64,000 bases of DNA, taken from positions 19,013,700-19,077,699 of the forward strand of contig OZ037768.1 in assembly GCA_964035545.1 (NCBI GenBank), in the 5' to 3' direction. Below the pieces are notes generated by a model that was not told the DNA's origin, did no database searches, and was given only the letters and a program-made list of their open reading frames with translations. The position numbers and the translations under genes are program-made. This document shows, piece after piece, positions 1-64,000 of this stretch. How positions within the stretch are numbered: the first letter of the stretch is position 1; each line of letters begins with the position of its first letter. The DNA is from Bugula neritina (taxonomy: Eukaryota; Bryozoa; Gymnolaemata; Cheilostomatida; Bugulidae).

Positions 1-833
1 GGTTCAAGATAAATGTTTGCTGCATTACCCCACGATTCTAGGCAATATGTTAATTTAGAATTTACAAAAGAGTTATATATTTGTATTAGAATTTTTCTAG
101 GTAGGTGATTGGAACATTTACTTATCAAGCCTACTAAGGGCCTTAGGTTTTGACAAAGTTTGCTGCAATGTTGTTGCCAAGAAAGATGTGAATCTATTAT
201 AATACCTAAGAAGGTAGTTGATTTTACTTCCACTAATTTTTTGTTAAACATTTCTAATGCAAAGCCATTTAAATCTTGTTTATTTTGTGCTGTTTTGATT
301 ATCATATAGTTTGTTTTACTCATATTAACAGTTAATTTATTTTTATTGCACCAATTTTCAATTTTCTTCAATTCACAGTTTATGATGTCCATATTGTTTA
401 ATAGATTTTTTGATTCAAAGAAGAGGTTCATATCGTCGGCAAATAATATAGGGTCTAAATGCATAGTTACATCTGGAAGATCATTTATATAAATTAGGAA
501 TAGTGTGGGACCAAGTATGGATCCTTGTGGTACTCCACATGTGATATGAATAAAGTCAGAATATGTGTTGTTAATAATAGTAGACTGTTGACGATTGGAC
601 AAATAATTTTTAATTAGCTTCACACTGTGACTTGAAAAGTGGAGCATTTTTAATTTAGCTAATAAGATTTCATGATTTATTGTGTCAAAGGCCTTACTAA
701 AATCGAGGAAAATTCCAGCTACAGAATTACCATTGTTCATGGCATTTAAAACCTTGTTTGTTAGATTAATTAAGGCAATATTTGTGTTTCTATTTCGTCT
801 AAAGCCGTACTGGACTGAAGACATGTCTTTCTG
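1..833 (-). mobile_element. LINE (jockey/CR1-like) reverse transcriptase, partial, open to the window edge
   Basis: Read on the minus strand, this stretch translates without a stop from about 833 down to base 1, about 277 codons. It shows the order of a non-LTR retrotransposon reverse transcriptase. Motifs are QYGFRRNRNT, then FLDFSKAFDTINHEILL (RT block with the first catalytic Asp), then GVPQGSILGPTLFLIYINDL, then FADDM, the catalytic box at about 432-443. The thumb-like part follows with LTVNMSKTNYM and STTFLGIIIDSHLSWQQH. The 3' end lies beyond the left edge. The 5' end joins hAT-derived sequence at about 833, so it is 5'-truncated or was inserted there, as is usual for LINEs. The absence of stops suggests a young copy. 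The clade assignment is by motif style only. Confidence 0.9.
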
Positions 834-1550
834 CTTGCCCTGCAACTGCAAATTCACTTTTGATATGTGCTCACTGATATTAGCCAGAAATGCTAAATCT
901 GAGATCCAATGCTTGCCTGTAAACTCAGGATGCTCATGCCCTTACTTTGCATAAATACATATATTTCATTTAGCAAATAGTAAAATCAGTGCAATGCTTT
1001 GGTACTACTAAGCCACCTGATTTTGCAGTAATATGTGACATCTTCAAAGTCAAATTCGAACTCTTCCAGCATAACTTTGAACGATCGATGATTCAAAGCT
1101 CTTGATCATATAAATTTGATTGTGGAAACTACTACTTGCATCACATGATTCATCTTTAAAGTATGTGCTGCCAAGTTTTCTTGATGTATGACACAGTGGT
1201 ACATAAGAAGCATAGGGGCATTATCCCAAAGAGGCAATTTGAGCAATCATCCAATTCGTCTGTTGGCTTTTCCAGTCATGACAGGAGCTCCATCTGTACA
1301 CAAACCTGACATCTTTTCCAAAGACAAACTAAAATCTGTCAGTGCTTTCAGCAAGTTGTTATAGATACCCTTGTGGCTCCATGCATGTTACACATTGTTA
1401 GAAAATCCTCAGTAACATTAAACTTGTCATCAACATAAAATTTTTAAGCTGAGCAACATTAGAAATAGTATTTTGTAAAATACTGAAGATTTCAGTTATT
1501 TTTTGGGACTTTTTACTCCCGATCAACTTTTCTCCGCATTGCCATCTTTG
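834..1550 (-). pseudogene. Decayed hAT-superfamily transposase (ZBED/GTF2IRD2-like)
   Basis: The minus strand gives, in broken frames, a recognisable hAT transposase core. Segments read FNVTEDFLTMCNMHG, then SLEKMSGLCTDGAPVMTGK (the conserved 'DGAP.M.GK' block), then MYHCVIHQENLAAHTLKM, then VMLEEFEFDFEDVTYYCKIRW and LSSTKAL, and finally EHPEFTGKHWISDLAFLANI and SEHISKVNLQLQGKQKD. At least two in-frame stops (after ANRRIG and within KFI*SRALNHR) and one frame change near 1390 show that it is dead. It ends abruptly at the LINE junction near 834. The first part of the protein and the terminal inverted repeats are not recognisable here. Confidence 0.8.
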
Positions 1551-1749
1551 AAAGTTATTATTTTTGTAGTTGTAGAAAAAAACTGCGTTTTACACAGGGC
1601 AGTTGTAGACTGTTGGACTTGTAGTTGTACTCTTTACCTTTTCTTTTCAAGTTGTTTTCAGTTGATTTCAAGGTGGCAAGACACTGGTAATAATTGTCTA
1701 ATAAATTGCCTGGATCATCTGACCATGGATGTTTGGTACTCCAAATTTT

Positions 1750-2195
1750 CATCTCTTTGTCATACGCCGGGTTCGACGCATCTGGGATAGCCAGAGCGTC
1801 TGCCCACCGAGGGAAGTGGTCCGTGAGCACCAGTATTCAGATGTTCCCTCTGGCGGATAACGGCATAGGCCCGACGAGGTCTACCGCCACTACTTGCCAC
1901 GGTCGACCAGCGTATAGCCGGCGTCGACCAGTGGTTTCCGAGGGGTGGCCTTGCTTACTAGCTTAGCAGACCTCGCATTGCCGTATCCGCAGTCGTACGT
2001 TCCGAGTCATTCCTGGCTAGTACCAACGCAGCTGCAGACACCTGATGACCCGACTGACTCCAGCATGAGCCTGTTTATGGGTGTCCCAAATCAGTTCCCG
2101 TCGAAGGGCACGTGGACAGACGCGGTCTTTCTGGCGGACGATTGTCTGCTGCGAGCGTTATCATCAGGAGGCCATCAGGACTGACCTTGCGGGAA
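1750..2195 (-). pseudogene. Relic of a Ty3/gypsy integrase related to the intact element at 18593-26037
   Basis: The minus strand encodes an integrase N-terminal part closely matching the pol of the intact element at 18593-26037. Segments include RRELIWDTHKQAHAGVSRVI (zinc-binding HH part), VRLRIRQCEVC, RRRLYAGRPWQVVAVDLVGP (first catalytic Asp) and LTDHFPRWADALAIPDAS. In-frame stops replace a Trp in 'RWY*PG', follow the second Cys, and occur after RGNI. The similarity ends at about 1755, in the middle of the domain, where unrelated sequence continues. No LTRs are seen, so this is an isolated dead fragment of the same family. Confidence 0.85.
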
Positions 2196-2219
2196 TCCCA
2201 GCAACGGCAGGGAAAGCTT

Positions 2220-2760
2220 CGTTTGGAGTTTTCTCCCCAACTTGACTTCTGCAGAAGAAAATCCAGTAGCAGAGTGTGGTGTTAAATGAAAGCTCAGCAG
2301 AAACTTTCTCAACTAAGCTTTATGGTCTTTGCCTAAAATGTGAGCTATCTAACAAACTGCGGTCCATTGTCTGTTCTTATACTTGATGGAACTCCCCATC
2401 AACAGAACATAGTTTCAATAGCTTCAACTATCTTTGTCACAACTGTTGACCTCAGAAACGCTATCTCAAAATGACGATTGTAATAGTCCGCCACCACGAG
2501 AATACCCTTTCCATTGGGCAATGGACTCAGTAAATCACAAGCAATGTGTTCCCATGGCCTGTCTGGCATTTTTGTACTGGACATGGGTGGTGGTCTGCTC
2601 GGTACACTGACAAGCTGGCACTCATAGCAATCTTTACAAAACCTCTCTGCGTCTGATCCATGCCTGGCCACCACAATTTTGTGAGCAATAACTTCCACAA
2701 AATGTTTCACTTGCCTTTCACAGAAGTGTTCACTTAAGGTTTCACTATGAACTCCCCAAG
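2220..2760 (-). pseudogene. Relic of a second, different gypsy/KRBA2-like integrase
   Basis: On the minus strand, 2399-2710 translates to an integrase segment of a family unlike the two intact elements. It has a zinc-binding CKDCYECQLV motif, RPWEHIACDLLSPLP (first catalytic Asp), GILVVADYYNRHFEIAFL, and then, after 2400, SSIRTDNGPQFVR (second catalytic Asp). Stops follow FVR and recur further on, so the third catalytic residue is not reached in an open frame. It abuts the other integrase relic at about 2200, which makes the first 2.8 kb a stack of nested transposon debris, all on the minus strand. Confidence 0.8.
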
Positions 2761-4809
2761 CCCAGTGTTGTAATTTTGTGAGTGTATAGATTAAGCAGTC
2801 TGCATGCCAGTACTATTCTTTTATAAAATACAAATCTCTTTGAATGAGTTAATATAATAGCCATTATTTTACTCTTATGTATCTTCATAGAACTCCAGTG
2901 TAAGACTGACTGTACACTGGAAATTCTCTTCCTTATCTAGCAGCAAGATTTCCCGCCACCTCGAGTGTCCGAAACTCGGTCGAGATTCGGAGTTCCGTTG
3001 GTTGAAGTCGGAAGGGTCTGTCCGAAATCGAACAGACCCCTCCGAAGTCACACCTCGAGCTCCGATCTCGGTCGAGTTTCGGCTCACATAACTTCGATTG
3101 TTTAATTTAAAAAAATGTGGCGGGGGAGTACAACTCTACAGAAAAAAAATATAATGCTAGTATAAACATATCTACATTTCCATTACACCAGTCTAGTGCA
3201 AGAAAAATTTTACAGAATGCTTTATTAGATTGATTAGAGTTTGCATAAGATTTTCAACAGCTGAAAATCCAATTTTTAGCTCAAAATAATATCTTCATTA
3301 TGGTGTTTAGTATTTAAATAACTCAATCTGCCTGTACAGTCTTTCAACATTTATAATTCATATAAATTCTGCTCATTCATAGTAACTGTGTTCTGGTTTT
3401 CGCCAACCGATTTACACTAAGTTTTCAAACTTCTAATTATGGTAATGAGTTTTTCATTGGTGTTTGGAAACAGTTGCATCCAATAAAGCCATAAACATAG
3501 GTTCCCACAACCTCAAATCCATGAATACAAGCATTCATGTAGGCCTACTGTGATCATGTAGGCCTACTGTTATTGAGAACTTTGATGTTGGTTGAACCTT
3601 GTATCTACAAATAGTTTTTTTTTTGTAGAACAGGAAAACATCGCAGCAATATCTTTGAAAAAGAAGTTGTCAGATGGTCAGCAGGAACAAATATCTTTCA
3701 GGATCATGCTTTCAGTACAAATAGGTGACAGCAGCTTAGTTATGGCAATATATTGTTTTGGTACTGTTGCAGCTGAAGAGGTGCAAACTCTGCAAGGTAG
3801 TGATGCTGTGTCTCGAATAAGGCTCAAAGTTCTTATACAGAAGTCCAGGCAACAAAAAAACTAGAAAATGGATTCAAATTGTTTAGGGGAGACAGCTCCT
3901 GAATGCTGTCTTAGGAAAATTATGGAGCTATCTATGATATTAGTAAGAATGAGAGACTCATTGGAAATTACCCAGTGGTAAAAATTTACAACAGGTTAAG
4001 GAATTCTCTACCCTTCTGCATGGTTATTAGTTCACAGTCAAAAGTTTTATAAAACAACTTGTGCTTTGTATTTCTTCTATTGCAAATTGGCTCACTGTTC
4101 AGGAGTGTAAACCTTTCTTTCTCACCAGTGCCGTCAATGGAATGTGTTTCTTCTTGATTAACCATCAGGAGTAAGCTTTTCAAAAAGCTAACAAATTGTA
4201 AGCAAGATCTATGCTCATCACCTTATCACTACTATGCCATGTTAGCAATAGGTTATAAGGCTTTGCCTTCTACAGCTCTAATGTTTTGTTCAGTTTCTCT
4301 CTCATGCTTAAAGTACTGTGTTCTGATACACTTATGGGTGTTTTATATTGTAATATAAATTACGGTTGTCTTAAATTTATAAACAATTTTCTCTGATGAT
4401 GACCTTGGTAATCTTTGAAATATTAGTAAGGATCTACCAGTTTTTCATCATACTTCATTAGTTTTAGAATGAAGTATTTTAATAAGCAGGAAGTTTGTAT
4501 TTTACTTTTTGGTCTGTCTAAATTATCACACTTTATTGTTTTTGCTATAAATTGTATGTTTGATCAAATAGAACATCTGAAACAAATGCACTCAATTTTT
4601 TTCTCGTAACAGCTAAATTTTACATGAGTTTTAGACTGTAGCAAGTCTATGATGCAAGATTTCATGATCATAATATCTTCGTGTTGATCACGTTTGAAAC
4701 TGCTTCAGGATAAGCTGTGCTGATTTATACATGTATCAGTTTTCTTGGAAAAGATATTGCAAAACTGCTAGTCAACAAAACTTTGGTTAGTAGTGGAGCT
4801 TGACCAGAT
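2761..4809. other. No recognisable gene
   Basis: AT-rich sequence with only short open frames. The longest on the plus strand (3592-3864, 90 codons) resembles nothing I recognise and lacks splice or promoter context. A GC-richer patch at about 2945-3085 is open on the minus strand but is compositionally repetitive (repeated 'tccgaa/ctcgag' words), more like a repeat than an exon. Confidence 0.5.
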
Positions 4810-5140
4810 TACTTGGAGGCGGTGTATTTATTTACAGCCTTTGTGTCCTCAGACACGGCATGTTTAGCTAACTCTCCTGGCAGAATCAGTCTCACAGCAG
4901 ACTGTACCTCGCGACTGGTTATGGTGGATCGCTTGTTGTAGTGCGATAATCGTGACGCTTCATCAGCAATCTTTTCGAAGATATCATTGAAGTGTCCGGG
5001 TGCACTAGCTTCAACACCTTGTAAATATATGTGCTGTAACTTTCTTTTCTTTTCCGCTTGTTTTTCTTGTCTCCAGACGTTGGAGCTGCTTTAGCCTTTC
5101 CTGCTCTCTTGGCGCTTTTGAAGATAACTTTAGGAGGCAT
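4810..5140 (-). pseudogene. Histone H2B pseudogene with an internal out-of-frame deletion
   Basis: The minus strand from the ATG at 5140 reads a typical invertebrate H2B tail: MPPKV, lysine-rich linker, [17 protein letters not shown], then LVHPDT. The next residues should be GISSKAMSIMNSFV, but about 40 bases are missing and the frame shifts near 4995. In the shifted frame the rest of H2B follows intact ([18 protein letters not shown], then [20 protein letters not shown], then [20 protein letters not shown]) to a TAA at 4810. The deletion removes part of the histone fold (alpha-1/loop/alpha-2), so a normal H2B cannot be made. I see no histone 3' stem-loop downstream, no poly(A) tract and no other histone gene nearby, so its origin (tandem-cluster stray or retrocopy) is open. 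Confidence 0.9.
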
Positions 5141-6353
5141 GCTGTTCAGTTAGTGATGATAATGTTGAATGCTTGTTCTCGATGTAATGACTGCAACAGT
5201 AGTTTGATGCTCAAATGTTATAGTGCTCCATAGTGACATTACAATGTTAGTTAGCAAATAGTTGCTCTGGAAAGGAGAGTCCTATGTAACAAACTTTAAT
5301 TTCAAATCTTGATCTCTGGAAAGTATGGCAACCGAAAGATATTAAAAAGTCATATCAAGTTGGTTCGAAAAGCCTCGGCATGATACCAAACAATGATACC
5401 ACTGCTCATTTGCTAAGTTGAATATAGGAGGCAAAAAGCAATACATTAAAAGTAGGAAAACACCAAAATAATGTTTAAAAAAAACTTAGTCATTCAAGAA
5501 TTGCACTTGAACTAGCAAAGCCTATTTTTTTATGAATAAGTTCGCTGTGCTTCTTATGGCTCTACTAAGGCTTAAAACCACTAATCTAGCAAATGTCTTA
5601 TTTAAGGCCAGAACTATATGTGAGACAAGAGGTAATAACTCCTTGTAGTGAAATTCAATTAAATAAATGTGGACTCATTGACTAATTAAGGTGCTTCAAC
5701 GTTGTAAAAGATAATATAGATCGATATAATATAATATGGTGCATTATTTTATTTGTGAAACACATAATCAGTACATTCTAGATTGTACTCTAGAGCCAGC
5801 CATTCGTATTATTCTATTATGCATAATATAATGCTATTATATTGCTATTTGAGGAAGAAAAATATGTCTGAAATTTGACAATATAACTGTACCATGTACT
5901 TTATTAATAAAGCACAAGCTTTACATTGACCTCTGTGTATATTCTGTATTTTAAGAAGGTTTATCAGCACTGAAGCAATTATAACTGAGTTTAAACAATT
6001 GCCATTGCAGATTGAATATGCAACACAGAGGACATCTTTCTATGAGTAAATGAGTCAATTATACTTCAGTGGAATACTAAAAAAAATGGAAGGATTAGGA
6101 ATACAACTGTAAATAATTCTATAACATAACTATATACAACTCTAAAGTCTGTACTCTACATATGTATATGAACTGCCGAAGAATGTTATAGTTATAGATA
6201 TAAATTAGCAATTAGTTCCATCACAATGTTATCATCATGGTACAAAAGTAATAAGGCAAGTGTCATTCTATATAATATAATCTCAAACTGCTCAGTAGCC
6301 TATAAAACACATAACCCTAATACAAATGAAATTGAATCCCTTTCCTAAATAAC
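5141..6353. other. Intergenic and probable 3' UTR of the Roco-caspase gene
   Basis: AT-rich with no coding sequence recognised. The part next to 6354 is presumably the 3' UTR of the minus-strand gene. A minus-strand AATAAA lies at about 5900-5905 inside a short palindrome and is the first plausible poly(A) signal I see, about 450 bases after the stop. That assignment is weak. Confidence 0.35.
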
Positions 6354-9106
6354 CTATAAGGAAGAGTTATCCTCTCTCTTGGAGCCATTAAAGCCAGGAA
6401 ACAGGTAAAGTTTTCTCATGTGAGTGAGAGTATCCCAAGCCACAACTAGCTGGCCACTGTCCAAGTCTCTGTTTACACACAGCTTTCTGACTTTAGTCTG
6501 TACCTAAACACAATTATATGTAACTGTATATTCCAGGTATCTAAATTCTAGATGGATAAACACAGAAATTTAGAAACAAAACTACTATTTGAGTTTGTAC
6601 TAGCATTTCTTATCTTCTGTCATTTAGATTATGCGTAGTATGTATGATTGTAACTATAGAGTAGTGCTTTCACTGAGGACCTAAACATAGTCTGTAATGT
6701 GCAAAGCTAAAAGTGTTGGAATGTTTTGAGCAAAATCTACACTATTGTTGGCTTGGGAAAGTTCCAATAGAAATTATAATGCTCCGAAAAAGATTTGAAA
6801 TTGAACTGTAAAATTTTAGCTGTATAACCTAGCATATAATTCTTAAACTTACTTGTTTAAATATAGTGAGGGGATCGTGGTGACAGGCATGCTTATACAG
6901 TGAAGACACGAGAGCTCTAATCATTAGAGATCCGTATACAGGATGTCTCTTTGATATGAATGCTGTAACAGTCAACATATGAATGCTATATAATAGTCAA
7001 CATATGAATGCTATATAATAGTAAACATATGAATGCAATATAATAGTCAACATATGAATGCTATATAATAGTAACTATATGAATGCAATATAACAGTCAA
7101 CATATGAATGCTATATAATAGTCAACATGTGAATGTTATATAATAGTCAACGTATGAATGCTGTAACAGTCAACACTTGAAGGTTAAAACATATATGGAA
7201 GCTTTCTCATTACAATCAAACAATTTAGAATAAGTGTTAATCAAAACTAAACTGGCCATTAGCTTTTCGTCTTTTATTTGCGTTAAAGTTATACTTCACT
7301 ACTACATTAAGACAACACTCATTATTCGTTAGTGTGATCAGAATTAGACCTTAGCACTGTCATAGCTATAACAGCCATAAAATCTAGCTTAGTGTAGTGA
7401 AAAAAAGTTAAATTGGCAGCTATCTCTCTAGCAGTTACCATAACATTCTTTTATGGCATATCATTAGCTGTATATTAAATATTGTGTTGAAAAATTAGTT
7501 CGCCATTTGTCTTGTTAGCTCAAGTCCTTCTGCTATATTCAATATTTTAATAGCCGTAACTGTAAATTTTAATATATCCAACAGTTCATCAGTACATATT
7601 TTGTCATTTTTCCTGGCGTAGCTCTTATGCATACCTTTCTCTACGTAGTTTGTAAAGTCGCACAGTTTTGCTTTACATCTGTAGCAACTACAGCAGGTAA
7701 AGTTATTTATTTTTTCAACATGCATAGCCTGTGTTTCAACATTTAAAGCCACTGAATAATTATTCTTATTAAGCAGATACACTTATGTTACAAAGATTAG
7801 CTGCAAACAGTATTAATTGTTTAATGCTACGGTCACTGAGCTATAGATAGTCATCTCCAGGTGATCTAAGCCAAGGATATGTGCAAAAATATATCATAAA
7901 ATTATTTTCATTGACTAAGAAACAAATAAAGTAAGAGTGTATGCAAAACTGCAAGAGAGGAAGGCCACAACAAGCTATACTCACACTCTATGCTAGATTT
8001 CACTACTATTAAATCGTCATAGTTCAGTCTATTCATAGACTTAGCATCTTCAACCCCTGGCACTCTAGCGGGTTGTGATGACACTACTACAGCGTCTTCA
8101 TTCTGAGCTTGTCCAAGGTCAGATGCTGGGTCTATACCTTTATCACCAACATCTACCCTGGCTGTCATACGAAGTTGCATTTCAAAATGGTTACATTTTA
8201 CTAGATTGGAGAGAATGCATTTGTTGCAACTTTTAGTACAGTGGATAGTCGATTTAAACTGCTCTGCACAAAAAACCATCTTATACAAAACTGATTATTT
8301 ATCTCACACTTGCAAAACTATCTTACGTTAGCTTTGCTGTTTGATATATATAAGACAACATGTTCAATAAATTATCAATCAAAGATCGTCTTCATTTAAA
8401 ATTAATTAATATTTTAGCTCAATTAATCATTTTAAAATTCTTAGCAAAACACTTTCATCTAGAAAACTTCTTACCACCACTACAAGCTTCTAGTATGACT
8501 ATTTTTGGTTTGCCGCACATTCCAGGAAAGTTCAAGAATGTCAACAGGTCATACACGTCTGTGAGACTGAGCATCTGCAGGTCTGTACCATAAAGGTAGT
8601 TATTCATGCTTCCATGAGTCATGATGACTAATACATGACACCCCAGGTCTTCGTGCTCTTTCAGCTGTACTTCATCTTTGATGGTGGATAGAATAGCCTA
8701 GAAAATTATGTGGTGGATTACTATAAAATAAACTATAAAGTAGTTTCCCTTAGAGAGACACTTTGATTTTAGAGAGAGCAACATTCCAGCAGTGCCAAAT
8801 TTCGTATTTGTTAGTTTTCGTTTAGTCCAACTTAAAAAAGAATTTGCTATTTAACCCAAGTATTTGTTGACACTAAACTGTACATCTATCTATCAACTAT
8901 GAAGTGCGCCAATGGCATTACTGCATCATACATACTTCTGCCTTCAAGTCTGTGTGTGTTACAACCTCAAATTTTAGGCCTCGCAACACAGCAGACATAT
9001 TCTCAACATCCACATCTGAACCTTTCCTACACAAATCTGGTCTCTTATCAAAGTTCTTGTTGTTTATTATCAAAGCTCTTCCTCTTTTACGTGTCATACT
9101 GAACAC
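6354..9106 (-). other. Caspase domain exons (p20 and p10) of the Roco-caspase gene
   Basis: Five phase-matched exons (9106-8936, 8697-8475, 8263-7985, 6962-6853, 6503-6354) build a full caspase. p20 has VFSMTRKRGRALIINNKNF, the P1-Asp pocket Arg/Gly in CRKGSDVD, catalytic His in MTHGSMNN and catalytic Cys in ILEACSG, where most caspases read QACRG. A linker of about 90 residues holds several Asp. p10 has YDDLIVVKSSIE, then FISKRHPVYGSLMIRAL where most read SWR...GSWFIQ, then the C-terminal helix/strand ending RKLYLFPG. The changes at the S3-S4 pocket positions predict altered substrate preference. The dyad is intact, so I call it an active-type caspase, not a decoy. Confidence 0.88.
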
Positions 9107-12100
9107 CTGGATCATCAGATGTAGACAAAATGGTAGTTAAATATTTTGAAGAAACCTTTTTCCATTAGCAAAAATAAACATAATAGAAAACTTGTAAAGC
9201 ATTTGAGTCATTTGTTCATTTATTTTCTCATCACTAGCCACGTATCAGTAGCAACCAAACAAGAACCAAATTATGGACTTACCAAAAACATAACTCAAAT
9301 TACCAACAAGATTGTTATTAAAAAAATCAAGGACCACAAATGAATTTGTGAAACAATTAACACTTGCGTTGTACCAATTGTGCAAGAATGACACACAGTA
9401 GAATATGACATTTCTTTCAAACTAACATGGACAATGGAAACTTACTGCTGTTTAAAGTCTAACCCAAACACTTGTTAAGGAGATAATTGCTAGTTTGTAT
9501 ATGAATATAGTATATTATATTTAATGCCCTGCTACACCATGTAGGGAATACTAAAATGAAATTACCAACAAGCAAACTAATACCTTGTCAGTATTGGAGA
9601 AAAGCTTCCTTATTTTAGGACTTGTAGTTTTTTCCAGTTTGAGCCTGATCAGCTTTAGATGTTCTCCTTTCTCTCCACCAGGGTACAGATATTCATCGTC
9701 ATCAGAGAGGTCACTCAAGCTGTCATCTGCATTAACCTCATCAGCCGCTGCTGAAAAACACATTTTAAAACATTAGTCAAACCTCTGAGCATACAATACA
9801 TATTATAAAGGTCATCCTTGAATCCAAAAAAGCTACCGGCACTTACTTTTTGTTTGATCTAAAGTGATAGCTTAGAATAAAACAAAAACAAAAGAAATTA
9901 CAACAAATGCACAATGTGTCAATGCAAAGTTATGTTACAGTTACTCTTTTAAAGAAAAAGCATCAGAAAGTATATGATCATACTTGAAGTAGTGAGCATC
10001 AGCTGTTCCTTCCTCGCTGTCATTCCAGCAACAGATTTCTCTAAATTGTCCGCCTCACTCTCTGATAACACGTCACCTATTAAAATACAATTTAGATAAC
10101 ATGACTTCACCGGACGCATAAACACAGCTTTAAAAAAGTACTTATGCAACGAAATAGTATCTGCATTATTACATTGCCAATTTCAACAGTAAAATTATGA
10201 AATACTAAATTGCACGTACAAGGATAAAGAAGGGCACTAGGAATCTCATCATCGTCACATAGAGTTGTCGAGGATCCCTTGTAAAACTTGACTGGTGGTG
10301 GAGAATGTTTCAACGAGCGAAGGCACCACGGAGGGTTTACTATCTTGCGAGGATGGGGCTTGCCTAGCATCAAGCAATGAGCACAGTGAATTGAGGTGAT
10401 TGGGCGACTTGCAGTCCAAGTTTCTAAAACATGTCTGATGATATTGTTGGTTGCCGAGATGAGCCTTTTCCACATCTGGGAGATGATGGCTGTATCGGAA
10501 GATACAAAAATCAACACTTTTCTTGACTTGTAGTCATGCACTAATTGTGTATAGATTCCATCCTGGTATACATTGGCTCCATTTCTTTTCACTTTAATAG
10601 CAGCTATGTCATCAGGAAACAGTTCTAGCAGGCCAACAGTCATCTGAAGGTAGACATACTGTGGCAATGCTAGACTACTAAACATAATGACAGTCTGTAA
10701 AAGCAGTCTCTTTGGTGGAAGATAAGAAATATTAAAATAATCCGTAGCAAACTGTGGCAAAATGTACAGCAATTGATTAGCTTGATTACGTAATGGGCCA
10801 TGCAGCAACCGAAAAGTTTGAAGCAAGCAAGAAGCAATTTCCACGTTTTGGGCACCCGTGAATGAGGTTTCTTTCTCAATCAAATACACAAGCAAACTTC
10901 GTGGCATAACTCCTGTGCTTGTGTAGTGTTTCACAATATCTTCAAATTCTTGTTTATCAAGGAACGTGTCATAATCAAACCGACAGGGCACGAAGTCATC
11001 ACACCGATTCCGCCAAATACTAGAATCATGATGGTACAATATGGTTAGCAGCTTGGTCACTTCAGAAATCTTATGAAATATGCAAGGTCTAAGAACCTCT
11101 ATATCTTTGTACCACAGAATCTTGCCACAATCATGCATGTATGTGAGGATTATGTCCAGCTGACTTGGTTTAATTTGAAGGTTTTGCATCCGCAACAGAG
11201 CCAGGACAGACCAAAATGACTTGCAAGCAGTAGGTAGAGATAAAATCGTTTCATTAACTTCTTCCCAAACCATTGGCAGAGGTTTAAAAAAATGCTGACT
11301 TCTTCGAAGGAGAGACTTCTTAATTAGATCGAACACTTCGTATTCGTCATCTTTTCCTACTTCATAAATGTCAGCTTTAAGGAAGACCTCATCAGCTGAT
11401 GTTATGAAATGTTGAATTTGACAAAATTGACCGCCAATGTTTTTCTCTTCTTTGACAATCTCAGCACAAATCTGATTGGTGAGCTCTAAAAAACTTGACC
11501 GTAGCTGTTGGAACTTGACACTTTGAAACTTATCTTTATGAGTAAAAATAAGTTTAGGTGCGCCAAGAGTTGGGTTGGCGAGATAAAGATGAGACATGTA
11601 GTCAAACGCCAACCTTCTTACAGCATCTCTACTTGTTGATTTTTTAGCAAGCTCATCAAACTGGGCCATATTGACTACAATCACCGGTATGCAATTCTGT
11701 TTCAGTGTCAACTGATATGTTATGTGATACACTTCCTGGCCTCCCATATCAATGACTCGCAGTACGGTTCCCTCCACCACGACCTCTTCAACATTAAATA
11801 CTTTTGTCGTCTCATCTACGGCAGCTGCTGGACTTCGGTTGGTCAAAACTCTTTTTCTGCCAGCGTTTTGCAGAGTTTTGATTAAACTCGTCTTTCCAGC
11901 CATTGTGTTACCCAGTACAGCTATTGTAGCAAACGGAAGATTCTTACCAGAACCTTTAGCTAAGTCGATGTAATACTGGATAACAGCAGCTACCCCTCTT
12001 TGGCACACTTCCGAAGGAGGGGATGTAATAGCATCACAGCAATGCAAATTCAGTGTCTGAAGTTGAGTTAGCTGCAATATATCAGGATCTAGCGATTTTA

Positions 12101-15100
12101 GGGATTTGTTATAAGATAAATCTAATGACTGCAGACTACTCAATGTGTATAGAAAAGATGGTAGCCTGACGAGGTCGTTCCCATATATCTCTAAACTCTG
12201 CAGTTCCTGTAAGCTCCGCATACTGTCAAACAAAAACACTTAGTTATATCAGCTACCAAGTACCTTTAAAATGTGATGAGTTCAAACAAAAGTACCCATG
12301 TACGCCCTATGTATTGCGGTAACTATAAGCATCATCTGTGGGGCGCTTAGCAATAACTACTCGTAGGAAACCAAGAATTTGTAAGTTACAGGACTTTGTT
12401 TAAAAGTTTATTGCACGATTTTTATAACACATCCGGAAAGCAATAAAACGTTTTAGTACCAACCACAGCAGTAAAAAATTTAGGCTATATAGTTTCATAT
12501 GTTAATTTAATCAGATACTATGAAGTTACTCCACTAAACACGAACTCATAAAGATATGTCCATCTCATCCATAGATAGCCAAAACAAGTGTTTTGAAGTA
12601 TGAAAACTTTGAATTAGTATACTGTCATATTCTGATACTTAAGCGTTGCAAAGTTTCTGATTTTTTTCTTCTGACATATAAGAAGATAACTCTAAACTAC
12701 ATAATAGAGCAGCTTATGGGAAAATAAATTTTTATCAGCAATGCACAAAGTATACACATAATGCACACAAGGAAGTATTAACTGTAATGCATATGACGTA
12801 ATAGTTGCATACCTCTTTGGTAAAGCACCAAGACTACAGTTATTGATGTACAGCTTCTCCAATGATAGTAAAGATGTGAACATATCATCTAGTTGATTAG
12901 CGTTAAGCTGGTTATTTCCTGAGATATTTAACACTTGGAGATCTTGCAACAGAAGGACACTGAAAGCAGTAAATATTGTGATCATACTCTAAAATACTCA
13001 TGATAAGTCTATTTCCCGGCACACGGTATTATTACAATTGAGTATCACCGAAAGTCATTAAATATTCTAATTTCATAGTTTGATTTACTAGTATTACTAT
13101 CAGATTGTTTAATTGTGTGTATACCTTCTTGGCAGATTGCGGAGTCCGCAGTAACTAATGTTCAACTCCTTCAAGAAGTGCAAAGATGTGAACATATCAT
13201 CAGGTAGAATGTTATTCAGGTTGATTCCTTCCATATTTAGCACTTGAAGATTTTTTAGTCCAGATATGCTATAGAATAATAAGAAAGCTCTAAACAAATG
13301 GACACGAAAGGCTTCATTCTATAAGTCTAACCAACAATTATGTTATTAACAGAGGAGACAACAACCATCAGAGTGGGGAATCAAACTAGAATCTAGATTG
13401 TGGCAACAAATGATCAAACTACAACAAATATGTATTAGATTAAAAGCCTTGCATATCTCTTTGGTGAAAAATTAATATCATTCTACTAAACTGTGACCAT
13501 AGAATTGTGAAAGTCAAGATTTAATGCAGTTTCAGAAAATTTTGAGAAACCCAAATATAACTGTTTTAGTTGTGACAATAAATCTGTAAAACTAGAAATT
13601 TTATAAAAGCAGATAAATTTCCCCATAAAAAACCACAGTAGTATGTAGAATTATATTCTAATATCAAGTTTGGCAGACTTTATATTTTGATATAATTTAA
13701 CAAATTGCAAAAAAAGATTTTTTTTTTTCCAAAGTTCGGTATGTTCAAGGAATTTAAAGCAAATCATTCATGTGGAGCAGATACTAGTTTAATAGATTTT
13801 ATGCTCTGGCATATTAAATACAGTATTTATATTATTACAACATACAATGTAAGCTATAATTATATGAAAATACGCTGCTCAGCTGGCATGCAGGAAAATG
13901 TTTTTAACTGTGGTTCTTCCATTTGCTTTATGGTGAAATGAATAAAAGACGGCTATAACTGTTGAGATAACAATGATATATTTTACAACCTAGAGATAAA
14001 AACCTGTCTTGTTTTATCATCAACTTATCGCTACCCACAATGCATTGTATCAATGCTTTTCCTGTACTTTGTCCATCATGGCTTATACACATATAATAAA
14101 CAAATAAACGTTAATCAAATGACAACAGCCTACCTCAACAATAAATTCTGATAAAATATATTTCAGACTGTCAATCTGATTTTCTATAGATTCTGGAAAT
14201 AAAAAATAGAAAAAGCTTGCCTGCTCACCTACATAGCAGTAGGCTATGCATTGTCTTGGAAACTCATTTCATAAGTTGAAATAACTTATACATACCTATT
14301 GGGTAGAGCACTAAGTCCGCAGTAACTAATATTCAAAGCTCTCAATGACTGCAAAGATGTGAATACAGCATCTAGTAGCTTAACAGAGAGTCTATTTCCG
14401 GACAGGTTCAGTACTTGAAGGTTTCTTAGCTTAGATATGCTAAAATATAATAACTGAAGTAGACAATAGCTTGAAATAAAAAGTGATTGGGTCAAAAGGT
14501 CAGATGCTTAGAGAGGTCAGGAGTTCAGAGAATTACTAGCATAAAAAACTTGAAAATAATACGTGGAACTTTGCTAAAGTATAACAAAATAATTTCATAT
14601 TCCTTTTTTACTATACACTGATATCTAAGCATCAGGATTTAAACGTAATATTTTAAAGTACCAATTATTGTCATTTCTGCCATTTTCCTTATTCTAATAG
14701 ATTTTGTTTCTAAGTTTAAATATTAATCTGCTTATTGGCAGTTAATTATTTTTCATTCTCTAACCACAAAATTTTAAATAAATATTTCCAAATATACTAC
14801 AACCCAAGTAAGTTTTAAAGTAAAACTATCACGAACTGAGTATGTTTATCAAAATAATTTCATAGTCTATAATTCAATAATTGGAGAAGCTAAAACCCTT
14901 TGCACAAACAACATTCATACTACATGTGGTTAAAATCACAAAAAAATGCATCCATACTTGTGCAGTGAAATATAAACCTCAACACAATTCTTACTGACTA
15001 GACACTCATTGAAACTTACAGTTTTGGGTTGTTTCTAAATAAACTCTGATTTATAAATTATGCTAAAAGACTATAACTATAGTACCTGTACAAGTCCAGA

Positions 15101-15333
15101 TCTCCCCACATAAACACTAGCCATAGGTTCTTGAGATTAGGGAACAGAGTGTGAATGTTAGGAGGGATGTTCTGCCACAGTATAACATGTGTAACTGTGT
15201 GATGTTTACTTCTATTTCTGATCTCTTCTATAGTATAGTCTCTTGTAGGCATAACATTGTTTGTCCAGTTTTGGTCATAGGCATGTATATTGGAAGTGTT
15301 GAACCATATTCTATATCCTGTCCGGATATACAT
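6354..15333 (-). CDS. LRR-Roc-COR-caspase fusion protein (Roco family with C-terminal caspase domain)
   Basis: I join 13 coding exons on the minus strand, all with GT-AG borders and matching phases: 15333-15086, 14439-14296, 13268-13125, 12959-12813, 12222-10220, 10076-9984, 9870-9847, 9750-9584, 9106-8936, 8697-8475, 8263-7985, 6962-6853, 6503-6354, about 1300 codons. The order is leucine-rich repeats, Roc GTPase (P-loop GNTMAGKTS, DMGGQE, THKD), COR, an acidic linker, then a caspase with p20 (ALIINN, RKGSDVD, MTHGS, EACSG) and p10 (SSIE/ISKRHP, GSLMIRAL, KLYLFPG). Roco GTPases act as intracellular switches and caspases are death or inflammatory proteases, so the fusion suggests a GTP-gated protease (inference). 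The start is the first ATG of its exon; an upstream coding exon is possible. Both catalytic residues are present. Exon joins are my reading, without transcript support. Confidence 0.85.
6954..7177 (-). repeat. 25-bp minisatellite made from a caspase-exon acceptor site
   Basis: About nine copies of a 25-bp unit, with 'atgaatg' recurring at 6956, 6979, 7004, 7029, 7054, 7079, 7104, 7129 and 7154. On the minus strand each unit resembles the exon's own start, 'AG|CATTCATAT'. The copy at 6956 is the real exon edge. The outermost copy at 7154 carries the same 'ctgtaacagtcaac' flank as the real acceptor. Confidence 0.9.
9847..9870 (-). other. 24-nt microexon in the COR-caspase linker
   Basis: Between exons 10076-9984 and 9750-9584, a 24-base segment is bounded by TTCTAAG and a perfect donor GTAAGT. 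It fits the phase on both sides (phase 1), adding TITLDQTK. Because 24 is a multiple of three, it can be skipped without a frameshift, so linker-length isoforms are possible. Confidence 0.65.
10220..12222 (-). other. Large Roc-COR exon of the Roco-caspase gene
   Basis: This single 2003-nt exon encodes the last LRRs (LQSLEIYGNDLVRLP; LQTLNLHCCDAI), the Roc domain and the whole COR region. Roc has Walker A GNTMAGKTS at about 11895-11920, the switch II motif DMGGQEVYH at about 11720-11750 and the G4-like THKD at about 11545. The COR part ends with a Cys/His cluster (HCAHCL) and a Pro-rich stretch. The GTPase motifs are complete, so nucleotide binding is likely. The long intronless body is common in Roco genes of the MFHAS1/LRR-Roc-COR type. 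Confidence 0.88.
12813..14439 (-). other. Three symmetric LRR exons of the Roco-caspase gene
   Basis: Exons 14439-14296 (144 nt), 13268-13125 (144 nt) and 12959-12813 (147 nt) each begin and end in phase 2. Each encodes the same module of two leucine-rich repeats: a LQVLN repeat, then 'D..FTSL..L..LNIS.C.L..LP.R'. Each module can be added or removed without breaking the frame, which points to tandem exon duplication. The neighbouring exons (15366-15086 and 12222-10220) add a capping segment with 'LFPNLKNLWL' and at least two more repeats. Confidence 0.85.
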
Positions 15334-15633
15334 CACACCACGTTCTGTGATACTAAATCTAGCAAACTGCAAACACACAAAATATTCATTAATCTACCCA
15401 AAGCATCTTAAGACTAATACTCAATATAAAACTTTGTAATAGAAGATAAACTAGAGAAAAGATATACAAGATAGTATACCAAAAACAGAAAACACACAGA
15501 CAAAACTGTGAGAACAAAAAGTGAAGGAGCAAAAAGTGCCAATGTATACATAATACAGGTGAAAGTTTTTGGCTAGCATGTTGGTGGCTAATTAGCCCAA
15601 CATGAACATAATATATTATCATACACAACTTAC

Positions 15634-15695
15634 TTTCAGCCATCTTAAGAAAACTGCTGCTCATACATATGATTACTTTTCAGCTTTCATCATAC
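15634..15695 (-). other. Possible 5' untranslated exon of the Roco-caspase gene
   Basis: A 62-base stretch is framed by an acceptor-like TACAG and a strong donor GTAAGT on the minus strand, 270 bases upstream of the first recognised coding exon. It contains an ATG close to its end, but the phase does not fit the next exon: joining gives an immediate stop. If used, it would therefore be 5' UTR with a short upstream ORF. Confidence 0.3.
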
Positions 15696-15821
15696 CTGTA
15701 ACAATGATTAGACAGCAACTATAAATCATAGAAAATTAAATTTGTGACAGCAAACAGTAGATTATTACAATTCTACAACAAACAAATTTCGTTTCTGTTG
15801 AGCAACATCATTATCCTATAA

Positions 15822-16057
15822 CAGGGGTGGGCAACTGGAGCCCCAAGGGCCATTTGTGGTCCTTTGTCCATTTTTCAGTGGCCCTTTTAATGCTTGAGAT
15901 AATTAAAAACTGTCATATGTATTCTGATTAGCACAGCATAGGTTTGGCAACTAATTACTTTATTATAATAAAATTTATTATGTGTACAATCATGTGCCCC
16001 TTTGTTTTGGCTAACTTCTGAACTTGGCCCTCGAGCAAAAGAAGTTGCCCACCCCTG
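15822..16057. mobile_element. hAT-type MITE
   Basis: A 236-bp element begins CAGGGGTGGGCAACT and ends with its inverted copy AGTTGCCCACCCCTG (one or two mismatches). The termini are typical of non-autonomous hAT elements. It is flanked by an 8-bp imperfect target duplication (tcctataa / ttctagaa). It has no coding capacity. Confidence 0.8.
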
Positions 16058-16149
16058 TTCTAGAATATCAAAGAAAAATTAGACAATAAAGGCAATTATG
16101 CAAATGCAGAACAAAATCGTCAATGAATATTCAAATATCATAATTGTGT

Positions 16150-16480
16150 ATTTCCAAGCAAAAATCGAAGCATGTCAGCAAAGTCACAAACAAGGAAACT
16201 CTTCAACGCAGGTCTACCATCAATGGCTGATACACTGATAGAAAAGGGACTTCCGTGGCTGGGCCACGTACATAAAACGAATAAAGAACGCCTACCCAGG
16301 CAGCTACTGTATTTTCAACTCTGTGGAGGCAAAAGGAATCATGGTAGACTATGACTGTAATTCAAAGATGATGCTAAGCGCAACATGAAGTAGAGAGAGA
16401 GAGACAAACACAGAAAGATGGCAAGCAGCAAACAGAGTGGTGTGGAGAGCTGCCGTCAAGCCTTAAGCATAGAACAGTCA
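16150..16480 (+). pseudogene. 3' tail of a LINE reverse transcriptase ORF, decayed
   Basis: The plus strand encodes GLPWLGHVHKTNKERLPRQL, followed by LYFQLCGGKRNHGR. This is the conserved C-terminal signature seen in many LINE ORF2 proteins ('R.RWLGHV.RM...R.PKQLLYGEL..GKR..GRP'). The continuation (YDCNSKMM..., KQQTEWCGELPS) matches the usual 'R.C..DL....W...A.DR..WR' tail only loosely and contains stops. This is a short dead fragment. Confidence 0.65.
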
Positions 16481-18588
16481 GTCAAATCGACCGACTGCAG
16501 AGAGAAAGAGAGATAATAGAACCCAGGGAGCAGTAAACTAGCAGCGATATCACCAAAAATAGACAACCCACATCTAATCAACAATCTGCCAGTGACAGAC
16601 CAAGAAGAGAGAAGAAAACTTCTGCTCACCTTTTTCATTACTATTAGTCTCTCACAGAAGCTTACACCTACTATGCTTACAACCCATGCACAATACTCCT
16701 TATACTAAACACATATGAAGAAGCTTTTAACTCTCAAGATTCTACAACGGATAGAAAGCTACCACGACATAGAAATATCTGCATTCAATAATAATATATG
16801 AACATTCAAGACCTGTAATACGTGTAGAGCGTGAAGAAACCACAGAAAAATGGGTGTATATCGTAAAACAAGGAATACAAGCTGATCAAACACAATGTAA
16901 AACTAGATAAGAGGCGCAAGGTTACTCACATCTATACGCACGCTTTTACAAAAAGCTATAATTGAAAACCGGTATCTACAAGAACTACATGTTAAAGGGG
17001 CGTATTTCAACACTCTAATCAACAACCACTTGACTATGAGAAATCTAATGCAGGTACAAACATAATTCACACATCATCTCAACAAATTACCATATAGCTT
17101 AAAACATATTAGTTGGAACTAGCATACCACATTTACCAACTATGTATCCTAAATCCATTGAATATACTGCTGGTGATGTTGACCCCTGTATGTACAACAT
17201 GGATTCTGATAAAAATCCTCATTTCATTCTGAGCAGACGATAGTATTGGCAGCAACAACCAACAGCTTATCACTAATCCAATCAAACGCCACATGAAATA
17301 TTGGTTTCTGAGTATAGACTTCAAATGTCTAGAGAATGGAGATTACTAAATGATTCAAGAATGGTATGCCGAGTCCATCTTGAGATGCTATCAAATAACT
17401 GCTGGTTTTCTGTATTATTTTCTGTTTCAGCCATTAAAACAATATTCAAATATAAAACTGATTTCTTTTATTACCATTAAATAACCCTTCATAATAAATG
17501 GTGAAATCACAGCAAAAGCTTTCTAACTCAATACTATGTTGTTGTACAACCTAATTGTGGAAATGAAATTTTTCTGTAGGCTGACTATATAGGCCATAAT
17601 GAAAGTTACAAAGCAAACTTGCAACTTGCAGAAGTTTACTTACATGAGCAATCCTAACCACAAAAACTCAACAGACAGTACGCATCAACTAGGTGTTTAC
17701 AAAAGTGGTGACAAATATATAATGGAAAAAAAGGGGGAGGAGCACCAACAGTGAAGAAGGACTAATAGTCAATGATGCATAAGCAGCCTAGGTATTCTAT
17801 TTTTTAAACTTGGCTATCCTTTGTTACAAACCCTAGAAATATGCGGCACTTGAGCGTAATTCAAAAATACCTAAAAAAAGGCCAAGCGGCAAATAATTAA
17901 GAATCTGCACGAACAACATGCAGATTGACATTATTGGCTCAAGCTGATTCTCCAGATGCTTAAAATCTGACTGAACATGTAATTGATCCAATTTTAAGCC
18001 ATGCTGATCAAAGATTGATACAAATTTATAAGGTTAACCTCAAAGTTTTTTGATGCAAGAGATCTTGTGCCACAATGGAGTCAAGGCTGGGTGTGGCCCA
18101 AAAGATTAGGTTTAAGTTTTGTGGCTTAGATAGTTAAAGATCACATTTGTAGGCAGTCACATAAAAACAAAACTCTGACTGAATGCTCATGATGAGTATT
18201 GAGTCAGTACTTTATAGCACTACTAGTTAGTGATAAAGACGAGACAACCTGATTCGCCTTGCCTAGGAAGGCTGATCCTGACAAGCCATATTCATATTGA
18301 TATTCATATTAATCTATAAACTGATTTTTCAGTGACCATAAATGTAACACTAACTACAGTGACATCTTGCATGATTCACAGTTGTTTTAAGGAGTTATTT
18401 GTTTAAAATCAGCAACTATACAACATGATTGGTATTGCATAACTAATAAGTCATAGCTAAGGATATAACATTTTCAAAGCCAGGTGTTGGGCTTGATGCT
18501 AGAGACGTATTCGCAAGGCTAAGCTAAAGCTTACGCCACTTAACTTTATTGCGTTAGTAATAGTTGGATCACTAAACTTGATGGGGTA
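16481..18588. other. No recognisable gene
   Basis: AT-rich. A minus-strand frame at 17133-17324 begins with a signal-peptide-like stretch (MWRLIGLVISCWLLLPILSS), but it has no homology I recognise and its possible donor does not match the phase of the next known exon. Nothing else is supported. Confidence 0.45.
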
Positions 18589-18592
18589 CTGG

Positions 18593-18897
18593 TGTGGTGG
18601 CTCGTGGAGCTACCAGCAACACAATACGCAAGGTTGCGTATTGACCTGGAACAATGTATTAGCCAATTAGCTAAGCTGTTTTATAAGTAATAGTAGCCGC
18701 TTCGCGCTACTAGCTCAGTTGAGGATAGTGCTGTAAACTAAATAGACGTGCGTATCATTACTGTTGTACATTGGATTTTTATTATGTATTCTTGTATTAA
18801 ATATAACGATATCTACTCGACTTAACTGGTGAAGTTTCTCTAGTGTGAAATAGACTCTCTTGGTGGCACATCAACCCTAAATCTGAAAAATATAACA
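18593..18897 (+). repeat. Gypsy-1 5' LTR
   Basis: 305 bp, TG...CA bounded (starts tgtggtggctcg, ends aaatataaca). It matches 25733-26037 except for one transition. The LTR holds the element's promoter and poly(A) signals by family rule; I cannot place them with confidence. Confidence 0.97.
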
Positions 18898-18898
18898 G

Positions 18899-18916
18899 TG
18901 GTGGCAGCGGTGGGAT
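18899..18916 (+). other. Gypsy-1 primer-binding site, tRNA-Leu
   Basis: tggtggcagcggtgggat starts one base after the LTR. It is the exact complement of the 3' end of a typical animal tRNA-Leu(UAG) (...ATCCCACCGCTGCCA plus CCA), giving an 18-base match. Confidence 0.85.
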
Positions 18917-18930
18917 AGTGTATATCAAAG

Positions 18931-19797
18931 ATGGAGACTGAAAATGCTAGAATGCAACCACCCCCAGTAGAAGGTGAGCGTAGAAATGCTGTTAATCCTG
19001 TGAATCGTGAAGGAGAAGAAGCTTATAGACATTGCTTGAAAGCTCCCACCTTTACTGGGTCGGAAGATGTCGAACAATTTATACAAGAATTTAGAGAGGT
19101 AATGGAAGTTGCTCAATGGCCGCATAGAGTGGCCCTTATCAAATTGCGGAGGGCAGTGACGGAGCAAGCCAAGCCGTACGGAGTGGGAACGGACGTAGAC
19201 GGCATACTGGCTGCGCTGCGGGCCCGTTTTGGCACCTCCGTCATAGACGCTAGGACCAAGCTGGAGAGATTGTGCCGCACCCCGCGGACCTCGCTGCAAG
19301 AACATGCCGCGACGGTGAAGAAGCTGGCACAGATTGCATATAGCGATCTGCCAGCACAACACCAAGAGCGTTACACCTATGACGCCTTTGTCCAGTCCCT
19401 AAACGACCTGGGCCTAGACCATCACCTAAGAGCTAAAGGGATAACCAGAATAGAGGATGCCCTGAAGGCTGGAGAAGCTTACCTGTTGGCTACCCAAATG
19501 CATCGAGCACAGCGGAACCCACCAGTAGTTGGAGTCAGCGCTGCTCGGGCTACGACAGGCTCCGAAGCCCTCCCGCTGGAAGCCGAAGTGGACCGTATGG
19601 TAGAGATGCTGGGACAATTGGTAACCATTCTGGCCGGTGCTGGCCCCGGTCAGGCCTTGCGGATGCCCCCAACACCTGTGGGGCAAGGCTGGAGTAGCGC
19701 TGATCAGGACCAGGGACAGAAAGGACGACCCCAACACCAGGGGGCGTTAAACTGTCACGGCCCGCGGACACTCTCCCTCCCCGCGAGCCGCAACTAA
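18931..19797 (+). CDS. gag: Gypsy-1 Gag
   Basis: A 288-codon frame from the first ATG after the primer site, 15 bases downstream of it. It encodes a capsid-like Gag (LKAPTFTGSEDVEQFIQEFR, VALIKLRRAV, ALRARFG, LQEHAATVKKLAQIAY), the helical pattern of gypsy capsids. No CCHC zinc knuckle appears before the stop at 19795-19797. Instead, the -1 frame that overlaps its last part is extremely Arg/Pro-rich and probably takes over nucleic-acid binding. Expression of pol needs a -1 shift, for which GTTAAAC at 19746-19752 is correctly phased. Confidence 0.93.
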   Translation: METENARMQPPPVEGERRNAVNPVNREGEEAYRHCLKAPTFTGSEDVEQFIQEFREVMEVAQWPHRVALIKLRRAVTEQAKPYGVGTDVDGILAALRARFGTSVIDARTKLERLCRTPRTSLQEHAATVKKLAQIAYSDLPAQHQERYTYDAFVQSLNDLGLDHHLRAKGITRIEDALKAGEAYLLATQMHRAQRNPPVVGVSAARATTGSEALPLEAEVDRMVEMLGQLVTILAGAGPGQALRMPPTPVGQGWSSADQDQGQKGRPQHQGALNCHGPRTLSLPASRN

Positions 19798-20105
19798 AGG
19801 AGTATGGTGGAACACGCCGTCGTCTGTCCGTACGGACACGGCGGAACATTCTACCCGAGTGGCAGGTACCACGCAGGACTAGTAGGCCCGCACAACGGCC
19901 CAGTACCTTTTCCCTGCCACTCGCTAACCGGTTTCACCGGTTACCTCGGGAGGAGGAGCCCGCCACTGAAATGGAGCCAGAAGGCCCAGTGGAGAGGCCC
20001 AAACCCCGCCGGCACCAACCTCGCCGCCGGAAGCCCCGTAAACCACGGGTGAAACCCCCGCCGTCCTGTCAAACCAGGACAGCACATGCGGGGGGGGGGG
20101 GGTGA
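19704..20105 (+). CDS. Gypsy-1 middle frame: Arg/Pro-rich basic linker between Gag and protease
   Basis: This frame is open from 19704 (after a TGA) to a TGA at 20103-20105 and would be entered by a -1 shift from gag. After the slip it encodes a basic, proline-rich chain (RRRLSVRTRRNI; RPKPRRHQPRRRKPRKPRVK), which looks like a nucleocapsid replacement, since no CCHC motif is present anywhere in gag. At the 13-G run (20090-20102) this frame ends, while the pol frame is one base back. A second -1 slip, or one extra G in the run, would fuse it to the protease. It could also be one continuous Gag-Pol frame broken by a homopolymer error. Confidence 0.6.
   Translation, partial: SGPGTERTTPTPGGVKLSRPADTLPPREPQLKEYGGTRRRLSVRTRRNILPEWQVPRRTSRPAQRPSTFSLPLANRFHRLPREEEPATEMEPEGPVERPKPRRHQPRRRKPRKPRVKPPPSCQTRTAHAGGGG
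19746..19752 (+). promoter_or_regulatory. Gypsy-1 candidate -1 ribosomal frameshift heptamer GTTAAAC
   Basis: In gag frame the codons read GCG TTA AAC TGT, so G-TTA-AAC is in the slippery register. A -1 slip yields GTT AAA CTG TCA and enters the open frame at 19704-20105. The heptamer lies inside the 94-base overlap of the two frames. GTTAAAC is not the strictest XXXYYYZ, but it is a known functional variant. A downstream GC-rich stretch could form structure. Confidence 0.6.
20090..20102 (+). other. 13-base G run at the Gypsy-1 linker/pol frame break
   Basis: Thirteen consecutive G at the exact point where the linker frame must shift by -1 to read VKVQPHGESYFL and the protease. Fourteen G would make the frames continuous. 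This may be a sequencing or assembly length error, a true indel, or a slippery site. Confidence 0.8.
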
Positions 20106-23100
20106 AAGTACAACCACATGGAGAGAGCTATTTCCTACCTGGAAAGGTGGCCGGCAACGCCGTCACTTTCCTGCTCGACTCCGGTTGTACTACCAACCTT
20201 CTCAGCCGTAGAGTCTTTGAGGCACTGCCCCGCCGGGACAGGGATAGAGTACGACCGTATACTGGAGAACATGGCACCTTGGCAGACGGGTCATGTATCC
20301 CCTTTTATGGTATTATCGAGCTCCCTGGGCGTGTCCGAGATCAGGCTGTACAGGAGACCTTTATCATAGGTCAACTGGAGGAAGATGCTATCCTCGGCAT
20401 GCCCTTCTTGAAGCAACACCAGTGCCGAATAGATTTTAGTAAGTCGGTGGTGCTGATGGGCGGGCGAGAACTCGCCTGTGTGGATAAGTTTGGGCGTCCT
20501 CTGGTGGGCGGTGTTCAGGTAGTTCGGAACTGCACCGTACCCGGACGCTCCAGAGCTACTATCCACTGCCGAGTGAACAGCAACCGGATAGCCAGGCTCG
20601 GGGTCGTTGAAAGCGCGCACGAAAAGATCCAACTCGCCAGTAGTTTAAACCGACTAACTGAGCGAGGGGAGGTCTTAGTGCAGTGCGTCAACCCCTTTAC
20701 CGAGCCCATTGAGCTCCCAGCTGGGTCAATGCTGGGTCGGTTCCATTCCGTCCAGGAAGAGGACGTGGGCCCGTCGCTGGGTGACGCGACGGAGGCACCC
20801 CCTCGACACCCTATTCAGGGACGAGGGGCAGTCCCGACACATCTCCGGGAGTTATACGAAACAGCCAGTGGCGGCTGCGCGAGTAACAGAGAACGCCAAG
20901 CTATGGCCAAGTTACTACGCGACTACGGTGATGTGTTCAGCAGCGGGGAGAATGACGTGGGACTGACTGGAATTGTCAGACACGAAATACCGCTGACTGC
21001 AGGGACAGTCCCTGTCCGGCAGCCCACGCGCAGGCTGGGGCCGGAGAAAGAGAAGGAGGTTAGCCGACAAGTACGGGATCTTCTGGACCGGGGACTGATA
21101 GAGCCCGCCCATAGTGCGTGGAGCTCGCCAGTCGTACTGGTCCGGAAGAAAGACGGCAGTTGGCGGTTCTGTGTGGACTACCGCAAACTCAATAGCGTAA
21201 CCATACAGGACGCCTACCCTCTACCTCGTATTGACGAGTCATTGGACGCCCTAGCCGGCAGCAAGTACTTCAGTACGTTAGACTTGCTAAGCGGCTATTG
21301 GCAGGTTCCTCTGAGTCCCGACGCCCAGGAGAAAGCGGCGTTTATCACACGGGACGATTTGTGGAAGTGGAAGGTGCTGCCCTTCGGGTTAACCTCCGCC
21401 CCAGCCACCTTCCAGAGGCTGATGGAACAAGTCCTTAGCGGACTCCATTGGAAGACACTGCTGGTCTACCTCGATGATGTCATCGTAATCTCTCCAGACT
21501 TCGAGACACATGTCAGTCGTCTGCAGGAGGTTTTCGAGAGACTCCGAGGTGCCGGTCTTAAGCTCAAACCTTCCAAGTGCGCTCTATTGCAGCCGGAGGT
21601 CAAGTACCTGGGGCACGTTGTCGGTCGAAACGGCGTGGCAACGGATCCCGAAAAGGTACGGGCAGTAGAAGACTGGGTCACCCCCCAAGACTTGACCGGA
21701 CTCCGGGCTTTCTTGGGGCTGGTAGGGTATTACAGGCAATACATACCAGACTTTGCGGGCATAGCCCAGCCGTTAAACCGGCTTACCGCAAAGGGAGTGA
21801 CGTGGCAGTGGACTCCAGTCGAACAAGAAGCGTTCGACCGCCTCAAGGGCTGCCTCCTAACGGCGCCCATCTTGGCCTACCCAGACCCCACTCTGGAGTA
21901 CATCCTAGACACAGACGCCAGTGACCAGAATGTTGGCGCTGTGCTGTCGCAAGTGCAGGAAGGCCGAGAAGTAGTAGTAGCCTACTACAGCAAGTCTCTC
22001 TCCCCCGCTGAACGAAATTACTGCACTACCCGCAAGGAGCTGCTGGCAGTAATCAAGTCAGTGAAGCACTTCAGACCATACCTATATGGCAGGAAGTTCC
22101 GGCTGCGTACGGATCATGCCTCGCTGATCTGGTTGTGCAGGAGAGCAGAGCCCTCCAGTCAGGTCGCCCGGTGGCTCGAAATCCTAGCTGAATTCTCGTA
22201 CCGGATCGAACACCGACCGGGCAAGAGACACAGCAATGCAGATGGGTTGAGTCGCCGACCTGACGGAGGTTGCAAACAGTGTCTCAACATCGAGAGGAGG
22301 GATGGAGGTCCCCCACGATGCGAGTTGGAGACGCTGGCTCATCACGGAGCACCGTTTGACTGGGATCAAGGTCAACTCAGGCAAAGAGTTGATGAGTCCC
22401 CGGAGGATGTACAAAACCTCCGCGCCAACCCTGTACTGGCCGGTAATGTTCGAGAGCTGAAGAAGCTCCAAGAAGAGCTGCCGGGAGTCGTGGCAGACAT
22501 CTACCGGGCCAAAAGGGAAGGGCGACGACCCAGCGAGGAACGCATACGACAGGGATGCGCCGAGTTCCGGCTATACTGTCAGCGTTGGGACTCGCTGCGG
22601 ATCGGGCAGGATGGGTTGCTAACCATCTCTCTAGCTGCCAGCGGCAGACACCCGGAAAGGAAGAGGGTAGTCTGCCCCACAGCCATCCGCCGTGAGTTGA
22701 TTTGGGATACTCACAAGCAGGCCCACGCAGGGGTCAAGCGAGTGATATCCAAATTACGACTCCGGTGGTATTGGCCGCAGATGGAGCGTGACGTCCGGCT
22801 CAGAGTCAAACAGTGTGAGATCTGCCAGGCCAGTAAGCATAGCCGCCCCCCTGGTGAAGCAGGACGGCGGAGGCTATATGCTGGTAGGCCCTGGCAAGTG
22901 GTCGCTGTAGACCTGGTCGGACCCATGCCCCTGACCCCCAGAGGCAATAATTGGATCCTAGTACTAACCGACCACTTTACTAGGTGGGCGGATGCTCTGG
23001 CTATCCCAGATGCATCAGCCCCAACAGTGGCCAGGGCACTAGACCAACATGTATTCTGTTATTTTGGGCTTCCCGAACAGATACACTCTGATCAAGGCGC

Positions 23101-24376
23101 TCAATTCCAGTCTCAACTGATGAGCGACCTTTGCCACCTCTGGGGAGTAAATCAGAGCAGGACCACCCCCTACCACCCTCAAGGTAACGGGGTGGTGGAG
23201 CGCAACAACCGGATGCTAGGTGATGCGCTCCGGAGTCTCCTCCTTGGACGAGGTCAAGAGGAATGGGATACGATTTTGCCGCAAGTCATGCGTGCATACC
23301 GTAGCACCCCACACACCAGTACTGGTGAGACCCCAAACCTCTTGATGCTCGGGAGAGAGACTCGTGTCCCTGACCATCTCACCTATCACGTTCCAGAGCA
23401 GGATAACTCAGTCCATGAGTATGCCAGTGAACTAGTGGAACGGATGAAGGCCGCACACGAGATACTGCGTCAACAACAGTGGAAGGTGCGGCACGAAGAT
23501 TCCGATGAACCACCCCTCTATCAAAGAGGAGATAAGGTGTGGATGGTCAATTACCGTAGGCGCCGCGGACAGGCTGATAAGCTGAAGCCTAAGTTCGTAG
23601 GCCCCTACGTGGTCGTCGAGGCTATGCCCAATCATACGTACAAGATTGAGCGCTCAGGACAGGTGTCTATCCAGAATGAGTCTCGCTTGAAACCGTATTG
23701 GGCTAGCCCTGACGGAGTGGGAGAAGCCCCCCCGTTGTTAGAGCCCAGGAGGCAGACAACGACGCGCGGGCGACGGCGGCATGGACCTGAATACGAAGTG
23801 GTCATACCGCGGGAGGAAAACTTGGTGAGAGAGGAGCGGCAGCTTTTGTCAACAGAAGCGTGTCCGCCACCGCCAAGTCTTATTCCATCACTTCCAGAAA
23901 CCGAGCCGGTTCCGGAAGTGCAAACCCCCACGGAGGGAGGGGCTCCATCCGGAGAACAAGAAGAGGTGACCACTAACGGTGAAGTAGAGACGCCATTAGA
24001 GGCCCCTACTAACGAACCGGCAAGCGTGTCACCCCCCCTAGAAAGGGGACAGCGTACGAGGAAGCCCCCACCGTATTTGAAAGACTTCATATGTGACTGC
24101 ATTAGAAGCGGCGCACATGAAAGTCTAGGGGAAAACCGTACGATAAAATGTTGGAGTTGTGAACCCCACGCAAATATCAACTTTTGCGAGGGCGGAATAG
24201 TGGGAGGAATTAATGCGCGTAAAGCAAATAGTTCCGACCTCGTGCCTCAGAAACGATGCTCAGCCTTTTCTTATGCTGACATCGCCAAAGGCAGACGTAT
24301 CTCGCAACCAGCTCCAACCTTACCAAGAACGTTGAGTATGGACATTAATACCGAGTTCCCAGGTAAGCCAGTATAA
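20102..24376 (+). CDS. pol: Gypsy-1 Pol: protease, reverse transcriptase, RNase H, integrase
   Basis: A 1424-codon frame, entered by frameshifting and not by its own ATG. Domains in order are aspartic protease (LLDSGCTTN, about residue 26); reverse transcriptase (RFCVDYRKLNSV about 355; LPFGLTSAP; VYLDDVIVIS about 455); RNase H (YILDTDAS about 600, RTDHASL); integrase with HHCC zinc finger (HKQAHAG...CEICQ, about 870-910); DDE core (AVDLVGP, HSDQGAQF, VVERNN, about 934, 995 and 1030); and a GPY/F module (PKFVGPYVVVEA about 1166). A tail of about 220 residues follows, acidic and Pro-rich, ending in an unusual SYADIAKGRR segment. No chromodomain is visible. All catalytic residues are present and there are no internal stops, so it is probably functional. 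Confidence 0.97.
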   Translation: MKVQPHGESYFLPGKVAGNAVTFLLDSGCTTNLLSRRVFEALPRRDRDRVRPYTGEHGTLADGSCIPFYGIIELPGRVRDQAVQETFIIGQLEEDAILGMPFLKQHQCRIDFSKSVVLMGGRELACVDKFGRPLVGGVQVVRNCTVPGRSRATIHCRVNSNRIARLGVVESAHEKIQLASSLNRLTERGEVLVQCVNPFTEPIELPAGSMLGRFHSVQEEDVGPSLGDATEAPPRHPIQGRGAVPTHLRELYETASGGCASNRERQAMAKLLRDYGDVFSSGENDVGLTGIVRHEIPLTAGTVPVRQPTRRLGPEKEKEVSRQVRDLLDRGLIEPAHSAWSSPVVLVRKKDGSWRFCVDYRKLNSVTIQDAYPLPRIDESLDALAGSKYFSTLDLLSGYWQVPLSPDAQEKAAFITRDDLWKWKVLPFGLTSAPATFQRLMEQVLSGLHWKTLLVYLDDVIVISPDFETHVSRLQEVFERLRGAGLKLKPSKCALLQPEVKYLGHVVGRNGVATDPEKVRAVEDWVTPQDLTGLRAFLGLVGYYRQYIPDFAGIAQPLNRLTAKGVTWQWTPVEQEAFDRLKGCLLTAPILAYPDPTLEYILDTDASDQNVGAVLSQVQEGREVVVAYYSKSLSPAERNYCTTRKELLAVIKSVKHFRPYLYGRKFRLRTDHASLIWLCRRAEPSSQVARWLEILAEFSYRIEHRPGKRHSNADGLSRRPDGGCKQCLNIERRDGGPPRCELETLAHHGAPFDWDQGQLRQRVDESPEDVQNLRANPVLAGNVRELKKLQEELPGVVADIYRAKREGRRPSEERIRQGCAEFRLYCQRWDSLRIGQDGLLTISLAASGRHPERKRVVCPTAIRRELIWDTHKQAHAGVKRVISKLRLRWYWPQMERDVRLRVKQCEICQASKHSRPPGEAGRRRLYAGRPWQVVAVDLVGPMPLTPRGNNWILVLTDHFTRWADALAIPDASAPTVARALDQHVFCYFGLPEQIHSDQGAQFQSQLMSDLCHLWGVNQSRTTPYHPQGNGVVERNNRMLGDALRSLLLGRGQEEWDTILPQVMRAYRSTPHTSTGETPNLLMLGRETRVPDHLTYHVPEQDNSVHEYASELVERMKAAHEILRQQQWKVRHEDSDEPPLYQRGDKVWMVNYRRRRGQADKLKPKFVGPYVVVEAMPNHTYKIERSGQVSIQNESRLKPYWASPDGVGEAPPLLEPRRQTTTRGRRRHGPEYEVVIPREENLVREERQLLSTEACPPPPSLIPSLPETEPVPEVQTPTEGGAPSGEQEEVTTNGEVETPLEAPTNEPASVSPPLERGQRTRKPPPYLKDFICDCIRSGAHESLGENRTIKCWSCEPHANINFCEGGIVGGINARKANSSDLVPQKRCSAFSYADIAKGRRISQPAPTLPRTLSMDINTEFPGKPV

Positions 24377-24393
24377 GTCTTGTATTCCTATTC

Positions 24394-25467
24394 ATGGAAA
24401 CGGGCTCGATGCCAGTAGATTCTGAACTAATTCAGCAGATTGAATCAGAATTACTGGGAACCACGTTTCATGTGAATGACGATGAAGACACTGTAATGGC
24501 CGATGGTCTGTTAGACCTGGAGCTAGACACTGTTCTTGGTCAGTCCACACATGATTCATCAGTTCCTCGAGTGCATTCCAAAAGCAGTGACTCTCAGGCT
24601 AGCAACGGTCGACAGTCACTAGAATTAGGTTGTAAAGATCCACCGCGATCTAACACTAATTCTACTTTTGTAGACACACTCGCGCCCGTCTCTCCGGGCA
24701 TGCCTTCTCTAGAGATGGCGTGGGACTCAGAGCCGGCCCCAACAACTTCTACCACCAGGAAACTGCCACCCCAGTTGGAAGCAACCTCCAACTGGATTAC
24801 CCCTGCCACAGAGAGAGAGATCAGGACCCATCAAGGAGGTGAGGGTAATCGTGAATGCAACCTCTGCCAACAGCGATTCACGACCCACCGCAGACTAAAA
24901 GTACACTTGCCGCAACACTACATCACCACTTTCTGCCCTTGCGGAGAATATAGCTACAATCGTGATTACCTGTTGCGGCACCAACGTACTATGCAGTGTT
25001 ATCAAGGGCATGTCTATGAAGTAGACGAATCATCCTATCCTGCTTTTCTCAACGCCATCAAACCACTCATCACTGACTCAGCTCGGCTATCTCGCCTGGA
25101 GCAAGGCTTCCCTTCCCCGCGACCCATCATCTCTGGAGCCGCAGATAAACCTACACAGTCTGCTAACTCTCCACCTCACAGTCCTATACGCATGCCGCAT
25201 ACCTTTCCTCGTGTCGTACTACAGAGAGTAGACACAAATGCGTATACACTCCCTCCTCCTCTTCCATCCTCAGAGCGGAAACGACACAGGCAACCAACTT
25301 CCTCTCGTTCGTCCCCCTGGGCCCGTAACCTACGTGAGGTAGAAGCTAGGGCGCATGACTTGGAGCAAGAAGTGTACAGGCTGGCCCCACGAGTACAGGC
25401 AGCCTCCAGTGAACTCAAATATTTACAGGAGTCTATTAAGCGCATGAAACGTGCGGCCCGCAGTTAA
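24394..25467 (+). CDS. Gypsy-1 ORF3: C2H2 zinc-finger/coiled-coil protein of unknown role
   Basis: A 357-codon ATG-initiated frame that starts 17 bases after the pol stop and lies inside the element, where env would be in a retrovirus-like gypsy. It has no signal peptide or membrane segment, so it is not an envelope. Residues 1-150 are acidic and Ser/Pro-rich. Residues 153-175 form a C2H2 finger (ECNLCQQRF...HLPQH). Residues 181-206 form a second, odd finger (CPCGEYSYN...HQRTMQCYQGH) with only one residue between the first two Cys. Residues 311-355 look like a coiled coil ending in basic KRMKRAARS. A DNA/RNA-binding, targeting or silencing-escape role is conceivable but is inference. Confidence 0.9.
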   Translation: METGSMPVDSELIQQIESELLGTTFHVNDDEDTVMADGLLDLELDTVLGQSTHDSSVPRVHSKSSDSQASNGRQSLELGCKDPPRSNTNSTFVDTLAPVSPGMPSLEMAWDSEPAPTTSTTRKLPPQLEATSNWITPATEREIRTHQGGEGNRECNLCQQRFTTHRRLKVHLPQHYITTFCPCGEYSYNRDYLLRHQRTMQCYQGHVYEVDESSYPAFLNAIKPLITDSARLSRLEQGFPSPRPIISGAADKPTQSANSPPHSPIRMPHTFPRVVLQRVDTNAYTLPPPLPSSERKRHRQPTSSRSSPWARNLREVEARAHDLEQEVYRLAPRVQAASSELKYLQESIKRMKRAARS

Positions 25468-25721
25468 CTCGAGTCTACCTACCACTCCCTACTACTCATT
25501 CCCCTACCTCTCTGTGGCATTCCCTACCGTAATGGTGGCACGTACTCTATATGTAGATAGGACCTTCTCTTGCTTATTACTTAGTGCACGATATATATAC
25601 CTGTATATTTTTTACCAGTTGTTGTTTTTTTTTATATACTTTTACGCTGTTCTCTTATCCCCCAACGAAGTATACGTTTTTTTATGTAAATCTTATTTTA
25701 TCAGAAAGTGGGCTTTCTGCT

Positions 25722-25732
25722 GGAGGGGGCAG
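25722..25732 (+). other. Gypsy-1 polypurine tract
   Basis: ggagggggcag directly abuts the 3' LTR. It is the expected plus-strand primer site and resembles the tract of Gypsy-2. Confidence 0.8.
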
Positions 25733-26037
25733 TGTGGTGGCTCGTGGAGCTACCAGCAACACAATACGCAAGGTTGCGTATTGACCCGGAACAATGTATT
25801 AGCCAATTAGCTAAGCTGTTTTATAAGTAATAGTAGCCGCTTCGCGCTACTAGCTCAGTTGAGGATAGTGCTGTAAACTAAATAGACGTGCGTATCATTA
25901 CTGTTGTACATTGGATTTTTATTATGTATTCTTGTATTAAATATAACGATATCTACTCGACTTAACTGGTGAAGTTTCTCTAGTGTGAAATAGACTCTCT
26001 TGGTGGCACATCAACCCTAAATCTGAAAAATATAACA
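25733..26037 (+). repeat. Gypsy-1 3' LTR
   Basis: 305 bp, 304 of 305 identical to the 5' LTR. It is followed by the 4-bp target repeat ctgg. Confidence 0.97.
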
Positions 26038-26275
26038 CTGGTACTAGTTTTGAATTTGCAGACCGAGCTTCATTATGGTAATTAATCAATACTTACCAAC
26101 TAAATCCGGGACTCAGCTTTACTTCAAGTTTAAACTTCAGAGTACAAATACTAATAGCTATTATTATTACAACTATGAGTATTACTATTAGTATTAGTCA
26201 ATTCGTTCATTGAGTTTCAGTTTGACTTGGAATGAAACTCAAATCGAATGTATTTACAGTTACTGTTAGTGTTAC

Positions 26276-27269
26276 TGAAGTAAATTTGTGTCTGACACCA
26301 GGTGTCACTATTGACGGTAAGTAATCTCACTTAACAATGAGGGTCGGAATAGAATTCCCTTGTGCGGAAAACTAATTAAACTATCTAATACTGTTTGTTG
26401 CCAAATTATTTGCTAATGTGATTTTAATATTTTCCAGTGACTATTGATTTCTGGTGTTCGGTAACAGTGCTGAAGTGTGATAGGGACACGGCTATGGTTC
26501 GCCGATTTATATCACAGCAACTGTAGTCAGAGACAGTGACAGAAATCTGATTCCTGATGTTCGAATCGCAGAGACTCGACAGGAATTCCGCAACGCAAGA
26601 GAGTCACTACAGTGGAAAAATGATTTCTGGTGTTCGGTAACAGTGCTGGAGCGTGACAGGGACACGGCTATGGTTCGCCGATTTATATCACAGCAGCTGT
26701 AGTCAGAGACAGTGACAGAAATCAGATTCCTGGGATTTGAATCACCGAGATTCAACAGGAATTGCAGCGCAAGTAATCACCATTGACAAACCTATAGAAA
26801 CTAACCACCACTATTGCCAACTCAATAGCAACCTAATCAAAGAGCAGAGTATTTCGCAAAGAATAAAGTTTATTATATTATTTATAAGAGTCAATTATAA
26901 ACATTACAACAGGCAACAGTCGACTGACTGCTACTAAAAATTACAACTCTATTTATATCCATATTACGGACGTCTTGGAGCACAAAACGGACGTCTTGGG
27001 GTGCAACCAATTATTTACATACAAAAATTTTATAAAACTCAACAAATTTAATATAAAATTAGCATTACAACTTGTATCAACCAATCACAATATATCAAAA
27101 TTAGTTGACCTAGCTTTGAGTTAGTTAAATTATTGCCAGAATGATTTAACTTGCAGGTCCGATAAAAATCACCTTGACCTAGTTTCTATATTCACAATAT
27201 TGTTATTGAGGGCCGTCAACTTGACGCAACGTGTACTGCTCGATGGCTCTAATAATATTTTTTACTACA
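26276..27269 (-). repeat. Gypsy-2 3' LTR
   Basis: 994 bp, TGTAGTAAAAAA to TTTACTTCA on the minus strand. It contains an internal 176-bp tandem duplication and a TTATAAATAA / AATAAA cluster near 26866-26890 that could serve as TATA box or poly(A) signal. The last about 67 bases of pol run into it. Confidence 0.97.
26445..26775. repeat. 176-bp tandem duplication inside the Gypsy-2 LTR
   Basis: The word tgatttctggtgttcggtaa recurs at 26445 and 26621 with about 90 percent similar flanks ('acacggctatggttcgccga' in both), so the unit is 176 bp and almost two copies are present. The same arrangement occurs in the other LTR at 32738-33068. Duplicated LTR blocks of this kind are often enhancer-like; that role is inference. 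Confidence 0.88.
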
Positions 27270-30200
27270 CCATCCCCTCCGGAGATAGAATTCCGTCCCG
27301 GAATTGGACCCTTCTTAAGTCTTTTAATTGGGTTGGCAGCTTCTACTAATGCAGGAAATTCTTCATGGTAGTTACTGAACCAGTCAGCGTGTAGAATGGT
27401 TTGGGTCTCTGACTTCTTTGGCACAACTCTGTTAGACTTCGGCCAGGAGTGTACTCGATCTAGGTGGTAGTCTCCAAACCGAACAGGTTTGCGTCTTTGG
27501 CGGTTTGATCTAAAGCCAGGATCAGCTGAGTGGATTTCTTCACCATATGTTTCTAACTCCTCTATAGCTGCAGACTCGCCTTCTTGGGGATGGTCATCGT
27601 CTTTCCGGTTTACATCAACACTTTCCTCCTTGGTCAATTCCTTCATACTGGAGGTAGATGGTAATCCGTCGGTTTCTGGTTCTACATCAGTTCTATTATG
27701 TACGTCAACATCGGGTTCTGCATCTGGTAAGGCTCCGGGAGGTCTCACTACGGCTGGGTCTTCTGATAATTGGGGTGTGACAGGCAGGATCTCTACATCG
27801 TCTTCTTCCTCTGTAATGAAGCCATTGGTGACCGAGTCTTGAGATGGTATAGTGGGCAGTGGTGTTTCTGCGACAGTAGGTGGCCTTGTATCCGCTGGAA
27901 CAGGTGGGGTGGCTGCTAGTGCTCTATCCTTTTGTCTGGAGTCAGTTGATTCTACATATGCTTTGATACGCCCTTCATGTTGAACACTGTATTTGCCATC
28001 CTTTACCATACGATAAGTCTGGAACGGCAACACTTTAGTGATGGTGTAGGGCCCCACATATTTAGGACGGAGCTTAGCACCTCGTCCCTGTCCTTGGTAG
28101 TATGATTTTAACCAGACTTTATCGCCTTCCTTGTATGGACTGTCTTCCTCTTCAGGTTGAGGCATCTCCATCTGTTGTTGTCTCAACCGCTCATGGACTT
28201 GTTGTAGCCTCTCTTTGAGTTTATCCACAAACTCTTCCACTGGTAACTCCTGTGGGTCTTCTTGCTGGAACAAAAGATCTGCAGGCAATTTCACCTCCCT
28301 GCCTAGCATCAGAAAATTTGGGGTCTCGCCGGTGATTCGGTGTGGTGTAGCTCGAATTGTCCGCAGGATTTGTGGAACTAGCAAATCCCACTCCTTGTGA
28401 AGAGATTCGGCTAGAAGGGCACGCAGGGAATTTCCTAGGGTTCTGTTTAGCCGCTCGACCACGGAATTTCCTTGTGGGTGATACGGTGATGATCGTGTCT
28501 TATCACAGCCCCACAACAAACAGCACTCCTGAAAGATTTGGGATGTAAATTGCTTTCCTTGATCAGAGTGGATGCATTCTGGGACTCCAAAGTAGCTGAA
28601 GACCCGCTCATCAAGCACCCGGGCGACAGTTGTGGCTGTCCCATCTTTTATTGGGATAGCGTCATACCACCGGGTGAAATGGTCTGCTAGTACCAGTATC
28701 TGTGTGTTTCCTTGGTTTGTTTCAGGAAATGGTCCACAGAGGTCAATTGCAAGGATCTGCCAGGGGCGTCCGGCATGAAGATGATTCTGGGGGTTGGAGG
28801 ATCGATGAGGGACAGGCTTAGCTTGCTGACACTGTTGACAACCCTGAACTTGTCGTCTAATTTCGGCTGACATTCCAGGCCAATACCACTTTTCTTGTAC
28901 ACCAAGTAACGTTTTGTTGACTCCTAAATGTGCCTGTTTATGGATGGATTCTACTACTTCACTTCTCAATGCACGAGGTAAAACAGTCACCATGTGACCC
29001 TCCCGGCGGTGCCTCATTTTTATCATCAGGCGCCCTCCAAGAAGGCTGAGCTCTTCCCACCAGCGAAGTAGTGCTTTAGTCTCTCCGCCCACTCGGTCCA
29101 CGTTAGGCTTCACTCCTTTCTGAAATGCGCGATAAACTGGACCAATGACTGCATCTGTTTCTTGGGCTTGACGAATGGTGTCCATTTCAACATTCATCTG
29201 TGGCACAGCTTTAACTGCAACATGAGTAACCTCCGCAGCAACTTCCACTCTCTGGTCATTCACCGCGTTGGGTACTACACTCATGGGAACGTGGGTCATT
29301 GGGGGCTTCAACCATTCTGACCACTCTTGTGGCTCAGTCTTCTTTGGATGGAAAATATGGAATTGTGCAGCCTGTACAGTCGTTATTCCTTGCACTATGT
29401 CCGTCTGGGTAGCAGTGGAGTGGAATCTTGGTTCTTTGTTTGGTAAAGCAGTCTGGGAAAGGTTGATCTTCTTCTCAGGTGATGGAAACATTCGGTCACA
29501 CTGTTTACATTCTTTGCATATCTGCCGGCTCAGTCCATCAGCATTGTTATGTTTTCGCCCTTTCCTATGCTGTATCCTGAAGTTGTATTCAGATAGCGTT
29601 TCCAACCATCTTGCCAATTGTCCTGTCGGGGCAGGGTTTTGAAGCAGCCAAACAAGTGAAGCATGATCAGTCCTTACAAGGAACTGACGGCCATAGAGTT
29701 GAGGCCGAAAATGGCGGACCGCTTTAATTATTGCCAGTAACTCCTGTCTGGTGACACAATAGTTGCTCTCTTCGCTGGAATACATCTTAGAGTAGTAGCT
29801 TACCACCCTCTCCTCGCCACCATGGATTTGGGACAGGACAGCCCCGGTACCGACTTGACTAGCATCTGTATCAAGTATGAATTCTCTAGCATAATCAGGG
29901 TATGCAAGAATAGGGGCAGTAACTAGATGAGCCTTGAGTTTGTTGAAAGCCAATTCGCACTCCTTATCCCATTGAAATCTGGAATCTTTTGAACATAACT
30001 GGCTGAGGGAACGAGATACCTCGGAATACCTAGGGATAAACCGTCGATAGTACCCACATGTACCCAGGAATGCCCTGACATCTGTCTTATGCTGGGGTCG
30101 AGGCCACTCCTGTACTCTCTGTACCTTTGAATCATCTGTTGAAATACCATTCTGACTGACAACGTGGCCTAGATACTGGACTTGTTCGGCAAATAAGGTG

Positions 30201-31648
30201 CACTTCTGAGGCTTTAATTTAAGTCCAGCAGCTGTTAGACGCTGGAAAACTTCAGCAAGCCTTTCAAGATGGCTATTCATATCTTTGGAAAAGACTATGA
30301 TGTCGTCTAGATATATTAGGACTGTTTGCCAATGTAACCCTCTCAGGACAGTCTCCATCAATCGTTCAAATGTAGAGGGCGCTGAGGTTAACCCAAAAGG
30401 CAGGACTTGCCACTCCCACAAGCCGGACCTAGTAGAGAATGCCGCTTTTTCCTTTGCTGATTCTTCCAGTTCTACCTGCCAATAGCCACTAGTTAGATCT
30501 AGAGTGCTGAAATATTTGCTGCCTCCCAGCGCATCTAAACTGTCATCTATACGTGGGAGGGGGTAAGCATCCTTGTGTGTACTGTCATTAAGTTTGCGAT
30601 AGTCAACACAGAAGCGCCAGGTACCATCCTTCTTCTGTACTAATACAACTGGTGAACTCCATGCACCATACCCTTCACGGATTAGTCCTTGGGCCTTCAA
30701 TTCTTCCACCTGTCTTTCAATTTCTTCTTCTTGGACAGGGCCATGACGATAAGGTCTCTGTTTGAGGGGTCGAGTCCCCGACACTAGAGGGATTTCATGT
30801 TTTACTAGGTCTGTGCGACCTATGTCGTATTTGTGGGCACTAAAAACTCCCCGGTGTCGCCTCAACATCTGTGTAGCTGCTTGTTTTTCTAATGGGGGCA
30901 GATGCTGGCACCACTTCTTCACTTCTTGTTCAAATGCATCTGGGGTAGCACCTTCGGATTGCGGAGATTCAATGGACTCTACAGTACAGCATCTGGTGAG
31001 CACTTTTCCAGGTGGAATGGTGACTGGCTCCGTTGTATGGTTAAGCATCCTCACATAGATCTTTGGTTGCTGCTGAGGATGGTATAGTGCACTGGCGATT
31101 ACCACCCCATCAGTGTAAGTTTTTGACTCCAAGAAAGCATGTTGACGATTCCATGGCCGAACTATGCGGGCCTCCACAAGACTCTCTGCACGGGGCGGCA
31201 GAACTGTAACATATTTAGCCTGTACGTTGGCGTGGAAAGGCTGCCGTCGTTCATCACAACAGCTTATGGTTTGTTCTCCCATCCGGAACAAGCAATTCGA
31301 GAAATCTATGTAACAGTGAAATTGTTCGAAGAAATTGAGACCCAGTAGTATTTGGTTGTCTAGATTGGCTACTAGGAACTGATGAGTGCAGATAGTAGAA
31401 CCCAGTTTAAAGGTGAGGCATGTGGTACCTTCCAGTTTGACACTTTTTCCATCTGCGAGTGTGCAGTGCCCTGTTGTAGGAATGAGAGGCGTATAACAGT
31501 GGTCGGCAATTTGACGTATTACTGATGTAGGTAGGATTGACTGTGTGCACCCACTGTCAAGTAACATAACCTCATCCTGGGTTCCAATCTTGACTGGAAC
31601 ATAGTAGGCGGTTCTCTGCTTCGTTAACCGGACATGTGTTCGACCCAT
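27203..31648 (-). CDS. pol: Gypsy-2 Pol: protease, reverse transcriptase, RNase H, integrase
   Basis: A 1481-codon minus-strand frame. The first Met is at 31648, but the frame is open upstream into gag and is reached by a -1 slip at GGGAAAC. Protease LLDSGCTQS (about residue 31); reverse transcriptase RFCVDYRKLND (about 349), LPFGLTSAP, IYLDDIIVFS (about 446); RNase H FILDTDASQ (about 591); integrase zinc finger HKQAHLGV...CQQCQQ (about 900-935); DDE core AIDLCGPF, HSDQGKQF, VVERLNR (about 967, 1028, 1063); GPY/F module PKYVGPYTITKV (about 1200); then an acidic Pro-rich tail. The coding frame reads through the polypurine tract and ends about 67 bases inside the 3' LTR. All catalytic residues are intact. 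Confidence 0.97.
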   Translation of the reverse strand: MGRTHVRLTKQRTAYYVPVKIGTQDEVMLLDSGCTQSILPTSVIRQIADHCYTPLIPTTGHCTLADGKSVKLEGTTCLTFKLGSTICTHQFLVANLDNQILLGLNFFEQFHCYIDFSNCLFRMGEQTISCCDERRQPFHANVQAKYVTVLPPRAESLVEARIVRPWNRQHAFLESKTYTDGVVIASALYHPQQQPKIYVRMLNHTTEPVTIPPGKVLTRCCTVESIESPQSEGATPDAFEQEVKKWCQHLPPLEKQAATQMLRRHRGVFSAHKYDIGRTDLVKHEIPLVSGTRPLKQRPYRHGPVQEEEIERQVEELKAQGLIREGYGAWSSPVVLVQKKDGTWRFCVDYRKLNDSTHKDAYPLPRIDDSLDALGGSKYFSTLDLTSGYWQVELEESAKEKAAFSTRSGLWEWQVLPFGLTSAPSTFERLMETVLRGLHWQTVLIYLDDIIVFSKDMNSHLERLAEVFQRLTAAGLKLKPQKCTLFAEQVQYLGHVVSQNGISTDDSKVQRVQEWPRPQHKTDVRAFLGTCGYYRRFIPRYSEVSRSLSQLCSKDSRFQWDKECELAFNKLKAHLVTAPILAYPDYAREFILDTDASQVGTGAVLSQIHGGEERVVSYYSKMYSSEESNYCVTRQELLAIIKAVRHFRPQLYGRQFLVRTDHASLVWLLQNPAPTGQLARWLETLSEYNFRIQHRKGRKHNNADGLSRQICKECKQCDRMFPSPEKKINLSQTALPNKEPRFHSTATQTDIVQGITTVQAAQFHIFHPKKTEPQEWSEWLKPPMTHVPMSVVPNAVNDQRVEVAAEVTHVAVKAVPQMNVEMDTIRQAQETDAVIGPVYRAFQKGVKPNVDRVGGETKALLRWWEELSLLGGRLMIKMRHRREGHMVTVLPRALRSEVVESIHKQAHLGVNKTLLGVQEKWYWPGMSAEIRRQVQGCQQCQQAKPVPHRSSNPQNHLHAGRPWQILAIDLCGPFPETNQGNTQILVLADHFTRWYDAIPIKDGTATTVARVLDERVFSYFGVPECIHSDQGKQFTSQIFQECCLLWGCDKTRSSPYHPQGNSVVERLNRTLGNSLRALLAESLHKEWDLLVPQILRTIRATPHRITGETPNFLMLGREVKLPADLLFQQEDPQELPVEEFVDKLKERLQQVHERLRQQQMEMPQPEEEDSPYKEGDKVWLKSYYQGQGRGAKLRPKYVGPYTITKVLPFQTYRMVKDGKYSVQHEGRIKAYVESTDSRQKDRALAATPPVPADTRPPTVAETPLPTIPSQDSVTNGFITEEEDDVEILPVTPQLSEDPAVVRPPGALPDAEPDVDVHNRTDVEPETDGLPSTSSMKELTKEESVDVNRKDDDHPQEGESAAIEELETYGEEIHSADPGFRSNRQRRKPVRFGDYHLDRVHSWPKSNRVVPKKSETQTILHADWFSNYHEEFPALVEAANPIKRLKKGPIPGRNSISGGDGVVKNIIRAIEQYTLRQVDGPQ
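27270..27280 (-). other. Gypsy-2 polypurine tract (within pol)
   Basis: GGAGGGGATGG on the minus strand, directly before the 3' LTR start TGTAGT. It also encodes GGDG near the end of Pol. Confidence 0.8.
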
Positions 31649-31677
31649 AGGATTCAGTTCGACAGTGACTGGGTCAT

Positions 31678-32514
31678 TTAGTGTCGAACTAAATCGTTTC
31701 CCTGTCTAGATTGGGGACATCTCCTTGCATAGTGCCCTTTCTCTCCACAAGCATAGCAGGTAACTGGCGTTGGCGCAGTTCTAGGGGGTCGGCTTTGTAC
31801 CGAGGCAGTTGACAAGGTCAATTTCTCCAGCATGGCTCCTTGAGTTTCCACGAGTTTCTGCATCATCTTATTTTGCTGTGCCATGTATTGGTCCAGCCGA
31901 GCTTCTAACTCAACCATACTGTCGTTCTTCACTTGACGCACTGTGGTTGTGTTTGTTTGTAGTTGGGAAAACTGGTGGATGATGTCTATGGTGGCTTCCA
32001 CAGTCTCTGGTGTGCGATGATTTAGTTCCCAGCGTAATGTTTGATACTCATCCGGTAATGCATTTATTAGCTCTTTAATAGTGCGCTTCATTCTACCGTC
32101 CTCACCTAGTTCTGGGATGGCCATCTGAATTATTCTTTTTAGATAGTTGGCAAATTCGTGTATATTTTCTTTAGGGTTCCAGCTGACCTGCTTCAGTAGC
32201 TGACTGGCTCCTTGCTCTGTGAGTTGATACCTGGTTCGGAGTTGACCAGCACGATGTTTATAAGTGCCCTCTGGTAATCCGCGCTTTGCTGCACCAGTTA
32301 CAGCCATATCAAAACGTAGCTCAGTTTCTGCATCCTCCCACTTATTAAGTACTCGGACTTGTTCGAACCTACGTAAGAACTCGTCCACATCAGTAGTGCC
32401 ATCAAATGACGGGGGTGGTAGGCGAGTATGTTGCCGTTGATTAAGTATAGTAGCAGCCTCCTTTGCCATGTCTCGAATTCCTGCAGCGGCTTCACGAAGA
32501 GCTTCTTCTGCCAT
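31678..32514 (-). CDS. gag: Gypsy-2 Gag with CCHC zinc knuckle
   Basis: A 278-codon minus-strand frame starting at the ATG 36 bases after the primer site. The capsid-like region has LPPPSFDGTTDVDEFLRRFE, WEDAETELRFDMAVTGAAKR and FANYLKRIIQMAIPEL, followed by a Gln-rich coiled segment (RLDQYMAQQNKMMQKLVETQ). The C-terminus bears a classic nucleocapsid knuckle CYACGEKGHYARRC (C253, C256, H261, C266). Twelve codons later it stops. The canonical slippery heptamer GGGAAAC lies between the knuckle and the stop, so Gag-Pol would be made by -1 frameshifting. Confidence 0.95.
   Translation of the reverse strand: MAEEALREAAAGIRDMAKEAATILNQRQHTRLPPPSFDGTTDVDEFLRRFEQVRVLNKWEDAETELRFDMAVTGAAKRGLPEGTYKHRAGQLRTRYQLTEQGASQLLKQVSWNPKENIHEFANYLKRIIQMAIPELGEDGRMKRTIKELINALPDEYQTLRWELNHRTPETVEATIDIIHQFSQLQTNTTTVRQVKNDSMVELEARLDQYMAQQNKMMQKLVETQGAMLEKLTLSTASVQSRPPRTAPTPVTCYACGEKGHYARRCPQSRQGNDLVRH
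31696..31702 (-). promoter_or_regulatory. Gypsy-2 -1 frameshift heptamer GGGAAAC
   Basis: Gag codons read CAG GGA AAC GAT, so G-GGA-AAC fits the canonical X-XXY-YYZ rule. The -1 product continues AAA CGA TTT AGT without a stop into pol. It lies 18-24 bases before the gag stop. Confidence 0.75.
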
Positions 32515-32550
32515 CTTTATAGTGGGTTGTCTAGTATTGCTCTAGAAATA

Positions 32551-32567
32551 TCCCACTGCTGCCACCA
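32551..32567 (-). other. Gypsy-2 primer-binding site, tRNA-Leu type
   Basis: TGGTGGCAGCAGTGGGA on the minus strand, one base after the LTR. It differs by one base from the Gypsy-1 site and is complementary to a tRNA-Leu-like 3' end. Confidence 0.75.
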
Positions 32568-32568
32568 G

Positions 32569-33562
32569 TGAAGTAAATTTGTGTCTGACACCAGGTGTCA
32601 CTATTGACGGTAAGTAATCTCACTTAACAATGAGGGTCGGAATAGAATTCCCTTGTGCGGAAAACTAATTAAACTATCTAATACTGTTTGTTGCCAAATT
32701 ATTTGCTAATGTGATTTTAATATTTTCCAGTGACTATTGATTTCTGGTGTTCGGTAACAGTGCTGAAGTGTGATAGGGACACGGCTATGGTTCGCCGATT
32801 TATATCACAGCAACTGTAGTCAGAGACAGTGACAGAAATCTGATTCCTGATGTTCGAATCGCAGAGACTCGACAGGAATTCCGCAACGCAAGAGAGTCAC
32901 TACAGTGGAAAAATGATTTCTGGTGTTCGGTAACAGTGCTGGAGCGTGACAGGGACACGGCTATGGTTCGCCGATTTATATCACAGCAGCTGTAGTCAGA
33001 GACAGTGACAGAAATCAGATTCCTGGGATTTGAATCACCGAGATTCAACAGGAATTGCAGCGCAAGTAATCACCATTGACAAACCTATAGAAACTAACCA
33101 CCACTATTGCCAACTCAATAGCAACCTAATCAAAGAGCAGAGTATTTCGCAAAGAATAAAGTTTATTATATTATTTATAAGAGTCAATTATAAACATTAC
33201 AACAGGCAACAGTCGACTGACTGCTACTAAAAATTACAACTCTATTTATATCCATATTACGGACGTCTTGGAGCACAAAACGGACGTCTTGGGGTGCAAC
33301 CAATTATTTACATACAAAAATTTTATAAAACTCAACAAATTTAATATAAAATTAGCATTACAACTTGTATCAACCAATCACAATATATCAAAATTAGTTG
33401 ACCTAGCTTTGAGTTAGTTAAATTATTGCCAGAATGATTTAACTTGCAGGTCCGATAAAAATCACCTTGACCTAGTTTCTATATTCACAATATTGTTATT
33501 GAGGGCCGTCAACTTGACGCAACGTGTACTGCTCGATGGCTCTAATAATATTTTTTACTACA
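32569..33562 (-). repeat. Gypsy-2 5' LTR
   Basis: 994 bp, indistinguishable by eye from 26276-27269, including the 176-bp internal duplication at 32738-33068. It is followed by the target repeat ttac. Confidence 0.97.
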
Positions 33563-33902
33563 TTACTATTATTATTTTAAAAGAGAAATTGAAGCTCTCC
33601 AACATCAATATATTATCTTAATATCCATAACATATTTGTAGTTCTTAAATATCATTATATTAAAAATCAAAACATCTACATCTAAACTAGTGCATACAAA
33701 ACGAGCTGCGCTATATTATACAAGATTAAGGAAATGGTGAATATCATATCTGAGGTTATTTTGGTTTTGCAATACATATGGGCGGTGCTGCATTTGGTAC
33801 TTGGTAGCTTGTGTTTATAATAATATATTATTTTTTGTTCGAGTCTAGAGTTAACAACGCCTACTTTGAAGATCATAAGTGCTAGAACCATGCACTTCCT
33901 AA

Positions 33903-35077
33903 TAGCTTATTCACACGATCAACGAGTTGGACGAATAGCGGACCAAAATGGCACGACGAATACAAATTTTGTTAGTTTTGAATCACGTGATCGGATAATT
34001 GCGTCAATTGCGCCAAACTAGCGTTCTTTGATTGGTCTGGCAGCAGAAAAGTTTGTTCGTTTTGAATCACGTGATCGACTTTTCACAGTTTCGTTGGAAC
34101 CTGACCCAGCTAGATTTCAGCTGACGAATTTTATCTGATCGCACATCATTGGCTTATTTAAACAAGCAAAAAGCGCGGGCATAATGCACATGGCAAACAT
34201 TGCGGCATTGTAACTAAACTAAATAATCAATATTTTAGTAATATTAATAATAATAATTGCTAATTAATTAAAATGAGCAAATTTGTAGGAAGCATATTAT
34301 TTTGCTAGTCAGCAGCATTTTAAAATTACTTCAAGCAGTTTTCATGACGGAAGTACGTTTTTTTCATAGAAATCATCATAGCTTGACCAGCTGCACTGCA
34401 TCAGTATGATCTTTGTGATCCTGAATACAAAGATGCACGTAGGCAACTGAGTTGATGTGCACAATGAGTAGCAGTGACTTGAAAAAAAAATTAAAATGTA
34501 GTTAAATTGAAACTGATGCAACTGAATCATTTCACCTAAAGTAGACACTACCAACTTCTATTATATTTCATAATTGTTCCAGCTAAAACGTCTTAGCTAA
34601 TGCTATAGTTCTTTCATAGAGAAACTACTATAAAACAGGTCATTTTAATTTCTTATTTAGCAACAATAAAATTATAAGTAGAATAATTAATGAAAGGCTA
34701 TGAAAAAATAAATAATCAGTTTGAGTTTGATATAAAAACGCGAACATGGTGATGGTATTGCAGTTTCACGTGTCATTTTTATTTCCTTCTAACAGTCCAA
34801 CTTTTGTTAAACATAAATCTACTAAAGTTTTAGCTTTTGTTTAGCTAGTAAATTTTAAATTTGTCATCATTTGAATGTTTCATAGTTGATAATAATTATT
34901 TTATTAACGCAAAATTTTTACCTATTTATCGTTAAATTTAACTAGTAACAACTTTACTAGTGAAAGCACTGTTGCTAAGCAACTATACACTACTATTGCG
35001 ACAAAGAGGTGCGATGTTTGTTAGTTGGGCATTCGTCGGACCCAACGAACAAAAAAACGTCGTGTGTGAATAAGCTA
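33903..35077. mobile_element. Non-autonomous DNA transposon, about 1.2 kb
   Basis: Begins TAGCTTATTCACACGATCAA and ends with the inverted TTGT...GTGTGTGAATAAGCTA. The outer 14 bases match exactly and a looser match (GTTGG.C.GACGAAT) lies further in. Repeated GTTTTGAATCACGTGATCG blocks occur inside at about 33975 and 34055. It has no transposase. The target duplication is ambiguous (TA or AT), so the superfamily is not assigned. Confidence 0.7.
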
Positions 35078-35110
35078 TAAAACAAAACTCGCCGAAAGCA
35101 GTGGTGAACT

Positions 35111-35415
35111 TTAACCCTTTGGCTCGAAGCAATGAAGTGGAGAATATTCCATTTCAGCGGCTTGAAGCAGCACCAAGTTAGTGGTCACTAAGTGCATTGA
35201 TTGGGGAAGGAAACTCCAAGCCAATGTCTTAAATTCGTAAATCAAGTCTTATTGTTCACGCTTGTTTGATAAATTGACAAGCTGGTGAAAAGGTCAGATT
35301 CCACAGCAGCTGGAGAAACAACTTATTTTCTACTTTGTTTCTCTATAAGACTCATAGAATAACCAATACAATGATACTATAATTTTATTTTGTTGTCAAA
35401 GGGTAAAAGGGTTAA
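35111..35415. mobile_element. piggyBac-type MITE
   Basis: A 297-bp element flanked by TTAA on both sides (35111-35114, 35412-35415). Terminal CCCTTTGGC and inverted GTCAAAGGGTAAAAGGG match the TTAA + CCC.TTTG style of piggyBac ends. No coding sequence. Confidence 0.72.
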
Positions 35416-37286
35416 AGCGCATGAATATGTCAAGCTGGTTTGCTGTGCAAGCATACAATAAATCAGGCTATAATAAATACTTGGTCCACTTTAAGAACCT
35501 AGATCTCACATCATCCTAGTACTTGAGTATTTTAGCCTAAACAAAGCACTAGTATATACTAACATCAATAGACTTGGCTCTGAAAAACATCATCTTCATA
35601 GTGTATGAGTAAGTGGGTAAGTACAATTGTGGCAGAAACTAGTAGCATATGTTCACAAATGAAAAAATATTAAATCTCAGCTAAAACCTTGCAAGACTAC
35701 AGCGATCTAGGTGGGAAAGAATTGAAGCCCTTTTGTTAATCCACTGCTGAATAACATTTCAATAGCGACATTCAACAATCAATCACAAAATAACCTAGAA
35801 ATTAGCATATTTGATGCACTCCTATACTTAAGCATATTTGGAAAAATGTCAATAGAACTAAAATTGTAGTACAAAAACTGATTAAGGTGCAACATGCTAT
35901 TCATCACTTGTAAATGCAAAAAAAATAAATATTCGAAACTTCAAGTTGGAACTTGCCCATATTGCAAAAGCATACAATTATAAGTTATATCAATTCGATG
36001 ATTTTTACAAGTTGCCACAAAAGCTTGAAGTAAGAGAGAAAAAGGTCACACAAATAGAGAAACAAAAAGGAGTGGATCTTTAGAAGAATTTTATTTACAA
36101 ACTTGCAGTAGCACTGCCTGAAATTTTAGAAAAAACAATACATACATTCACAACGATGATTATTAGGATGCTTATTACGCCATAAATCTAAAGGTTCTAC
36201 TTAAAAGGTGTATTGCAACTTGTGTCTCCCCTAGTTTTATGTACTCGGCATATTTTATATATTTCTCTTTGGCACAATTTTCTGTATGAAGGCCTGTGAT
36301 TACCAAAACTACAAACTAATATATTATATACACCTTAAAAACATGGAGACTAAGAAATTAATTCAACAGAGTTTGTAATGTGGCCTTCGCTATGCAGAGT
36401 AACCAACCAGTGTACACACCAGTTCTACAAACCAGTGTAAAATCTTTATAAAAAGAATAAGAACGGAATGGTTAATAATTACAAACTAAAAAACGCTACA
36501 AACAGCTTGAGTTTCACATAGTAAGACATATGAATGATGTGTGGTAAGCAAATCGACGAGTGACCTAACGAAAAATATGTTCTGCACAAATTGACTTAAG
36601 AAGTTGTCAGGTCATCGGATGTACAAAGGTGAGACAACTGCTGACAGGTGCCCAGAGGAGCTGTTTGCTGCCAATCAGGGTGCCATAGACGAAGAGCTAG
36701 GTGACTGAGCCTCCACAGGAGTTCTACAAAACACATAGCTACATGTGTGCATACTTTACAAGTGAAAAGGGTCTGCTCTAACCAGCTGAGCCAGTTGAAT
36801 TTTAATGAAAACATAACATGGCGTTAGCAGTTGTAGAAATACTAGTTCTAGAAAGTTGCAGCCTTCAAACATGCAAACTACTTACATACATATTGATAGG
36901 ATTATTCTAGACTAGCAACTAAAATTGAATTGTGTATATTTACCAATACATTTGGGTTACATACTATCGGGAACAGGGTGCCAAGTACAAAGCATAGTAA
37001 GCCAATAAGAATTAAAAACTTAAGAGTTAGCTAAATTTGGGGAAAAATTGAAAATTCTTCACTTTACGTAGGATACGGTTACATATAAACAATATCACAT
37101 AGGAGAATGAGAGGTTTTTTAATTTTCTTAGAATGTTAGTATGTGATTTCCAACCCATCTAACAACAGCCTGAAAAATAACTGGAAATAAATGATAATAC
37201 TAGGGTAACCAAAACATGTTCAAGGGGAATGAGGAGTATATAATGAGAGGGGGATGAGGAGTATATAGTGAGAGGGGGATGATGAA
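35416..37286. other. Intergenic and TLK 3' UTR
   Basis: No protein gene recognised. A minus-strand AATAAA at about 36090-36095, roughly 1.2 kb past the TLK stop, is a plausible poly(A) signal. Next to the stop, 37220-37285 holds 2-3 copies of a 'gagagggggatgaggagtata' repeat that would lie in the 3' UTR. Confidence 0.4.
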
Positions 37287-40200
37287 TCAGAAACAACACA
37301 CCCACCCTTTCCGGCTGTCCTTCATAGCATTTGACTTCAAGTAGTCCATATTAGACAGCATAATCACATCTGGCCTCAGCTCCTTCCTGTACTGCAGACA
37401 TTGCCTTATGAAATTCTACAAAGAGAACACAGGCTACATTCAAAGCAATTTAGAGTCACATAGTACGTTTTGAGTTGAGGCCATCTCCACAAGCCTAAGC
37501 ACAACTCATTATTGCTATGCTGGTCAGAGTGAAGGCTAGCCCTGGGTGCCTACTGAGCCTTGTAGCCATTTATTGATTAGTAAGATAGTGTCTCTCAGAA
37601 AAGTATTAAACATGTTGTCAGATATATGAAAGGAAATTAAAGCTGGGTAGAATATTATAAGCAGATCTGAAGGGGTATGGAAAGGTAAGCGCACCCTCTC
37701 AGTAGATTAAATAAGTTTTTTTCAGATTACTGGCATTCAATAAACCAGTTTCCAAGAATTCAAAATTCCCTTTTCAATAGAGGAGTTGTGCCCTTTTTAA
37801 AGAGGAATAGAGATGAGAAGGCGTATATAAGCTTCAGCTAAACAGAGAGTGCTAAGCACACTTATTGATCAGCAATAGCTGAAAGAGTCATGTTTATATG
37901 AGAACAAGTGTAACAGATATCCGTGACAAACGCTTAGCCAATAGCAGCAATGGCAACAAGCAAGAGAAGGTAACTTTATCAAAGGTAGAATAATTGGGCT
38001 AGAAATTGTCTTACCTTGGCTTCATTACAGACTGGAGGTTTAGGGGGGAAATCCACTTGACGAGCATTGAGTATAGTGTTCTCCTCCAGAATGGCTGCCT
38101 GACTAAGGTTGTGTCCAAAAGGCTTCTTGCCATAAAGACACTGGTAGAAGATAACTCCCACACTCCAAACATCCACTTTACTGGATATTTTAGGGGGCTG
38201 TTTACCAACTACAAAGCACTCTGGGGGGAGGTACCTACAATAATACACATTTGAGAGCTGAGTCTATGTAGATAGAAGGAATAGCAGCTAAATATATTGA
38301 CGGCAAGAACTAGCAAACAAATGAAAAACTTCCATTCCAGTGCTCCCTCCCTCCATATCTACAGGATCCAGTTCTTACAAAATCCTACAAGTCACGAGAA
38401 GGGCTCGGATACCTGCTTAGTGGTTTATGTATGTGTGCATAGGGATGAAATGGCCGAATTTAACTGAGTTAAATATGGTACTCTACTATGTCACGAATTG
38501 AGGTTTCAGGACCCGTAACTGAGTGAGATATGGACGGAGCAATGTACTAAGCATATGGTTTGTTCTATTAGTTGCTGGACGGTCTTAATTTAATACTTTG
38601 ACCTTTTAAATGCCGAGTAAGCTAACCAATGGCAGGTCTCGTCACTCACCAATAAGTGCCGGCACCTTGAGATGTGAGGTCCATACCGGAGTCGGGACAG
38701 TACGTGTCCCCTTCCATTATTTTACTAAGACCAAAGTCTGTGATCTTCACTTCGCCACACTGTTGCCCCCTCATCAGCAAAATGTTCCCTGAAATAGTCA
38801 AACTTTGTCAGAATTCTTGAAGCCCAATCCAAGTGTGAGCATACGACTATTAGTTTGATTTAAAAAGTATGGAACTCGTGTGTGGAGTCAAATGGGAAAT
38901 ATTTTATCACATCATTACTTCCAGCAGCCGCAATTTTGAAAAAGTTTGTACTAATAAAAAAGAGCAGATAACTACAAAATGTTTTCCAATGTGCTGTTTT
39001 AACCCAACAACCCCTGGAATGTTGAATAAAAAAATGCTAGAAAACATAATATTTATTACTCCAGTTGGGGTTTTTTACATCTGCCATTAATAATAAAAGT
39101 ATCAACTGAATAACGTCCATACTTGCTATAACTTTGCTTTACTTCACTTTGCTAATAAAAATGGTACATAAAACAGAAAGTTCACCTGGCTTCAAATCGT
39201 AATGTATTATTGGAGGGCTGATAGAGTTGAGGTGGCGCAAGGCACTAACAATCTGCTGCACAATCGAACGAGCCTCCCTTTCAGGGATAACTTTGTTCTG
39301 CTTCAAGTAAAAGTCCAAGTCATTCCCGTCACAGTATTCCAATACAGTGCAGAATCTACATACAAACACAGTGCAGAATCTACATACAAATACAGTGCAG
39401 AATCTACATACAGATACAGTGCAGAATCTACATACAAATACAGTGCAGAATCTACATACAAATACAGTGCAGAATCTACATACAAATACAGTGCAGAATC
39501 TGCAGATGAATCGTGCAGAGGGATGCGGACAAATTTCACGGATAGAGACAGGTCACCTTGTTCCCATGCCCAAGGATTCAAGACCAAGCTAAATAGTAGT
39601 TTGAGTAATTTCTAATCAGCAGGCTTTTATTGAAAGAATATACCAAGATGCAAGTTCTACTAGGATACAGGATAGCATAAGAATGCGAGACCAACAGTTC
39701 CAATTATTAATTGCAAGAAAGGAAACAAATACTGGGGGTTTGAGATACCAATGCCTATGGAAAGGTTATTAGCAAAAAACTCATATATATGAGCATATAA
39801 ATGTTGATATAGAGCAATCACAAATGTAAAATATTTAAATTTACAACAAAACATTATTTGGTGTATATAATCAACAGTATTGTCTGAATCTGTTAGATTA
39901 AACTTTGTTATATATGACTACAATAGAGCTGGCAATCCAATTATGAAGGTCATCCCAGCTCCATTTGATATGAATATAACTTCTATAAACTGCATACTTA
40001 CGAGTTGGTATCAATTTCAAAGACGTCAAACAACCGAACTATCCTGTCATGGTCCAAGGTTTTATGAATATTGTATTCTCGCAGGGCATGCCTACAACCA
40101 ATACACTTACATTACAGCAACACCATGTAAAACTGCACATACTAAAGCAGTAGCAGCTATATCAATGTACTCAAACAGTGACAAGGTGCTTACTTGATAT

Positions 40201-43200
40201 AGTTTGCCTTCTTCTCATCGTGCCAATCTTTATTGAGCTGATGAATCTTGCATGCAACATATCTTTGTTCCTTCATATCAAAGGCCTTTAAGAAAAGAAA
40301 CACACATTACCAATAACTTGTATATTTAAGCAGGTTTCTACGGTGACAGCTCTTTTATGTTTGATATGATGTATGGATTATAACTGCACTTACTTTGTGA
40401 ACTTCACTGAAACCTCCTTTACCCAATAAATTGAGGAGTAAATATCTATCATTCAGCGTCGGGTTATCTTTAAACCTAGAAGAAAAAAATAGCAATTCTA
40501 TTATATCCTATGTTACACTATAGTGGTTTTATTCTCTGGAGCACTGAGATTGGCTAATACACAGCGAATGACATCAGTTTATTATCAACATGTTCCAACT
40601 TGCCTGCTGCCATCTTCATTCTGTATTCGTTTCATCTCCCGTATATGGAGGTTACGCTCTCGCTCAAGCTTTTCCAACTCCACAGCTACTTCCGTGTCTT
40701 CCTTCTTCAAAGATATCTGCCGCAACTTGAGAATTTCCTCTTGCATATAATAGTCCATCATTGGAAATCTGGAGAATAATCAGCAAAAAGAAATAAAATG
40801 TAGCTACAACGTATATAATCCATAAGGACTATTGCAGTTAAAGATAATAGAGATGGAAATAGACTGTTTTAAAAAATCTGTTGTATGAATAGGACTGCGA
40901 CACGCCAATCTGAGCTAGTGATGGTGGTGAATACTAGCAAACTGGCAAGTGATGTGGCCACTTGGACAGTAAATCGTCACATATTTCAACTACAACCCAT
41001 CAGAAGACGAGACAAAGGTCTGGCCGGTTACTGAACACACAACAGAACTCACACTTTATCACCAGGTTTGACAAAGTCTGTATTTTTAGGTGGTTTTTTC
41101 TTAGAGAGTAATTTTTTCTGTTTCTCAATATCTTCCTTGCCCAAGTTAATAACCTCTTGGCGTCTGAAATATAGAAACATAAGAATAGTATATATGGCTA
41201 GATTTACTCATACTGTGTATATATAGATAGTAAGTAATGTATACACATATATTATGTAGGGTATATATAAATAATAAGCTGTGTATATACGGATAGTATG
41301 TAGTATATATTATATATAGACAATATTATGCGTATACAGATAGTATGTAGTGTATATGTAGATAACGTTTAGTGTATATACCTTATATAAACAGTATACA
41401 GTGTATATATAGACAGTATACAGTGTATATATAAACAGTATACAGTGTATATATAGACAGTATACAGTGTATATATAGACAGTATACAGCGTATATATAG
41501 ACAGTATACAGCGTATATATAGACAGTATACAGCGTATATATAGACAGTATACAGTATGCTGTCTATATATAGCAGAGTGTGGCTGGAGTTGAGCTAGCA
41601 GTGAGTTCAAGCCAACACAGTAAGTCAATCAGAAAGATCCCAGACCCGACCCCACCACACCATAGAAGCATGACACAGATCTCACTCTATTACCAGAATC
41701 ACGTCTAACCAGCACTATACTTACTTCAGGAGCTCCTGAAAGGCGTATCCATCCACCCAATTCTCCACAAATGTAGCACCTTGTCTCACAGTCTGGAAAT
41801 GGCCAAGCCTTAGCCTGTTTTCCACATTTTTCTGTCTTATACTCACTTTTTCTATTTTACTCTGAAATAAAGAACCACAGGCATTACGTTGCCATGCAGC
41901 CATTTATTGCATATGAATAGCAACTTGATACTACAAAACCCAACAGACAAACTACCGTCTAAGAACACCAAACTAACCTTCTCTTTAAGTAGAGTCTTGT
42001 TCAGCTCTAAACACCGGTTTAAGACAACTTTCTGTTTTTCTATATGAGTTTGAAGTGTAGAGATTTGCTTGTCCAGTTCATCATTTCTCTTAGTTAGATC
42101 CTGTATTTCCTCATCCTATAAATTCACTAAACTGGCTGAGAGACTGGTAAAAGGGTGAAGAGTTCTCGACACTTGATATTGAATCAAAAACTGATGTTAG
42201 AGGTTTTGACCTACTCAACTCTAACCAACAGCAATATAGAGTGAATTTTCAACTCAAAAAAGTGTCAAGCATTTAAAAGCTGCACTGAGACTCTATCCTC
42301 TTCAGCTTACAGCGCATATATTAAAGTACAATGTCATTAATTATACTAGTAGAGTATAGCATAATTTATATAATATATACTACTAAGCACATAAAATATA
42401 TAATACTAAATAATTTTATAGTCCATACTGTACTGGAGAATGTGATGCTCTATTTTATTATTACAATCTATGTATAATACATAATCCATACTACTATACT
42501 CTTGAAATATAAGCAAACCGACATGACATTATGCACCCAATAGGAGAGATGATATTACAACTGATGCCACATTAAATCAATCAATAAATGAACTTTCACA
42601 ATGCATACCTTTTTCTCACATTCTGTATCGTGGACGGAGGCTGACTGATAATTATTGGGTGCGATATCTGGATGAAGTCTCTACAATAATATTAATATAC
42701 CAAGATAATGCAATAGGTAGAGATAACTACAGTCTGGTTTACTGTAATATCATAGACTGTATACAAGGGCTGTCAAACTCATTAGGACTTTTTTATCGAT
42801 TTACATTGTAACTAGGTTAAGGATAATTTTTTATAAGAACACAAGCAGAGTGTATAGCATACAGATCTGCTCACATTACAGTGAACAGATAAATCTCAAT
42901 GAAGTGCAATATATAAACCAATGAAGTGTTGGTACAGCACAACATATAAACTGTAGTCACACAGAACAATTCCCATAACACAACCAACCGTAGGATTGAG
43001 AAGAGAATTCGACTCTCCATTAGCACTGAATATTGCATTGGAAGTCCCGTGACCGGCAGCACTTAGGGACACGAGAGACATGGCAGCAGAGTTGCGAGGG
43101 GGTGGAGACCCGCTGCCAGTTTGCTGCAAGCAATAAACATGAGAATAACATTACCTCAACAGATAACATAAAACTATTGAAGTGAAGAGATTTCATCATT

Positions 43201-46200
43201 AATACAATCACTGCATTTTCAAGCTTTGCATTATTCAAATGGATTTTTCATTTTATGTTTGGAAACAGTTACACGGAAGGAAGTCACAACCATAAATTCA
43301 TCCAATCGCATAAAGTCATGGAAAAGCAATGAATTTCCTTTTATCCAATGTTAAAGTATTATAACATTATATACATTATTTATTTCTATGGCAAACTATT
43401 ATTTAAAAGATAACATTTCTCAAACAGCCAACAAATAACGTAAAATCACTAAGTGCATGAATGTATTCATTGTATCTTATTCATCAATAACAAATTTCAT
43501 TCAATATACAAAAATACATTATTTAATATAGTTTCTATAACTTCAGCTGTTATTAAAAATAAGATGAAATTAAATTTATTATTTAAAATATACAACATCT
43601 AAATACTACTAGTATTAATATTAGCTCTATAAGGTTTGATAGAATCTTTATAAGCATATTGATTTAGGTTCTGGCATGTTATGTGAGGATGGATGCAACT
43701 GCTATGACTAGTTACAAAGTAAACACTGTTAGTTTATCTCATGATTGATCACCAATAATCTTGAAAAACAGCCAGCAGGCAAAATATTATGTAGTTATAA
43801 TGATGTTTACAAGAATTACCCTGAAACTTTTAGAGGATTTAGTTATTGGCATTTAATACTACTAACTGCTACTACTACTAACTACTACTACTGCTGCTAC
43901 TACTAATAACTGCTACTAGTACTAACTACTACTACTGCTACTACTACTACTACTGCTGCTACTACTACTACTGCTACTAACTAGCACTACTAACTACTAA
44001 CACTACTACTAATACTACTACTTATTGCAGGAACCAATAATTATTAAGCCATCATTGTTCACTAATGGCCAATATCTAAATCTGGTGATAACCTTTAGAC
44101 TTGTCAGCAAAGTGCTCAACACATTTAACAGCTCACTAACTACAATGCTTATCAAAGGAATAAACAACAACACTGGCTGGAGATACTGCTGCATCCCTGC
44201 GCACAGATAGGTAGAGTTACTCTATATTTAGAACCATTATGAAAACTGCAACAGCTGTTACCACAACATTAGTTACCACTCTTTTAATACATAGATTTAA
44301 GCAACCTATTTAAAGCACACTTTAAAATTCATAATGTTTCCATTTAATCTTTGTTTCCTCAAGCTTTCTCCCAGCCTGGTTTTATTTTTTTCAGTTTTAT
44401 TACTGATGCAAAATTAGAAGTGCAACATTGCAGCACTAAGCATAATATTTCTAGCTGAGGCAGTTATAAATTAGTTTGGTACAAGGTAAAGTTACACGAG
44501 CAGAAGTTGTCTGACCTTGTAAACTCCAGAGGCTGCAGGAGAGGCTGCCTTTTCTCTGGCCCCTTTACTAGAGTCTAACTTTCCTCTTCGAGGACTGGTG
44601 CCAGTCTACAAGAATACTGTAATTAGCATGTCATATACAGACAAGTATACAAGTGTATAAGCTAACATGTAACACAACAGTACACACTACACAACAGTAC
44701 ACACTACACAGCAGTACACACTACACAGCAGTACACACTACACAACAGTACACACTACACAACAGTACACACTACACAACAGTACGGAATATGTAGCAGT
44801 ACGGAATATGTAGCAGCACAGCAAGTGGAAAGAATCCAACTACCAAATACCTTGAAGTACTCTGGCAACTTTTTACTAGGATGATCTTGCTTGTTGGTCT
44901 TTGCTACAAGAGATTACAGGTTGTTGTTACCATGCTGATATTATAAAAAGGCCAAAATACAATCTGGCAAAGTCAACTTGCCGGAGTTCCAGCAAAAAAC
45001 CTTGATATACCAACAACATATGGTTTTTGTATCTTTTGAATACCATAAAATTGTAAAATCATCTGACAAAGTCAACTTGCCTAAGGTATAGCTCTAAAAT
45101 GTTGATATGCTAACATAAGAGCAGCTGCAGGTCCTTTAGAGTTGTTTACACATGGACATTTGTACCACAACTCACCTGGCATAACTTGATTGTCTGAATC
45201 AGCTGCAACTGTTGCTCCTTTACGCTTTCTGGGCTTCTTCTCTGAATTGACAGCCGTTTTCTAAAATTTAGTGAAAATGTGTCCCCTTGTAAATAAAAAC
45301 AATTGCTTAAATCTATTCTAGTTTCGTGGTTAGTAACTTGGATTGTTTCAGGCTTAGAATGAGTAGAATTGTAAATACTAAAACTGCTGCCGGTTTTCGA
45401 AGTTTACATGCGGTAGAATGGCTATAAAATAATTGCATAGAAATGCCAAGATATAGCAATGCATTTGTCAGAATAAAATAGCCAGCACTAATATACAGAT
45501 TGTAACATCATACGTAGCAGCTATGTGCATAAAATAGTAACTGAAGAATTGAAAACTACAAAATATAAAGAGTAACCATTAGACCCTCTTCAACGTGTAT
45601 AGGGAATAGGAACTTCAAAATTAAGAGAAAAACATTTCTATTAAATGGAGAACCATATGAATAAGAGCTGGTTATCCCCTTTAAGTTGCTTGTGTAGACC
45701 AAAAACAATATTGTGACATTGACAGTAGATCTGACTACAACCATGAACTCACTTTTTCTACTCTTGCCCTACTGCTCTCACTCATTTTTATTGTGATGAA
45801 AATTTTAAATTATTTGCCACTGAGATTTTTTCCCTCTTGCATAATTTACTGAGTACAAAAATTGATTTTAATTAAATAGCATAGACTACTTTTAACTAAT
45901 TTCTGTGGCAGAGTCAATTTGTTTTTACAACAAAATTTGAGTAATGACCTAGCCTATGCATTTTGTCATGTGCATGACTGCCCCAATTTTAGTGCAGAAA
46001 AAAAATCACATTGTTCAATTGGTAATAAGTTACCAATAAAACAAATATTAAAGGATATGGAGAGCAAATAATTTTTAAGTACTGTAACTATGAGAAAATA
46101 ACTTCCTTACAAGTAATTCTTAGTCTGAAATTCATAAAAAGTTTATACCGATATTTTCAGAATGAATATTATTATTAGAGAGCATGCAAATTAAGCTGAA

Positions 46201-47414
46201 TCATCTGCTTTTAACTACGTGGAAGTAGCCATGCACCTACCATTGCCGTTGGTCCAATGAATGGAACATTAGCAGTAGTAACAATAGAAGTCGAACTAGT
46301 AGTGGAGGTGATTGTAGCAGGTTCAGAAACAGCCGACTAGAAACAAAGAATGACTCAACATTCACCAACAATAATATTATAAATCTGCAAGGCTTTTGGG
46401 TCATTCGACTTTGTTCAACGCAGGCTGAACTTTCTTTCTTTGCTCATTTTATAAAAAATACTCCCACTTCCACCCTAATATATCGCACATGTGTTTATGG
46501 TCAAAGAGTGATAAAATTTTAACAACTAAGACTATATAATTTGACAGTTTTCTAAATTTTGCTTCATTTTCTAACTATTTAGCTAACCAAAAAGCACAGG
46601 CAACTCTGATTATTATTAGCACCAAAGTTGGTCAAAGTATTTATTTTTCAAAAAATCACTACTACGTATATATTTTCAGGAGTTTTATTTTAAAGGCTAG
46701 AAATGGCAAAAATTATAGTTTTTCTAGATGAGATAGAAACTATATCAAAATTTTAATCTGTTGGTCATAATATAATATAATCCAAACATCTTTCAGGTGA
46801 AGTTTGACGACATTCTGCAAATACTAGGATTTCAAGGGAAACCAGAAATAATTGTTGGTAATAACAAACTTACACTCACTGTTTGCCAATGAAAATTTAC
46901 TTTTCTGCCAATGGTTTACTTTGACTACACAGTTTTTGCGCTGAATATAGTTTTTAATATACTATTTTGTTCACGTGGAACTGATTTGTGTTTTGCTGAT
47001 GCATCATATCATATCAACTATACATACCATTGCATCTCGGGATCCTTCACCAGAGCTGGTACTTCCTCTACTATTGACATTTGCAGGCAGCGAAGTACCG
47101 CTGCTACCCAACTGTTCACTCTGTGACGTAATCACATGACTAGAGTTTAGAGAACCACTGTTTACTGCGCGCCCTGCTGAAACCGTTGAACTAGGTGGAG
47201 GAAGCATCTCCTGTACAATATATTGACAGACGCATTAAACATGTACATCAAGACTAACAACAAAGTGAGACTTACTTGACTGGCGAAACTTTTAAAATTG
47301 AAACTTTCAATAGATTGCTGAACTAACTTTAGGTGCAGCAGACTTTTTTTGCATCAAAAATCTTGCTTCAAATAATTCCTTTTTACGAGGATCCAGCTGT
47401 GGAAGGTGCTCCAT
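37287..47414 (-). CDS. TLK: Tousled-like serine/threonine kinase
   Basis: Nineteen phase-matched exons on the minus strand: 47414-47328, 47210-47028, 46336-46241, 45260-45176, 44903-44851, 44605-44516, 43123-42989, 42680-42609, 42115-41978, 41861-41725, 41163-41053, 40768-40604, 40475-40394, 40285-40194, 40091-40002, 39355-39186, 38788-38650, 38234-38015, 37415-37287. They total 757 codons, the usual TLK length. The start [19 protein letters not shown] matches the TLK N-terminus. The middle is Ser-rich with an NLS (KKPRKRKG), then coiled coils and the TLK signature [16 protein letters not shown]. The kinase has [31 protein letters not shown] and YLPPE, all catalytic residues present. TLKs are nuclear and phosphorylate ASF1 in chromatin assembly. 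A tandem repeat of the acceptor precedes the exon at 39355. Confidence 0.97.
38338..38545. mobile_element. MITE copy in a TLK intron (same family as 57144-57353)
   Basis: Diverged ends CAGTGCTCCCTCC and inverted GATATGGACGGAGCAATG, with an internal block (ctactatgtcacgaattgag) shared in inverted form with the DHX9 intron copy. Lies between kinase exons. Confidence 0.65.
39343..39510 (-). repeat. 24-bp minisatellite built from the TLK kinase-exon acceptor
   Basis: Seven copies of a 24-bp unit; cagtgcagaatct recurs every 24 bases from about 39345 to 39489. On the minus strand each copy reads TGTATGTAG|ATTCTGCACTGTA, i.e. acceptor plus the first exon bases. The unit is exactly eight codons and open in the exon's frame (FCTVFVCR). 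Confidence 0.93.
40602..40603 (-). other. GC 5' splice site in TLK
   Basis: After exon 40768-40604 the intron starts GCAAGT, not GT, with a perfect CAG before it. The phase-2 join to exon 40475 gives [14 protein letters not shown], which matches the TLK family. This is a standard GC-AG intron. Confidence 0.8.
41381..41565. repeat. 22-bp minisatellite in a TLK intron
   Basis: About nine copies of 'gtatatatagacagtatacagt', with decayed copies extending left to about 41205. It lies between exons 41861-41725 and 41163-41053. Each unit contains the palindrome-like gtatac. Confidence 0.9.
43850..44030. repeat. Impure (act/gct)n trinucleotide tract in a TLK intron
   Basis: About 180 bases almost entirely of act, gct and aac triplets. 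Non-coding here: it lies between exons 44605-44516 and 43123-42989. Confidence 0.9.
44680..44800. repeat. 17-bp minisatellite (acacaacagtacacact) in a TLK intron
   Basis: About seven copies of acac(a)acagtacacact, ending in two copies of cagtacggaatatgtag next to exon 44903-44851. Confidence 0.85.
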
Positions 47415-50400
47415 TGATTAACTTGCAGCTGAAGGTTTTAAGATATGGTGAGAGAACTCCTGAATAAAGATGTAATATACCACAACCATGAAAATAATTC
47501 TACATTTATAAGACTTCATAACGACTGGACTAGCAGATTGCATCTCAAACTCTGGGATAAGTCTGTGAAAGTTCAGCTTTATTATTAACCGAAACTCAAG
47601 GATTAAATGTTGAGGTGCAAGATTAGAATGTACTGGTTTAATTAAAATACTAAAATAATTGTACAGCTAGCACCAATAGGTGAATGATTCCTACAACCAG
47701 TAAAACATGCAAAAGTGAGCAAAATTTGATGCCAGCACACTAGCTGATAAACACACTAGTGTGTTGGAGTTTCATCAGATTTCACTGTTAGGCAATAAGC
47801 TACTGGGAATACAAAACTCCAAGCTACATATCTATGATGAGAAGTTGAAGATGTACCAAGCTACATAGAAGAATACCTGTAGAAAAATAGTTTACTCTCT
47901 GATTACAATTTCCACATGATTGACAGTATAATAGGCTGATGCTCAAAGAGCTCTTCTTACAGCACCTGCAAAACAAATTTAAATGCAATTTTGAACATTT
48001 AAACTTCGGTAATTAACCTTTTCAGGCATTATATTGGGAGATATGGTGTGTTATCATCTCAGTGGCAACAAAACTAGAAATCATTTAAGAAGTATCAGTA
48101 TGACTATGAGCATCGATTTTAATTTAGTAAGAATAAGTTCTGTGGTGACATTCCAACAGTATGAATATGAGCAACGGTGAGTGTCAGTGAGTGTAACTGC
48201 AAAATGTCTGATACTAACACTAACACTGAATGTAACTGTCACACACCCTGTAAACTGAATGCGAGTGCTGGGTCAGGTCAGTATAAGCATGAACACCAGT
48301 ATTAGGTTCAACTGCTGACATTAGACTAGGGGCAAGTGCTATTATAATTCTTACGAACAGTTAATATAATTAATATAGTTAAATTCAATCGGTTAGTTAA
48401 ACTTAAAGTTAATGTCATACTTTTTGTTTTAACTTTTATAATTATATTTATACTAATGCTTGATCTTGCAGCTACATTTTGAGTTGGCGCAACGTCAACT
48501 GAATTCCAAAACAGATACTGATGCTCATACTAAAAATAATAATCAAACTTAAAAATTCTATTTCAGAATTACCATACTCATACTGATAGTCATACTAATA
48601 CTCGTAGTCATACCGCCTACTGGTAGTGATATTGCCATTGGACTTAGTATTCATTATGATTATCATAGTCATTCACATTCACATTGTGATTGTGATATTA
48701 ATTGTAAATTCTTGTTAAATTTAGTCTTACTGCTATTCATATTCAAAAGACAAAAAGCAAGTCATATTCTACTCATACTGCAACACTAACAGACAACAGC
48801 AACTTAGAGTGGTACAATCACAATGATATTGATGGTGATAAAAATTAAAATATCAAGTTCAATATAAACATGATCATGATGTTGATATTGTAATTCAAAT
48901 TGATTGTGATACTCATACTCGCACTGATGCTAAATTTGATAAAACAACCATTATGAGATGACCCAATGACTATGAGTACCAGCATAATCGCCACGATACT
49001 CATAGTCATACTGATACTGTCACTGATTTGATAGTGATACTCATATGGCATATCTGATTACCTAATCCATACTGATACTGATAGTGACACTCACACTGAT
49101 ACTCATAGTCATACTGATACAATAACAATAGTCGGACTTGGACCGAGATTCAAAGTTCTCAATTAGTGTTATTTTTAATCATATGCATTACCTTATACTC
49201 TAGATAAGAAATATAGTTCTTAGGTCAGCATTTGCCCACATTCAACAAACAGCTGCACGGAAAACCAGTGAAAGAGTTTCACACAAAATGTCAATGAAAA
49301 GTTGGTGGCTGTGATGCAAATTTTAGGAAATTGTCTCGCATACACGTACTTTGCGGGACCTGTTTTCGCGCGTGCAATCTCAACAAATTATACATAATTC
49401 CCATCATGATAACGGGGATATCACTTGGCACTACTGATTCCACTGAGCTCCAGTATAGAATCTAAAACTATCACTTTTGCAGAACCTTTTCCGGATAAAC
49501 ACAATTACAGACGCTCCACAATGACAATCGCAATCACAATGTGAATGATTTTACTTTACAGTGTAATTTTAAGGACTGTATGAATTCAGGACTGCCCATA
49601 ATATAAATTTAGCACAGAAAAGAAAATTTGCTGATATTTGCTTATTTAATTAGATAAATCTAAGACTGAAATTGAGAATCCCCAGGGTAAGGTTCCGTGA
49701 TACTGATACTCATACTGATAGTGATACTGATAAATCATTAAATGTTGAGACTTACTCTTACTCTTAGCCATTTGATTATCAATTATAAAATCAATAGCAT
49801 TATCATTGCATTTATTTCATGATTTAAAATGATTGATTAAATTTGATCATAAATGAATAATATTATTATTAATATTACTAATTTACTGTAATTAGTTATT
49901 TGAATAACAAATAATTTTAAATCAATAAGTTAGTGAATAAGTGAGTTACATTTAATTTTAAAATTAATGGGTTACTAATACTAATAGTAGTAGTGTAACT
50001 GTAATACTAATAGTAATTGTAATAGTAATACTAATAATTAATAAATGTCAATCACTAATTTAATTCAACAAGTAAAGTCAATAAAATTAGTCAAGGATAG
50101 TAGTATATTTGCATGAATCAAAGACTGAAAGAGTCTCGAAATAAGTAGCTGTAATTTAAATATCTAAACACAGCAAATTCAACTTGCTGTGCTATTGAAA
50201 CATATGGTGTTTTTGTCTAATTTTATTTTGGCTTATATGGTAGTCATTTGTTTTTTTGAAGCTAAATGTTTGTACATTCTACGTATACAACATTTCTAGT
50301 TGTAAATAAAAACTCAATTATATTACTTGCAAGTATTGTCTTTAATAACACTGGCGGTTTTCAACTGTTTATTGTCCGGCAAAAACTATAAAATTCAAAC

Positions 50401-50606
50401 TACTAAACTAACAAAAATTCAGTAAGATATTGCTCATTATTGTATTTTTTTAACTTAACTAACTTCTTTACTCTGCCACACCTTAATATGCCCTTCAAAT
50501 AAGTATAACTGTTATTTCATATTAACTGGAACTAAATCAGTAAAACTTGACAACTGATGACCATCATAAAATAAACACCAAGTTTCGATTTTACTAAATC
50601 AAACAC
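47415..50606. other. Intergenic: TLK upstream region, degenerate repeats
   Basis: No protein gene recognised. The stretch close to 47414 must hold the TLK 5' UTR and promoter. A small CpG-containing patch (cgcgcgtgc) lies near 49370. From about 48050 to 49760 the sequence is full of short words such as tgatactcatac and tagtcatactgatac. Confidence 0.5.
48050..49760. repeat. Cryptic repeat field of 'atactgatagtgatactcat' words
   Basis: Dozens of degenerate copies of catactgatac / tagtcatactgat / tgatactcat occur on both strands. The clearest clusters are at 48545-48680, 48900-49120 and 49700-49735. There is no fixed period and no long open frame. It resembles an old, interrupted 6- or 12-bp satellite. 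Confidence 0.65.
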
Positions 50607-50612
50607 TTTATT
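50607..50612 (-). terminator. EndoU poly(A) signal AATAAA
   Basis: Minus-strand AATAAA 77 bases after the EndoU stop, at a normal distance for a short 3' UTR. Confidence 0.6.
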
Positions 50613-50688
50613 GGCAATATATACTCCAGAATATTTTTCAAAGTGTTTTGGGATGTGTCAATTTTCCTGACAAGGTTTGAATTAACTT

Positions 50689-52105
50689 TTAGAAATTTGG
50701 GTATGCAGTTGCTATTGCTCCGTTGTAGCTCGCATAGGTCTGTACAATCAATCTCCTGCCATTCAATGTGAATTCACATTTCTGGTTTCGTCTAGTCAAA
50801 AAGCAAACTGTATAGACTGCCATCTCGAATTCTGGGCTTGTGCCGATAAACATTGAGCTTCCAAATTTCGAGTAGCTTCCCCATTTAAACTTAACCTCAT
50901 ATAAATTGTTCTACAAATGAAATTAATCTTACAGTTGAGTTGTATGCTCTATGAAGTCGTTCAATAATTTATTAGCTATAATGATAAATAATTAAAAATG
51001 GTATTGAAGCTATATTTTATTTTTGTTATTTCTTACCTCTACTTCTGTGTCTAAATATCCTTGGTAGTTTATAAGTAAAGCTGCTTCTCTTTGGTATGCT
51101 GCCACCCAGTTATGGAGACCGCTTATCTCTCCTTTTTCTTGACTTAATTCTCCAACAAAAATATGCTCAAAACCTGATGAGCCGGTAATACCTTTGCCCC
51201 TCGAGTATTCCATAAACCATATTCTTTGTATTTCTTGCATCAACTCCCTGCTTGTTGAGACATAACCTAAACAGTAACAAGTTCTTAAGCTTCTATACAT
51301 ATGACGTTTTGCAGTATTAAATTGCTAAAGCTTTATTTTCCGTTACCTTTTTCTGTAAGGAATCTTCTGACTTCCTGCCACACTGTTGTTCCCATAATAG
51401 AATTAATAAATGTGCTCTGCTCGCTCTGCTCTGCTATGCTGGACTTGTCATGAACATGGGTCAATGGTTCATAATTGTCTAAGAGTGCTATGAACTTTTT
51501 GTATGTTGATTTTTTACTCAGGTTTGGAACAGAAGAAAATAACCTGCAAAAATTGAAGTATTTATTAAATAACGCTGCCTATAACCTATAGGTGTGCAGG
51601 CATGATGCCTTTTTCATCACGCATGCAAACCCAACTTTACTAAAAACATTTGGATAAAACATAGAAAATAAAGCAAAATTAAAAAACAACCTTGCCTATT
51701 CAGTTGTACTTGTTAATATTTTATCAGTTTCATGCAAGAAACTAGATACATCAGCGGCTAAACGGTGAAAATAGCTAAAAACTAGAGATATATAGTGTGT
51801 ATTAAATTAAGTAAATTGGCCCAAGTTTAATGAGCTCAAATTTCAAACATTCTGTTAAAGACCTTGATGGAAATTATATTGCGTCATGGATCTGTTCTAA
51901 GTTATTCTTATATATACCTGGAGTAGGCTCGGTCAGTGTCACTATAGCCATTCGTTCTGCTCTGAAGATTCAGTACCAATTCTCTGCCAATTACAAATCG
52001 GTTCGAGTCAGCATTCCACAATGTCTGCATTACTCGGGACAACTCCGCTTCGGTTACAGCTGAGTTTACTCCCGCGAAGCAAGTCAACAAAATAAGAAGC
52101 AACAT
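50689..52105 (-). CDS. ENDOU: Secreted poly(U)-specific endoribonuclease (EndoU/XendoU family)
   Basis: Four phase-matched exons on the minus strand: 52105-51918, 51543-51347, 51266-51037, 50910-50689; 278 codons plus stop. It starts with a clear signal peptide (MLLLILLTCFAGVNSA), so the protein is probably secreted. The EndoU core follows: LSRVMQTLWNADSNRF, VWQEVRRFLTEK, then GFEHIFVGEL (first catalytic His), GLHNWVAAY (second catalytic His), and KWGSYSKFGSSMFIGTSPEF with the catalytic-region Lys, ending in MAVYTVCFL. The family cleaves single-stranded RNA at U using Mn2+, leaving 2',3'-cyclic phosphates. There is no somatomedin-B domain, unlike vertebrate ENDOU. The length fits a single-domain family member. 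It is divergently paired with DHX9. Confidence 0.95.
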
Positions 52106-52418
52106 GATTATAATTAAGAGTGTGCACTCACCAATAACCTATTTAGAAATGTTTTACTTTGTTATCAGAGTGCTACCAATGCTGATAACGTCTAAATCTA
52201 ACAGCTGTTGTGTCATGTCACAAGACGTACATCCTCTTTGAATGAAATATAGTAGTTATGATGAAATATTCTCTAAATTTTAACTTGGTAAATGCTAATA
52301 ATCTATTATGATTTTTTGACGCTGATCAAAAAATCAAGCAGAAGAACAATTTTTTAATAAAACATTTTATTTTTGGTTGGATTTTCAGAATAGGGACTTG
52401 CGAGGCTGAAGTGCTAGT
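52106..52418. promoter_or_regulatory. Shared divergent promoter region of EndoU and DHX9
   Basis: Only 313 bases separate the two start codons, which point away from each other, so both 5' UTRs and promoters must lie here. It is AT-rich with no CpG cluster. I see no certain TATA box or initiator. Confidence 0.6.
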
Positions 52419-55400
52419 ATGGGTGATGAAATCAAAGGGTTTTTGTATGCATGGCTTGGCAAGCGTAAACTAACTCCTGTATATGAGATTGAGCCAGCCG
52501 GATCAAAGCAGAGACTAAGGTTCATGTGTAAGGTAATAATGAAATGTAATGCATTATTTATCAGTTGTTTGGCTTCAAGTGTGCCAAAACCACCAGATGT
52601 TGTCGTGAAAACAGCCGCCTGTAGTATTGACGAACTGTAAAACTGTAAATTTGAACTGGTTAAGTTTTATGTAGTTTTGCATTAAAGCAATAGTGTCGAT
52701 CTTAGCAAATTCCTCAACAAGGAAAAGGCTTACTAGAAGCATTTTTATAATTCTTTTGTAATATGAGATGATATTTTAATATGTTATAAGTTAATTGTAA
52801 TGATTCATTTAAATGGTTTTTTTCTCTATAAGAAAGCTTCTAGTAAAAATTTATGTTTTTTTTTCAAAAATGTCATTTGTAGATTTTCAATTGAGCTTAA
52901 TTATCAATCAGACAATCCATTATCCAACTAATTCTTTTGTGTAATTTCTTTCAGTTACCTCAATGAACAAATAGTACGCATCCTGTGTTGTAGGGTGCCA
53001 CTTTTATCTTGAATCTGCATTAGGATTTGTCAATTTCTGTTTATATATATAATTTAGCTATCAGTGGAAGGTCTTAATTATGTTGGTATGGGCAACTCTA
53101 CGAATAAAAAGGACGCACAGTCGAATGCAGCTCGGGACTTTTGCCAGTTCTTAGTTCGAAAGGGGGATATGATAGCAGAGGATGTTCCAGCTATGGGACA
53201 GACACAGGTTATTTTTTTACATACTGTAATTTTATGCTTGGATATTCGACTAGATATCGACTATCGAGTTTGTTTTATATGCTATGCTGAAAAATTTCTT
53301 TACGTATCATTTGAGATGCTTTTTGGACTAAGTTTTGCTCAATCTTATAGTATATAATTTTATTCTTTGAGGTAGAAGTATTGAATGATGATTTTATATA
53401 TTATATAAACTTACCATCTCAAAAAATAAATTTAAATTAAATATAAATAAATTGAAAATAAAATTTAAAGCCTGCAAGATTCAAATTTTAGACAATGATA
53501 GAAAACAACTCCCTACCAGTTTCCCTTCCGCCCGGCACATCTCCGGGACCCGGAGCCTCACATTCACTGCCTTCAGGTATTGTACCGCCACACATGATGC
53601 TGGGTAAAGGTGCCGGTGGGTCTCAGGACCAGCCAGTTGGCAGAGCGCCAATGAAAGAATACATGGATCGAGTCACTGATAAAAGGAAATGGGAAGATGT
53701 ACGTAATTGAATGTTATCTTTGCATAGTCGTAAGAGTAGGTAGTTTTTGCTTGTGATTGGCCTTATTGTAGCAAGGTGTGTGTCTGTGGAAATGTATACA
53801 TGTTGCATCTGTAGGCAGAGGATGCTGACATGAATGCTGACATACACGGTGGATGGACTGTAGAGAATGCAAAGGGCAGGCTTCATCAGTACATACAGAC
53901 ATTCAGAATTAAAACTGATTATCAGTACAAAATGATTGGTCCAGAACATAACAGGTGTGCTGGTGTTATTGGTCATGGTTATTTTTAGTTCTGCCTGACT
54001 TATGCTTCACGAGCATGACAGCATTTATTTGTGGTCTTCTAGATTAGAAATATGTTTTGGAAAATAAAAGCAAAGTAGGTGTTCTGGTGCTGGCTGTAGA
54101 TCTGTTTTCTATTATTTAGCAAGCCCAATAATGTTTAACCAGCATTGTTGAAACCTTCACACTATATATTCCCCAATACTAGTAACTTTATGCCATTATT
54201 CTGCCTTTTCTTGTTGCTACAGGTAATTTCATTTAGTTACTGTATCAAGGTTAATTTTCTGATTACTTGCATATTTTTTTAGATTATGTCAGCTGACCAC
54301 AAATATTTTCTTTAATGCGTTATTTTTCAACATTAAAAAAGGCAAATATGTAGGTGTGTTATTCACATATTTATTTGCCGAGCAGTTGGTCTTGAGAAAG
54401 GGCAAGGAGTAAAGAATTGATGACCCGCGCAGCAGTGTATGATATAAACTAGCTGATTCAATGATGTCTCCATGACATCTGAGATTCACACATGAGATGT
54501 TGAGTAAACATCTACTCTGCTTCTCATGGCTTCTTTGGAAACCAGCAGCTATATTTTATATCTTACACTGCAACCCAGTCTTACCTTACTTCTATTTTGG
54601 TGACAGGATATCTTTACTCCTTGCCCTTGGTGATTCCATGCTCTTGGGGACAGCGTCTTATAGTCATTGGTAGACAAGTAAGTTAAACTCATATAAAACA
54701 TTTTTGCATTGTCAAGTTTCTAGGAAATTTTAAATGGAGCATGATTTGTAAATTTAGTGACCATTCATTTTAATGTGAACCTTTTAGTCGTTGAGAGATT
54801 TGTTTTTGGCTCGAGTTTCTGTTCCTGATTCACCAGTTCAGCTACCAATATTTTTAGTTTACATCTGATTTTATAAGTATTGTTTGGGTATGGTGTGACT
54901 TTTGATAATGATGCTTTGTTTTAGGAGCTTCATAGCTGCGATGACTTTCTTTGACAAAAAACTGAACAGAAGTGAGTGATTATAACCTGATAATACCACC
55001 TAGTAGCATGTTTTTGTTTCTTTTAATAATTCACTACGTTTTGATTCTTCACATTGATTTAAATGTATTTGGTCAACAGCAACATGTCAATGAAACCCCA
55101 AGCTGCTGGAATTTGTTTGGTTAGTTTGAGGGGCAAGCCATTTGATGATGCTGATGGAAATTGTTGTGGCAACAAGCTATTGCTAATTTCAACACTAGTT
55201 ATCTTTTTAATTAACTTATAACTAAAGAGCATCCATTTGACTATGAGCGTAGTGATAAAGAAGACTTGAATTGTAAGCAATTTACTGAAAGTAAACTATT
55301 ACTAGGAGGTTTCATCAACACGTTATGTCTGTCTCAAATGATTGCCAAAAATTTCAAGTTTTATGTCATGTTATTTTGATAAAAATGGTTTTTGTTCATT

Positions 55401-58400
55401 GTTAGAAGTCAAATTTTTTTATCAATTTAAATATCCACCAAAATACAAAACTAATCAAGTCTAATTTTCTATGGTGTATCTAAACAACCACGCTGATCTT
55501 ACAGATATATCTGCAAATGAGTCAGGTTCCAACAAGCTACAAGCCTCCAAGAACTGTGCCCTCTCATTGGTCAGACAGCTTTATCATCTCAAAATCATAG
55601 AAGCTTTCACTGGCCAGAAAAAGAAAAAAGCTGGAGATGAGGTTATATTTCTAAATGATTCATCAAGAATTTTCTTTCTTGTTTGAGATAAACCCAGTAA
55701 AATAGGAAAGCTACAATACATCTGCTATTACTTTACTTTGCTTATAATAATATATCTCGTGCTTCTAACATAGAGGAAAGCACATACAACTCCTGGTTTA
55801 CTGTTCTAATCATGCGAAGTTTACATGCAGTTCCTCTACTCCCTTTCCTTGACTTCAAATGTGAAAACCCACAGTAGCCTATATTAAACACTCTTTCTAA
55901 TGCTGTAACTAAATGTAAGTTGATTTCATGCTCTCTAGGTACCAACTTATAACATTGGTGTAGATCCTGATATTCTGACGCAGATAAACAGCTACCTGCA
56001 AGCCAACAACATCACCCCAGCCACATCAGTGAGTGATCATATATTTACATAACCTTACTCAGTTTAAACTTGACAATAAATTAAAACTGTTCTGTTTGTT
56101 CTCTATCACATTCTCTGTTTAATTCATCTTATTGCTGGTGAAGTTTAGACATGCTTCCATCTTTACTACTGAGAAATGTATACCAGTTAAGCTTATTTCC
56201 ATAACTAACAGATGGGCTGAACTTCTTAGGGAGGTTTTTCAAACTAGTAGGCATGTACAGAAAAAAAAACTTGTTAATTTTTCATTTTGCACTCTTAAAT
56301 CTAAATAATAAGCTAGAATTTTTTTATGAAATGTAATATTTTTAGTTAGAAGGTTTTACTGCTATTAACACAGAGCTTTGCTTTAGAATGCTGATGGTTC
56401 AGCCTGTTCACTCTTGCCTCCAGCTGAAAAGTCTATTAAATCTGAGGAAGTTAAGCCGGATAAGTTTGGGGTGGTGTCTTGGGCGCCTCCTCAACCAAAC
56501 TGGAACCCCTGGTCCTCCTGCAACATAGATGACGGGCCTCTGGCACTGGTAAGCCACGCAATGTTCATTCTAAAACATTTATGCCCCTTTAAAGTTTTGT
56601 TTGGTTTGATATATTAGTTTGTTTCTCTGGTTGTTTGAACTTGGCAGTGGCAGCTGTGAGTAGGATTTGCTTGTACTACAAGAGCAACCTCCACATTAGT
56701 AAAGTCGTTTTTTTTTTCATTTTCAAGAAGATGTAGTAGAATGTTCCTTTCTGTGACGCTGAAGTCTATATATTACCTTCTCTTTCCTGATGTTACAGAG
56801 TACTCTGGAGCAAGTTAGTTTTGATCTCAAAAATGATTTGAACTATAAAATGGAAACTGAAGACTGGAAGAAGGTACATCTCACAAATTATAAACATTTC
56901 TATACAAACTGTTACGGCTAATCAATCATGAGCCCATAACTCTAAACCAGCATCAGTATTGCCTGCAGTAACCTAGCAACTCACTAACAAAGCCCACCAG
57001 TGTTCTCACCACATGCTTAATATGATTCAGTAATATTCGGTGATTTTAAAAATTTCTGGTCAAAAAAGTCTTTTTATTGAGCAAATGATTTGCAAGTTTT
57101 AAAGATAACATCATAATTGTCTAACTGCTATATAAACGATGCACAGTGCTCCCTCCGTATCTCACTAATCTATGGGTCCCGAAACCTCAACTTGTGACAT
57201 AGTAGAATATTATATTTAACTCATGGATATCTTAAATTCGGTCACTTTGTCCCTATACACACATATAAAGCTACAAAATGGGGGTTCAAGCCTTTCTGGT
57301 GACCTATGGAACTTCGTGAGAACTGGAATCGTGAGATACAGAGGGAGCACTGTATTGTAAGTAGTAAGTAGTACAAACCATTTATTTAGTGTTCATGTTA
57401 AATCACAGCACTTGTCTTGTACCTGCAGATGCTGGAACAGAGACAAGAGCTGCCCGTGTTCTCCTTCAAAGAAGCATTATGTAATACCATAGCAACTAAC
57501 AGGGTGACTGTAGTTCGCGGAGCCACAGGCTGTGGGAAGACAACTCAGATACCTCAGTTTGTTCTCGACCAGTATATAGAGTCAGGGGCCGGTGCCCAGT
57601 GCAGTATAATAGTCACCCAGGTAACATATATTGCTGCTATATTACTGTTTAATATCACTGTCCATTAATCGTTATTTTACGTTTATGTTTATAGAATAGT
57701 TTTTCTTCAACAAAAACTTTGAAATAAAATAACTTCTTTGGTTTTGTTTTTGCAATACCTTGTGTATTACCTAAAGTAATTTTCCAATCATTTTATTCTA
57801 ATTGTAAAAGTGGTATTGAATATGAGGTAGGGTATAAGAATAACTCTTGGTATTGTTGTGATATCACACTGTCCTTCAGCCTAGACGGATCAGTGCTATA
57901 TCGATAGCTGAGCGAGTCGCTGAGGAGCGGTGTGAACCTCTGGGCATTAGCTGCGGATACAGCGTGAGATTCGAGTCTGCATTTCCTAGGGAATATGGTG
58001 GAATACTCTATTGTACAGTTGGTAGGTATAGTTGATGTTTAACACAAGAGGTAGTGTTCTAGTGAGTAAGACTACGTTATGCTATGTTAATGAGCTTTTC
58101 TCTGAATGCTAGGTACGTTGCTAAGGAAACTAGACAATGGAATGCGCGGAGTTTCGCACATCTTCTGCGACGAGATTCATGAAAGAGATTTGAATGTAAG
58201 CTAAGTTCTTAGCATGGAAAATTGTTTTGAAATGTTGTGACATAAAATGTCAATAAAGCAACTGAGTATTTTTTATTTTAATTAGAATTTGTTATTTGCA
58301 GACTGATTTTATAGACTGTGTTTTATAGACTGACTTTATGATGGTTGTGTTGCGGGACATGATTCAGACGTACCCTGATCTAAGAGTGGTTCTCATGTCT

Positions 58401-61400
58401 GCCACTGTCGATATCTCTCTCTTCAAAGAGTACTTTGGTGAATGTGAAGTAGTAGAACTACAGGGCCGCACGTTTCCTGTTCAAGGTATTGTCTATGAAC
58501 TGGGATAATAGCAGGTGCCAGCTATTTTAGTTAGTGCTGTGCAAAAGCAGAAGTGTTCCCTCTCTAATCTGTAATAGTTGGTGTCTTGGAAATATTGTAT
58601 CAGTGTAAGTGTTGCATGTAAGTCTGTATTACTATAAGTATTTCTTGCTATACTAGCTCTTCTTGTTTTAGTTTATTGACTATTATTTGCCACGGTTGTC
58701 TGATCTCTGTAACACTTTTAGTAACTTAGAAGCTGGCTTATTTGAAAATTTTTGCTAAAACTTGTTTTAAGACTCGAACATACCCAGCAGAGTGAAGTAT
58801 GCAAACCTCGCTGTAAGCATATCAGCAGATTGCTTCTAGCATCTAGTCTTATTGTAATATTTTCTCTGCAGAATATTATTTGGAAGACGTCGTAGAGATG
58901 CTTCATTTTGTACCTCCACTCGCCGAGAAAAAGAAAAGAAAAGATAGAGATGAAAGTATGCCTGAGGAAGATGTGGAGAAAGAGGTTTGTTTTGTATTTC
59001 AATATTTAACTGAATGTACGATTTCGTGAGCTCAATTCTCTCTCACTAGCCTTCAATTCGTTTATCTTTATATATAAACGGCATAGTCTTTACTAATAGA
59101 TGTACAGCAAAAGGAAGTTACCAAATATTTGGCAGTTTTTACTGCATAATATTTTCTTTAAATGGGTTTATATGGACTAGTATAATAGCCAGTTGTAAAT
59201 GAAACGATAATCAGTATTCTTTTTTATTTATCTTTTAAAGCATTTCTTCGATTTCATAAACTAAGTTTCGTTATAAACTATATTCTTTTGTATATTTACG
59301 AATCTCAAGTCACAACTTCACAGTGATGTAGTATTTCCCTGTACACAGGAGAATTGCCTGCTCAATGTATCTACACAATATTCACCACAAACTCGGGAGT
59401 CCCTGGCGCAGATGTCTGAAAAAGAAATCTCTTTTCCTCTCATTGAAGTGCTGATCAAATATATTCTCACCCTGGAGACCCCTGGGGCCATTCTTATCTT
59501 TCTTGATGGCTGGAACATTATCTTCAAACTGATGAAGCATCTGGAAGCACATCCAGAGTTTGGTGAGATTTCTTGATATGTTTTTTAGTAAAGCTCACCT
59601 GATGTGTCATTGTTTGGTGGAGCTGAGGCAGATTTGTTGTCTTCGGGACATGTTTCTTAGCTCAGATATTAAAAGACCCATCATTTATTTTTAATTTATG
59701 TTTTTTTTCTTTAGATCATTTTCATGCAGCATATTGTGGTACTTGGGCCGTAATTGCCTTCAAATCATGTTTTGTAGCACCCCAATAGCATAAGTAATAT
59801 AAGACAAACCATTTAGTTATTTTATGTTTCTTTTTCACAATATAGTCATGTAGCATATTCTGTTACTTTGGTCTTTATTGCTTAATTGTTTTTACAAAGT
59901 TTCAGCCACATATTCTCTCTTCCCATCTTGGGAGTAAATAAACATTTTTCAGTATTTACTTTGAAGACCACGTAAATGTTTTAATAAAACCAACAAATTT
60001 GCTTTCTGAACAAGTTTTCAATTAGTGTGACAGATACATATTCCTTTTACATACATGTAAACAATTTCAATTTTGTGCATTTATTTTGACATGGAGCAGG
60101 GTCAGACCAATTTAGAATACTGCCTCTACATAGTCAGATTCCTAGAGAAGATCAACATCGGGTGTTTGTCCCCTCCCCTCAAGGCGTTACAAAAATTATC
60201 TTATCAACCAACATAGCCGAGTCTAGTATCACCATCAACGACGTTGTATATGTCATAGACAGCTGCAAGTGAGTTGACTATAGAAATATCCACACGGAAT
60301 TTGTAGTGTAAAAATTGTGTCATTAACTATCGTGTATGAGTCATTTTACTTTATTTAGTACCTGCAAATTAGGATCAACAATTATAATTGGTTAAATTCA
60401 TAAAAATACAGCAAATTGTAGTATTTTTTATACTGATTGCAAATATGTATAAGAAAAAAAGGCTGAGAGGGAGCCCTCAGTGCATTAAATTATACTGGTT
60501 ATTAACATGTGGGTCTGGGCAATTGTTTCTCAAAACTATTTTGCTTAAATTATGGCTGTTGAAGGAAAATATTGGGATCGTTTGTATTTCATTTGAAAGA
60601 TTGAAAGCTGTAATATTTATATTTAATGATTTAGCTTTATTTGGTGACAAATTATTAATTTTAGGCAAAAACATATACATTAGCATCTATAATTTTATAA
60701 AGTAGGCTAAATGGTAAAATGGCACATTTGTAAATTTATACATTGTGTAGCAGGATTTTTAAATTTATCACAAAAAGTAATGATAATTAACCCTAAGAAA
60801 GTATTTACATTGTTTAGAGTAAAGATGAAGCTGTTTACATCTCATAACAACATGACCAACTACGCTACAGTGTGGGCTTCAAAATCTAACTTGGCCCAGC
60901 GAAGAGGCAGGGCAGGTAGAGTGAGGCATGGTTTCTGCTTCCACCTATGTACTAAGACTAGATTTGACAGGTATGTATAAATCTGTTGTCTTGTAAAAAT
61001 GAAATTACTAAAATATTTGTTTGTAAAAATAGTTTCACTGTAGTAGATTATACAAAAGAGGCCATAAATATGGTATTTTGGTTAGAATTATCTAAAGCAA
61101 TTTTTCTTTTAATTAAAAAGATTTTTTTTGGGCTTTCGGTCGTATTCAAATATATGATTATTAAAGAGGTGCTTGGGGTGTATACATCTGGAAACAGAAT
61201 TATTTTTTATCTTTACAAACAAAATCTTTTTTAATAATTATTTACATTTATTTTATAAGATTTTCCAGCGATTAAAAATGTTATATCAGAGTTGTATCGA
61301 AAGGTTATTATGCTGTTAATTATGGTCTCATTTCTCAGACTCGATGAACATTCTACCCCTGAGATATTCCGAACACCTCTGCACGAGTTAGCCTTGAGTA

Positions 61401-63853
61401 TCAAGTCTTTGAAACTAGGTGGGATTGGGCCATTCCTTGCTAAAGCTGTAGAACCACCCCCAATTGATGCAGTCATTGAAGCTGAGGCTGTGTTAAGAGG
61501 TTGAGTTTTTTATTCATTTAATACTTAATAGACTATTTAGCTTAAGGGTGTTATAAATTTTTAATTTCATTATAACAGTAAACTGTCTTTCCAGCATGTT
61601 TTGTAGTCTAATGCATTGGAAATATTTGTTTTATAATATTAAAATGAGCCAAGAGTCAAAACCTTAAATAACTTCATGAAAATAGCAAAACGATTTCCCC
61701 TCTGTTTCACTTTAGGAAAGATGAAGCTGTTGTATGCAACTTTGTTTTGCTTTGTTTTCACTAAACTTAGTTTATTGCTATAATAGTTTAAAAGGAGGTA
61801 ACTTTATACTGACCATTAAAGCTGTTATATTGTCGTATTTTTTGAGTTTTGATATTCTGTAATATTATAGCATCTAAAATCTCTGCTAAGAAGATTGGAA
61901 TAAACTGAAATAATTTGCTGTTCTGTAAGCTCTACCTACTCTTGTTATTTAGAAATGAAGGCTCTGGATGCAGATGACAATCTCACACCTCTCGGTAAAC
62001 TCTTGTCTAAAATGCCCATTGAGCCTCGGCTTGGAAAAATGATAATTTATGGATGCATTTTATAGTAAGTGTATTATTAGAACTATAAAATTTGGTGTGA
62101 CTTTGGTTAATGTTGCTAGAGCAGTTACAAAGCATTGTCAGTTGGTAACCAAAACACACTGAAGGTAAAACTTTACTTCTATAAATTCAGCCTTCTGTAT
62201 TTATTTCCACCAATTTTGCATCAACTCTATTGTGAATAAACTACATGAAATATATATCGATATGCTTATTGAAGCGAACACTAAATCTCCAATTCAAACT
62301 CTTTAGTCATATTCAGTGTGCCATAGCTTAGAAGAGTCAAGTTGTAAGTTTGGTGCCCTGGAAATGACTCAGAATATTGACCTGAAAATGTAGTGCTAGT
62401 TTTAATAAAAATTCTGAATATTCCTCATGCAGTTTCATTTGTGATAAAAAAATTTGTCTAATTGAATATTTTAAATACATATTTATATTAATACAAAACT
62501 AAAGTTTGATTTTTCCATTTCACATATTAGACAAGATATAATTTTGATTGGCTATTATTGGATGAATATATATTCATCCAATAATAGCCATCCTTATTGA
62601 TGGAAATTCGAAAAAATAGATAGTTTTAGTTATGTTATTGCTACTGTAACAGTCACTTAAGTCACAGTAGTAAATCTGTGTATTACTGTATTATGTTGAT
62701 ATGCTTCAGCAATTGTTTATTTTACTGTATAACTATGATAATCAAGTTTTTATATCTTTTAGCATCTTGATCAGTAACTTGCCCTATGCTCTATCATATC
62801 TACTTAGTATAATTTGCTTTTAAGTTTAATTAACAATGTAGACATGTATTTAATATCTCTAAATTTGTGTTTGGAGTTATTTTCCCTGTTTCTTGTTGGA
62901 ATAATATTTGTATTTGGTGTTCTAGCGTGGGCGACGCTATGTGCACGGTTGCAGCTAGCACTACTTTTGGCGAAATGTGGCAAATGAATACAGAATATGG
63001 GAGAGGGAGGTTGGGCAGAGTTCACATCAACTTTGCCGGTACCAGATGTAGTGACCATGTAGCATACCTCAATGCTTTCAGTGCCTGGGAGCAAGCTAAG
63101 TTAGTACTAGGTTATGGTTCTGTGTTAGGGCCTGGCCACACACTCGTGAGAATCACACGAAATCGTCTATTTGACACGAAAACACAATCGTACGAGAAAA
63201 TTTGAGGGAATTCAAACGAAATCTTCTTCGTTGGGTGTACACAACGAAGATGATGGACGAAAAATCACAATCAATGATAAACATCATTTGATTGGTCAAT
63301 AGAATTTTAGCAACAGTGATTATTTCATTTCTACCACGTTTCTTTGTTTGGCTATTTTCTGCTGTTTGTATCTCGTGCAAGACTCATTCACGGACTATTT
63401 ATTGACATAACGGTCAATAATGAGAGGACAACTCACGAAAATCGTCACACGAGTTTCGTGTGACGAGCGTGAGGCCAGGCCTTTATTTTTCTAAAGTGCT
63501 CGGCGATGACTCGGTTGGTGTAAAAAATTAGGTGATACACAGTTGATGCAGTCAACTTTATCTCATCAAGACTAGAGTGAGCTGGTTCGTTGACTAGACA
63601 TGTATAAGACAAGTAGACAGTTGACTGTAGAAGTATGTAATGAAGTTAGTGACTTCCTTCTCACATCAGGAGTCATGGAGAGGACAGCGAACTGAGGTTC
63701 TGTGATGACAAGATGCTGTCTCAACCCATTCTAAGGATGACATGTGAGGCCAAAAACCAACTGAGAGTGATTTTGGTCAACTACGGGTTTCCCGAAGAAG
63801 CCCTCATGCCACTCAACTACAGCTACCATGGGCCTGATGCTAAGCTTGATGTG
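52419..63853 (+). CDS. DHX9: DHX9/maleless ATP-dependent RNA helicase A, 3' end beyond window
   Basis: Twenty-one phase-matched exons: 52419-52532, 53058-53207, 53492-53698, 53815-53954, 54925-54971, 55505-55641, 55939-56028, 56387-56548, 56799-56873, 57429-57620, 57880-58021, 58113-58195, 58329-58485, 58872-58984, 59349-59562, 60100-60268, 60818-60970, 61339-61499, 61953-62064, 62926-63099, 63670-63853; about 992 codons. It opens with dsRBD1 ([36 protein letters not shown]); dsRBD2 follows ([20 protein letters not shown]). The DExH core has [37 protein letters not shown] and QRRGRAGRV, then the winged-helix/HA2 region. DHX9 unwinds RNA, DNA and hybrids in the nucleus; the fly orthologue acts in dosage compensation. 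The OB fold and RGG tail are expected to the right. Confidence 0.97.
57144..57353. mobile_element. MITE in a DHX9 intron
   Basis: About 210 bp with near-perfect terminal inverted repeats (CAGTGCTCCCTCCGTATCTC / GAGATACAGAGGGAGCACTG). No coding capacity. A diverged relative lies at 38338-38545 in TLK. Confidence 0.82.
63128..63482. mobile_element. PIF/Harbinger-like MITE in the last visible DHX9 intron
   Basis: 355 bp with ends GGGCCTGGCCACACACTCGT and inverted GAGCGTGAGGCCAGGCCT, flanked by TTA on both sides (63125-63127, 63483-63485). A 3-bp TTA duplication suits PIF/Harbinger. An inner inverted 'cgtcacacgagtttcgtgtgacg' hairpin sits at the right end. Confidence 0.75.
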
Positions 63854-64000
63854 GTAATATTTTGTTTGAGTCTAGTCAATTGACTGGCAGTTTTAACATT
63901 CCATTTATTTCAGATATGAAAATTATTTGGATTCCCGCATAAAATGCTGTATTTTTTAAACTAACACCTTTTATATTTCAAAATTCAAGCAATTGTTCTA

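Follow-up and report, generated by a model that had tools for sequence, protein, structure and literature searches.

An LRR-Roc-COR-caspase gene predicted from exon structure and its expanded family in the genome of the bryozoan Bugula neritina

Introduction

The closest described counterparts of the protein reported here are the bacterial LRR-AP-GTPase-COR proteins, for which Kaur et al. 2021 (PMC8195603) give at least 24 C-terminal domains, with caspase among those listed. The bacterial systems, whose GTPase is Roc, share with the protein of Bugula neritina the order of fast-evolving LRRs, Roc, COR and effector, and they occur as several paralogs per genome; they differ in using at least 24 effectors, whereas in B. 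neritina a caspase follows at least 103 of 109 Roc exons. The initial annotation of the locus, made from the sequence alone, had stated that no fusion of Roc-COR to a protease was described, which does not hold in view of the bacterial caspase entry. What appears to be new is the presence and large expansion of this domain order in an animal, the order as such being known from bacteria. A profile scan of prokaryotic genomes, a method that is weak at such distance, gave no confirmed relative.

Animal Roco proteins (LRRK1/2, DAPK1, MFHAS1 and those of Trichoplax and Aplysia) likewise combine Roc-COR with a signalling partner, often together with LRRs, as is the case here; in the portions of the literature available, that partner is either a kinase or a domain of the adaptor type, and no protease is described, whereas in B. 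neritina it is a caspase. Trichoplax has Roco proteins carrying CARD, death and other domains, with TIR named in a figure legend (PMC4104024), and in Aplysia ROC-COR occurs in TLRs and in a MyD88-like protein (PMC9334734). No animal Roc-COR-caspase protein was found in the accessible portions of the openly licensed PubMed Central literature.

NLR inflammasomes and the apoptosome consist of a repeat sensor, a nucleotide switch and a caspase output. The B. neritina protein shares this plan, but inflammasomes and the apoptosome use a NACHT or NB-ARC ATPase and a caspase bound non-covalently via CARD, PYD or DD, whereas here the switch is a GTPase and the caspase would be covalently attached. With caspase-3/6/7, 3sir, CED-3 and caspase-8 the protein has in common the p20 match, the His/Cys dyad and the aligned arginines; canonical caspases have a prodomain, in place of which about 980 residues of LRR, Roc, COR and linker are predicted here, together with a long intersubunit exon (E10). 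Here we present the gene model of the locus and a description of its genome-wide family.

Gene model

The window, i.e., the whole stretch of DNA that was analysed, comprises 64,000 nucleotides of B. neritina (GenBank assembly GCA_964035545.1, contig OZ037768.1, positions 19,013,700 to 19,077,699 of the forward strand). Within it, 12 minus-strand exons, all bounded by GT-AG, join in frame to 1303 codons, from position 15366 to the stop codon TAG at 6356-6354. One gene with phase-consistent exons had been proposed for 6354-15333, and the 12 exons agree with this in joining without any loss of frame. The proposed end at 15333 is an ATG, codon 12 of the 1303-codon model. Among the 58 genome matches to exon 1 (E1) other than the window's own, 50 begin at query residue 13 or later, three at residue 12 and five earlier; position 15333 is therefore a sensible start, which gives a protein of 1292 amino acids. 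The open frame of E1 runs on to the acceptor before 15366, and a further coding exon may be present upstream. The Rfam search of the window yielded nothing at the gathering score. The chromosome that carries the gene in this colonial bryozoan is chromosome 4.

All exon coordinates refer to the minus strand. E1 (15086..15333) is the N-terminal coding exon, placed by the splice model and the genome-wide E1 matches. One LRR each is encoded by E2 (14296..14439, 144 nt), E3 (13125..13268, 144 nt) and E4 (12813..12959, 147 nt) according to the splice model and Pfam, whereas the last LRRs, the Roc GTPase and COR lie together in E5 (10220..12222), for which a family alignment and profile were also used. 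Two linker exons follow: E6 (9984..10076), which contains an LS...L motif, and E7 (9584..9750), which is acidic (LSDLSDDDE...IRKLFSN); both were placed by the splice model and the paralog loci, and E7 by genome-wide search as well. The first part of the caspase p20 (RGRALIINN) is found in E8 (8936..9106; splice model, Pfam and genome-wide search), and the p20 part with the catalytic His (MTHGS) and Cys (EACSG) in E9 (8475..8697; splice model, Pfam, structure alignment and in-place motif check). E10 (7985..8263) comprises the intersubunit linker and the start of p10 (DDLIVVKSS), and E11 (6853..6962) continues p10 (SKRHPVYGSLMIRALV); both rely on the splice model and structure alignment, E11 additionally on the genome-wide p10 search. 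The C-terminal end of p10 and the stop codon TAG are in E12 (6354..6503; splice model).

Domain composition

Three Pfam families exceeded their curated cut-offs in the joined protein, namely Peptidase_C14 (1.3e-37), LRR_4 (3.6e-17) and Roc (8.8e-7), and COR was recovered by the family profile. The Peptidase_C14 match spans residues 1001-1260 and profile positions 1-212 of 233, and thereby covers both p20 and p10. The caspase could be aligned to solved caspases (6pdq, 3sir) via the catalytic His and Cys, so that the complete caspase with both catalytic residues and a p10 subunit, as initially annotated, is confirmed. An Arg in p20 lines up with those of the solved caspases (crkGSDVD over TRNGTDKD), as does an Arg in p10 (SKRH over SWRN), the p10 alignment to 3sir being weak when taken alone (3.9 bits); the two arginines presumably represent the Asp pocket of the caspase.

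The Roco module had been called complete as well. Its GTPase part stands, with Roc at 29.6 bits against a cut-off of 27 in the window copy and all three GTPase motifs present (GNTMAGKTS, DMGGQE and THKD), but COR-A remains below the Pfam cut-off in this copy (12.8 bits, E 0.12), and COR is recognised from the family profile only. In the E5 alignment, which comprises the window copy and nine paralogs (ten sequences; across the Roc-COR exon, the paralogs show 37-39% identity to the window copy), Roc is found in all ten members, COR-A in nine (best 2.9e-11) and COR-B in two; COR directly after Roc is thus found at the level of the family. The Roc part of the E5 profile matches the solved chains 6hlu and 3dpu (listed as 'Rab family protein'), which we take to be the Chlorobium Roco, i.e., bacterial Roco proteins. 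NACHT and STAND were absent from the 14 Pfam families matched by the window protein at E up to 1. Structure prediction for E5 alone gave a pLDDT of 36.

Genome-wide family

A 163-residue Roc piece yielded 110 matches in the genome, corresponding to 109 distinct exons on eight chromosomes after two matches about 1 kb apart were merged. These exons have open frames of 460-784 codons, apart from a single longer frame (2363 codons) and the shorter merged fragment (156), and a stop codon lies inside two of the 110 matches. Caspase matches were compiled from 150 of the 176 matches of one search and 101 from a second search, giving 234 entries in which some exons are entered twice. Among the matches listed, a caspase is located 0-10 kb downstream on the same strand of at least 103 of the 109 Roc exons (median 2.9 kb), upstream of two and antisense to none. 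A linkage kept in no relative had been named beforehand as a finding that would speak against a single gene; the opposite is seen among the copies of the same genome. The Roc exons without a caspase match among those listed are C1:32552628 (a partial Roc match, 34%), C1:34326437, C1:34571896, C1:34940554, C6:2540653 and C6:2608682. Roc-COR genes without a caspase were considered as evidence for two genes when a first pairing left 9 of 58 large-frame Roc/COR exons unpaired at up to 5 kb, and were set aside when the larger search left 6 of 109; C7:12328267, unpaired at first, has linker and caspase exons on reading. Conversely, 52 of the 234 caspase entries (some exons being entered twice) have no Roc exon upstream among the matches listed, so Roc-free caspase genes exist, including a cluster on chromosome 9.

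The p10 piece (84 genome matches) is found up to 13 kb downstream of 69 of the 109 Roc exons, upstream of one and antisense to none, compared with a random mean of 0.76 (300 placements). E1 (59 genome matches, including the window's own) is found up to 8 kb upstream of 24 of the 109 Roc exons versus one downstream, and up to 30 kb upstream of 44 versus 18 downstream, the last number being expected because neighbouring copies come into range at that distance. COR-A, searched for separately, matched at 23 places. At 21 of them, a by-eye comparison with the caspase matches listed showed a same-strand caspase within a few kb downstream; 20 of these 21 loci were fetched, and a Roc-COR exon followed by same-strand caspase exons was present in 20/20. 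The two COR-A matches without a caspase (L009 and L010) resemble, judging by their peptides, Roco genes of the usual kind, e.g., LRRK.

The COR-caspase junction

Splice positions were tabulated for 20 loci, comprising 19 paralogs and the window, with L042 left out. E5 ends in a phase-1 donor in 19 of them, L035 being the sole miss of the donor pattern, and in all 20 the E6 acceptor lies exactly 8 nt before the LS motif. Phase-0 sites bound the intron between E7 and E8 (donor and acceptor in 20/20 each); short windows were used to look for this pair, where a GT or AG may occur by chance, and the fixed position of E6 is the strong observation. The junction from E6 to E7 is the least certain one, with several possible phase-1 acceptors. 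The conserved E5 end of L036 and L038 is in a separate short open frame rather than in the Roc-COR frame, which calls for an additional intron or a shift at these two loci.

The E7 linker peptide gave 64 genome matches, 63 of them downstream of a Roc exon, and among the caspase matches listed it precedes the first one in 63/63 Roc genes in which it was detected; the search missed E7 in the other 46 Roc genes, yet by eye it can be recognised in those of the more distant copies whose sequence was inspected. The E7 exons of the window and L052 are 60% identical (pN 0.18, pS saturated). In the C1 cluster, E7 has a dN/dS of 0.28 (eight loci), compared with 0.24 (Roc) and 0.34 (COR) from seven loci each, whereas the adjoining intron, read in the same frame, gives 0.70 and contains 35 stops (eight loci); where a segment was detected by pattern in part of a cluster, dN/dS was computed from those loci alone. 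By these codon comparisons the E7 linker is under purifying selection in the C1 cluster. The values for the young C7 cluster (3.47 for E7 and 2.44 for E8) run against purifying selection and are given little weight, because they rest on few silent changes (about 8 and about 11 silent differences, respectively, summed over pairs).

From the exon structure, the recurring junction and the E7 linker we conclude that the two halves belong to one gene, i.e., that the window locus is a single LRR-Roc-COR-caspase gene, with a probability of about 0.9. The family accordingly combines LRR-Roc-COR and a C-terminal effector in paralogous copies, with the single chain read from the exon structure. At the sequence level, the domain order, the intact GTP-binding and catalytic motifs, the recurrent COR-caspase exon structure and an expansion to about 100 genes are established. 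An LRR-Roc-COR gene with a separate caspase gene next to it, maintained as a duplicated block or as a polycistronic unit, is very improbable. Tandem block duplication would also preserve order and strand, caspase genes do occur free of Roc, and a second product could start at an in-frame ATG that E8 carries shortly ahead of the caspase core, or at an in-frame Met inside E7, as found in 7 of the 19 loci read, or upstream of the E7 motif, as in L052; but E7 has no in-frame Met in the other 12 loci, the window among them, the splice positions on both sides of the linker recur from locus to locus, and the linker is kept as coding sequence both in the C1 cluster and between the window and L052. Less far-fetched, but still unlikely, would be one locus with alternative products, namely a Roco-only form, a caspase-only form from the E8 ATG and the full fusion. 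The position of that ATG next to the caspase core would suit such products, and the small linker exons could be skipped; nothing positive points to them, however, and all 20 tabulated loci retain a recognisable E6 and E7.

Motif retention and selection across copies

When 21 copies were checked in place, all of them had the P-loop, 20 had the two remaining GTPase motifs, and 20 had the catalytic His and Cys motifs; the exception is L042, which has neither the other two GTPase motifs nor the two catalytic motifs. An earlier motif search over whole loci, which could match elsewhere, had given the same 20/21. The p10 motif, sought with one pattern, is present in 16 of the 21 loci.

LRRs are encoded largely one per exon, and the only locus viewed upstream, a paralog, has three closely similar LRR exons in tandem about 517 bp apart. 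For the LRR codons within E5, dN/dS is 0.78 (0.49-1.27) versus 0.31 for COR in cluster C1, and 1.50 (0.67-6.10) versus 0.29 for COR in cluster C7 (seven loci in each case). The faster evolution of the LRRs fits diversifying selection but does not prove it, and strong positive selection on the LRRs is not claimed, since the intervals include 1. The dN/dS of Roc in C7 is 0.63 when the locus with a stop in Roc is included and 0.29 with five loci.

Proposed function

We consider the following mechanism, taken as a whole, reasonably probable: the protein acts as an intracellular receptor in which Roc-COR is the switch and unites caspase domains with no need of an adaptor. The protein would reside inside the cell, where the LRRs would keep it in the off state and recognise a ligand derived from microbes, damage or self. 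Roc, through its GTP cycle, and COR, through dimerisation, would then join two caspase domains, activating them by induced proximity with no CARD or death-domain adaptor, and the caspase would cleave itself after Asp residues in the acidic E7 linker and in the intersubunit linker encoded by E10. Once released, the protease might kill the cell or cleave a signalling substrate. A single protein would in this way do the work of an inflammasome or a death receptor, with Roco in place of NACHT as its switch.

A true fusion could also serve other ends, with the caspase, under Roc-COR control, providing a scaffold or house-keeping proteolysis, in development or in the degeneration of zooids, rather than as an immune or allorecognition effector. 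Bryozoans degrade and then regenerate their polypides, a setting in which such a protease would have a place, and L042 lacks the His and Cys motifs. High copy number, tandem LRR exons and fast-evolving LRRs are, on the other hand, typical traits of recognition families, and all of them are encountered here, with about 100 copies; the His/Cys dyad is moreover kept in 20 of 21 copies. We regard the house-keeping alternative as unlikely, if somewhat less so than alternative products of one locus.

If the Roco-switched receptor is one chain, the distance from sensing to killing would be a single molecule, and the effect of the Roco GTP cycle on its effector, to our knowledge an open question for LRRK2 and its relatives, could be read as protease activity. 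The family would also be a concrete candidate for receptors in bryozoan allorecognition, for which we know of no molecules, and an animal example of an architecture that, in the literature portions available, was found described only for bacteria.

Genome setting

An exon-wise search of the genome in six frames gave one NACHT, four CARD and three gasdermin matches, counts that are lower bounds, as exons split by introns can escape such a search, and that contrast with the 109 Roc exons. A more tentative proposal, which we hold to be possible though less probable than the receptor mechanism itself, is that the family of about 100 Roco-caspase genes stands in for NLR inflammasomes and forms the main repertoire of intracellular death receptors, directed at pathogens or at self and non-self among colonies, with the protease built in; it would then be an animal counterpart of the bacterial Roco conflict systems, and gasdermin-like genes would be possible substrates. 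The three gasdermin-like matches are located on chromosome 2.

Conserved motif, a long Roc frame and further caspase-like genes

In the exon that carries the last LRRs, Roc and COR (10220-12222), a CxHC motif (alignment columns of C613, H615 and C616) follows COR and is in turn followed by a conserved NPxW. All ten aligned copies (the window gene and nine paralogs) show this arrangement, with the CxHC invariant; it is possibly a zinc site. Of the open frames with a Roc match in the genome, the longest has 2363 codons and holds the match at G000:C1:33885730-33886218; the second longest has 784 codons, roughly a third of that length.

The top-scoring Peptidase_C14 match in the genome was L001 (G000:C4:4999494-5003312), a caspase-like gene with a single open frame of 345 aa. 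Inspection by eye placed DASFG at the position expected for the catalytic Cys, so L001 is perhaps an inactive homolog. Caspase exons are clustered at G000:C9:9.32-9.41 Mb, with no Roc exon within 10 kb upstream.

Repeats and putative mobile elements

A minisatellite (6954-7162; 25-bp unit, 8.4 copies) occupies the end of intron 10 and runs into the first bases of the p10 exon (6853-6962), the acceptor of which lies within the last unit. A 24-bp tandem repeat is contained in a kinase-like open frame (39142-39552; IHYDLKP), which we take to be Tousled-like.

The stretch 26445-33056 is bounded by a pair of direct repeats (26445-26763 and 32738-33056) enclosing two minus-strand open frames, one gag-like (31681-32541) and one pol-like (27206-31705), both identified by eye; it looks like an LTR retrotransposon. 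Another gag-pol-like set, also named by eye, is found on the plus strand at 18919-25464.
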